Shown here: positions 1 to 30,687 of the stretch, piece by piece
Numbering within the stretch: position 1 is the first letter of the stretch
How the letters are laid out: every line of letters starts with the position of its first letter
Virus record (IMG/VR): IMGVR_UViG_3300011113_000460
Coordinates: 1-30,687 of that record
DNA length: 30,687 nt
Origin: a virus
Reading direction: 5' to 3' (one strand)
The notes under the pieces: model-generated
Seen by the model: only the letters and a program-made list of their open reading frames with translations
What the model was told of the DNA's origin: nothing
Databases searched by the model: none
Made by a program: the position numbers and the translations under genes

Positions 1-264
1 GGCGCGGATCAATTCGTAGCCAAGACGCAGGCGGTGTTGGATCGTGTCGCCCTTGTTCGTCGTCGTCAACCAGCACACGTGATACCCCGGGATATCGGGA
101 ATGTCAGGCAATGCGTCGTTGTAAAGGTGGAGGCGGAACATCTCGAGCCGCTCATCATCCGAGATTGCGCGGTTCTCCGTCGTGTGACGGTCCTGCGCAG
201 CGCGGGGTTGCCGGCTAACTCCAAGTTCCTTTTTTAGGCGATCATCCATACGTTCTTCAGACAT
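1..264 (-). CDS. Conserved phage head-region protein, C-terminus cut by window edge
   Basis: An ATG at 264 opens a frame of 88 codons that stays open to base 1, so only the N-terminus is present. The start is supported by an AAGGAGAG Shine-Dalgarno about 5 nt upstream. The N-terminus is charged (MSEERMDDRLKKELGV) and is followed by a segment containing DIPDIPGYHVCWLTTTN, then LRLGYELIRA at the edge. I recall similar short proteins, with a Pro-Gly-Tyr-His then Trp-Leu-Thr-Thr stretch, next to capsid genes in other podovirus-like genomes; this is memory, not a search. It is the last gene visible in the leftward head operon, 14 nt after the scaffold-like gene. The capsid gene probably lies beyond the edge. 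Function unknown. Confidence 0.75.
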   Translation of the reverse strand, partial: MSEERMDDRLKKELGVSRQPRAAQDRHTTENRAISDDERLEMFRLHLYNDALPDIPDIPGYHVCWLTTTNKGDTIQHRLRLGYELIRA

Positions 265-278
265 TAGCTCTCTCCTTT

Positions 279-1214
279 TCAGCGAGCTGAGTTGCGGTCG
301 TAGTCCTGATACGCCTTCAGTAGGCGCTTGCGAGCAACAGGGTCGTCCCAAGCACCTGCGTCTATCATAGCCTGCTTACGCTCGGGTGTCACTACTACTT
401 CGTTTTTGGTGCTTGGCGGCGCATATTCGCGGCCGCTGCCGGTCGGCGGAGCCTTGCGCTTGGCGGTGCGAGCAGGCGCGTCGTCCCCATCACCAATGCG
501 GTTGGCCACGCGGCGCGTCAGCTCGTGCCAATACTCAGCGGACGCCGGGTCCCAGCCCTCGCGGGCCAGAGCGTTGTCGATCGCCTTGGTGATGGCGCTG
601 TCCTCGTCGCGGCCCGCTGGGTCGTACCACTCGTTGGCTGACAGCCACTGCTGCGCGTAGTTCGTCACGCGCGGGTCAGCGCGCGGTGCGGTCGCCTCCT
701 TGGCGGCAGCCTCGAAACGATTCTTGTACGCGGAAAGCTGCGAGGCGCGCTCCTTGGCCTCGTCGCGGATGCGGAGCGCCGTTGCGGCGTCCTCACCGTT
801 GCCGGCCTCGATCGCGCGGGCCATGATCTGCTCAGCCTGCCGGGCCTCGGCCAGTGCCTGCTGCAAATGCTGCTGCACGCCGGCGGCGTTCTGCGTCAGC
901 GTGTTGCCCTCGACGGCCGACATGCGGCGCATGAGATCGGCGTTCTGCTGACGCAGATAAGCCAACTCGCGATCGGCGCGCTCCTTGGCGGCCTTCTGCA
1001 GCTGGCGGCGCTTGATGCGGGTGTCGCGGTTCTTCTTCGTGCGGTCGACGATCTCGTCCTCTGAGTCGTCTTCGGACATGCCCATGCGGGACTCGTCCTC
1101 GCCGTCATCATCGTCCTCGTCGGCCCGCCCCTCGGCTTGCTCAGCCTGATCGGCGCCGTCGGTCTCTATCACGACGATTTCGTCGTCGTCCTTCTCGCTT
1201 AGTACATCAGCCAT
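279..1214 (-). CDS. Putative capsid scaffolding / head assembly protein
   Basis: 311 aa, ATG at 1214 preceded by AAGGAG at good spacing. The first ~60 residues are extremely acidic (runs of Asp/Glu). Residues ~60-175 are predicted helical and rich in Arg, Lys, Gln and Ala, as in a coiled coil. A segment around 185-240 contains WLSANEWYDPAGRDEDSA and EGWDPASAEYWHEL, a Trp-rich pattern I associate with scaffold-like proteins of podoviruses. The C-terminus is basic. Acidic N-terminus, helical middle and basic C-terminus is the usual build of scaffolding proteins, and the position downstream of portal and GroES-like genes fits. No catalytic motif is seen. The role is inferred from composition and position. 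Confidence 0.6.
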   Translation of the reverse strand: MADVLSEKDDDEIVVIETDGADQAEQAEGRADEDDDDGEDESRMGMSEDDSEDEIVDRTKKNRDTRIKRRQLQKAAKERADRELAYLRQQNADLMRRMSAVEGNTLTQNAAGVQQHLQQALAEARQAEQIMARAIEAGNGEDAATALRIRDEAKERASQLSAYKNRFEAAAKEATAPRADPRVTNYAQQWLSANEWYDPAGRDEDSAITKAIDNALAREGWDPASAEYWHELTRRVANRIGDGDDAPARTAKRKAPPTGSGREYAPPSTKNEVVVTPERKQAMIDAGAWDDPVARKRLLKAYQDYDRNSAR

Positions 1215-1239
1215 GATCGGCTCCTTTCAGCCTTATGGA

Positions 1240-1668
1240 TCAGACGAACGCCTTCATGGCGAGCGGGTCGCCAGTGACTACGCCGATCAGATCCAGATCG
1301 TTGAGAATGACGAAGATCACTTCCTGATCGTCGTCAATTTTGACCGTCCACTTGTCACCGCCGTACTTGGGGACGCGGACGAAGTCCCCCGGCGTAGCCC
1401 ATGAGCCCTCTGGCCACGGCTCTTGCGTGTTGCGGTTCTTGAAGGCCAGATCCCCAACGGACACAACGCGGGCCACCTGCGTGTTCCACGTTTCGGTGTC
1501 CTTGGTGTCGCCGGTGAGGATGATGCCGCCCTTCGTCTTCTTCTTGGCCAGACGGATCTGGCACAGCACGCGGCTGCCGAAGGGCTTCACGCCCGGATCG
1601 ATAGGCGGGAACGCCTCGTCGATGCCGGAATATTCAAACTGCACTTTGTTTAGCACGTAGTCTTGCAC
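1240..1668 (-). CDS. groES: Phage-encoded GroES-type co-chaperonin
   Basis: 142 aa. A longer reading from TTG at 1686 exists, but GTG at 1668 has a strong GGAGGAG Shine-Dalgarno 5 nt upstream, so I take GTG. Residues ~26-35 (GVKPFGSRVL) match the first GroES strand (IRPLHDRVI in E. coli). Residues 47-53, GGIILTG, match the mobile-loop GGIVLTG that binds GroEL. The later segments ARVVSVG, PGDFVRVPKYGG and EVIFVILNDLDLIGVV follow the GroES strand order to the end. It is longer than the usual ~97 aa because of a ~25-residue N-terminal extension and a small insertion around residues 75-90. It should cap the host GroEL ring, as T4 gp31 does, to help fold a virion protein; the capsid protein is the likely client from gene order. 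GroES fold: confident. Client: inference. Confidence 0.88.
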   Translation of the reverse strand: MQDYVLNKVQFEYSGIDEAFPPIDPGVKPFGSRVLCQIRLAKKKTKGGIILTGDTKDTETWNTQVARVVSVGDLAFKNRNTQEPWPEGSWATPGDFVRVPKYGGDKWTVKIDDDQEVIFVILNDLDLIGVVTGDPLAMKAFV

Positions 1669-1690
1669 GGGTGCTCCTCCGCTCAAGGGG

Positions 1691-1885
1691 TTAGAGATTA
1701 AAGTCTTTTCGCTCTTTCTCCGCGACCATGTCTAGCAACACGGTCTTGGCAAGCTCGAGACCAGCGTAAATGCCGACGACACGCCCGTACTCGAACGTAT
1801 CGCGGCCTTGAGGCTGCTCCAGCGCATCGCGTGCCAAATCGGCCTGCGATTGCTCCAGACGCTGCAGCAGAACCTCAATTCTCAT
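1691..1885 (-). CDS. Small conserved head-region protein (64 aa)
   Basis: ATG at 1885 overlaps the stop of the preceding 45-aa gene as ATGA, so it is probably translated by coupling; no strong Shine-Dalgarno is visible. The sequence starts MRIEVLLQRLEQSQADLARDA and contains RDTFEYGRVVGIYAGLELAK. It looks like two amphipathic helices with no membrane segment and no cysteines. It lies between portal and GroES genes in the leftward operon. A small head-assembly or accessory role is plausible from position only. Confidence 0.75.
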   Translation of the reverse strand: MRIEVLLQRLEQSQADLARDALEQPQGRDTFEYGRVVGIYAGLELAKTVLLDMVAEKERKDFNL

Positions 1886-2019
1886 GCAGGCGTCTTGGGC
1901 GAGTTCTTGCCGCCCATTGCGCCCTTGCCGGCACCGGTCTCGACGGCTTCACCCATCGCCAGACGCTTGTGCATCTTGATGCCGTCGTTGCCGACCGGCT
2001 TACCCTTAGTGTCCTTCAT
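1882..2019 (-). CDS. 45-aa basic, glycine-rich small protein
   Basis: Starts MKDTKGKPVGNDGIKMHKRL and ends NSPKTPA. The ATG at 2019 has a clear AAGGAGA Shine-Dalgarno that overlaps the end of the portal gene, and the stop overlaps the next ATG (ATGA). The protein is Lys- and Gly-rich with no hydrophobic segment. I recall short proteins with an MHKRMAMGE-like stretch next to portal genes of other phages (here MHKRLAMGE), but cannot check. Function unknown. Confidence 0.7.
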   Translation of the reverse strand: MKDTKGKPVGNDGIKMHKRLAMGEAVETGAGKGAMGGKNSPKTPA

Positions 2020-2032
2020 GTCGGTCTTCTCC

Positions 2033-4615
2033 TTACGGGTTAATGCCGGTGCCGGTGCTGACGCTGAAGCGCTCGCCCGTCTCGACTTCGAGTTGCGCCA
2101 GTTCCATGGCCGTCAGGTTGTCCTGCGTGTTCATCGCCTGACGCACCTGCATCTCAGCCAGCTTGCGCTCTGTCTCCTGCTGCTCGACCTGCTGCGCCAG
2201 CGCGACCCGCGCCTGCTCCTGCTGCGCGTCCTGCTGCATGCGGGCCGCATCGATCTGAGCGCGCTGCTGGTCGGCGGCGGCGTCCTGCTGCAGCTTGGCC
2301 GCATCGATCTGCGCCTTCTGCTGGGTCTGCGCGGCCGTGAGCTGCAGGCGCTGGGCGTCAATCTGCGCACGCTGCGCGTCACGCTGGGCCTGCGCCTGCA
2401 GCTGCGCCTGAGCCAGCTGCACGCTCGGATCGACCGGCGGCTGCGGCGCGAACGACTGCATGACCTGCTGCGCCTGCTGGATGACGGGCGGCAGCGACGC
2501 GAACACGCTGCCCGCCGTCTGTGCCACAGTCTGCGAGGCCTCGGCCAGCATGCCGTCGAAGGCGCGCTTGTCGTCGGGGGTCTTCAGCTGCTTGAGCAGG
2601 TCGCCCAGATCCACGCCGCCCGTTGCCTCGGTGCCGAGGTCGAACACGCTCGCGGCGTACCACATCGCGATGTGCTCCTTCATGTGGTTCAGGATGGCCG
2701 GGATGAAGGCCGGCGCGATGAGCGGGCTCATGCCCAGCGCCGGCGACATCAGGTAGGCGAGGTGCGTCTTGAGGTGGGCAATGTGGTCCTGCTCCGGGAA
2801 GGCCACGATCGCGCGGCCCATGGTCGCCGCCACGTTCTCGTTGACGGCGTTCTGCTCCCTCGGCTCCATCGCCGGGTTGAGCAGTTCCTTAGCGTTGGGG
2901 ATCTTGAGCGTCTCGAGGATGCGCTCCTCGACCTTGCGCTGGTTGTACAGCTGCGGCATCGCGGCCGCGCGCTGCGCCACCGCCTGCACCTGCGCAAAGC
3001 GCTGCGCCTCGCTGAAGATGTTCGGGTCGGACACCGGCACCACGTCGAGCGGGCCTTCGAAGTCGGCGCGCGTGGCCAGTTCCTCGCCGATCTCGGCGTC
3101 CGTGTCCTCATCGTCGAGGTACATAGCGTTGAGGCGGTGCAGGATCGCCAGCAGCTTGGCCATGGCGTTGTGCAGGCGCGCGTGGATGGCGCTGAACACG
3201 ACCATGCCCTGCTCGATCTTGGCGAGCGTCGTGCCGACCGGCGCGTTGGGGTTGCCATCGGCCACGTCGTCGATGGTCGTGCGGATGACGCCCTTGCCCG
3301 CGTCAACGAGGAAGCCAAGCAACTGGAACAGAACCGCGGACGGTGGGTTGTAGGGCAGCGGCATGATCAGCTTGCGGATGTCGTCCGCAGCCATGCCGCC
3401 CTCGATCTCCATCACCTGCGTCGGCTGGATCTCAAGGCTCTGCCCACCCTTGCTGCCGCCCTTGAGCTTGAGCATCGTCTGGCTGTTGCTGATGTGCGCG
3501 CTGTCGAGCAGGGCGCGCAGGGCGCCCGTCGACGCTGCCGCCAGACCGCCGACCATGTGCGGCAGGCCGATGGGGTACGCGCCGCGCCACGGCACGAACG
3601 GGAACTCGACGAACCACTGCAGCTCTTCCTGCGCTTTGTCGATCTCGTCCCAGTTGCGGTAGATGCTCAGCACCTTGCCGGACGGCTTGTCGATGCTGAT
3701 GATGTACGGCAGCGCCTCATCGCCCTCAATGGCGGCGATGGTGTAGACTTCGAAGATCGTGCGCAGGCCGTCTTCGTTGTAGGAAGTCTCTTCGCGGCCC
3801 TCGATCTTGTTGTTGGCTTTCTCGGCGACACTGTAGTCGGGCTCCATGCTGACCGGCCCGAGGTCAACGTCGCGGTACATGCCGCTCTTGACGCGGCGCT
3901 GGTAGTCCACGGCCGTCAGGTACTGCACGTGCGTCTTGCGCTGCGCCGTGTAGAAGTTGGTTGCAGCAAACGGCAGGTGCAGGTCGTCGATCGCGACGAA
4001 CAGGAAGTCGGGGCGGTTGCGCGCCTCGTTCCACGTCACCTTCATGTACTGCGCGCCGCCCAGCGGCACCTGCGTGAGCAACTGCTCCAGCTCGGCGCGG
4101 AACTCGCTGGACTGCACGGTCAACTGCCAGTTCATGAAGGCCGTCTTGCGCTTGGCCTTCTTGACCTTGGCGCCGTCCGGCTCGCCGGGGATGAAGTCTT
4201 TGACGGGGCCCTGCGGCGGGAACAGCTCTTTGATGGCGCGCGAGGCGAAGTCGACGCACGCCTCGGTCAGCATCGGGTGCACCACCTTGGTGGCGCCATT
4301 GAACAGCGCGCCGCCGGGCGCGTCGTCGCCCAGACCGGTGCGGCGCAGGCCTTCCTCGTACTGCTCGTCCCGTTTCTTGCGCGCTTCCTTGTCTTTGCTG
4401 ATCAGGTCGAGGTACGTCTGCGCCAGCGACTGAAGCTCGCTCTCGGGCATCTCCTCGGCCAAGTTGGCGAGGAAGTCGTCGGAGCGGGGCTCCATGTCGT
4501 CATCGTCGTCCAGTCGGACGATGGCGCCGCCGTCGGGCGTGTCGATCACGTCCTCCTCGTCGGCCTCGCCCAGATCAACCATTTCGGTTTCGGGCAGATC
4601 GTCATCGTCTTCCAT
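2033..4615 (-). CDS. Portal protein with long Gln/Ala-rich C-terminal helix
   Basis: 860 aa, ATG at 4615 with AAGGAG 5 nt upstream, 9 nt after TerL. The portal forms the dodecameric ring at the head vertex through which DNA is packaged and ejected. Seen: an acidic N-terminus (~1-60), then a mixed alpha/beta core with features typical of podovirus portals, such as GALFNGATKVVHPMLTEACV (~100-120), a YLTAVDYQRR segment, and WRGAYPIGLPHMVGG in the middle. From ~733 to ~828 there is a nearly uninterrupted Gln/Ala/Arg helix with repeated QIDA units. This resembles the barrel helix at the C-terminus of the P22 portal. Position next to terL supports the call. The barrel is inferred from composition, not shown. 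Confidence 0.88.
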   Translation of the reverse strand: MEDDDDLPETEMVDLGEADEEDVIDTPDGGAIVRLDDDDDMEPRSDDFLANLAEEMPESELQSLAQTYLDLISKDKEARKKRDEQYEEGLRRTGLGDDAPGGALFNGATKVVHPMLTEACVDFASRAIKELFPPQGPVKDFIPGEPDGAKVKKAKRKTAFMNWQLTVQSSEFRAELEQLLTQVPLGGAQYMKVTWNEARNRPDFLFVAIDDLHLPFAATNFYTAQRKTHVQYLTAVDYQRRVKSGMYRDVDLGPVSMEPDYSVAEKANNKIEGREETSYNEDGLRTIFEVYTIAAIEGDEALPYIISIDKPSGKVLSIYRNWDEIDKAQEELQWFVEFPFVPWRGAYPIGLPHMVGGLAAASTGALRALLDSAHISNSQTMLKLKGGSKGGQSLEIQPTQVMEIEGGMAADDIRKLIMPLPYNPPSAVLFQLLGFLVDAGKGVIRTTIDDVADGNPNAPVGTTLAKIEQGMVVFSAIHARLHNAMAKLLAILHRLNAMYLDDEDTDAEIGEELATRADFEGPLDVVPVSDPNIFSEAQRFAQVQAVAQRAAAMPQLYNQRKVEERILETLKIPNAKELLNPAMEPREQNAVNENVAATMGRAIVAFPEQDHIAHLKTHLAYLMSPALGMSPLIAPAFIPAILNHMKEHIAMWYAASVFDLGTEATGGVDLGDLLKQLKTPDDKRAFDGMLAEASQTVAQTAGSVFASLPPVIQQAQQVMQSFAPQPPVDPSVQLAQAQLQAQAQRDAQRAQIDAQRLQLTAAQTQQKAQIDAAKLQQDAAADQQRAQIDAARMQQDAQQEQARVALAQQVEQQETERKLAEMQVRQAMNTQDNLTAMELAQLEVETGERFSVSTGTGINP

Positions 4616-4624
4616 GCCCGCTCC

Positions 4625-6085
4625 TTAAACAGCGTACGGATTGCTAACCGGTTTGGGCGGGGGCCCAGACGGCTCGTCTTTTTTGGCTTGTACCGCATCC
4701 AGTAGGCGCTTGTCCATCATCAGGCGCAAGGCTTGGCTGGTGCTGTCCACGTAGTCGTCGTGCTTGATGCTGCCGGGGCCCGTGTACGAGCACAGCTGGT
4801 GCAGCAGCGGGTCAACCCAGTTACGCGGTCGGCCCGGGTGCTTGGCGCTCTCGGGCAGCCAGACCATTTTGCGTGCGAAGATCGGCGAGACGATGTGCAG
4901 GCGGGTCAGCTTGTCGGCGCGGCCGGGGTTGTAGGCGTACGCCTCGATGCCCTCGCGCTCGAGCATCTGGCGCAGCGAGATGCCGCTGCCCTTGTCCTCG
5001 ATCAGCAGGATGTCGGGCTTGCGCCCCGACGTCAACGGCTTGCTGCTGCCGAACAGCGGCTTGATCACGGCCGTGTCGTCGTCGTCGCCGTAGCTGACGT
5101 TCAGCTCCTTCTTCACCTTGCGGATCAGGTCGGGCAGGCCGAGGTGCTCCTCCCAGCAGTCCAACAGCATGACGTTGTTGCGCTTCTCGTGGAAGAACAC
5201 ACCCCACACGCTGCACGCCGTCGGGTCGGGGTCGCCGCTGCGCTTGTCCATGGTCTTCTCGGTGAACGCCGTGTCGAGCGACATGACCACGAGGTCGAAG
5301 CGCGGCAGCGGCTTGTCGTGCGCCCACAGCCTGAACTGGCTGCGCTTGACGATGCCGCTCTCTTCCGGGTCGATCAGCTCGCCGTACAGCTCTTGACGGC
5401 CCAGCGTCGTGCCCTCGTATTGGGCGAGCTGATCAAAGAAGCTGTCGGGCAGGTTCGCCTTGTTGTCGTACGTCGAGCCGGTGACGATCACGCGCCCCGG
5501 CTTCTTGGCCACGAGCTTGCGCACCAGCTCCTTGGGCTTGGGCGTCGTCGTCCACAGCGCCTGCGGGTGCTGGCCGAGGCGCAGGCCCATCATGGCCATG
5601 TCCCAGACGTCGTCGTATATCCACGCCGCCAGCTCATCCGCCCAAATGCGAGTATGCTGCGGGCCGCGCAGCCGCTCGGGCTTCTCGGCGGTGAAGCCGC
5701 GGATCGACGACACGCCGCCGGCGACGTTGTACATCTCGATGACGAGATCCGACTTGTTGTAGGCCTTGACCAGCTCGGGCGGGATGACGGACAGCAGGCC
5801 GGACTCGCCCTCGAAGCAGGTGAACTTGACGTCCTGATAGGTCGGCGCGATGACCGCGCTGTCGAAGCCGGCGCCGTCAAGGTATGTGGCGCGGCCCAGC
5901 CACTCGGCGCCCACGCGCGTCTTGCCGAAGCCGCGACCGGCGAGGTAGCCCATCTCGACGAAGCCGGGCGGCGACACGAGCTCGGGGATCTGGTTCGGGC
6001 GCGCCGTGTTGGCCCACTGGTGCTGCCACAGGGCGAACGCCTGCTGCTGCGCGTTCAGCGTCGGGATGATGGCGGCTGTGCTCAC
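4625..6085 (-). CDS. terL: Terminase large subunit (ATPase-nuclease DNA packaging motor)
   Basis: 486 aa. The start is GTG at 6085, with a weak AGAGG upstream; no nearby ATG fits. It drives DNA into the prohead and cuts the concatemer. Walker A-like GYLAGRGFGKT is at 46-56, Walker B RIWADE at 146-151, and the coupling motif TTTPKP at 179-184. The nuclease domain has its three acidic clusters: SLDTAF (Asp271), IEDKGSG (Asp364) and DDYVDS (443-448). Length is normal for the family. It sits between the 78-aa gene and portal. No frameshift or missing residue is seen. Confidence 0.97.
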   Translation of the reverse strand: MSTAAIIPTLNAQQQAFALWQHQWANTARPNQIPELVSPPGFVEMGYLAGRGFGKTRVGAEWLGRATYLDGAGFDSAVIAPTYQDVKFTCFEGESGLLSVIPPELVKAYNKSDLVIEMYNVAGGVSSIRGFTAEKPERLRGPQHTRIWADELAAWIYDDVWDMAMMGLRLGQHPQALWTTTPKPKELVRKLVAKKPGRVIVTGSTYDNKANLPDSFFDQLAQYEGTTLGRQELYGELIDPEESGIVKRSQFRLWAHDKPLPRFDLVVMSLDTAFTEKTMDKRSGDPDPTACSVWGVFFHEKRNNVMLLDCWEEHLGLPDLIRKVKKELNVSYGDDDDTAVIKPLFGSSKPLTSGRKPDILLIEDKGSGISLRQMLEREGIEAYAYNPGRADKLTRLHIVSPIFARKMVWLPESAKHPGRPRNWVDPLLHQLCSYTGPGSIKHDDYVDSTSQALRLMMDKRLLDAVQAKKDEPSGPPPKPVSNPYAV

Positions 6086-6125
6086 TGGCCTCTAGGATAA
6101 GGCCGGAGCGCCGGTTCGGCAAGTG

Positions 6126-6148
6126 GCCCCCGGCGCTGGGCCGGGGGC
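6126..6148 (-). terminator. GC-rich hairpin after the 78-aa gene, no U tract
   Basis: Nine-base arms GCCCCCGGC (6126-6134) and GCCGGGGGC (6140-6148) with a 5-nt loop lie 8 nt beyond the stop of the 78-aa gene in its direction of transcription, before terL. No T-run follows on the transcribed strand, so it is not a classic intrinsic terminator. It could slow or partly end transcription, or protect an RNA 3' end. Confidence 0.45.
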
Positions 6149-6155
6149 GGTGGGG

Positions 6156-6392
6156 TCAGGCGTACTGGTTGCGGATCAAGTAGCTCACCAGCTCAACCCG
6201 GCTGCCTTCGCGGTACTTGCCGCCGGTCGGCCACACGTAGAACACGGTCTTGCCGTCGCGGGTCAGCTCGCCGATCTGCTCTTCGGCTTCCTCTTCGCGC
6301 TTGGCGAGGCGGAGGAAGGTGGCGTATTCGCGGTCTTCACGGCTGTCGACGCGGGTGTCGAGGATGGCTTCAAAGGACTTGCGAGCGGTCAT
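6156..6392 (-). CDS. 78-aa protein between the terminase genes (moron-like)
   Basis: ATG at 6392 is chosen because GGAGACACCC precedes it, the same ribosome-binding context used by early genes at 7673 and 7928. A longer frame from 6461 runs through the promoter and is rejected. The protein starts MTARKSFEAILDTRVDSRED, has a charged helix (LAKREEEAEEQIGEL), then a short strand-like part (KTVFYVWPTGGKY). No recognised domain. It has its own -35/-10 promoter, a leader stem-loop and a downstream hairpin, so it appears to be an independently expressed unit inserted between small and large terminase genes. Function unknown. Confidence 0.8.
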   Translation of the reverse strand: MTARKSFEAILDTRVDSREDREYATFLRLAKREEEAEEQIGELTRDGKTVFYVWPTGGKYREGSRVELVSYLIRNQYA

Positions 6393-6411
6393 TGGGTGTC
6401 TCCTGTCTGGC

Positions 6412-6424
6412 GGGGCAGCGCCCC
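6412..6424 (-). promoter_or_regulatory. 5'-leader stem-loop GGGGC-N3-GCCCC
   Basis: Arms GGGGC and GCCCC with loop GCT on the minus strand. It lies 19 nt before the ATG at 6392 and shortly after the predicted transcription start. The same element occurs at 8973, 9741 and 13413 with 18-nt spacing to the start codon. Confidence 0.6.
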
Positions 6425-6440
6425 TCGGTTGGTGACACCA

Positions 6441-6469
6441 GCTATAGGGCCACCGGCCCATGCTGTCAA
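6441..6469 (-). promoter_or_regulatory. Promoter with operator-like inverted repeat in spacer (78-aa gene)
   Basis: On the minus strand: TTGACA (6464-6469), a 17-nt spacer, TATAGC (6441-6446). The spacer holds the perfect inverted repeat GGGCC-GGT-GGCCC (6447-6459) directly against the -10 box. It is the best match to sigma70 consensus in the window. It shares its design with plus-strand promoters at 7611, 8929, 13368 and 16784. Confidence 0.7.
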
Positions 6470-6488
6470 CATTACAAATGCGTAATGC

Positions 6489-6950
6489 TCAGCCCTTTGC
6501 CTTGTCGGCCGCCTGCTGCAGCAGCGCCTCGGTCAGCTCGCGCATGGCGTCGGGCGTGGCGCCCACCGCCTCGGTTTTGATCGCGCCGCCGTCCGCACCG
6601 GCGATGCGCTGCTCCTTCGTCTCGCGCCAGTCCTTCGGAAAGCGCGCCGACATGCTGCGGCTGTACAGCTGCGCGTTGAAGCGGTCGGCCGTCAAGCCCA
6701 GCCGGCCCTGCCGCTCCCACCACGCTTGGCTGAGCTCGCGCGCACGCGCGAAGGCTGCGGCGAACTCTGGCTGCGCCTCTACCCACTTCTCCTCCAGCGT
6801 CTCGCGATGCACACCGATCTCAGCCGCCATCTCGACGATGGACATGCCCTCGCGGCCCATCTCGATCACGCGCTCGCAGTACTCCGGCAGGTACTTGCTC
6901 GGCGCGCCGCCAATGCCCTTGCGGCTCTTCTTCACAGGCTCTTCGCTCAT
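6489..6950 (-). CDS. terS: Putative terminase small subunit
   Basis: 153 aa from ATG 6950; a GTG two codons upstream (6956) is possible but has no room for a Shine-Dalgarno. Residues ~34-58 (GREGMSIVEMAAEIGVHRETLEEKW) form a helix-turn-helix. They are followed by a long helix (AAAFARARELSQAWWERQGRLGL) and the segment RFPKDWRE. This arrangement is typical of small terminase or terminase-like DNA-recognition proteins, which bind the packaging site and recruit TerL. Position upstream of terL fits. The Ala/Gln-rich C-terminus may contact the large subunit. Not certain, because the 78-aa unit separates it from terL. Confidence 0.72.
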   Translation of the reverse strand: MSEEPVKKSRKGIGGAPSKYLPEYCERVIEMGREGMSIVEMAAEIGVHRETLEEKWVEAQPEFAAAFARARELSQAWWERQGRLGLTADRFNAQLYSRSMSARFPKDWRETKEQRIAGADGGAIKTEAVGATPDAMRELTEALLQQAADKAKG

Positions 6951-6972
6951 GCCCACATCCTACCACATAGCC

Positions 6973-7269
6973 CTACGCGCCGCCAGCCCAACGCGACGCG
7001 CCGATGACGCGCCCCTGCCACCCATCCGCCGTGGCGGCGAGCAGCTGCTCCTCTGGCGTCATGTTGCGCAGGGCGATGCCATGCCGGAACGCCGATCTGG
7101 CCAGCGCCGCCAGCAGGTCCCGCGAGCCGCGCACAGCCATGCGGCGGTACTCGAGCTCTGCGTTGCGAGTATCCATCTCGCGGGGCTCCCGGGGCGCCTT
7201 GATCGGCGGCGGCGCACTGACACCCACTGGCTTCTTGCGGCTGCGCTTCGGTTTCGTCTCTGTCGTCAT
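6973..7269 (-). CDS. Hypothetical basic protein at the head of the late leftward operon
   Basis: 98 aa from ATG 7269, with GGAG 9 nt upstream; the same frame continues upstream through the repeat region but with no credible coding character, so the ATG is used. The N-terminus is Lys/Arg/Pro-rich and probably disordered (PKRSRKKPVGV, PPPIKAPREPREMD). A helical part follows from ~38 to 80 (LEYRRMAVRGSRDLLAALARSAFRHGIAL), then TPEEQLLAATADGWQGR. No known domain recognised. It is the first leftward gene after the divergent control region. Confidence 0.7.
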   Translation of the reverse strand: MTTETKPKRSRKKPVGVSAPPPIKAPREPREMDTRNAELEYRRMAVRGSRDLLAALARSAFRHGIALRNMTPEEQLLAATADGWQGRVIGASRWAGGA

Positions 7270-7298
7270 GTGATGTGCTCCATCAACAGTGCGGTTGT

Positions 7299-7328
7299 AC
7301 CCTACAGCACCGCACCGCGCACCGTCAA
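7299..7328 (-). promoter_or_regulatory. Candidate leftward promoter for the packaging/head operon
   Basis: On the minus strand, TTGACG (7323-7328), an 18-nt spacer, TAGGGT (7299-7304). The spacer carries GGTGC units of the neighbouring repeat cluster, not the GGGCC repeat of the early promoters. The -10 box is weak. It lies 30 nt from the ATG at 7269. Confidence 0.4.
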
Positions 7329-7440
7329 CACCGCGCACCACTGCACCACGACGCACCGCGGTGCGCGAGCGTGTCGCAGTAAGGTCTCGAGTCAGCACAC
7401 CGCACCGCCAAAAATTACACCACACCACCACCACGGCTCT

Positions 7441-7487
7441 GCACCACGAGGGGTACCCCCTAAAGGGGGTATCCCCCACCGTGGTGC
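7441..7487. repeat. Nested inverted repeat
   Basis: Outer arms GCACCACG (7441-7448) and CGTGGTGC (7480-7487) enclose inner arms TACCCCC (7454-7460) and GGGGGTA (7465-7471) around TAAA. It sits in the middle of the GCACC repeat cluster between the divergent operons. There is no T-run, so a terminator is unlikely. A protein-binding or origin structure is more plausible. Confidence 0.6.
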
Positions 7488-7509
7488 GTCCTGAGCCTGC
7501 CGCACCACT

Positions 7510-7541
7510 GCACCACCATGCACCACGGTGCATGGTGGTGC
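7510..7541. repeat. 32-bp near-perfect palindrome, 15-bp arms
   Basis: Left arm GCACCACCATGCACC (7510-7524), centre AC, right arm the exact reverse complement (7527-7541). It contains five of the GCACC/GGTGC units and lies 18 bp upstream of the -35 box at 7560, a natural position for an operator or activator site of the rightward promoters. Confidence 0.75.
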
Positions 7542-7559
7542 GTGGTGACAACCGTAGTG

Positions 7560-7588
7560 TTGACCCTCCCTCGTTACACAATTTTAAT
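7560..7588 (+). promoter_or_regulatory. Candidate upstream rightward promoter
   Basis: TTGACC (7560-7565), 17-nt spacer, TTTAAT (7583-7588), next to the AT-richest stretch of the intergenic region. It lacks the GGGCC repeat. It would add a second, tandem start for the small-gene operon at 7673. Confidence 0.45.
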
Positions 7589-7610
7589 GCAGCGACACTC
7601 AACTTTGCTG

Positions 7611-7639
7611 TTGACTGCTGGGTCTGTGGCCCGTACAAG
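7611..7639 (+). promoter_or_regulatory. Rightward early promoter with operator-like spacer repeat
   Basis: TTGACT (7611-7616), 17-nt spacer, TACAAG (7634-7639). The spacer holds GGGTC-TGT-GGCCC (7620-7632), one mismatch from the shared inverted repeat. ATCAGCAAC begins at 7645, about where transcription should start, as at the promoters of 8929 and 13368. Drives the gene at 7673 and probably those up to 8925. Confidence 0.65.
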
Positions 7640-7672
7640 GGGGCATCAGCAACGACCAACCGGAGACACCCA

Positions 7673-7876
7673 ATGACCATCACCAAGCTTCACACTTCCT
7701 GCCCCGCCGCTGGCTTCGCCACTTTCAGCGACGGCAAGTCCTACGACTGGGGGATCAGCGGTTATGACGGCAGCATCATCTTCCACACTGACCGTGGCCC
7801 GAAGGGCTATCGCACGTCGCTGTCGTTCCGCTCAGCCAAGCGCGCCGCCGCCCTCATCGCCGCCCTCAACGCCTGA
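7673..7876 (+). CDS. Hypothetical small early protein (67 aa)
   Basis: ATG at 7673 is chosen over the longer open frame from 7289 because GGAGACACCC precedes it and the upstream part is promoter and repeat DNA. The protein (MTITKLHTSCPAAGFATFSD...) reads like a short beta-strand protein with a C-terminal helix (FRSAKRAAALIAALNA), and no membrane segment. It is the first rightward gene of the early block. No family recognised. Confidence 0.75.
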   Translation: MTITKLHTSCPAAGFATFSDGKSYDWGISGYDGSIIFHTDRGPKGYRTSLSFRSAKRAAALIAALNA

Positions 7877-7886
7877 TCAGCAACCG

Positions 7887-7908
7887 GGGGCGGCCACCGC
7901 GCCGCCCC
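7887..7908 (+). promoter_or_regulatory. Leader/intergenic hairpin
   Basis: Arms GGGGCGGC (7887-7894) and GCCGCCCC (7901-7908) around a 6-nt loop, between the genes at 7673 and 7928 and 19 nt before the ATG. ATCAGCAAC stands just upstream (7876-7884), as at the promoter leaders, so this looks like a longer relative of the GGGGC-N3-GCCCC leader stem-loop. No T-run follows. Confidence 0.5.
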
Positions 7909-7927
7909 ACCCAACCGGAGACACCCA

Positions 7928-8104
7928 ATGACCAAGACCAACCGCGCCGCCATTATCGCCCACGTTGACGCCGAGCGCGTCCGCATCGCCCGTAACGGTG
8001 AGGTGCACGCTTACGGCGTCCTGCCCAACACCAACCAGACCGGCTGGTACTTCGCGGGATGGGCCGACGCCATCCTCGACGCCATTGCCGAGCGCGCCGT
8101 CTGA
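7928..8104 (+). CDS. Hypothetical small early protein (58 aa)
   Basis: ATG at 7928 with the GGAGACACCC context, stop TGA at 8102. It starts MTKTNRAAIIAHVDAERVRI and ends AILDAIAERAV. A strand-rich core (VRIARNGEVHAYGVLP, GWYFAGWADA) with a C-terminal helix. GC-rich third codon positions support coding. The bases from 7911 to 7934 are an exact repeat of those from 7656 to 7679, upstream of the previous gene. Unknown function. Confidence 0.7.
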   Translation: MTKTNRAAIIAHVDAERVRIARNGEVHAYGVLPNTNQTGWYFAGWADAILDAIAERAV

Positions 8105-8129
8105 CACCACACCAACAGGAGACACTGAC

Positions 8130-8303
8130 ATGATCCTCGCAGCAGAATACACCAACGGCAGCAAGACCCGCCCCGCCAAGCTCGACATCGTTGAGATCGT
8201 CGGCGGCGAGCGCGTCAACCGCCGCACCCCCTTCAGCGTCTCTGGCAAGCGCGAGGCGCGCGACATCGCCAAGGCGCTGGGCGCCACCCCTTGGAACTTT
8301 TGA
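8130..8303 (+). CDS. Hypothetical small early protein (57 aa)
   Basis: ATG at 8130 preceded by ACAGGAGACACTGAC. A longer in-frame reading from 7965 overlaps the previous gene and is rejected. Begins MILAAEYTNGSKTRPAKLDI and ends GATPWNF. Short, basic, probably alpha/beta. No family recognised. Confidence 0.7.
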   Translation: MILAAEYTNGSKTRPAKLDIVEIVGGERVNRRTPFSVSGKREARDIAKALGATPWNF

Positions 8304-8318
8304 GAGGAGCACACCAAC

Positions 8319-8567
8319 ATGATCCTCCCCACCCTTAACAGCAACGGCAGCAGCGCGCACGACCTGATCCAGCCGCGCCGCGAGGCCTACGACCTCCTGC
8401 AGGCCGCCATCAAGGCGCTGCAGCGGGTGGCGCCCAACGGCCGGGACTACGCCCACAACGACCAGTGCGTGGCCGATCGGGACGCGCACTACACCCGCCT
8501 CAAGGCGATCCACACCATCGCGGCCGAGCTTGTCGCCGAAGCCGTCGCCATAAAGGAGCAGATTTAA
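8319..8567 (+). CDS. Hypothetical helical early protein (82 aa)
   Basis: ATG at 8319 after GAGAGGAGCACACCAAC. The product is mostly helical (REAYDLLQAAIKALQRVAP, then DRDAHYTRLKAIHTIAAELV). It ends in TAA whose last A is the first base of the next ATG (TAATG). No domain recognised. Could be a small partner-binding protein, as many early phage proteins are; this is only a guess. Confidence 0.75.
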   Translation: MILPTLNSNGSSAHDLIQPRREAYDLLQAAIKALQRVAPNGRDYAHNDQCVADRDAHYTRLKAIHTIAAELVAEAVAIKEQI

Positions 8568-8749
8568 TGAGCACCATGGACGACTACACCGCAACTGGCC
8601 TCGCCGAGGGCTTCATCGAGGCCGACGATGAGCAGCAGATCATCGACGCATGGCAGCACCTGCACGACAGCGGGCTGGCCTACCGGCTGCAGGGCTGGTT
8701 CGGCCGCACCGCGCAGGATCTCATCGCGCAGGGGGTGATCAGCGAATGA
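8567..8749 (+). CDS. Hypothetical acidic early protein (60 aa)
   Basis: ATG at 8567 overlaps the previous stop by one base and has AAGGAGCAGATTT as ribosome-binding site. The sequence starts MSTMDDYTATGLAEGFIEAD and continues with two helices (EQQIIDAWQHLHDSGLAYRL, then AQDLIAQGVISE). Net acidic. A longer in-frame version from 8465 is rejected because it would overlap the previous gene by about 100 nt. Unknown function. Confidence 0.75.
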   Translation: MSTMDDYTATGLAEGFIEADDEQQIIDAWQHLHDSGLAYRLQGWFGRTAQDLIAQGVISE

Positions 8750-8925
8750 GCGCGCAGCACACACCGGGGGCGCGATATGCTGACATGCTCGCCATGCTGC
8801 AGGAGGTCGCCGACTACCTTGACCGCTACGCCGACGTGATCGACGGCGACGACGGCCAGCCCGAGGCGAACGAGGCGCTGCGCCTGTTGACGGCGGTCAC
8901 CGACGTGATCGCCGCTGCGAAATAA
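8746..8925 (+). CDS. Hypothetical helical early protein (59 aa)
   Basis: ATG at 8746 overlaps the previous stop (ATGA). The product has one long helix (ADMLAMLQEVADYLDRYADV), a short acidic loop, and a second helix (EANEALRLLTAVTDVIAAAK). It is the last gene before the promoter at 8929. I associate this helix-loop-helix build with small accessory phage proteins of unknown role. Confidence 0.7.
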   Translation: MSAQHTPGARYADMLAMLQEVADYLDRYADVIDGDDGQPEANEALRLLTAVTDVIAAAK

Positions 8926-8928
8926 CTG

Positions 8929-8957
8929 TTGACAGCACGGGCCGCAGGCCCTAGTCT
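8929..8957 (+). promoter_or_regulatory. Early promoter with operator-like spacer repeat
   Basis: TTGACA (8929-8934), 17-nt spacer, TAGTCT (8952-8957). The spacer holds the perfect inverted repeat GGGCC-GCA-GGCCC (8939-8951). ATCAGCAAC follows at 8964-8972, about 7 nt after the -10 box. Starts the transcription unit at 9004. Confidence 0.68.
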
Positions 8958-8972
8958 ACACATATCAGCAAC

Positions 8973-8985
8973 GGGGCGCTGCCCC
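8973..8985 (+). promoter_or_regulatory. 5'-leader stem-loop GGGGC-GCT-GCCCC
   Basis: A 5-bp stem with 3-nt loop directly after ATCAGCAAC, near the predicted RNA 5' end. It is exactly 18 nt before the ATG at 9004. Same element as at 6412, 9741 and 13413. Confidence 0.6.
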
Positions 8986-9003
8986 ACGACACGGAGACCC
9001 AGC

Positions 9004-9213
9004 ATGCAGATCGTCATCAACACCGACTACGACCTGACCCCCGCCGGTAAGCGCGCCGCCCGCGTCGTGCAGACCTCGCGCGGTGGCCGCCAGCTCCGCT
9101 GGTACGTCGGCGGTCGGCTGTACTGGAAGGGCGCTCCGTCTGAGCACACTTCCGAGTGGCTCGCAGGCGAGGGCGCCGCCCACCACCTGCCGCAACCGTG
9201 GTCGGCGCTCTGA
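9004..9213 (+). CDS. Hypothetical small protein (69 aa)
   Basis: ATG at 9004 with CACGGAGACCCAGC upstream. Starts MQIVINTDYDLTPAGKRAAR and has a strand-rich middle (RQLRWYVGGRLYWKG). Basic. It follows its own promoter and leader stem-loop. No family recognised. Confidence 0.72.
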   Translation: MQIVINTDYDLTPAGKRAARVVQTSRGGRQLRWYVGGRLYWKGAPSEHTSEWLAGEGAAHHLPQPWSAL

Positions 9214-9245
9214 CAGCGCCGCCACTCAACAGGGAGACCGACAAC

Positions 9246-9464
9246 ATGAGCCTCGAACAGGTACGATCACTGCTCCGCGCCGCACTTCTTCAATTGGACA
9301 ACGCCACGGGCACAACAGGTCTTGACCGACCCGCATGGCGTATCGCAGACGCGGGGCTGCTACTCCGCGAGTTCTGCGAAAGTCGTGGCATCACAGGCAT
9401 TGGCATTGACGAGCCCACCGGACGCGGAGCCACACTGCCTAACCAACAAGGAGACGACCTATGA
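9246..9464 (+). CDS. Hypothetical small protein (72 aa)
   Basis: ATG at 9246 after AGGGAGACCGACAAC. Helical first half (MSLEQVRSLLRAALLQLDNA), a second helix (ADAGLLLREFCESRGI) and a Gly/Pro-rich tail. Stop overlaps the next start (ATGA). The third-base GC bias is weaker than in the replication genes. Function unknown. Confidence 0.72.
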   Translation: MSLEQVRSLLRAALLQLDNATGTTGLDRPAWRIADAGLLLREFCESRGITGIGIDEPTGRGATLPNQQGDDL

Positions 9465-9715
9465 CCGTCAATCGCAGCAACGACCTCAAAATACTACTGC
9501 ACGCACTGAGCGCCGCTCAGCGCGTGGTCGAGGGACTCGATATTGACTTGCGCGATTTGCGCCGCAACCTTGAAGACGCCACGCGCATCCCCGCGGACGA
9601 CTTCTGCCCCCACGTCCTTGTTAGCGACGCTGACCAATTGCAGATATCTGCTGATAAGGCGTTTTCGCGTACGCAGCACCTGATCGGACTTCTCGTCTCG
9701 ATAAGCCGGACGTGA
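9461..9715 (+). CDS. Hypothetical helical protein (84 aa)
   Basis: ATG at 9461 overlaps the stop of the previous gene; AAGGAGACGACCT lies upstream. Three helices are likely (LKILLHALSAAQRVVEGLD, LRDLRRNLEDATRI, SRTQHLIGLLVSISRT). The last is hydrophobic but too short and polar to call a membrane anchor. Its codon use is less GC-biased than its neighbours. No family recognised. Confidence 0.72.
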   Translation: MTVNRSNDLKILLHALSAAQRVVEGLDIDLRDLRRNLEDATRIPADDFCPHVLVSDADQLQISADKAFSRTQHLIGLLVSISRT

Positions 9716-9740
9716 TCAACGAATAGCCACTCAACCAACC

Positions 9741-9753
9741 GGGGCACTGCCCC
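9741..9753 (+). promoter_or_regulatory. 5'-leader stem-loop GGGGC-ACT-GCCCC
   Basis: Same stem-loop as in the promoter leaders, again exactly 18 nt before the next ATG (9772). No convincing -35/-10 pair is visible just upstream, so here it is probably internal to a longer transcript or marks a lost promoter. Confidence 0.55.
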
Positions 9754-9771
9754 ACGTCACGGAGACGACCA

Positions 9772-9936
9772 ATGTTCACCCACGACAACACCGACTATGC
9801 GTATACCACCGATGAGCTCGCTACGCTGAACGAGGCGCTTGCCGCCCGCATTGCGGACGGCGAGCAGGTCAAGGGCGCCGCTGACGCCATCAACAACCTG
9901 TGGTTCGACGGCGCAACCGTCGCCGACTTGATCTAA
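9772..9936 (+). CDS. Hypothetical acidic small protein (54 aa)
   Basis: ATG at 9772 with GGAGACGACCA upstream, TAA at 9934. Starts MFTHDNTDYAYTTDELATLN. Helical, Ala/Asp-rich (EALAARIADGEQVKGAADAI). No family recognised. Confidence 0.7.
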   Translation: MFTHDNTDYAYTTDELATLNEALAARIADGEQVKGAADAINNLWFDGATVADLI

Positions 9937-9948
9937 GGGGTACGCACC

Positions 9949-10356
9949 ATGACCAGCCGCCGCGCCGTCATCCACAACCGACGCTTCTACTGGCAGTATG
10001 ACGACGGGCGCCGTGCGCCTGTGCAGGTCACGGAGCGGCTGCTGGCGCAGGTGCGCCAGTCGTCGCATCAGGTGCAGGTACAGGCCAAGGCTGCGCAGCG
10101 CGCCGTGGAGGAGGTCGACGCCCCGCCGCGTCGCACCAACCACCCGCCCCGGCCGCCCGGCACCGCGCCGACGCTGCCGGCGGTCGGCCGTGACATCGGC
10201 GACAAGACGCTTGGCGAGCTGGCGTTCGACCACGGCTACGGCAGCGTCTATCGCTTTAGTGAGGCGCTGCGCAAACACCGCCGCGCCATCTATGACGCCG
10301 CCCGCGCCAACGGCCGGGCGCGGGGCCGCGCCAACCTGATGACGCCAACGCCGTGA
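9949..10356 (+). CDS. Hypothetical basic protein (135 aa)
   Basis: ATG at 9949 follows a GGGG run at short distance, so its Shine-Dalgarno is modest. N-terminus MTSRRAVIHNRRFYWQYDDG. A Pro/Arg-rich linker lies around 60-75 (PPRRTNHPPRPPG). The C-terminal helix region (GDKTLGELAFDHGYGSVYRF, SEALRKHRRAIYDAARANGR) looks like a small DNA-binding helical fold; I cannot name it. The gene ends 2 nt before the stop of the convergent lysis operon, with no terminator between them. Confidence 0.72.
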   Translation: MTSRRAVIHNRRFYWQYDDGRRAPVQVTERLLAQVRQSSHQVQVQAKAAQRAVEEVDAPPRRTNHPPRPPGTAPTLPAVGRDIGDKTLGELAFDHGYGSVYRFSEALRKHRRAIYDAARANGRARGRANLMTPTP

Positions 10357-10358
10357 CG

Positions 10359-10577
10359 CTATCGTGGGCAGTCCTTTTCGCACACGCACAGCCACGCCGA
10401 GTTGTGCGCCTCGACGGCCTTCACCGTCTCGGCGGTGTCGGCTCTGCTGTCATAACCGATAGGCTTGGCGATGCGGCAGTAGTCACTGACCACCAGCGGC
10501 GCGGTCGAACCGCTTACGCAGGCGCTCGTCGCGCACAGGATCGGCAGTAGCCACAGCCGCTTCAGCTTGATCAACAC
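10359..10577 (-). CDS. Rz1: Rz1-like outer-membrane lipoprotein (o-spanin)
   Basis: 72 aa from GTG 10577 (a TTG one codon later is also possible). It has a short Lys-rich N-terminus, a hydrophobic stretch (LWLLPILC) and a lipobox-like ATSAC with Cys at ~20, where signal peptidase II would cut and lipidate. The mature part contains SDYCRIAKPIGYDS and EAHNSAWLCVC. The Cys-xx-Ala-Lys-Pro-Ile...His-Asn-x-x-Trp pattern recurs in phage Rz1-like proteins as I know them. The start lies inside the Rz-like gene in another frame, the classic Rz/Rz1 nesting. Role: with Rz, fuses inner and outer membranes at the end of lysis. Confidence 0.8.
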   Translation of the reverse strand: MLIKLKRLWLLPILCATSACVSGSTAPLVVSDYCRIAKPIGYDSRADTAETVKAVEAHNSAWLCVCEKDCPR

Positions 10578-10701
10578 GGGCCTCGACCTCCTCGATGGCG
10601 TCCAGCGCGGCCTCCTTGCGCCCCTGCTCGATGAGCGCGCGCTGTTTCCACCACGTCAATATGGTAGCGAGCACGCTCAGCAGGGACGCGAAGAGCTTCA
10701 C
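10483..10701 (-). CDS. Rz: Rz-like inner-membrane spanin (i-spanin)
   Basis: 72 aa from GTG 10701, with AAGGA upstream inside the end of the holin gene. An N-terminal membrane helix (LFASLLSVLATILTWW, ~3-18) is followed by a charged coiled coil (EGRKEAALDAIEEVEARVDQ-like region, ~25-65). This is the i-spanin topology: one anchor and a periplasmic coiled coil. It is shorter than lambda Rz. The Rz1-like gene overlaps its last third in a different frame. Confidence 0.75.
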   Translation of the reverse strand: MKLFASLLSVLATILTWWKQRALIEQGRKEAALDAIEEVEARVDQAEAAVATADPVRDERLRKRFDRAAGGQ

Positions 10702-10705
10702 GCTG

Positions 10706-10873
10706 TCAGTCCTTGTGCTCAGCCATCACGACGGCGGCGAGACCGGCAACGGCCATGACCACCGCGGAGATGGCCTGATACAGCGGCTCGGCGATGCCGA
10801 CAGCCGCGGCCAGACCGGCGAAGCCGGCGTAGGTGCTCGGCTCGCGCAAACGCTTCAAAACGAAATCAACCAT
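10706..10873 (-). CDS. Holin (55 aa)
   Basis: ATG at 10873 with a very strong GAGGAGGA Shine-Dalgarno. MVDFVLKRLREPSTYAGFAG, then two hydrophobic segments (~15-28 and ~35-51, ISAVVMAVAGLAAVVMA) joined by a short turn, and a charged tail AEHKD. Two membrane segments and small size fit a class II-type holin. The REPSTYAG start is one I associate with small phage holins. It sits between endolysin and spanin genes, so it should form the inner-membrane lesion that releases or activates the endolysin. Confidence 0.82.
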   Translation of the reverse strand: MVDFVLKRLREPSTYAGFAGLAAAVGIAEPLYQAISAVVMAVAGLAAVVMAEHKD

Positions 10874-10895
10874 AGTCAGTCCTCCTCAGTGAAAA

Positions 10896-11387
10896 TCAGC
10901 CCTCGCCCGATGTCTCTGGCGCAGCGGCGGCAGCCCACGGTGCCTGCAGGGCCCACGCCACGCCCTTCGGCCAGCGCAGCGCGATGAGCCTGTCTCGCTT
11001 AAACCGGCGCACATTGACAGCGTCGCCTTGATTGCCGCCCAATATGTTCAGCGAGCCGTCGCGGTTGACGCTGTCGACGAAGCCAACGTGGCCGCCGCCC
11101 TTGCGCTCGAACACGGCGACGGCGCCCAGCGGCGGCCGCGTGGCGACCATCGACAGCCCCTCACCCCACGTCGCCCACGCCTTGGCGCGGATGGCGATGG
11201 GCGGCGGCTTCAGGCCGGCCTGCGTGACGCAGTGCGCCGCGAACAGCCCGCACCACGGCACACTGTCGGCACCGTAGGCGATGCCCAGCACGCGCGCGCC
11301 GAGGCGGTTGCCCCAGCTCATGATGACGGGGTTGTTGCCGGCTCCGGGCACCTCACGGGTGCCGATCAGGCTGTGCGCCTCAGTCAT
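10896..11387 (-). CDS. Endolysin, CHAP/NlpC-like peptidoglycan hydrolase
   Basis: 163 aa from ATG 11387. A longer reading (up to 186 aa from 11456) exists, but homologues I recall begin close to the IGTREVPG motif, so the short form is preferred. Residues 9-20 (GTREVPGAGNNP), the catalytic Cys46 in VPWCGLFAAHC, His100 in GGGHVGFV, and Asn119 in GGNQGD form the Cys-His-Asn set of the TIGR02594-type CHAP-like family. It cleaves peptidoglycan as amidase or endopeptidase. No signal peptide, so it needs the holin. The C-terminus is a short Ala-rich tail. Its start overlaps the end of the upstream 66-aa gene by 8 nt. Confidence 0.88.
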   Translation of the reverse strand: MTEAHSLIGTREVPGAGNNPVIMSWGNRLGARVLGIAYGADSVPWCGLFAAHCVTQAGLKPPPIAIRAKAWATWGEGLSMVATRPPLGAVAVFERKGGGHVGFVDSVNRDGSLNILGGNQGDAVNVRRFKRDRLIALRWPKGVAWALQAPWAAAAAPETSGEG

Positions 11388-11580
11388 CCACCGCAATGTT
11401 CGTCTCCCTGCTGCGTCGCAGCGCGTCATTATACTCTTTCTCGCGCTTGGCGACAATCGCGGCGAACTGGGTGTAGACGTTCTCGACGGCGCGGCTCAGG
11501 GCGATGTCGCGCGTCTCTATCGCGACGTGCAGATCCTCGAGTGCCTGACGTACCTCACTGTTTTTGTGTTCCGCCTTCAC
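11380..11580 (-). CDS. Small coiled-coil protein in the lysis operon (66 aa)
   Basis: GTG at 11580 overlaps the phosphoesterase stop (GTGA) and has AGGAGACGACAGC upstream. MKAEHKNSEVRQALEDLHVA and the following residues form one long charged helix with no membrane segment. Ends NIAVDD, overlapping the endolysin start. Its role in lysis, if any, is unknown. Confidence 0.7.
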   Translation of the reverse strand: MKAEHKNSEVRQALEDLHVAIETRDIALSRAVENVYTQFAAIVAKREKEYNDALRRSRETNIAVDD

Positions 11581-12596
11581 GCTGTCGTCTCCTGCTCGGC
11601 TAGATATTCCGCGTGATCGTCAACGACGACCTGCCCGCGCCACATCGCGCGACCCTCGATCACCTCGCAGATCTCCGGCGGCAGCAGCCGCCCGTCCTTG
11701 AAGGTGAGCACGGCGAAGCCGGCGCAGGCCGGGCTATAGCCGTTCTCGGCATACTCGAACTGCGGCCCGGTGGGCTCGGCCAGCGTGCCGGTCTGCACAC
11801 CCCAGCGGCGGCCGCGATAGTCGCCCCAAGGCTTGACCTCGAGGACGTGCGTGTGGCCCGTGACCATGCTGACGCCGCTCTTCAGCGCGTTGTTGTAGGC
11901 GGCGTGCACGCCGTTCGCCTGCCGGTGCTTGACCATGACCGGGTGGCGGCTCTTGCGGTTGAGCCAGCACGACCACGTCAACTCCCACTCGGGGAAGTGA
12001 TCCGCGAGGCGCAGGCCGGGCAGCCCCTCGTACTGGTGCACCTGCGTGGCGAGGCGGCGCTCGAAATTGGTTTCGTGGTTGCCGACCGTGTAGATCGACC
12101 GCACGCCCGTGCGCGCCGGTTTGGCCGCCATGCGCCAGCGGTGCATAGCGTCACTGACACAGTCCAGCTCCTCTTTGACCGTCGGTCGGCGCTGCCAGCC
12201 GAACGGATCGTGGCGGTTGGTGCTCGCGCCGTCCATCCAGTCGCCGTTGGCGATGAGCATGCGCACGCTCTGGCCAAGGTCGGCGGTCACCCCGAGCAGC
12301 GCCTTCATGGCGGTGGTGTCGGGCCCCGGCCAGATGTGCGCGTCGGATCCGACGACGACGATGCCGTCGCTGACATCGCAGTTTATTACTTTTTTGTAAG
12401 TCGATTGGCTGATGGGCGACGTGGACGCCCTGACGGTGGGCAACTCTATGCCCTTCGCCGCCAACGTGTTGCGCCGGGAATAGATGTTGCGCTCAGATGT
12501 GCCAAGCTCTCGGGCCACGGCGGCCGGGGAGAAGTTGCAGCGTTCCCAAGCCTCTATCAGAACGTCGTCGGGGATCGTGTCTTTGCGCGCGGCCAT
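11577..12596 (-). CDS. HTH-metallophosphoesterase fusion protein
   Basis: 339 aa from ATG 12596, with AAGGGC upstream; a longer frame to 12737 runs through promoter DNA and is rejected. Residues ~24-46 (SPAAVARELGTSERNIYSRR) form a helix-turn-helix. From ~78 a calcineurin-like phosphoesterase follows with all metal-binding motifs: GSDAHIW (Asp85, His87), NGDWMDG (Asp119), GNHE (Asn173, His174), His224 and GHTH (247-250). Members of this family hydrolyse phosphomono- or diesters with two metal ions, sometimes on nucleic acids. Proteins of this build occur in many phage genomes, but their substrate is not known to me. Here it is first in the lysis operon. Confidence 0.85.
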   Translation of the reverse strand: MAARKDTIPDDVLIEAWERCNFSPAAVARELGTSERNIYSRRNTLAAKGIELPTVRASTSPISQSTYKKVINCDVSDGIVVVGSDAHIWPGPDTTAMKALLGVTADLGQSVRMLIANGDWMDGASTNRHDPFGWQRRPTVKEELDCVSDAMHRWRMAAKPARTGVRSIYTVGNHETNFERRLATQVHQYEGLPGLRLADHFPEWELTWSCWLNRKSRHPVMVKHRQANGVHAAYNNALKSGVSMVTGHTHVLEVKPWGDYRGRRWGVQTGTLAEPTGPQFEYAENGYSPACAGFAVLTFKDGRLLPPEICEVIEGRAMWRGQVVVDDHAEYLAEQETTA

Positions 12597-12631
12597 AAGA
12601 GCCCTTCTTGCGAAACGGCGTGCTGCTCTCC

Positions 12632-12660
12632 CCCTAGCACGGAAAATGTTTTTTACGCAA
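12632..12660 (-). promoter_or_regulatory. Candidate promoter of the lysis operon
   Basis: Minus strand TTGCGT (12655-12660), 17-nt A/T-rich spacer, CTAGGG (12632-12637), about 36 nt before the ATG at 12596. Weak -10 box. The TAGGG core resembles the leftward candidate at 7299. Low confidence. Confidence 0.3.
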
Positions 12661-12685
12661 CGACATGAGCGCGCACACAAAACGC

Positions 12686-12718
12686 TTGACGGAGGCGGCC
12701 CAGAGGCCCCATGCGTAG
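12686..12718 (+). promoter_or_regulatory. Degenerate member of the early promoter family
   Basis: TTGACG (12686-12691) with GGCCC-AGA-GGCCC (12697-12709) behind it, the same spacing as in the other promoters but with an imperfect repeat and no good -10 box (CATGCGTAGG region). Located 30 nt before the HTH gene at 12749. Confidence 0.4.
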
Positions 12719-12748
12719 GGCCGCTGACCACAGCCAAGGAGAGATTTA

Positions 12749-12976
12749 GTGACAGTACCTATGACACCAGAGGAAGTGAACTTCGCGCGCCTTCGACTAG
12801 GCATGACCCTGCGCGAACTGGCCGAGGCCCTGCGCATGGGCACGGACGGGCGCCGCGCCGTGCGGCGTTGGGAAACGGGCGACCGGCCGATCAGCGGCCC
12901 CGCGTCCGTTGCGATTGAGGCGATGTTGGGCGGCTGGCGCCCGGCGCATATCATTGAAGCTGGAGAATTGGCATGA
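12749..12976 (+). CDS. Small HTH transcriptional regulator (XRE-like)
   Basis: 75 aa from GTG 12749, chosen because AAGGAGAG lies 5 nt upstream; an ATG at 12761 is possible. TPEEVNFARLRLGMTLRELA, then ALRMG...RAVRRWETGDRPISGP is the lambda-repressor-like helix-turn-helix with the usual Arg-Trp-Glu-x-Gly after the recognition helix. It has no dimerisation or cleavage domain, so it is Cro-sized. Its position just beside the lysis/early divergence and a degenerate GGGCC promoter makes it a candidate regulator of the early promoter family; that is inference. Stop overlaps the next start (ATGA). Confidence 0.82.
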   Translation: MTVPMTPEEVNFARLRLGMTLRELAEALRMGTDGRRAVRRWETGDRPISGPASVAIEAMLGGWRPAHIIEAGELA

Positions 12977-13359
12977 CGACATTCGACGACACGCGCCTCG
13001 AGTGGCGCAAGATCCCATTGCGCGATGTGCTGCCGCCCGGTGAGGTGCGTTACCACCTCGGTCGTGCGGGTTACGTCACGCTGGGTGACCTGCTCAACGC
13101 GACCGAGGAAGAGCTGGCGGCCAACGTCTACAGCGTCGGCCCTATCCGCGCCCGCAACCTGCGTCGCAGCGCCCTCGCCGCCGCCAAGGCGGCAACGCCG
13201 CAAGCGCCCCCGGCCGGTGAGACCGCCCTAATCGCGCCCGACTGGCCCGGCCCAGTTGAGATACGCTGGTTCGGGCCCGAGATGCTCGTCGCCGCGGTGG
13301 CGCTGGCCGGCGTTTTCTTGATCGGCCTGTCGCTGGGCTTCGGGCTGCTGCGCCTGTAA
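12973..13359 (+). CDS. Helix-hairpin-helix-like domain joined to a membrane segment
   Basis: 128 aa from ATG 12973 (GGAGAATTGGC upstream). Residues ~20-70 (GEVRYHLGRAGYVTLGDLLN...SVGPIRARNLRRSALAAAK) resemble the tandem helix-hairpin-helix of the RNA polymerase alpha C-terminal domain. A Pro/Ala linker follows. Residues ~103-126 (MLVAAVALAGVFLIGLSLGF) are one membrane helix near the C-terminus. A nucleic-acid-type fold tied to the membrane is unusual. The gene is coupled to the HTH regulator upstream. TAA abuts the next promoter. Function unknown. Confidence 0.75.
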   Translation: MTTFDDTRLEWRKIPLRDVLPPGEVRYHLGRAGYVTLGDLLNATEEELAANVYSVGPIRARNLRRSALAAAKAATPQAPPAGETALIAPDWPGPVEIRWFGPEMLVAAVALAGVFLIGLSLGFGLLRL

Positions 13360-13367
13360 AAAAGTGC

Positions 13368-13397
13368 TTGACGGGTAGGGCCTGTGGCCCGTATAGA
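13368..13397 (+). promoter_or_regulatory. Early promoter with operator-like spacer repeat
   Basis: TTGACG (13368-13373), 18-nt spacer, TATAGA (13392-13397). Spacer repeat GGGCC-TGT-GGCCC (13378-13390) is perfect. An A-tract (13356-13363) lies just upstream of the -35 box and may act as an UP element. ATCAGCAAC follows at 13404-13412. Confidence 0.7.
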
Positions 13398-13412
13398 TAC
13401 GCCATCAGCAAC

Positions 13413-13425
13413 GGGGCACTGCCCC
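13413..13425 (+). promoter_or_regulatory. 5'-leader stem-loop GGGGC-ACT-GCCCC
   Basis: Immediately after ATCAGCAAC and exactly 18 nt before the ATG at 13444; same arrangement as at 8973. Confidence 0.6.
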
Positions 13426-13443
13426 ACACGCAGGAGCGGCACC

Positions 13444-13674
13444 ATGGACTACTACAACATCGACGCCGAGAAGGCCCGCCAGAGCTACAAGCGCCTGAAG
13501 GGCGGGCAGGTGCGCATCGTGCACCGCCACCTGCTCAAGGCGGTGGATCGGTACATGACTGCGTGCCTCATCGATGACGATGACGACGGCGTCAACGTGC
13601 TGGCTTTGCGTCAGCTGTCGGCGATTTACGCCCTCGTCGCTGTCAAACGCGAGCTGCAGGCTGCAGGTTACTAA
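13444..13674 (+). CDS. Hypothetical protein (76 aa)
   Basis: ATG at 13444 with GCAGGAGCGGCACC upstream; a longer frame from 13384 overlaps the promoter and leader and is rejected. Starts MDYYNIDAEKARQSYKRLKG, has a run of five Asp in the middle (CLIDDDDDGVNVLA) and a C-terminal helix (LSAIYALVAVKRELQAAGY). First gene of its promoter unit. No family recognised. Confidence 0.75.
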   Translation: MDYYNIDAEKARQSYKRLKGGQVRIVHRHLLKAVDRYMTACLIDDDDDGVNVLALRQLSAIYALVAVKRELQAAGY

Positions 13675-13686
13675 GGAGCACACGAC

Positions 13687-13971
13687 ATGATTTTCGACAT
13701 TGAACATGATCTGGTCGATCAGGGCGGCGTGGACGTAGTCGAGTACTACGTCACCGCCGAGGATACCGACACCGGGCGCGTCCTGCGCCATGCCATGGCG
13801 TTCCGCAGCCACGAACTGCTGCTCGACCCCGACACGGGCGACGCTGAGATCGTCGAGCGGCCGGCAGGCGAGGCCGAGAGCGAAGTGCAGGCGCTGCTCG
13901 CCGCCGTCCGCAAGCGTGGCGCAATCAACACTGCATGGTGGTACGAACTGGTACCGGGAGAAATCGCATGA
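13687..13971 (+). CDS. Hypothetical acidic protein (94 aa)
   Basis: ATG at 13687 with AAGGAGCACACGAC. Strand-rich first half (VVEYYVTAEDTDTGRVLRH), acidic middle (PDTGDAEIVERPAGEAESE), helix at ~70 and end WWYELVPGEIA. Stop overlaps the next ATG (ATGA). Very acidic small proteins are common among phage inhibitors that mimic DNA, but nothing specific supports that here. Confidence 0.75.
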   Translation: MIFDIEHDLVDQGGVDVVEYYVTAEDTDTGRVLRHAMAFRSHELLLDPDTGDAEIVERPAGEAESEVQALLAAVRKRGAINTAWWYELVPGEIA

Positions 13972-14207
13972 AGGCAGTCATCCCAGAGGGCCTGACCATC
14001 GGGGAACTGGTGGACGAGGTCATCAACAATGCGGCCGTAAACGAGCGGAAGTTGGCTGTGAGCTACATTCGCAATGTGGCGACAGAGCTACCGGATTGGC
14101 AGCAATTCCCGCCCAATTTGGTCGGCCTAGTCACCGACCTGCTGCTCGACATTTCCGATGAGATTGAGGCGTGTGAACATTTTAGCGACGGGGAGACAAT
14201 GCAATGA
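13968..14207 (+). CDS. Hypothetical acidic helical protein (79 aa)
   Basis: ATG at 13968 overlapping the previous stop, coupled translation. MKAVIPEGLTIGELVDEVIN, then a long helix; ends EACEHFSDGETMQ. No membrane segment. Stop overlaps the next ATG. No family recognised. Confidence 0.72.
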   Translation: MKAVIPEGLTIGELVDEVINNAAVNERKLAVSYIRNVATELPDWQQFPPNLVGLVTDLLLDISDEIEACEHFSDGETMQ

Positions 14208-14407
14208 GCCTGAACCCAAATGACATCCTGCGCGAGGCAGCCGCCGTGTTCGCCGAGCACGACAGGCATGATCGCGAACTGCAGCGCCTTGACGCCGAAC
14301 TGCGGCAACTGTGCAGCCAGTTTGGCGAGGCGACACGCCGCTTTGGCTACGCCCCAATCCACCTACGCCGCGCCGTTGAGGCGCGCTACGGCGAAATCGC
14401 GGCCTGA
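14204..14407 (+). CDS. Hypothetical helical protein (67 aa)
   Basis: ATG at 14204 (GGGGAGACAATGCA upstream). One long charged helix (ILREAAAVFAEHDRHDRELQ followed by RLDAELRQLCSQFGEATRR), probably a coiled coil, then a short basic end. Last gene before the operator-like repeat at 14431. Confidence 0.72.
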   Translation: MSLNPNDILREAAAVFAEHDRHDRELQRLDAELRQLCSQFGEATRRFGYAPIHLRRAVEARYGEIAA

Positions 14408-14430
14408 CTTTTTTGTAAGGTGACGGGGCG

Positions 14431-14458
14431 CTTGCATCAACCGCTCGGTTGTTGCAAG
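14431..14458 (+). promoter_or_regulatory. 28-bp inverted repeat, likely operator of the Cro-like gene
   Basis: Arms CTTGCATCAACCG (14431-14443) and CGGTTGTTGCAAG (14446-14458) with a 2-bp centre; one mismatched pair. It contains TTGCAT at the place of a -35 box, so the repeat again covers a promoter spacer, although no good -10 box is seen. An ACTTTTTTGTAAGG stretch lies just upstream. It ends 27 nt before the ATG at 14486. Confidence 0.6.
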
Positions 14459-14485
14459 TTGCCTGCCCGTCCGAGGAGCACACTC

Positions 14486-14725
14486 ATGTCAGCCCCACTG
14501 CGCCGCGCCGTCGAGTACGCCGGCGGCGTTACCCAGCTTGCCCGCACTCTTGGCGTCAGTCAGCAGGCAGTACACAAGTGGCTGCGGCGCGGCTGGGTGT
14601 CGCCTGAACGTGCCGCGGAGTTGTGCGGCCTTTACGGCATCCCCGCGGCTGAACTGTTGCGTCCCGAACTGCGCCGCCTGCTGGCCATCACGGACAGTGC
14701 CGCAGCCAATGTCGATTTGATCTGA
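14486..14725 (+). CDS. YdaS/Cro-like HTH regulator
   Basis: 79 aa from ATG 14486 with GAGGAGCACACTC. Residues ~13-45 (GGVTQLARTLGVSQQAVHKWLRRG-type) are a Cro/YdaS-like helix-turn-helix, followed by WVSPERAAELCGLYGIPAAE, which is the family's usual second half. It probably binds the inverted repeat right upstream and controls itself and the replication genes that follow 11 nt downstream. The binding site assignment is inference. Confidence 0.85.
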   Translation: MSAPLRRAVEYAGGVTQLARTLGVSQQAVHKWLRRGWVSPERAAELCGLYGIPAAELLRPELRRLLAITDSAAANVDLI

Positions 14726-14736
14726 GCGAGGGGGCG

Positions 14737-16776
14737 GTGGCAAACGTGCAACGCATTACACCCGAAGTACGGGACATCCACGTCCCGGCGCCCCTGCGCG
14801 ACCTTCCGATCTTCCTCTGCTGGCGGCTGGAGCCGCAGTACGAGGGTGATCCCAAGCCTCTGAAGACGCCGTACTACCCCAACGGGGGTAAGCGCTACGG
14901 GACGCAAGGCAGCCCAGAGGATCGCTCTAAGTTGACGACGTACGCGCTGGCCAAGGCGCAGGCCGCCAAGCGCGGCATGACCGGTGTCGGCATCGCCCTG
15001 CTCGAGGGATATGACATCGTGGCAGTGGACGTGGACAACTGCGTGCACGACGGCAAGGTGCCGACTGAAATCCTCGACGCCGTCGGCATGACCTACGCCG
15101 AATATAGCCCCAGCGGTCGCGGCGTACGCGCCCTGCTGCGCGGCAACGTGGGCAACCACAAGTCGCTGACGACGGCTACCGACTACGGCTTTGAGGTCTT
15201 CAGCACGACCGGCTACGTGACGCTGACGGGCAACATGCTCGACCACGTCGACCTTGTCGGCGTTGAGGACACGCTGGCGCGCGTCTCGCCGGCGCTTGAG
15301 GCGCTCTGCGAGCGCCGCTTCGGGGTGCGCAAGGCGGAGGGCGGTTCTCAGGACGCCGTGCTCGACTTCTTTGGCGGCACGCTGCCGCCGCTGGGCCTGA
15401 CCGTTGATCGCATGGAGGAGCTGCTCGGCAAGCTCGACCCGGACATGGGCCGCGAAGAGTGGATCCGCGTCGGCATGGCCCTGCACCACGAGACACAGGG
15501 CGACGACACTGGCTTCGAGCTCTGGGACGAGTGGTCTGCCGGCGGCAGCACGTACCCCAGTACCGAGGCGCTGCGTGGCCAGTGGGAGAGCTTTACGCGC
15601 CGCGATGGCAGCGGTCGCGCGCAGGTGACCATGGCCAGCGTGATGAAGATGGCGAAGGCGACCGGTGACCGGCCGGCGGAAAAGATAAACGTCGAAGAGC
15701 TTTCGCGCGTTGCCGCAGAGGCCACCGCGTCTACCGCGCCTTACGACGGACGCTTCCCGGTCATTAGCGCAGGTGAGCTGGCGCGGCGCAAGCCGGTCAA
15801 CTGGCTGATCAAGGGTGTGCTGCCGCAGGCGGATCTGGTCGTGCTGTTTGGCGCGAGCGGCAGCGGCAAAAGTTTTGTCGGCATCGATCTGATGGCATCG
15901 ATTGCCCGCGGCGTGGCGTGGCGCGAGCGGCGCGTGAAGAGGGGCCGGGCCGTTATCATCGCCGCAGAAGGCGGAGGCGGCATGGGCAAGCGCATTGAGG
16001 CGTACTGCCGCCACCACAACATCGACGCGGACGACCTCGATATCGGCATCATCACCGCGCCGCCTGATTTCATGCAGAGCGACAACATCACTGATCTGGT
16101 GCGCGCCATCAGCGCGAGCGGCGGTGCCGACGTGATCATGGTCGACACGTTTGCGCAGGTGACCCCCGGGGCGAACGAAAACGCCGGCGAAGATATGGGC
16201 AGGGCACTGGCCAACGCCCGCGCTCTGAGCAACGCCACAGGCGCTGTGGTCGTGCTGGTGCACCACGCCGGCAAGGACACGAGCAAGGGCAGCCGCGGCT
16301 GGTCGGGCATCAAGGCCGCCGCGGATGCCGAGATCGAGGTGATACGCCACGAGGACAGTCCGGTGCGCGAGATACGCATCAGCAAGATGAAAGATGGCGA
16401 TGACGGCTTGCACTGGGCATTCCGCCTCGAGGTGCTCGACGTCGGTGTGGACGATGATGGCGACACCATCACAAGCTGCGTGGCTGTCGAAGCCGAGATG
16501 CCGCCGGCTGAGATCAAAAGTAATAACAATCGTAAGTACGGCCGGGTGGAAACGCACGTCATAGAGATGATCAGCGAGCACGTCGATCCGCTTGCGCCAG
16601 ACGCGGACATGGAAGAGGTCATCCGCTTCTGCGTCGACGGCATGCCCAAGCCCGAGCCCGGCACCCGCGACGTGCGCAAGCAGCACGTGCAGCGTGCCTT
16701 GCAGTCGCTGTGCAAGGGCAACGATGCGCCGATTGCGATTGAGCACGGGAAGGTGATATTTTTGTCACCCAACTAA
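14737..16776 (+). CDS. Primase-helicase: PrimPol + PriCT + RepA-type ATPase
   Basis: 679 aa from GTG 14737, with GAGGGGG upstream. Residues ~20-200 are a bifunctional primase/polymerase (archaeo-eukaryotic primase fold): the acidic pair is in VAVDVDNC (Asp98, Asp100), with YSPSGRGVRALL (~123-134) and FEVFSTTGYVTLTG after it. Residues ~225-305 (PDMGREEWIRVGMALHHE...) are a PriCT-2-type domain. From ~355 a RecA-fold RepA/AAA_25 helicase follows: Walker A FGASGSGKSF (371-380), Walker B VIMVDTF (466-472), sensor VHHAGKD (508-514). Together it primes and unwinds DNA at the replication fork, so the phage has its own initiation enzyme. It heads the replication module. Confidence 0.92.
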   Translation: MANVQRITPEVRDIHVPAPLRDLPIFLCWRLEPQYEGDPKPLKTPYYPNGGKRYGTQGSPEDRSKLTTYALAKAQAAKRGMTGVGIALLEGYDIVAVDVDNCVHDGKVPTEILDAVGMTYAEYSPSGRGVRALLRGNVGNHKSLTTATDYGFEVFSTTGYVTLTGNMLDHVDLVGVEDTLARVSPALEALCERRFGVRKAEGGSQDAVLDFFGGTLPPLGLTVDRMEELLGKLDPDMGREEWIRVGMALHHETQGDDTGFELWDEWSAGGSTYPSTEALRGQWESFTRRDGSGRAQVTMASVMKMAKATGDRPAEKINVEELSRVAAEATASTAPYDGRFPVISAGELARRKPVNWLIKGVLPQADLVVLFGASGSGKSFVGIDLMASIARGVAWRERRVKRGRAVIIAAEGGGGMGKRIEAYCRHHNIDADDLDIGIITAPPDFMQSDNITDLVRAISASGGADVIMVDTFAQVTPGANENAGEDMGRALANARALSNATGAVVVLVHHAGKDTSKGSRGWSGIKAAADAEIEVIRHEDSPVREIRISKMKDGDDGLHWAFRLEVLDVGVDDDGDTITSCVAVEAEMPPAEIKSNNNRKYGRVETHVIEMISEHVDPLAPDADMEEVIRFCVDGMPKPEPGTRDVRKQHVQRALQSLCKGNDAPIAIEHGKVIFLSPN

Positions 16777-16783
16777 ATAGCGC

Positions 16784-16812
16784 TTGCAATGCTGGGCCAG
16801 AGACCCTACATA
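16784..16812 (+). promoter_or_regulatory. Early promoter with operator-like spacer repeat
   Basis: TTGCAA (16784-16789), 17-nt spacer, TACATA (16807-16812). Spacer repeat GGGCC-AGA-GACCC (16794-16806), one mismatch. No GGGGC leader stem-loop follows. Drives the recombination genes from 16844. Confidence 0.6.
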
Positions 16813-16843
16813 CCGATAGACCGAAGCAGAGGAGACTACGACC

Positions 16844-17077
16844 GTGAACGACCGAAGCTACTACCGCACACTGCCACTCCGGGCGCTGATCGAGGCGGCC
16901 CGCGACAGCGGCGACGAGCTGGCCATCGCGTTGGCAGAACGCCTTGACGACCTCGAGCACGAGCTCGAAGAAGGCGCGCGCAAGGACTTGAAGGCGCTGT
17001 CTGAGGCGTACGACGACGTCTGTCGCGAACTGAGCGACTGCCGCGAAGAGCTTGACCAACACATTTACGAGGGCTGA
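16844..17077 (+). CDS. Small coiled-coil protein (77 aa)
   Basis: GTG at 16844 with AGAGGAGACTACGACC upstream. Starts MNDRSYYRTLPLRALIEAAR and then has a long charged coiled coil (AIALAERLDDLEHELEEGAR, KDLKALSEAYDDVCRELSD). Acidic. No family recognised. First gene after the promoter at 16784. Confidence 0.75.
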   Translation: MNDRSYYRTLPLRALIEAARDSGDELAIALAERLDDLEHELEEGARKDLKALSEAYDDVCRELSDCREELDQHIYEG

Positions 17078-17081
17078 TCAC

Positions 17082-17459
17082 ATGAGCTACAACGTCACCA
17101 TCACCGCGCAGAGCCTCGAAGAGCTGGCCGACAAGGCACTGGCTCTGGGCGGCCGCCTGACGCTGGCATCGACCCGTCAGACTGTCACTGCCGCGCAAAC
17201 TGTCGAAGTGGCTAAGCAGTCCACACCGGTGTCGGCGGTCTACACGCCGCCGGCCGAGATCGCCGAGGTCAACCCCGTCGCGCTGGAGATCCCCGACTAC
17301 GACACCGTTGTCGGCCCCGCCGTGCTGGCGCTGGCCGGCAAGAACAGGGCCGCCGCGCAAGCCATCCTGCGCTCGTACAAGGCCGCTAAGGCCTCGGACG
17401 TTGACCCCACCAAGTGGGCCGAACTGGTCGACAAGATGAACGCTGCGAGGCTCGCGTGA
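17082..17459 (+). CDS. Hypothetical protein preceding the Cas4-like nuclease (125 aa)
   Basis: ATG at 17082, GAGGG upstream. N-terminal MSYNVTITAQSLEELADKAL, an extended Thr/Val-rich middle (TVTAAQTVEVAKQSTPVSAV), and a C-terminal helical part (KNRAAAQAILRSYKAAKASD, TKWAELVDKMNAARLA). Its position in a recombination operon suggests a DNA-related accessory role, but no domain is recognised. Its stop overlaps the next start (GTGA). Confidence 0.75.
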   Translation: MSYNVTITAQSLEELADKALALGGRLTLASTRQTVTAAQTVEVAKQSTPVSAVYTPPAEIAEVNPVALEIPDYDTVVGPAVLALAGKNRAAAQAILRSYKAAKASDVDPTKWAELVDKMNAARLA

Positions 17460-18625
17460 GCGGCTATCACGCCAAGCTGTCGCCGTCGGGCGCGCACCGC
17501 TGGATGCACTGCCCCGGCAGCGCTGCGCTCGAGGCGCAGTACCCGGGCGACACAGCCGGCCCGCACGCCGCCGAGGGCACGCTGGCGCATCTGCTGGCGA
17601 GTGAGTGCCTCGACGGCACCGGCCAGCATCCGTTTGCGCGCATCGGCGAGACGCACGAGATCGACGGCTTTACCTTCACCGTCGATCAGATCATGGCCGA
17701 CTACGTCGACGACTACATCCGCCTCGTGCGCGACTACGGCAAGCGCGGCATGCTGCTGGTTGAGCAGCGCGTTCCCATCGGCCACATGACCGGTGAGGAG
17801 GGCGCGACCGGCACCAGCGACGCAATTGTTGTAGATACAACAAATCGCGTGCTGTTCGTCGTCGACCTCAAATACGGCATGGGCGTGCGCGTTGACGCCG
17901 GCAACAACGAGCAGCTGATGATGTACGCCCTCGGCGCCCTTGAGCACTGCGCCGAGGTCAGCGACTTCGACGAGATCTGCATGGTGATCCACCAGCCGCG
18001 CCTCAACCACGTCTCCGAACACTGGCTGTACGTCAACGACCTGCTGGCGTTCAAGGCAGAGGTCGAGCGCGCCGCAGCCGAGACGCGCCAACCCGACGCG
18101 CGCCTCGAGCCGGGCGAGAAGCCGTGCAGGTTCTGCAAGGCCAAGCATGACTGCCCGGCGCTGAAGGCGCTGGTTGAGGAGACCGTCGACCACATCGCCC
18201 CGGGCGTGTCGGCAGACGACTTCGCCGATCTGGGCGACAACAGTCTGTCCATCGCCATGGGCCGCGTCGACCTGATTGAGCAGTGGTGCCGCTCCGTGCG
18301 CGCCGAAGTCGAGCGCCGCCTTGTCGCTGGCAAGGACGTGCCGGGCTACAAGCTGGTCGAAGGCCGGCGCGGTAACCGCGCGTGGAAGAGCCCAGAGATT
18401 GCGCGAGAGGAACTGGCCAAGTTCCTCAAGCGCGATGAGATGATTGAGGAGAAGCTCATCTCGCCGGCAACGGCAGAAAAGCTCCTTAAAAAGAACCCCG
18501 ACGGGTTAGAGGCCCTTGACAGCCTCACCGAACGCCCCGAGGGTAAGCTGTCGGTAGCACCTGACACCGACAAACGGCCTGCAAAGGCGCCTAACGCGAC
18601 AGTCGATGATTTCGCTGATCGCTGA
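17456..18625 (+). CDS. DUF2800 Cas4/RecB-like nuclease
   Basis: 389 aa from GTG 17456, overlapping the previous stop; a longer frame from 17414 is not needed. N-terminal SGAHRWMHCPGSAALE is the typical DUF2800 start. Nuclease residues of the PD-(D/E)XK fold are Asp122 (GTSDAIV), Asp137 and Lys139 (FVVDLKYG), and Gln153. Four cysteines, Cys19 and Cys224, Cys227, Cys233 (EKPCRFCKAKHDC), have the Cas4/AddB-type layout of one N-terminal plus three C-terminal ligands and probably hold a 4Fe-4S cluster. Likely a 5'-3' exonuclease for recombination or replication. C-terminal helix-rich region is of unknown use. Genes next to it (DUF2815, polymerase) are its usual partners. Confidence 0.9.
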   Translation: MSGYHAKLSPSGAHRWMHCPGSAALEAQYPGDTAGPHAAEGTLAHLLASECLDGTGQHPFARIGETHEIDGFTFTVDQIMADYVDDYIRLVRDYGKRGMLLVEQRVPIGHMTGEEGATGTSDAIVVDTTNRVLFVVDLKYGMGVRVDAGNNEQLMMYALGALEHCAEVSDFDEICMVIHQPRLNHVSEHWLYVNDLLAFKAEVERAAAETRQPDARLEPGEKPCRFCKAKHDCPALKALVEETVDHIAPGVSADDFADLGDNSLSIAMGRVDLIEQWCRSVRAEVERRLVAGKDVPGYKLVEGRRGNRAWKSPEIAREELAKFLKRDEMIEEKLISPATAEKLLKKNPDGLEALDSLTERPEGKLSVAPDTDKRPAKAPNATVDDFADR

Positions 18626-18642
18626 AACTGGAGACTACGAGT

Positions 18643-19218
18643 ATGAAGATCCGTATTGATAATGTGCGACTGGCGTTCCCCGACCTGTTTGAGCCGAAGA
18701 GCTTCGGCGAAGGCAAGCCGGCCTACAGCGCCAAGTTCATCATTGATCCGAAGAGCCCCAACGTCAAAGTGATCGAGGACGCCATCAAGGCGGTCGCGAA
18801 GGAGAAGTGGGGCGAGAAGGCCGAGGGCGTGTTGGGCGTCATCAACGACGCCAAGAAGAGCGCGTGGACACGCGGCCCGTACCGCAACAGCAAGACGGGC
18901 GAGGTGTACGACGGCTTTGAAGGGCACTTCCACCTCAACGCCCGCACCGGCGGAGACAAGCCGGGCCCGAAGACGCTAGACCGCAACAAGCACGACGTGA
19001 CGGCACGCGACGGGGTGTTCTACCCCGGCTGCTACGTTGACGCCGTGCTTGACGTATACGCGCAGGACCACCCGCAGTACGGCCGCCGCATCAACTGCGG
19101 TCTGCTGGCGGTGCGCTTTGTGTCTGATGGCGAGTCGTTCGGTGGCGGCGGTGGCGGCGTATCGGCGGATGACTTCGCCGATCTGCCGGCGCTCGACGAC
19201 AATGACGACCTGTTCTGA
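18643..19218 (+). CDS. DUF2815 ssDNA-binding protein
   Basis: 191 aa from ATG 18643 (GGAGACTACGAGT upstream). MKIRIDNVRLAFPDLFEPKS is the family's hallmark start, followed by GKPAYSAKFIIDPKSP and a strand-rich core (GFEGHFHLNARTG, DGVFYPGCYVDAVLDVYAQD). A Gly linker and the acidic tail DDFADLPALDDNDDLF end the protein, as in single-strand DNA-binding proteins that recruit partners by their tail. It would coat ssDNA at the phage fork or support annealing with the DUF2800 nuclease. Confidence 0.88.
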   Translation: MKIRIDNVRLAFPDLFEPKSFGEGKPAYSAKFIIDPKSPNVKVIEDAIKAVAKEKWGEKAEGVLGVINDAKKSAWTRGPYRNSKTGEVYDGFEGHFHLNARTGGDKPGPKTLDRNKHDVTARDGVFYPGCYVDAVLDVYAQDHPQYGRRINCGLLAVRFVSDGESFGGGGGGVSADDFADLPALDDNDDLF

Positions 19219-19228
19219 GGAGGCGACC

Positions 19229-19486
19229 ATGGCTGATTTGGGGCACAACAGCATCGCCTCCGAGCGTCTGAAGAGTTTTGTCGGACGCATCGAGACGCTG
19301 GAAGAGGAGCGCAAAGGCCTCGCCGACGATGTCAAGGACATCTACACTGAGGCTAAGTCTATCGGCTTCGACGTGAAGATCTTGCGCAAGCTGGTCGCGC
19401 TGCGTAAGCAAGACGTAGATGCCCGGCGCGAGGAGCAGGCGCTTCTCGAGCTGTACGCAAACGCCATTGGACTGGACTTGATCTAG
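19229..19486 (+). CDS. gapR: DUF2312/GapR-like DNA-binding protein
   Basis: 85 aa from ATG 19229, GAGGAGGCGACC upstream. LKSFVGRIETLEEERKGLAD, then VKDIYTEAKSIGFDVKILRK and RKQDVDARREEQALLELY follow the GapR family almost without gaps; Caulobacter GapR has KSIIDRVERLE, EVYAEAKGNGFDVKVL and RIRKQD at the same places. GapR is a small alphaproteobacterial nucleoid-associated protein that clamps over-twisted, AT-rich DNA and supports topoisomerases ahead of forks. In the phage it may relieve or mark torsion at its own forks or interfere with the host's protein. It ends right before a strong terminator. Confidence 0.9.
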   Translation: MADLGHNSIASERLKSFVGRIETLEEERKGLADDVKDIYTEAKSIGFDVKILRKLVALRKQDVDARREEQALLELYANAIGLDLI

Positions 19487-19497
19487 ACCGGGCGGGG

Positions 19498-19537
19498 AAG
19501 GCTGCGGCGGTTTGCCTTTAGCCGCCGCAGCCTTTTT
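19498..19537 (+). terminator. Rho-independent terminator after the gapR-like gene
   Basis: Perfect 13-bp stem, AAGGCTGCGGCGG (19498-19510) and CCGCCGCAGCCTT (19522-19534), 11-nt loop, then T5 (19533-19537). It lies inside a rightward operon, 12 nt after the gapR-like stop and 26 nt before the polymerase ATG. Confidence 0.85.
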
Positions 19538-19563
19538 GCAAAACTACGAAATTGGAAATTGAT

Positions 19564-21492
19564 ATGACCACCCTTTGGCTCGACCTCGAGACCTACTGCG
19601 AGACGCCAATTACGCACGGCACGTATCGCTACGCCGAGGGCGCCGAGGTGCTGCTGGTCGCCTACGCCTTCGATGACGAGCCTGTTGAGGTGCTCGACCT
19701 GACCGAGGGCGGCTCGCTCGACAACGTCCAGATGCTGATCGACAGCGCCGACCGCGTCGTCATACACAACAGCAATTTCGACCGCACTGTGCTGCGCTGC
19801 AACAACGTACACATCCCCCTGAGCAAGCTGGAAGACACGATGGCGCAGGCGCTGGCGCACAGCCTGCCTGCGTCACTGGGCGCGCTTTGCGATGTTTTGG
19901 ACGTGCCGCAGGATAAAGCTAAAGACAAAGCCGGCAAGAAGCTGATACACCTGTTTACGAAGCCTCGGCCTCGCAACGTCAAGCTACGGAGAGCCACCCG
20001 TGAAACGCACCCCCAAGAGTGGGCCGCCTTCATCGAATACGCCCGACTCGATGTGGACGCGATGCGAGACGTATCTCGACGCCTCCCCGGATGGAATAAT
20101 TCTCGAGGTGAACGTCGAGTTTGGGAACTCGACCAGTACATTAATGACCGTGGTATCGCCGTCGATGTTCGACTCGCCGAAGCTGCACTCCGAGCTTTTC
20201 AAAGAAGCGCGCGACATCTGGCTGAGCGAGCCGGACTTCTGACGAACGGCGCCGTGCCCTCGCTGACGCAGGGCGCGCGCTTCAAGGCGTACCTTGCGGC
20301 CAACGGCTACGACGCCGAGGATCTGACCAAGGGCAGCGTGTCGGCCGCGCTGAAGGGCGAGCTGACTGACCATGTCCGCGAGCTCCTCGAGATACGCCAG
20401 CAGGCCTCGGCCACGTCGCCGGCTAAGTACAAGGTGCTGATCAACGGCACGAGCAGCGACGGCCGCCTGCGTGGCACCCTGCAGTACTGCGGCGCGTCGC
20501 GCACCGGGCGCTGGGGCGGCCGCCTCTTCCAGCCGCAGAACCTGCCCCGGCCGACGCTGAAGCAAGAGCAGATCGACATGGGCATCGCGGCGATGAAGGC
20601 CGACGCCGAAGACCTGCTCTTCAGCAACGTGTCGGAGCTGTGCAGCAGCGCCGTGCGCGGCGCGCTGGTGGCAGAGGACGGCAAGAAACTGGTCATCGCC
20701 GACCTATCAAATATCGAAGGGCGCGTGCTGGCATGGCTCGCGAACGAGAAGTGGAAGATCGACGCGTTTGCCGACTTCGACAAGGGCATCGGCCACGACC
20801 CGTACAAGCTGGCCTACGCAAGGGCGTTTAACCTGCCTGTAGAGAAAATATCTAAGGATGACAGGCAGTTAGGCAAAGTGATGGAGCTGGCGCTGGGTTA
20901 CCAAGGCGGTCTGGGCGCGTTCAACACGATGGCGTCGGCGTACGGCGTCAGCCTGCCCGACGAGCGCGTGCAGGAGCTCGTGACGGCGTGGCGCAAGGCG
21001 CACCCGGCGGTCAGGTCGTTCTGGTACGCGCTCGAGGGTGCCTGCAACGGCGCGCTTCTGGACGAGGGCAAGATCCACAAGGTGGGTCTGCTGAGCGCCA
21101 TCTTTAAGGACACGTGGCTGCGCATCAAGCTGCCCGGCGGCCGGTGGCTCTGCTATCCGAACGCCGCTATGGAGAGCGGCCGCATCGTCTATGACGGTAC
21201 GAACCAGTTCACTAAGAAGTGGGAGCGCATCGAGACGTACGGCGGCAAGATCTGCGAGAATATCGTGCAGGCCGTGGCGCGCGACGTGCTGGCCTCCGGG
21301 CTGCTGCGCGCCGAGACGGCCGGCTACCGCGTCTGCCTGCACGTACACGACGAGATCATCGCCGAGGTGCCGGACACTGACGAGTACAGCGCCGATGGCC
21401 TGTCGGCTATTATGTCGCACAATCCGGGCTGGACGCTGGGCCTGCCGCTCGCTGCGGCCGGCTTCGAAACGTACCGGTACAGGAAGGACTGA
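19564..21492 (+). CDS. Family A DNA polymerase with 3'-5' exonuclease
   Basis: 642 aa from ATG 19564 with only a weak GGAAA upstream; a TTG 4 codons earlier has no better site. It replicates the phage genome. Exonuclease motif LDLE (Asp7, Glu9) at the very N-terminus; polymerase motif A IADLSNIEGR (Asp380, Glu385); motif B RQLGKVMELALGYQGG (Arg434, Lys438, Tyr446); motif C HVHDEI (Asp596, Glu597). YG of motif B is YQG, as I recall for this phage subgroup. Third codon positions fall from nearly all G/C to about half between ~20000 and 20241, where a second reading frame is open. The polymerase frame itself stays conserved there (INDRGIAVDVRLAEAAL). Confidence 0.95.
   Translation: MTTLWLDLETYCETPITHGTYRYAEGAEVLLVAYAFDDEPVEVLDLTEGGSLDNVQMLIDSADRVVIHNSNFDRTVLRCNNVHIPLSKLEDTMAQALAHSLPASLGALCDVLDVPQDKAKDKAGKKLIHLFTKPRPRNVKLRRATRETHPQEWAAFIEYARLDVDAMRDVSRRLPGWNNSRGERRVWELDQYINDRGIAVDVRLAEAALRAFQRSARHLAERAGLLTNGAVPSLTQGARFKAYLAANGYDAEDLTKGSVSAALKGELTDHVRELLEIRQQASATSPAKYKVLINGTSSDGRLRGTLQYCGASRTGRWGGRLFQPQNLPRPTLKQEQIDMGIAAMKADAEDLLFSNVSELCSSAVRGALVAEDGKKLVIADLSNIEGRVLAWLANEKWKIDAFADFDKGIGHDPYKLAYARAFNLPVEKISKDDRQLGKVMELALGYQGGLGAFNTMASAYGVSLPDERVQELVTAWRKAHPAVRSFWYALEGACNGALLDEGKIHKVGLLSAIFKDTWLRIKLPGGRWLCYPNAAMESGRIVYDGTNQFTKKWERIETYGGKICENIVQAVARDVLASGLLRAETAGYRVCLHVHDEIIAEVPDTDEYSADGLSAIMSHNPGWTLGLPLAAAGFETYRYRKD
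20000..20242 (+). CDS. Possible overprinted 80-aa gene inside the DNA polymerase gene
   Basis: GTG at 20000 with GGAGAG 6 nt upstream, TGA at 20240, in a different frame from the polymerase (alternate position 2 is polymerase position 3). Starts MKRTPKSGPPSSNTPDSMWT and ends EARDIWLSEPDF. Over these 80 codons the polymerase frame has G/C in 39 of 80 third positions, while the next 40 polymerase codons have 38 of 40. All nine CGA arginine codons of the polymerase in this region read GAC or GAG (Asp/Glu) in the second frame; the usual CGC would give Ala. The shift ends at the second frame's stop. Against it: GC3 is already lowered (25 of 40) in the 40 codons before the start, so a recombined segment is an alternative. 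No homologue recognised. Confidence 0.45.
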   Translation: MKRTPKSGPPSSNTPDSMWTRCETYLDASPDGIILEVNVEFGNSTSTLMTVVSPSMFDSPKLHSELFKEARDIWLSEPDF

Positions 21493-21495
21493 GCC

Positions 21496-21696
21496 ATGTT
21501 CACGCAGCTCAACCCGACGATCCCGATGACAACGAGCAAGGGCGACGGCCTCGCCTTCGCCGTCATTGACTACGGCATCGAACACGACCTGCTCTGGGTC
21601 GTGGCGCTCGACGCCAGCGGCGAAGTCTGGTGCGTGCCGAACAACGAAGTTCGCATATCTGCTAACTGGAGCGCCGGCCGAAGGCTCGCGCCATGA
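21496..21696 (+). CDS. Hypothetical small protein (66 aa)
   Basis: ATG at 21496 with AAGGACTGAGCC, 3 nt after the polymerase stop. MFTQLNPTIPMTTSKGDGLA, then a strand-rich part (FAVIDYGIEHDLLWVVALDASG-like) ending RRLAP. It resembles the small beta-rich spacer proteins often found after phage polymerases; no name known. Stop overlaps the next ATG (ATGA). Confidence 0.78.
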   Translation: MFTQLNPTIPMTTSKGDGLAFAVIDYGIEHDLLWVVALDASGEVWCVPNNEVRISANWSAGRRLAP

Positions 21697-21977
21697 CGCC
21701 CGCAGGCAAGCTGCAGGACTATCTAAAGCGCGTCGTGAACCACAGCGGCGGCCAGTACCGCAAGGTGCGCTGGGAGGGTCGCAGCGGCTGCCCTGACTGC
21801 TACGTCTGGTGGGAGTGGCCGCGCGCCGCGTTCATCGAGGTAAAGGCGCCCGGCGACCGCTTCAGCAAGCTGCAGGAGCGCGAGGTTGCGCGCATGCGCG
21901 CCGCCGGCGTGCCTGTGTACACCGTGTCGAGCGTCGAGGACATCGACCGCGTCGTGGCCGAGGTGCGGCATGGCTGA
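21693..21977 (+). CDS. VRR-NUC nuclease
   Basis: 94 aa from ATG 21693. GRSGCPDCYVWW (Asp35) and FIEVKAPGDRFSKLQ (Glu49, Lys51, Gln61) form the PD-(D/E)XK core of the VRR-NUC family; the C-terminal VPVYTVSSVEDIDRVV is its usual last strand and helix. Full length for phage members. VRR-NUC proteins cut branched or Holliday-type DNA; here it probably resolves replication or recombination intermediates together with the SNF2 helicase, whose start it overlaps. Confidence 0.92.
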   Translation: MTPAGKLQDYLKRVVNHSGGQYRKVRWEGRSGCPDCYVWWEWPRAAFIEVKAPGDRFSKLQEREVARMRAAGVPVYTVSSVEDIDRVVAEVRHG

Positions 21978-23334
21978 GTTCAAGCCGCACGACTATCAGC
22001 GCCCGGCCATGCAGTGGCTGTACGACAAGCCGCGCTGCGCCCTGTGGATGCCCATGGGCGGCGGCAAGACGGTGACGACGCTGACGGCACTCGACAACCT
22101 GTCGCTGATTGAGGACGTGTACCCGGTGCTGGTGCTGGCGCCCCTGCGCGTCGCCAAGACGACGTGGCCCGACGAGGTCAAGAAGTGGCCGCACCTGTCG
22201 CACCTGCGCGTGTCGGTGATCTGCGGCAGCGCGGCCGAGCGTCAGGCGGCGCTTGACGTGCCTGCCGACATTTACACGATGAACTTCGACAACCTCGTCT
22301 GGCTCCGCGAGGCGCTGGGCGACCGCTGGCCGTTCAAGACGGTCGTCGCCGACGAGTTCACGCGCCTGAAGAGCTTCCGCCTGCGGCAGGGCAGCAAGCG
22401 CGCCGCGGCGCTGGGCAGCGTGGCGCACAGCAAGGTGACGCGCTTCATCGGCCTGACTGGCACGCCTTCGCCCAACGGCCTGCAGGATCTGTGGGGGCAG
22501 GTCTGGTTCATCGACAAGGGCGAGCGCCTTGGCCGAACGTACAGCGCCTTCAGCGACCGCTGGTTCGAGACGGGCTACGACGGCTTCAGCAAGAAGCCAC
22601 GCCCGGAGGCGCAAGCCGAGATCGAGAGCCGCCTGCGCGACATCTGCTTGACCGTAGACGCCCTGCCGGTCGACGAGCCGATCCGCAACAGGCTGTACGT
22701 CGACCTGCCGCCCAAGGCGCGGCGCATGTACGACGATATGGAAAAGCACATGTTTGCCGAGTTGGAGGGCTCCGACATCGAGGCGGTCAGTGCGGCCGCC
22801 AAGACGATGAAGTGCTTGCAGCTGGCCAATGGTGCGGCGTATACCGACGACAGCGGCACGTGGGAGGCTGTGCACGATGCGAAACTCGAGGCTCTGGACA
22901 GCGTTATCGAGGAGGCTAACGGCGCGTCCGTCTTGGTGGCCTACCACTTCAAAAGTGACTTGGCCCGCCTACAGAAGCGCTACCCTCACGGTCGGGTGCT
23001 GGATGCTAAATCTAACGTCATCCGGGACTGGAACGCCGGCCGGGTGCCACTACTTTTCGCTCACCCTGCGTCGGCGGGGCACGGCCTTAACCTCGCCGAG
23101 GGCGGCAACATCCTCGCGTTCTTCTCACTGAGCTGGAACCTCGAGGAGCACATGCAGATCATTGAACGTATCGGGCCGATGCGGCAGAAGCAGGCCGGCC
23201 TGAACCGTCCGGTGTTCCTACACTTTATCATGGCGCGGAACACGGTCGACGCCATGATCCTCGAACGCCTGAGCAGCAAGAAGAGCGTGCAGGAGATCCT
23301 GCTCGAAGCAATGAAGGAGCGCAAGCGTGGCTAA
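21970..23334 (+). CDS. SNF2/SF2-type DNA helicase
   Basis: 454 aa from ATG 21970, overlapping the VRR-NUC stop by 8 nt; the longer frame from 21886 lies within that gene. KPHDYQRPAMQWL (Q-type motif), Walker A MGGGKT (29-34), LVLAPLRV (Ia), VADEF (126-130, motif II; DEF in place of DEAH), TGTPSPNG (163-170, III), then AHPASAGHGLNLA (V) and QIIERIGPMRQ (VI). SNF2 proteins translocate on duplex DNA; with VRR-NUC they form a common phage recombination pair. No chromatin-specific domain is present. Function in branch migration or replication restart is inferred from the neighbour. Confidence 0.92.
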   Translation: MAEFKPHDYQRPAMQWLYDKPRCALWMPMGGGKTVTTLTALDNLSLIEDVYPVLVLAPLRVAKTTWPDEVKKWPHLSHLRVSVICGSAAERQAALDVPADIYTMNFDNLVWLREALGDRWPFKTVVADEFTRLKSFRLRQGSKRAAALGSVAHSKVTRFIGLTGTPSPNGLQDLWGQVWFIDKGERLGRTYSAFSDRWFETGYDGFSKKPRPEAQAEIESRLRDICLTVDALPVDEPIRNRLYVDLPPKARRMYDDMEKHMFAELEGSDIEAVSAAAKTMKCLQLANGAAYTDDSGTWEAVHDAKLEALDSVIEEANGASVLVAYHFKSDLARLQKRYPHGRVLDAKSNVIRDWNAGRVPLLFAHPASAGHGLNLAEGGNILAFFSLSWNLEEHMQIIERIGPMRQKQAGLNRPVFLHFIMARNTVDAMILERLSSKKSVQEILLEAMKERKRG

Positions 23335-23590
23335 ATTGACCGGCGGCAGCGCCGACTACTACAAGGTGCGCGTCGAGCGGCCGACATCCGGCGGCGAGCC
23401 GTACACGGCCGAGTGCAACGACATCATCGAGGCGCTGCGGATGGAGTACGACGTGGCCAACGCCTTCAAGGCGGCGTGGCGCGTTGCTGCACTGCGGCAG
23501 GGCCGGGGCAAGCCGGGTCAGGACAGCGCGGTCTACGACGGCGAGAAGATCGTCTTCTTCGGCCAGCGGATCATTGAGAGGAGCAAGTGA
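23327..23590 (+). CDS. Conserved small protein after the helicase (87 aa)
   Basis: GTG at 23327 overlaps the helicase end by 8 nt. MAKLTGGSADYYKVRVERPT, then EPYTAECNDIIEALRMEYDV and ANAFKAAWRVAALRQGRGKP. The YTAECNDIIEAL...NAFKAIWR-like pattern is one I recall directly after SNF2 helicases in several phages; its function is not known to me. Ends ERSK; stop overlaps the next ATG (TGATG). Confidence 0.85.
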   Translation: MAKLTGGSADYYKVRVERPTSGGEPYTAECNDIIEALRMEYDVANAFKAAWRVAALRQGRGKPGQDSAVYDGEKIVFFGQRIIERSK

Positions 23591-23748
23591 TGAGGAAGGT
23601 AGATCTCGAGGCGTGTCCTCACGACATGCCGTGGACTATGCCTTGCGGCTTTTGCGAGGACGAGGGGATTGACGTACCGCAAAAGGTGCTTGACGACGCC
23701 GAACGGCAAGACCGCCTTGAGCGTAAGGTTCCTCGCCGTACTTCCTAA
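23590..23748 (+). CDS. 52-aa putative zinc-binding protein
   Basis: ATG at 23590 overlapping the previous stop (TGATG). Cys9, His11, Cys19 and Cys22 (ACPHDMPWTMPCGFC) could bind one zinc. Charged C-terminal half (QKVLDDAERQDRLERKV). It overlaps the last 113 bp of the convergent structural gene in antisense, with no terminator between. Coding status is supported by coupled start and cysteine pattern only. Confidence 0.6.
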   Translation: MRKVDLEACPHDMPWTMPCGFCEDEGIDVPQKVLDDAERQDRLERKVPRRTS

Positions 23749-25372
23749 TGTCCTCGATGTATTTCGACATGTTGTCCACCCACTCTTGGTCGAATTGTTG
23801 GATGCGGGGATCCGACCCGAATGCCTCTTTGGCTTCTACTGGAGTGCGTTGAAACAAATACGCTTGTATTTGCGTAGGGGTGTAGCCCTTATCGGCAAGT
23901 TTTTGCATAGCGTTGTAGTAGCTGGAGAACATCAATTCGCGCGGTACGCCAAACTCCGTGCGCCCTTCGTAAAACCCGGATAGTGTTGCCGGGTAGTTAG
24001 GGTGCACAACGGGGACTGAGTTACGCCCGCTTGGCGTACCGGAAGGGGTGAGGCCCATTATGGCGCGGCCTGACGTACCTTCGGGGGCATACAGCAATTC
24101 TGGCACAGACAGAGCGACACGGTTTGAGCCGATGTCGGGGAAGCCTTTTTCGAGCGCCGATGCTTGGTCGAGCAATTTCTGAATGGCAGTACGCTGCGGC
24201 ATCCTAACTTTCGAAATGTCGTTCAGTTGCGCTGCGGCGGCCATCGGGTCTTTTGCAAACCCGATGAAATTTTCAGCCGCGTCTCCCCCGAGGATACCTT
24301 TGACAGCCGTGTCAAAATCCAAAAGATCAGCCTCGCGGACACCGCCAGCGGCCAACTGCCTGCCGAGCAAATCCATCATCGAGGTAGACTGATCGAGGCC
24401 AGTAGCCCCCATCGTGGTGTAGATGCCAGCCACCGGCTTCCCGTACAGGTCTTCGCCGCTCTTTCGCATGGTTTCGAGTCCGCCGATAACGGCCGGAGAG
24501 CTCTTCCACGCCTCCAACCCGCCGAGGGCTTCGGCGATACGCGAATAGCCGGGGCCGCCCATCGACAAAGTCTCACCCACTTGGGCGCGATCATTAACAC
24601 GTCGTAAAGCGGTGCCGGCAATTAGCTTGTCACCGATGAGAGGTATGCCGGAACCATACCTCTTGGCTATCTCCTCGGGCGATATTACGACCTCTGGGCG
24701 CATGTTCACAACATTGCGAACATCAGCGGTCACCCGATTGGCGGGGACGCTGCCCGACAAACCTGAGTACCCTTTGCTGCTTTGCGCCATAAACGGGCGA
24801 CGGCCGACGATGGGTACGCGGTTGGCGATAGCGAACGACCCACCCAACCCCGCGCCTTGCGGAAACTGCACGTCGGCTAATTCTGGGTGCGGTGTGGCAA
24901 CGGGTTCGACGGCTTGGTATTTAGGCGGGCGGGGGGCCTTAGCCGCCTTCTCCGGCGCAGCCTTCGCGACTTTCGCTGCGCCCTTCGTGGCCTTCGCCAC
25001 TTTCTTCGCAGCCTTACCCGCACCGGGCAGCGGCAGCGCGGCGAGCGCCACGTTGGCCGCCGCCTCACCACGCTTGCCCTCGCGAGCGGCGAGGGCGGCC
25101 TCGTTGCCCACGAACGCGCCTCCCAGCGGCGTGAAGTCGGCCAGCGTTAGCATTTGCTCGGCGTTCCTGCGCCCGAAGCGCACCGCCAGTTTGTCCTTGA
25201 GCTGATCGCGCCACGATGGTTCGCGCGCCTCAAGGCGGTCACGACCGACGATGTCCGTCGGATCGAGCAGATCGGCGACATCCGCGCTGGGCGCGCTGTA
25301 GTCCACACTGAGCTTGCCCCCGCGCTGCAGGCGCTGCGGCGTCACGGCAAAGGGGAAGTCGGTGGAGCGCAT
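23636..25372 (-). CDS. Virion-associated protein, distal structural operon (578 aa)
   Basis: ATG at 25372, 3 nt after the upstream stop. Residues ~1-160 are helical and Ala/Lys-rich (LPLPGAGKAAKKVAKATKGA...). From ~165 on, a globular domain contains QSSKGYSGLSGSVPANRVTA, SMGGPGYSRIAEALGGLEAW and GIYTTMGATGLDQSTSMMD; I do not recognise a named fold. The C-terminus has YAQGGLAVRRRQ, like the QGG ends of its neighbours. The DNA of the C-terminal two thirds is much less GC-rich: 27 of 60 at 23881-23940 and 34 of 60 at 24181-24240, against 47 of 60 at 25021-25080. That suggests an exchanged distal domain. As the last late gene it may be an internal or tail-associated protein. Confidence 0.75.
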   Translation of the reverse strand: MRSTDFPFAVTPQRLQRGGKLSVDYSAPSADVADLLDPTDIVGRDRLEAREPSWRDQLKDKLAVRFGRRNAEQMLTLADFTPLGGAFVGNEAALAAREGKRGEAAANVALAALPLPGAGKAAKKVAKATKGAAKVAKAAPEKAAKAPRPPKYQAVEPVATPHPELADVQFPQGAGLGGSFAIANRVPIVGRRPFMAQSSKGYSGLSGSVPANRVTADVRNVVNMRPEVVISPEEIAKRYGSGIPLIGDKLIAGTALRRVNDRAQVGETLSMGGPGYSRIAEALGGLEAWKSSPAVIGGLETMRKSGEDLYGKPVAGIYTTMGATGLDQSTSMMDLLGRQLAAGGVREADLLDFDTAVKGILGGDAAENFIGFAKDPMAAAAQLNDISKVRMPQRTAIQKLLDQASALEKGFPDIGSNRVALSVPELLYAPEGTSGRAIMGLTPSGTPSGRNSVPVVHPNYPATLSGFYEGRTEFGVPRELMFSSYYNAMQKLADKGYTPTQIQAYLFQRTPVEAKEAFGSDPRIQQFDQEWVDNMSKYIEDIRKYGEEPYAQGGLAVRRRQAPFAVRQSPRPRKSRKA

Positions 25373-25375
25373 CTG

Positions 25376-28057
25376 TTAGAACGCCCTCGGCGCAAAAACA
25401 CGGCCGCCCTGCGCGAACGCCGCGGGCTCTTTGTCCTTCTCGTCGTATGCAGCCATCAGCTCTTCAAGGCTGGGCGCGGCAGCGCGTGCCGCCGGAGGGA
25501 GCGTGCGGTACGTGCGGATGAGCCGCTCCATCTCGGGATCGTTGGACTGCGGGATGTACTCAAGCTCGCTGACCTGCGGCTGGATCAGCGGCGGGTTGGC
25601 GACACGCACAGCGCGAGCGGTGGGCTCGGCGTACTTGTCGAACAGCTGCGCAGCCGCATCACGCAGATTAACTGCGCCCGGCACACGCTGGAAAGCGCGC
25701 TCAGCGCGGCCCAGCAACGAGCCTGCGCCGTAAGCCGCTTCACCCAGACGGCGAGGTGTCGCGAGGGTGGCGGCCAACGGCTCAGGGCTACCGGCAGCCA
25801 TCGCCGCAGCGCCGCTCAGGGACGGCGTCAGACCGGCCGGCTCGCGGCCGGACATCGCCTGACCTGCAAGAATGTCCCCCAGACCGCGGCCCGCCTTCGT
25901 GCTCTCGAGCAACTCCAGCACGGTGCGGCCGCGCGGGCCTTTGCCCTGCGCAGTGCGGCGCAGCTTGTTGAGGGCTGTGTCGGCGCTCTTGGCACCAAGC
26001 GAGAGGCTGCTCTGCACGTCAGACAGCGTATCGCTGGCGATACGGTAGTCCTTCATCACATCGGCGTAGATAGGTGCCTTCGCCGTGATAACGCGATTGA
26101 TTGAGTTGGCCACCTCTTGCGCGACTTTGTACTGCGGCGTGCCTCTCTGGTAGTTGTCGCGGATGTTGCCAACGGCGCGTTTCATCGCGTCGAAATCCTC
26201 AATCGTGGTGAGGCCCTTCTTGGAGAACTCGCCGACCTTTGCGTCAACCGCATCCCAGACATCTGCTGCAGACGAGATGTCGATGCCCTTGTGGCGACCG
26301 ATGTTGCGCACGTCGTCAATAGCCGTCTGTACGTCGGCAAATTTAAGTTCCTCGGGGTTCCGCTTGAGGCGATCCATGCGGCGCGTGTAGTCGGCGCTGC
26401 GCTGCTGATACAGTTCAGTGATTGCCGCCTGCGCTTTGCCGAGGGGATCGACGGCAGCGCCTTCGCCGCGCATCTGCGCAAGGAACTCAGGAGATCCGCG
26501 GCGGCCGGCAGCAAAGGTCTGCTCGACGTCGCCCACAGTAACACCAGCGGCGCGCGCCGGGGCGCCGACGCCGATGCCTTTGGCCACTGCGCCTGCGCCC
26601 TTCGCGCCGACCTTGGCGAGTTTGGCGCTTGCCACAAGTGGATCGAGGATGGCGGCTGTCTTGCCAAAGCCCTCGACGGCCTGCGCAGCCTTGGCGAGGC
26701 GCGGCAGGCTGCCGATCTTTGCCGCAAGGTTAGCGCCCCCGGCCACGGTGCCCGCGCCAAGCGTGGCCACGCCGGCGACGTCAGCGAGGATCGACGCCGG
26801 ATCTTGAGCGAGCGCCTTGTAGAAGCCCTGCTCGCTGCCGTAGCGGTTCTTGTAGTAGTCGGTGAGCGCCGTGACGGCGCTGTCGTCCTCGGACAGGCCG
26901 GTCGCGCCGGCCACGAGGTTGGCGATGCCTTCGAGCGTGTCGGGCAGATCGACGGTCAGCGCCTTGACCGTATTGGCCGCAAGATTGAGCGTGCTCGGGA
27001 TCAGGTTGATCGCGCCTTCACCAAGCGCCTCGCCGAAGGTGAGGCCGTTCGGCTCAGATGTCTTGCCGACGGCGGTGAAGTAGCCGCGAGCCGCCTCGTC
27101 GGCGGGCGTGTAGTCGAAGACCGGGGCGCGTGCGCCCTTCATGCCTGCGATCTCGCGGCCGGTCTTGACGGCGTCGACGACGAACTTCTCGTCGGGCTGG
27201 CGACCGGTGGCGTTGTAGTATGCCGCGGCCATGCGCGCGGCATAATCCGTCGGGTCAAACGAGCCGTCCTTCTTGCTCTGCTCGGCGTAGGCGGCGAGCG
27301 CCTTCTCGTCGTCGGGGCGGAAGCGGTACGCCTTGATGTCCGGCGCGAACTGTTCGATGTTGTCGGTTCCAAGGGCCTCTGCGATGGCCTGTGGGTCCGT
27401 GTTTAGCGCCCCGGCGACAGAGAGACGACCTTTGATAAGATCGTCGACACCTTGCTGGAACACTTTGTCGCTGGCGCGCGGGTCTATCGCGCCTTCTTTG
27501 CTGTACAGCAGTTCGAGTTCGCGCTCGGTAACATTGCCGAGAGCGCCGCCAGTGGGGCTCTCTTCGCGCATCTTTTGGAGGTTGGTGAAGGCGCTGTTGG
27601 CTTGGATAGGCTTCAAGAGCGCCTCTACCGATGCCGCAGAAGAACCCGGAAACTGCGCAGCGGTATCGCGGCCAAAGCCGGTAGCGAAATAGGCCTCGCG
27701 ACTGAGCCTTTTAGCTTCCGCAAGGTTGCGCAGTTCAACCAAAACAGCCTGTTGCGCTTTGGGCAAGTTCGCGAGCGGAGGCAGACCGCCGCTGAGCGCC
27801 TTCACCTTGGCCAGCGCGATCTCGGCCTGATCGGCCTCGCTTACCGCCTTGCGGGCGAACGCCTCTTCTTTCTTCACGGTGCTCGGCAGCGTGGCGCGCT
27901 TCTCGGCGGCAGTCGCACGCGCCGACTCAGCGGATGCTACCGACGACGCGGCGGATGCACCGCTCTGCGAGATGTCCGCAGAAAGTTTGCGCTCTTGGGG
28001 TGTCTCACCACGCGAAGTTGCGAGGTCGGAAGCCCACCAGTCTTGATCACGCGCCAC
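25376..28057 (-). CDS. Large internal virion / DNA-ejection-like protein (893 aa)
   Basis: GTG at 28057 with AGGAGGCCCCC upstream. Long helical N-terminus (ASSVASAESARATAAEKRAT). A central segment (GEGAINLIPSTLNLAANTVK, LPDTLEGIANLVAGATGL, DYYKNRYGSEQGFYKALAQD, PASILADVAGVATLGAGTVA) is a pattern I associate with internal virion proteins of podoviruses, with amphipathic or hydrophobic helices that could enter membranes. Ala-rich helices follow. The C-terminus ends FAQGGRVFAPRAF. Function (ejection channel or core) is inferred from these features and operon position. Confidence 0.75.
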   Translation of the reverse strand: MARDQDWWASDLATSRGETPQERKLSADISQSGASAASSVASAESARATAAEKRATLPSTVKKEEAFARKAVSEADQAEIALAKVKALSGGLPPLANLPKAQQAVLVELRNLAEAKRLSREAYFATGFGRDTAAQFPGSSAASVEALLKPIQANSAFTNLQKMREESPTGGALGNVTERELELLYSKEGAIDPRASDKVFQQGVDDLIKGRLSVAGALNTDPQAIAEALGTDNIEQFAPDIKAYRFRPDDEKALAAYAEQSKKDGSFDPTDYAARMAAAYYNATGRQPDEKFVVDAVKTGREIAGMKGARAPVFDYTPADEAARGYFTAVGKTSEPNGLTFGEALGEGAINLIPSTLNLAANTVKALTVDLPDTLEGIANLVAGATGLSEDDSAVTALTDYYKNRYGSEQGFYKALAQDPASILADVAGVATLGAGTVAGGANLAAKIGSLPRLAKAAQAVEGFGKTAAILDPLVASAKLAKVGAKGAGAVAKGIGVGAPARAAGVTVGDVEQTFAAGRRGSPEFLAQMRGEGAAVDPLGKAQAAITELYQQRSADYTRRMDRLKRNPEELKFADVQTAIDDVRNIGRHKGIDISSAADVWDAVDAKVGEFSKKGLTTIEDFDAMKRAVGNIRDNYQRGTPQYKVAQEVANSINRVITAKAPIYADVMKDYRIASDTLSDVQSSLSLGAKSADTALNKLRRTAQGKGPRGRTVLELLESTKAGRGLGDILAGQAMSGREPAGLTPSLSGAAAMAAGSPEPLAATLATPRRLGEAAYGAGSLLGRAERAFQRVPGAVNLRDAAAQLFDKYAEPTARAVRVANPPLIQPQVSELEYIPQSNDPEMERLIRTYRTLPPAARAAAPSLEELMAAYDEKDKEPAAFAQGGRVFAPRAF

Positions 28058-28071
28058 GGGGGCCTCCTGTG

Positions 28072-28728
28072 TTAGCCACGTTTCTTCACGATAGTGCCTT
28101 GGTAGGGGCCCGACGGCACCTCATAAAACGCCCCAATGGGAACGGCGTCGTACTCTTCTTTAGTGCGCGGGTAGAGCACGGTGCCCTTCGCGGGTATCTC
28201 GCGCAACTTGCCGAATTGATCATAGCCGTAAGTTGGCGCGGTCTTACCAGCCGCCGCAGCAGCAGCCCTCGCCTGCGCCGCCTCGGCAGTTGCCGCAGCG
28301 CGCATTATCTGACCTGCGCCAGCGGCGTTGGACTGCAGCAGACGTAACTGCTCGGTGCCAGTCTGCATGCCTAACTTTTCGAGCAGCGACTCGCGCTCGC
28401 TTTCAGCCTCGCGCTTCGCGCCTGAGTATTTGCTCAGCAGCGTCCCGAGATTGCCCATGGTCTCGCCGAACGAGCCGGTGCGCGTTGGCTGGCCCAGAGC
28501 AGCCGCGATTGCAAAATACTTCTCGGCGTCAGACGGCCCCACGCGCTGCGTGCGAAGGCGCTGTTGAGCCGCATTCAGCAACCCCAAGTTCGCGCCAATC
28601 TGCTTCTCAACGGCGCTCTGCGCCTTGCTGAATGCACTCCGCGCGTCGGCCGATGTCAGGCCGGGCGCCATCAGCGCAGCAATGCTCTCGCCTGTCGGGA
28701 GGGCGCCGATATCTTCGTCTTCGTCCAT
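28072..28728 (-). CDS. Structural protein, helical (218 aa)
   Basis: ATG at 28728 overlaps the previous stop by one base (TGATG). Acidic start MDEDEDIGALPTGESIAALM, then long Ala/Gln-rich helices (AFSKAQSAVEKQIGANLGLL, MRAAATAEAAQARAAAAAAG) and a C-terminal beta-like region (YEVPSGPYQGTIVKKRG). No catalytic motif. Likely a tail or internal core protein from its location. Confidence 0.75.
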   Translation of the reverse strand: MDEDEDIGALPTGESIAALMAPGLTSADARSAFSKAQSAVEKQIGANLGLLNAAQQRLRTQRVGPSDAEKYFAIAAALGQPTRTGSFGETMGNLGTLLSKYSGAKREAESERESLLEKLGMQTGTEQLRLLQSNAAGAGQIMRAAATAEAAQARAAAAAAGKTAPTYGYDQFGKLREIPAKGTVLYPRTKEEYDAVPIGAFYEVPSGPYQGTIVKKRG

Positions 28729-29585
28729 CAGCCGCCCCCGAACAGTTTTTCAAAGCCCTTGACCGTTGCGAACGTCGATCCGAGCGAAGCCAGCAGCGAC
28801 GGGCTCATCGCGCCCGGCACTTCCATGCCGACCTTGGTCGCGCCCTTCGGCACCGCAGGCGCAACGCCCTGCAGCGCGCCGATCATGCCCTTGACCTGCT
28901 CCTGCGGGTAAGCGAACTGCCGCTCAAAGTCGGCGGCGGCGAGGTCGAGGTTGCGCTGCGTCTGGCCCTGCTGCATGCCGCCGGCTTGCTGCAGTGCACC
29001 AACGCCCGTCAGGCCGAGTTGCTGCGCCGTCTGCGCCAAGCCGCCCTGCCGCGTCAGTTCGCCCTGCGCCGCCTGCTGCGCCTGACCGAAGCCGCGCTCC
29101 AGTGCCTGCGACTGCTGGGCCGAGATGCCCTCCATGGCGTCGCGGATGGCGCGGCCGGTCAACTCAGCCTGCCGCGTGCCGCCGAACTGGCCGGCGCGGA
29201 TCATCTCGCCCTCGATGCCCGGCAGCACCTGCTCCTTGAGCGTGCGCGTGCCAAGTTGGCCGATGCGGTTGACGACGTTCTCCGTGTACGGGTTCATGAA
29301 CTGCTGCGTGACATCGGCCGTGCTCTGCGAGGCCTGCTGCAGATACGGCTGGTACGCCTGCGCCGCCTGCGGCGTCTGCTCGAAGGCCTGCTGCTGCAGG
29401 GCCGTGAAGTCGGCGATGCGCGGGCCTTGGTACAGCGGGAAGGCGCGATTGGCGAGCGCCTGCTGATTGGACAGGATGTCCATCGCGTAGTTCGTGTACC
29501 AATCGGGCAGCACGGACTGTTCCATCGAGGAGACGGGCACAGCCTGCGGCGCTTTGCCTTCAGTCAGGAAGTCCAGAAACGACAT
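28728..29585 (-). CDS. Structural protein, Gln/Ala-rich (285 aa)
   Basis: ATG at 29585 overlaps the previous stop (TAATG). SSMEQSVLPDWYTNYAMDIL, YQGPRIADFTALQQQAFEQT and MNPYTENVVNRI are stretches I recall from podovirus structural proteins. The middle is almost entirely Gln/Ala/Gly-rich helix (GFGQAQQAAQGELTRQGGLA). The C-terminus is hydrophobic and glycine-rich (VPGAMSPSLLASLGSTF, EKLFGGG). Likely a tail or internal core component. Confidence 0.78.
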   Translation of the reverse strand: MSFLDFLTEGKAPQAVPVSSMEQSVLPDWYTNYAMDILSNQQALANRAFPLYQGPRIADFTALQQQAFEQTPQAAQAYQPYLQQASQSTADVTQQFMNPYTENVVNRIGQLGTRTLKEQVLPGIEGEMIRAGQFGGTRQAELTGRAIRDAMEGISAQQSQALERGFGQAQQAAQGELTRQGGLAQTAQQLGLTGVGALQQAGGMQQGQTQRNLDLAAADFERQFAYPQEQVKGMIGALQGVAPAVPKGATKVGMEVPGAMSPSLLASLGSTFATVKGFEKLFGGG

Positions 29586-30687
29586 TAAACGAGTCCCCCA
29601 GAGAGGTAGCGCTCGGGCCGCTTAGCATTAGCACTAAACTTGCCCTTGGCCAAGTTGCGGCCTTTGTGTTTGCGGATGTTGATACGGAACTCGTCGAGGC
29701 GCTCGTCACCCTTGTCGCGGGAGCCGTCGCCCAGCAGCGCCACGGTCTCGGCGTCAATGACGTACTCGCCGTCGCTGAGCAACGCCGGGATCTCGTCGCT
29801 GCGGCCGGAGCCGGGCCCCCTAACGGCGTAGCTCTCACGGCTCAGGCCGTCGCCGCCCATCTTGCCGCCCTTGGCGCGGGGCTGCGCACCCATGTCTTCG
29901 AAGATCATGGTGAGTGCCTGCCGCCCCTCGGGCGTGTTCAAGAAGGCCTCGATCTCGGCGTCCGACGCGCCCGGCATGGCTGCGCGCAGCATGTCGAGGC
30001 TACTGCTGAGCACCGAGGTCGTCGCGCCAACCGGGGCAGCGCCCGTGCTGAACACAGAGCCAACGCCCACGCGCGGTGCCGGTGCGGCCGCGGCGGCGAA
30101 GGCCGCGCGCTCAGCCGCTGTCTCGGGCACGTAGTTGAAGAACGAGCGCGCCGGGCCGTAGCCGTAGCGCGCGTAGTCGATGTCGCTGCGGTCGCGCTGG
30201 GTGAGGGCTGACGGCGCGAACTGGCCGCGCGGCGCCGGCAGTTGGGCGCGGAATACCGGCGCGAGCGAGTCGAGGCCGGTGCCAGTGCCGCCAGTGCCGC
30301 CGCGCTTGCCGCCGAGCAGCTTGCTCAGGGCGTCGAGGATGGCGAGGCCGCCGGTGACCTTTTTAATGGTGCTGTCGGGCTTTTTGACCGTAGGCGGCGC
30401 CTCAAACGGCGGAATCGTAGTCGGCGGAACCGTGAACGGTGCGTTGGGGAACGTGATCGTAGTTGGAGGATTTGGCGGTATTTTCTTGCCGGTGACAACC
30501 TGCTCAGGATCGGCGCTTTCGGCGTCAGCCGGCGGAGGTCCAACCCGTGGGACATTAACCTGCGGAATAACAGACGGATTAAACGGGTTGATAGGCAGCG
30601 TTGCGCCGGGGGGCGTGATGCGGATACGCTCGCCGGTGACAACTGACTCCGGTTCGTCGCTTTCGGCTTCAGCCACAGGAGACTCAA
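29585..30687 (-). CDS. Structural protein with N-terminal repeats, 5' end cut by window edge
   Basis: The frame is open to the window edge; a GTG at 30676 could be read as start, but the repeat pattern continues before it, so the true start probably lies outside. Two units, DEPESVVTGERI and ADPEQVVTGKKI, ~50 residues apart, are separated by Pro-rich linker. A central glycine linker and a conserved domain follow: FNYVPETAAERAAF, EIPALLSDGEYVIDAETVAL and DERLDEFRINIRKHKGRNLA near the end. The SDGEYV...LLGDGS block recurs in podovirus structural proteins as I know them. Stop overlaps the next ATG. Confidence 0.75.
   Translation of the reverse strand, partial: ESPVAEAESDEPESVVTGERIRITPPGATLPINPFNPSVIPQVNVPRVGPPPADAESADPEQVVTGKKIPPNPPTTITFPNAPFTVPPTTIPPFEAPPTVKKPDSTIKKVTGGLAILDALSKLLGGKRGGTGGTGTGLDSLAPVFRAQLPAPRGQFAPSALTQRDRSDIDYARYGYGPARSFFNYVPETAAERAAFAAAAAPAPRVGVGSVFSTGAAPVGATTSVLSSSLDMLRAAMPGASDAEIEAFLNTPEGRQALTMIFEDMGAQPRAKGGKMGGDGLSRESYAVRGPGSGRSDEIPALLSDGEYVIDAETVALLGDGSRDKGDERLDEFRINIRKHKGRNLAKGKFSANAKRPERYLSGGLV

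Follow-up and report, generated by a model that had tools for sequence, protein, structure and literature searches.

The window analysed here is the whole of IMG/VR virus record IMGVR_UViG_3300011113_000460 (30,687 nucleotides). By direct reading, we found five promoters, 6469(−), 7611, 8929, 13368 and 16784, that carry the inverted repeat GGGCC-N3-GGCCC (IR1), with at most one change, between the −35 and −10 boxes (Table 1). The initial annotation had proposed this shared design with spacers of 17–18 nt, and both points were borne out; the site at 12686, which it had called degenerate, is indeed so, and its −10 box is poor as well. A second inverted repeat, GGGGC-RCT-GCCCC (IR2), which the initial annotation misses, lies in the leaders of three promoters and also at 9741.

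Table 1. Promoters, repeats and genes of the window (letters of the promoters by direct reading, from −35 to −10).
Feature	Position	Strand	Letters	Remarks
Promoter with spacer dyad	6441–6469	−	TTGACA-GCAT-GGGCCGGTGGCCC-TATAGC	IR1 6447–6459; drives gene 6392–6156
Promoter with spacer dyad	7611–7639	+	TTGACT-GCT-GGGTCTGTGGCCC-G-TACAAG	IR1 7620–7632, one mismatch; without IR2; drives gene 7673
Promoter with spacer dyad	8929–8957	+	TTGACA-GCAC-GGGCCGCAGGCCC-TAGTCT	IR1 8939–8951; drives gene 9004
Promoter with spacer dyad	13368–13397	+	TTGACG-GGTA-GGGCCTGTGGCCC-G-TATAGA	IR1 13378–13390; drives gene 13444
Promoter with spacer dyad	16784–16812	+	TTGCAA-TGCT-GGGCCAGAGACCC-TACATA	IR1 16794–16806, one mismatch; without IR2; drives gene 16844
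Degenerate promoter/operator ahead of HTH gene	12686–12715	+	TTGACG-GAGGC-GGCCCAGAGGCCC-CATGCG	Repeat 12697–12709
Leader hairpin IR2	6412–6424	−	GGGGCGCTGCCCC	Leader of 6469(−) promoter
Leader hairpin IR2	8973–8985	+	GGGGCGCTGCCCC	Leader of 8929 promoter
Leader hairpin IR2	13413–13425	+	GGGGCACTGCCCC	Leader of 13368 promoter
IR2 hairpin before gene 9772	9741–9753	+		No promoter; L145 homologue has full promoter
HTH protein, 75 aa, Aca3/Aca10/MqsA-like	12749–12976	+		Proposed regulator (profile, fold, linkage)
Small gene, 78 aa	6156–6392	−		Homologue in L070, 79%

A motif search of the whole record, which is the window, gave only three exact copies of GGGCCN3GGCCC (vs. a mean of 0.10 in 300 dinucleotide shuffles), while the promoter module with at most one mismatch was found five times (vs. 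a shuffled mean of 0.007 and a maximum of 1). All five promoters are intergenic, and none of the six repeats, 12686 included, overlaps any of the 27 listed genes. The claim that no such site precedes the late leftward genes held only in part; 6469(−) is a leftward promoter directed at gene 6392–6156, with TerL and portal following, so the claim is not strictly true. The homologue of that small gene in L070 is an early-region gene behind a TTGCAA-type promoter. MerR-type activators use a dyad in an over-long spacer of 19–20 bp; with the normal 17–18 spacing of the window promoters, which resemble ordinary sigma-70 sites, such an activator is not needed, and we rejected it.

The two HTH proteins named as candidate regulators, at 12749 and 14486, fared differently. 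The first is favoured. Its family profile matched Aca3 best in the PDB (9vt3, E 3.7e-8), followed by Aca10 (7xi5, E 1.5e-5), and Aca10 was also the top Foldseek match of the protein, although no Foldseek match reached E 0.001, as is usual for an HTH of 75 aa; a single-sequence phmmer search of the PDB gave nothing convincing. The predicted fold is similar to the HTH of MqsA (3fmy, Z 8.8). Identity as a two-domain MqsA antitoxin was rejected (TIGR03830 score 21.7 vs. the NCBIfam cutoff of 61.8, HTH part only). By its sequence the protein is related to known anti-CRISPR-associated (Aca) proteins at the profile level only, and profile and modelled fold together place it near the Aca repressors. 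As to a lysogenic immunity repressor of the lambda type, which would go with a temperate phage and its integrase, no integrase was seen among the part of the ORFs scanned with PHROGs, in a record that may be incomplete.

Homologues of the 12749 protein were present in 7 of 28 records and in none of 13 primase-relatives with other operators (a profile search gave 5 of 22 records and none of 12 relatives). We used 45 of 52 HTH matches to assess linkage, dropping four second contig copies, one gene truncated at the edge of its contig and two HTHs that were the second in their locus. In the 1.3 kb upstream of the HTH homologue, a spacer dyad was present at 25 of the 45 loci (vs. 0 in reversed sequence, 3 on the opposite strand and 4 downstream), so that the core-promoter inverted repeat expected of Aca genes occurs in the window and at these 25 loci; the remaining 20, some of them distant homologues, had no such promoter in that range. 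The usual order in the wider family is promoter, small gene(s), HTH. Among cultivated phages, Paracoccus phage Pkon1 and Pseudanabaena phage Pan3 have an HTH of this family. Two records, G012 (28.8 kb) and G014 (13 kb), had no detectable HTH of the family (by profile in G012), and G012 holds five exact GGGCC repeats, mostly in promoters. The records closest to the window (G003, G004 and G007) have the promoters and gave no HTH match, in alignments ending before the HTH position.

Across loci, the letters of both IR1 arms vary, yet the 5-N3-5 layout is retained. Pairing survives two-sided changes at three of five positions across unrelated phages, and 94.5% of the IR1 cells are paired (vs. 84.6% shuffled; the rows are related). 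Half-sites across the HTH family include GGGCC, GGACC, GGAAC, GGCCC, GCGCC and GGACA, and the recognition-helix residue before W/Y is R with the GGG/GGA types, K with GGCCC (L150, L183) and GCGCC (L193, L232), and Y with GGAAC (L153, L154); the HTHs of L150 (K, GGCCC) and L030 (R, GGGCC) are 83% identical. Three scans for K-type HTHs mainly added L205 (HKW; operator TAGCG-TAG-CGCTA), L232 (RKW; operator GCGCCATTGGCAC) and L204 (RKW), for which no convincing promoter was found. The K rule is consistent in this small sample, and the operator appears to change partly in step with this one residue.

A count of promoter modules gave 68 (vs. 8 in a reversed control that was not de-duplicated), a figure that includes chance matches and some L034 sites in two registers. 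TTGACN4GGGCCN3GGCCC occurred in 22 stretches of viral contigs, by eye partly promoter-like and otherwise in coding-like DNA. The phages collection held no near match to the window, and the typed promoter was only weakly matched there. A scan of genome contigs returned 35 pattern stretches, none of them a relative. For four window genes, the homologues in related phages follow another operator, of the TTGCAA...TTG type, with the leader CAGCAAC common to both; leader and promoter have been copied as one cassette, which carries a wholly different dyad in the relatives. Spacer dyads in 80 primase-relative loci numbered 66 (vs. 57 in reversed sequence), and none of them was of the GGGCC type, which argues that the design was not inherited with the core genome. 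Caulobacter phage RW is a named relative, on whose promoters our literature search found nothing.

According to excerpts of two papers (PMC9410906, PMC9410881), every known acr-aca operon has IR1 within its core promoter, often with a second inverted repeat up- or downstream. The window resembles these bacterial operons and their Aca repressors in its small HTH, a predicted autorepressor, its core-promoter IR1, its second repeat at some sites, its strong early promoters and, in the wider HTH family, the usual order promoter, small gene(s), HTH; it differs in that one phage has five or six promoters, scattered over both strands, that share an operator, and in half-sites that vary within one HTH family. 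Similar in layout is the Aca8-linked set of SIRV2, where 11 of 25 accessory genes share the regulatory sequence, and of other archaeal viruses (excerpts of PMC11065993): dispersed small early genes, a common strong promoter and a proposed Aca-type repressor, but there the promoter elements are archaeal and the HTH is of the winged type, and no spacer dyad with leader hairpin is described in those excerpts. MqsA, whose Asn97 and Arg101 are reported to bind ACCT-N3-AGGT, shares the palindrome with a 3-bp centre and a similar fold, yet differs by an additional domain and by pairing with a toxin (excerpts of PMC5422877, PMC4901048). Our literature search found nothing on the GGGCC-N3-GGCCC motif, on Aca RNA binding or on bacterial phages in which an Aca set spans several promoters.

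That one protein would cover these promoters and switch them together, as the initial annotation supposed, is supported by the core-promoter position, the 17–18 spacing, the kept symmetry and the linkage to the HTH family. We consider it fairly probable that the 12749 protein is an Aca-like autorepressor whose regulon spans several operons, so that a burst of early expression would be followed by shut-off. The observed ground for this comprises the sites, their placement, the symmetry-keeping change, the HTH linkage, the partial residue covariation and the fold; the steps that we infer are dimerisation, binding, repression and timing. IR1 would be a DNA operator bound by a dimer of the 75-aa protein, covering the spacer from −35 to −10 and shutting out host RNA polymerase. 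The cell would contain no repressor when infection begins, so that the five or six strong promoters would fire at once, and the HTH, whose gene follows a degenerate version of the site, would accumulate until the whole set, itself included, was shut off. Counting against this reading are the degenerate operator and poor −10 of the HTH's own promoter, the 20 HTH loci with no such promoter in range, and the records G012 and G014.

An unlikely alternative is that the Cro/YdaS-like 14486 protein, adjoining the primase, recognises the operator, with a specificity shifted from TTGCAA to GGGCC in the window lineage. That protein is conserved beside the primase in relatives, and its recognition helix does differ in the window (SQQAVHKW vs. 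mostly SHQAVYxW); its homologues, however, occur in 43 other primase-related loci whatever the operator and thus do not explain it, its gene has a different palindrome of its own (CTTGCATCAACCG-CT-CGGTTGTTGCAAG), and in unrelated phages the GGGCC operator is accompanied by HTHs of the 12749 type. It is very unlikely that a host repressor reads the repeat, the phage having copied a host operator: although the sigma-70-like promoters and the several such promoters of G012, with no HTH of the family detected, would fit, the operator varies between phages together with an HTH that the phage itself encodes, and different operators are found in close relatives. We give least credence, and very little, to a repeat with no regulator at all, part of a strong promoter cassette that recombination has spread, its symmetry being a matter of DNA shape; copying of leader and promoter as a single cassette agrees with that, but the dyad symmetry outlasts two-sided change across unrelated phages, and in relatives an entirely different dyad serves in the same cassette.

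If the Aca-like autorepressor reading is right, the repeat is a label marking a coherent set of small early genes without assigned function, and a search for anti-defence genes in metagenome phages becomes possible by the same logic that worked in archaeal viruses. The HTH family would offer naturally varied pairs of HTH and operator (R, K and Y variants with their different half-sites) for the study of how repressor specificity changes.

IR2 is a second 5-N3-5 hairpin, covarying and directly ahead of the ribosome site in many leaders, and probably a structured RNA element that adds mRNA control or stability. Leaders of 37 of 45 IR1 promoters fold at ≤ −6 kcal/mol (about four of these 45 rows are not real modules) vs. 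1 of 22 TTGCAA leaders. This comparison is the informative one; z-scores against shuffles are weak (mean −0.70, n=45) because the hairpin is most of the leader. No Rfam family matched in the window at gathering scores. We put at about even chances that IR2 acts as another operator in DNA, or simply stabilises the 5' end of the mRNA, and is not an RNA target of the HTH. Second repeats in known acr-aca promoters favour this, as do IR1 promoters without IR2 (L155–L157, L160, L140; 7611 and 16784 in the window). A DNA operator would sit poorly with pairing that is never broken (0 of 26 chosen modules with non-pairs, 2 G-U, vs. a non-pair in 8 of 26 for IR1), with an IR1–IR2 distance of 26 to 39, hence no fixed helical face, and with arms that change while the HTH is nearly constant (L163/L167 vs. 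L165/L171); we found nothing against the plain stabiliser, which may hold.

That IR2 is a second target of the same HTH protein is a guess. Aca2 was reportedly described in 2024 as an autorepressor that binds both DNA and RNA, and is said to combine a promoter IR1 with a leader stem-loop ahead of the start codon, though as a longer protein of another HTH family acting on one operon. A tentative extension, which we think somewhat unlikely, is that one phage HTH controls an early regulon at two levels, through spacer operators in DNA and leader hairpins in mRNA, as an Aca2-like switch over many operons whose operator/hairpin sets are exchanged as a block between close relatives; the hairpin would allow a direct test of dual DNA/RNA control in a system other than Aca2. 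The 9741 leader had been considered as a sign of action on RNA, and this was dropped, since the promoter at the homologous gene in L145 suggests that the window may simply have lost its own.

The window, at 30,687 bases, spans the entire virus record. PHROGs matches (terminase, portal, primase/helicase, exonuclease, SSB, DNA polymerase and helicase) mark it as a tailed phage; among named phages, Caulobacter phages RW, KcrB, RLK and GB2A come closest by primase (50% identity). The initial annotation placed five clear promoters at 6469 (minus strand), 7611, 8929, 13368 and 16784, each with a GGGCC-N3-GGCCC-like dyad (IR1, a putative operator) between -35 and -10, and a degenerate sixth at 12686, before a helix-turn-helix (HTH) gene at 12749; reading the sequence directly, we found all of them in place. 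The module (TTG[AC], GGGCCN3GGCCC with ≤1 change, TA at spacing 16-18) occurred five times against a mean of 0.007 per window in 300 dinucleotide-preserving shuffles, and the exact 13-mer three times against 0.10 in the same shuffles. None of the six repeats overlapped the 27 genes listed in the shuffle analysis. GCACCAC-type repeats enrich a long intergenic stretch ahead of the first early promoter (7290-7560), possibly an origin, and TGCATGCTGCAG-type repeats occur near the matching place in relatives.

We reasoned that, on entry, host sigma-70 polymerase would use these strong early promoters, and that the HTH protein, expressed from its own operon, would then cover the promoter spacers and turn the whole set off; on our analysis, this early firing and HTH shut-off is most likely how the set works. 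The same logic is described for Aca repressors, whose IR1 always lies within the core promoter (PMC9410906), and for archaeal viruses whose Aca8-linked early genes are scattered over the genome (PMC11065993). A literature search on this motif found no paper, which is not proof of absence. The separate parts of the system are known in kind; its novelty would lie in a regulon dispersed over a bacterial phage genome, in operator and helix residue both changing across the family, and in the leader hairpin.

Among 80 loci with related primases (primase relatives), we saw no GGGCC spacer repeat; many of their early genes have the same promoter frame and CAGCAAC leader with a dyad of the TTGCAA-N-TTG type. 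Comparison of four window genes with their homologues indicates, at the sequence level, that the changed part is the operator, neither the gene nor the leader start. Three of the four have the window's leader hairpin, and each time the counterpart in the relative is without one. In the relatives at loci L044-L077 and L104, a separate phage-wide operator set, TTGCAA(T/C)-N5-(A/G)TTGCA, overlaps -35 ahead of many early genes. Where transcription presumably starts (window 8967, 13407 and 7645, and relatives), phages with differing operators and genomes keep a CATCAGCAAC-like sequence.

Window genes compared with homologues in primase relatives, and one further gene
Feature	Window position	Strand	Match	Spacer dyad, window vs relative
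Early gene	6392	-	L070, 79% identity	GGGCC vs TTGCAA type
Early gene	7673		L063, 43% identity	GGGCC vs TTGCAA type
Early gene	9004		L049, L077, 88% identity	GGGCC vs TTGCAA type
Early gene	13444		L053, 65% identity	GGGCC vs TTGCAA type
GroES-like co-chaperonin	1240-1686	-	phrog_3188	

Two proteins are candidate regulators. Homologues of the 12749 HTH, a 75-aa Aca-like protein, were found in 7/28 records, all phages outside the primase relatives (0/13), and a 31-sequence HTH profile matched 5/22 records and 0/12 primase relatives. This profile had no match in G012 and G014, where promoters are present, or in G003, G004 and G007, the records closest to the window, whose alignment to it stops before the HTH place. 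A search for the HTH itself returned 43 viral loci. We examined 45 HTH genes out of 52 matches; for 25 of them (21/38 distinct proteins), the 1.3 kb upstream contained a same-strand promoter whose spacer carries a GG..CC dyad of 5-N3-5 form, against control counts of 0 (reversed), 3 (opposite strand) and 4 (downstream). The commonest order, promoter, leader, small gene(s), HTH, is like that of acr-aca operons. Among named phages, Paracoccus phage Pkon1 (TTGACA-ACTA-GCGCCATTGGCGC-TAAATC) and Pseudanabaena phage Pan3 are examples; the same scan gave no clear case in Paracoccus phage Psul1, Aeromonas phage AsC4_1 or Bradyrhizobium phage ppBeUSDA76-2. For the second candidate, the Cro/YdaS-like 14486 protein, homologues occur at 43 other loci irrespective of operator; its gene follows a 28-bp palindrome, CTTGCATCAACCG-CT-CGGTTGTTGCAAG (14431-14458), likely its own operator. 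One phage (G011, loci L138 and L136) has two family HTHs and six exact GGGCCN3GGCCC sites, with several copies directly upstream of one HTH gene. In L005 (3100-9137), a quasi-palindrome occurs at six promoters, in either orientation (GGTCATTCTGTCC-like or GGACAGAATGACC-like), alongside one GGGCC site; the record to which this locus belongs (G010) also encodes a family HTH.

AlphaFold2 modelled the 12749 protein as a confident HTH (mean pLDDT 91; Pfam HTH_3). In a profile search of PDB sequences Aca3 came first (9vt3, E 3.7e-8), followed by a designed protein and by 7xi5; Foldseek ranked 7xi5, named Aca10, first, with none of its matches reaching E 0.001. A second structural aligner gave Z values commonplace among HTH folds (unnamed Shewanella protein 10.1, HigA2 9.9, Aca10 9.5, Aca2 9.1, MqsA 8.8, Aca1 8.3).

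Across the family, IR1 keeps its 5-N3-5 form with outer G and C, and its inner bases vary in both arms; of 145 cells, 94.5% were paired and 12 changed on both sides (0/500 shuffles as high), in rows related to each other and with G-T scored as a pair. We examined the residue preceding the W/Y of the recognition helix, aligned by eye with MqsA Arg101, which is reported to bind DNA together with Asn97 (PMC5422877, PMC4901048). This residue is R where the half-site reads GGGCC, GGACC or GGACA, Y where it reads GGAAC (L153, L154), and K where it reads GGCCC (L150, L183) or GCGCC (L193, L232); the L150 HTH shares 83% identity with its L030 counterpart, where R goes with GGGCC. L205 (K with TAGCG) and L204 (K without a convincing promoter) neither prove nor break the pattern. 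In this small sample, operator and helix residue appear to change together.

The leader hairpin (IR2), GGGGC-RCT-GCCCC, lies between transcript start and ribosome site at 6469 (minus), 8929 and 13368, immediately 3' of ATCAGCAAC in the latter two; none was found at 7611 or 16784. Gene 9772 has the hairpin upstream without a promoter, and probably lost the promoter, since its L145 homologue has promoter, IR1 and hairpin. IR2 could be a second DNA operator or a structured RNA. In 23 distinct leaders, 115/115 cells were paired, with two-sided changes at 4/5 pairs (0/500 shuffles reach this pairing); in 26 modules selected for having IR2 with ≤1 mismatch, 8 had a non-pair in IR1 and 0 in IR2 (two G-U). 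The IR1-IR2 spacing varies from 26 to 39, and between L163/L167 and L165/L171, with nearly identical HTHs, the IR2 arm differs and pairing is kept. We favour a structured RNA on account of this unbroken pairing, variable distance and arm change. Folding at ≤-6 kcal/mol was seen in 37/45 leaders of HTH phages vs 1/22 of TTGCAA promoters. Aca2 is said also to hold a leader hairpin, and the 12749 HTH may bind IR2 similarly. Since IR1 promoters without IR2 exist (L155-L157, L160, L140), the operator would be the constant part. L034/L137 have repeated promoter cassettes with eight hairpin copies, most preceded by a spacer dyad of the GGGGC type and by a further upstream arm that mirrors this dyad (CGCGCCCCAT ... 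ATGGGGCGCG). A bigger hairpin following CAGCAAC (CCGGGGGCGGCCACCGCGCCGCCCC) lies at 7880-7913, before gene 7928, and also occurs in L047 and L053.

Follow-up and report, generated by a model that had tools for sequence, protein, structure and literature searches.

The DNA polymerase gene of the window (the whole stretch of DNA analysed, a virus record of 30,687 bases) almost certainly contains a second, overprinted protein-coding gene, a confidence that concerns coding status and not function. This gene, ORF2, overlies polymerase residues 146–226 in the +1 frame, and the comparison of related sequences indicates that, by the features tested, it is a nested out-of-frame gene with its own protein family. 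The polymerase belongs to a tailed-phage replication module on the + strand (primase/helicase, exonuclease, Gp2.5-like SSB, family-A DNA polymerase and helicase), and packaging and tail genes occupy the − strand. It matches the Pfam families DNA_pol_A (2.2e-15) and DNA_pol_A_exo1 (5.9e-5) and PHROG 17 (2.3e-119), and is 62% identical to the polymerase of Caulobacter phage RW and 54% identical to that of Bordetella phage BPP-1. The mechanical open reading frame of the polymerase starts at TTG 19552. According to the Pfam domain bounds, the overlap spans the end of the exonuclease domain and runs into the linker towards the polymerase domain. It includes a Y-A-R-L-D segment that we take, from general knowledge of DEDD exonucleases, to be the Exo III motif.

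Table 1. Positions in the window of the polymerase gene, ORF2 and their parts
Feature	Position	Strand	Details
Family-A DNA polymerase with 3'-5' exonuclease domain	19564..21492	+	642 aa from ATG 19564
Shine-Dalgarno GGAGAG of ORF2	19988..19993	+	from polymerase codons CGG AGA GCC
ORF2, putative overprinted gene, +1 frame of the polymerase	20000..20242	+	GTG start, 80 codons, TGA stop
ORF2 codon 6 (AAG in the window)	20015..20017	+	alternative ATG start in 23/43 representatives
Presumed polymerase Exo III motif, Y-A-R-L-D	20038..20052	+	ORF2 residues 14–18; sequence, Pfam domain bounds
Predicted beta hairpin, ORF2 residues 33–52	20096..20155	+	AlphaFold2, pLDDT about 75–77 locally
Predicted C-terminal helix, ORF2 residues 60–75	20177..20224	+	invariant L66, E69, W74

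An earlier, sequence-only reading of this DNA had drawn attention to the codon usage of the overlap, and a recount gave the same figures throughout. The fraction of codons with G or C in the third position (GC3) is 26/40 in the 40 codons upstream of 19999, 39/80 in the 80 polymerase codons from 20002 and 38/40 in the 40 codons past 20242; in the rest of the gene it is 486/565. Measured over 80 codons, GC3 reaches its minimum within the polymerase gene at the overlap (38/80 at 19999). The gene has nine CGA codons, and every one of them falls in the overlap, where the second frame reads four as GAC (Asp) and five as GAG (Glu). Since the overlap holds 14 of the 47 polymerase Arg codons, the hypergeometric probability of finding all nine CGA codons there is 1.5e-6. 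The CGA clue generalises to the clade described below, where CGA accounts for 197 of 494 Arg codons within the overlap and for 60 of 1716 outside it. The GGAGAG Shine-Dalgarno (SD) sequence and the GTG start that the earlier reading had pointed out are both present, separated by a 6-nt spacer. The TGA stop (20240–20242) follows from a conserved Leu-Thr pair of the polymerase (CTG-ACN) and so adds no independent evidence; in some members it is lost and ORF2 extends 4–8 codons further.

An open frame of such length is unsurprising at this GC content. Synonymous reshuffling of the overlap leaves the +1 frame open in 23–44% of trials, and the same frame is open by chance in some polymerases that have no ORF2. 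Relatives therefore had to decide. IMG/VR was scanned for them with two queries, the polymerase and an aligned set of second-frame proteins, and a few isolate records were added. The resulting 116 distinct polymerase sequences comprise 94 with a recognisable second frame and 22 without, and 43 representatives of the 94 share less than 90% nucleotide identity. Stops in the second frame of close relatives, which the earlier reading had suggested looking for, were not found: the frame is open in all 94 distinct sequences and in all 43 representatives, whereas the other sense frame is open in 0/43 (about six stops per member).

In a polymerase tree built without residues 120–240 from the 43 representatives and 19 negatives, the ORF2-positive polymerases form one clade separated by a single change (SH-aLRT 81, not above 95). 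This pattern does not stem from selecting sequences by their second frame, since polymerase-based scans alone recovered 52 distinct loci, 35 of them ORF2-positive and 17 negative, and the tree needs one change. Overprinting thus appears to have arisen once, at the root of a single clade of polymerases from tailed phages. ORF2 is absent from the outgroup polymerases, which on this tree makes the host gene the older of the two and ORF2 the derived state, and it has been lost in none of the 43 diverse lineages sampled. The carriers are uncultivated bacterial viruses, and the negatives include the cultured phages RW and BPP-1; a search for the ORF2 protein in the cultured phages and plasmids of the collections found none. 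In a profile search of 44 whole records, each positive has one copy, located in the polymerase gene, that scores 112–141 bits and has no stops, whereas negatives score 15–35 bits or nothing and mostly carry stops. These low scores are a shadow of polymerase homology, as is a match in Acinetobacter phage 4316 (E 0.05), in which the frame closes 38 codons past the aligned start.

Substitution patterns indicate that ORF2 is under strong purifying selection while the polymerase protein is also kept. The sequence-only reading had named synonymous rates equal to those of the flanks as evidence against a second gene. In independent pairs that are 93–99.5% identical, differences at third positions number 0.030 per codon within the overlap, compared with 0.103 upstream and 0.070 downstream. 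Third-position changes in the polymerase are thus 2.3–3.4-fold rarer in the overlap than in the flanks of close pairs, and the third-position share of all differences falls from 57–74% to 45%. ORF2-negative polymerases show no such reduction (0.413 versus 0.411 and 0.398 in the flanks). Together with the clade-wide open frame, this reduced synonymous change supports the selection for a second protein that the earlier reading had proposed.

For divergent pairs (under 74% identity), synonymous codons were permuted within each sequence so that the polymerase protein and the local codon usage were kept. The excess similarity of the second frame over these shuffles is 1.98 BLOSUM units per site in ORF2, 0.1–0.6 in non-overlapping windows of the gene and 0.11 in ORF2-negative polymerases. 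The ORF2 frame contains on average 0.02 stops versus 1.32 in shuffles; the representatives are related, so P values from the shuffles are inexact. A simple codon-mismatch scan gave a modest deficit (0.81 versus 1.03), a weak signal because strong codon bias keeps the flanks alike, and was superseded by the shuffle and position-specific tests. A low-mismatch region that it picked out near 21100–21300 was rejected as an overlapping gene, as its +1 frame is interrupted by stops and shows no similarity beyond that of the shuffles.

Individual polymerase codons show what is conserved. Ala211 is GCT in 42/42 cases within the clade and in 0/16 negatives, and yields ORF2 L66; Val170 is GTA in 30/30 versus 1/14 and yields Y25; Arg214 is CGA or AGA in 42/42 versus 0/12, and both codons yield E69. 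Further choices fixed or nearly fixed in the clade are Arg196 as CGT (41/41 versus 4/17 negatives), Ala160 as GCC (43/43 versus 9/17) and Arg168 as CGA (37/43 versus 0/17). Polymerase-silent changes between close relatives are conservative in ORF2 (−0.81 versus −1.57 expected, p=0.0003). The same test in the flanks gives a much smaller deviation (−1.17 versus −1.30) and 86 stop changes. Among 253 polymerase-silent changes in pairs that are 80–93% identical, none creates or removes an ORF2 stop, with 11.7 expected.

These site-by-site patterns bear on the alternative raised by the sequence-only reading itself, namely that the segment was acquired by recombination from a low-GC or differently biased phage and its open frame is accidental. 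Such an event would produce a local fall in GC3 like the one observed, including the reduction that begins 40 codons upstream, and identity to relatives does differ from one segment to another (for L013, 75% in the overlap and ~60% in parts elsewhere). However, the dip is inherited by the whole clade, lying at the same place in all its members, with GC3 of 41–65% in the overlap and mostly 73–95% in the flanks, and the first and second codon positions of the polymerase show no lack of G and C in this stretch. The codons track the second protein site by site in 43 lineages, beyond mere composition, polymerase-silent changes avoid second-frame stops and radical replacements, and matched starts and SD sites are not something that recombination predicts. 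We therefore consider this alternative very improbable. Segment-wise amino-acid identity, tried as a test of recombination, showed shifting nearest relatives and no clean mosaic.

Conserved codon choice in the overlap could also be caused by a nucleic-acid element, such as RNA structure, a replication origin or another DNA or RNA signal. The region has a weak consensus fold, at −12.5 kcal/mol for 291 nt; its covariation term is close to zero, and double changes of any kind occur in just 2 of its 30 pairs. Furthermore, codons change while the second-frame residue stays, as with the CGA and AGA codons behind Glu69, stops are avoided, and the start codon and the SD sequence shift together, so that constraint by such a signal has very little probability. 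An antisense gene over the polymerase is harder still to credit as the source of the constraint, for although long antisense open reading frames cover the stretch in the window, the three antisense frames are stop-free in only 12, 16 and 0 of the 43 representatives.

The starts of the overprinted gene fall into two modules. Nineteen representatives begin at codon 1 with GTG (ATG in L103) behind AGGAGG, AGGAGA or CGGAG, an SD sequence formed by the codons for polymerase Leu-Arg-Arg. All 19 carry GGAG, AGGA or GAGG at this site (SD1), and none has an ATG at codon 6 or the corresponding SD6; SD1 is absent from every ORF2-negative polymerase tested. Another 23 representatives lack a start at codon 1 and have an ATG at codon 6 with a GGGAGA-like site. 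In 19 of the 23, SD6 is of the GGAG type, the other four have weaker GGGA or GAGAG sites, and two retain the upstream SD as well. Altogether, a start codon is found in 42 of the 43 representatives, and a start with its matching SD in 38. Five start switches are needed on the tree, and with so few independent switches a sign test of the coupling between start and SD falls short of significance, although the coupling is exceptionless for SD1 among codon-1 starters. The sole representative without either start (L176 1413–1652) has GGG at codon 1 and ACG at codon 6 of an open frame; it may start at this ACG or at an ATG further on, or be decaying at an early stage. In L147 (3440–3679), the start region is of the codon-6 type and the C-terminal part is nearly identical to that of the codon-1-type L137–L140, apparently because the gene recently recombined internally or switched its start.

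The ORF2 protein is 75–88 residues long and, in the tabulated members, acidic (net charge −2 to −11). Its invariant residues include G8, P15, G42, L48 and T50, as well as W19, C22, Y25, G32, L66, E69 and W74. Some of the invariants are forced by conserved polymerase residues, but Y25, L66 and E69 need a particular synonymous choice. The last seven residues of the list speak against the view that ORF2 is translated but its peptide is irrelevant, internal initiation and termination serving to regulate polymerase translation. The well-conserved SD sites and starts would suit such regulation, yet it needs neither conservation across the whole frame nor conservative replacement, and both are observed; we regard it as highly unlikely.

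AlphaFold2 models of the protein comprise a disordered N-terminus, an antiparallel hairpin and a C-terminal helix, with moderate confidence (overall pLDDT 66 and 68). A second structure model agrees and adds a strand, which results in a three-stranded sheet. ORF2 has no family match in Pfam, PHROG, NCBIfam, PADLOC or the PDB, and a fold search of the PDB and BFVD with these models, whose pLDDT is only 66–68, returned nothing at E<=0.001. PHROG 32137 (22 members, best E 0.003) was considered as a relative and rejected, as it has no match in the DNA of the genomes. Inspection of the alignments by eye revealed no obvious membrane segment or hydrophobic N-terminus and no lipobox; W-T-R/Q precede the invariant Cys22. 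A spanin-like role (embedded o-spanin) is not supported, given the lack of a lipobox or signal peptide and the location in a DNA polymerase gene close to exonuclease, SSB and helicase genes.

The sequence comparison shows that the +1 frame over polymerase residues 146–226 turned into a gene in the ancestor of the clade and has constrained the choice of polymerase codons ever since. Judging from its anatomy, ribosomes would bind an internal SD sequence on the polymerase mRNA and initiate at codon 1 (GTG or ATG) where this sequence resembles AGGAGG, and at codon 6 (ATG) where it resembles GGGAGA. The product would be a soluble acidic protein with a predicted core of beta-sheet and C-terminal helix. 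Location and size suggest an accessory function during replication as the likeliest role, since ORF2 resides among replication genes and would be expressed together with the polymerase. An action on a host target, in takeover or counter-defence, has in our estimate a little under an even chance and is slightly likelier than an action on the polymerase or replisome of the phage itself, as a partner or a regulator, which is possible but doubtful. The fuller scenario, in which a de novo protein that is fixed and defines the clade acts on the polymerase encoded by its host gene or on host replication or defence, its start having been relocated repeatedly, is put forward tentatively.

In tailed dsDNA phages, most known cases of a gene lying wholly within another in a different frame involve lysis genes. 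The arrangement itself is established, with examples in lambda (Rz1 in Rz, PMC6139136), E. coli (nog1, PMC4683798) and small viruses (PMC8227390). Like ORF2, the o-spanin gene Rz1 is fully nested in the +1 frame of another gene, that of the i-spanin Rz, and has an internal start in a tailed phage, and genes of its type are often missed by gene callers (PMC6139136). Unlike Rz1, which encodes a Pro-rich lipoprotein, ORF2 lies in a replication enzyme and not in a lysis gene, has no evident signal peptide or lipobox, and has a predicted fold of beta sheet and helix. The nog1 gene in citC of E. coli O157:H7 resembles ORF2 as a de novo overprinting confined to one clade with outgroups that lack it, but it is antisense, recent, weakly expressed, predicted to be a membrane protein and backed by experimental evidence (PMC4683798), whereas ORF2 is on the same strand, is recognised from sequence alone and is conserved across polymerases about 56–73% identical to that of the window. 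In small viruses such as hepatitis B virus, overlaps similarly combine a second-frame protein with depressed synonymous change in the shared stretch (PMC8227390). Those genomes are compact and not homologous to the tailed dsDNA phages that carry ORF2, whose contigs reach about 40–60 kb and in which genome compression is a weaker motive. Phages RW and BPP-1 have homologous polymerases and comparable replication modules, but across the homologous stretch they show second-frame stops, no GTG, no SD and a GC3 of 82–87%.

In the open-licence literature, we found neither ORF2 nor any other gene that lies out of frame within the DNA polymerase gene of a tailed phage. A protein family without known homologues, situated in a core replication enzyme and combining an apparent single origin with conservation in many lineages and repeated relocation of the start, would be an exceptionally clear example of overprinting giving rise to a new protein in a large DNA virus. 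It allows one to ask how a new protein arises, gains a ribosome-binding site and becomes fixed while the host gene stays functional. Phage annotation misses such genes, ORF2 being in none of the databases searched.

Several observations lie outside the overlap. The mild GC3 drop over the ~40 upstream codons (19879–19998) is common to the clade, lacks site-specific codon conservation and is not explained by ORF2 itself; perhaps it reflects reduced mRNA structure around the internal start. On the − strand of the window, two large open reading frames at 23636–28057 also contain low-GC3 stretches (down to 40/80) and have almost no PHROG match; they probably encode tail or fibre proteins. A scan of the genome collection for the polymerase gave one distant match (L027) and identified no host. 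The nearest relative of the window's polymerase, 95% identical (L018 3–1016), is on a contig that starts at residue 305, which places the overlap outside its coverage. The polymerases of the ORF2-positive L017 (4001–6880) and of phage RW (L028 3001–5880) are 960 residues long each, the extra length being an in-frame insertion of roughly 315 residues in the C-terminal half. This insertion, possibly an intein, falls in no Pfam or NCBIfam domain.
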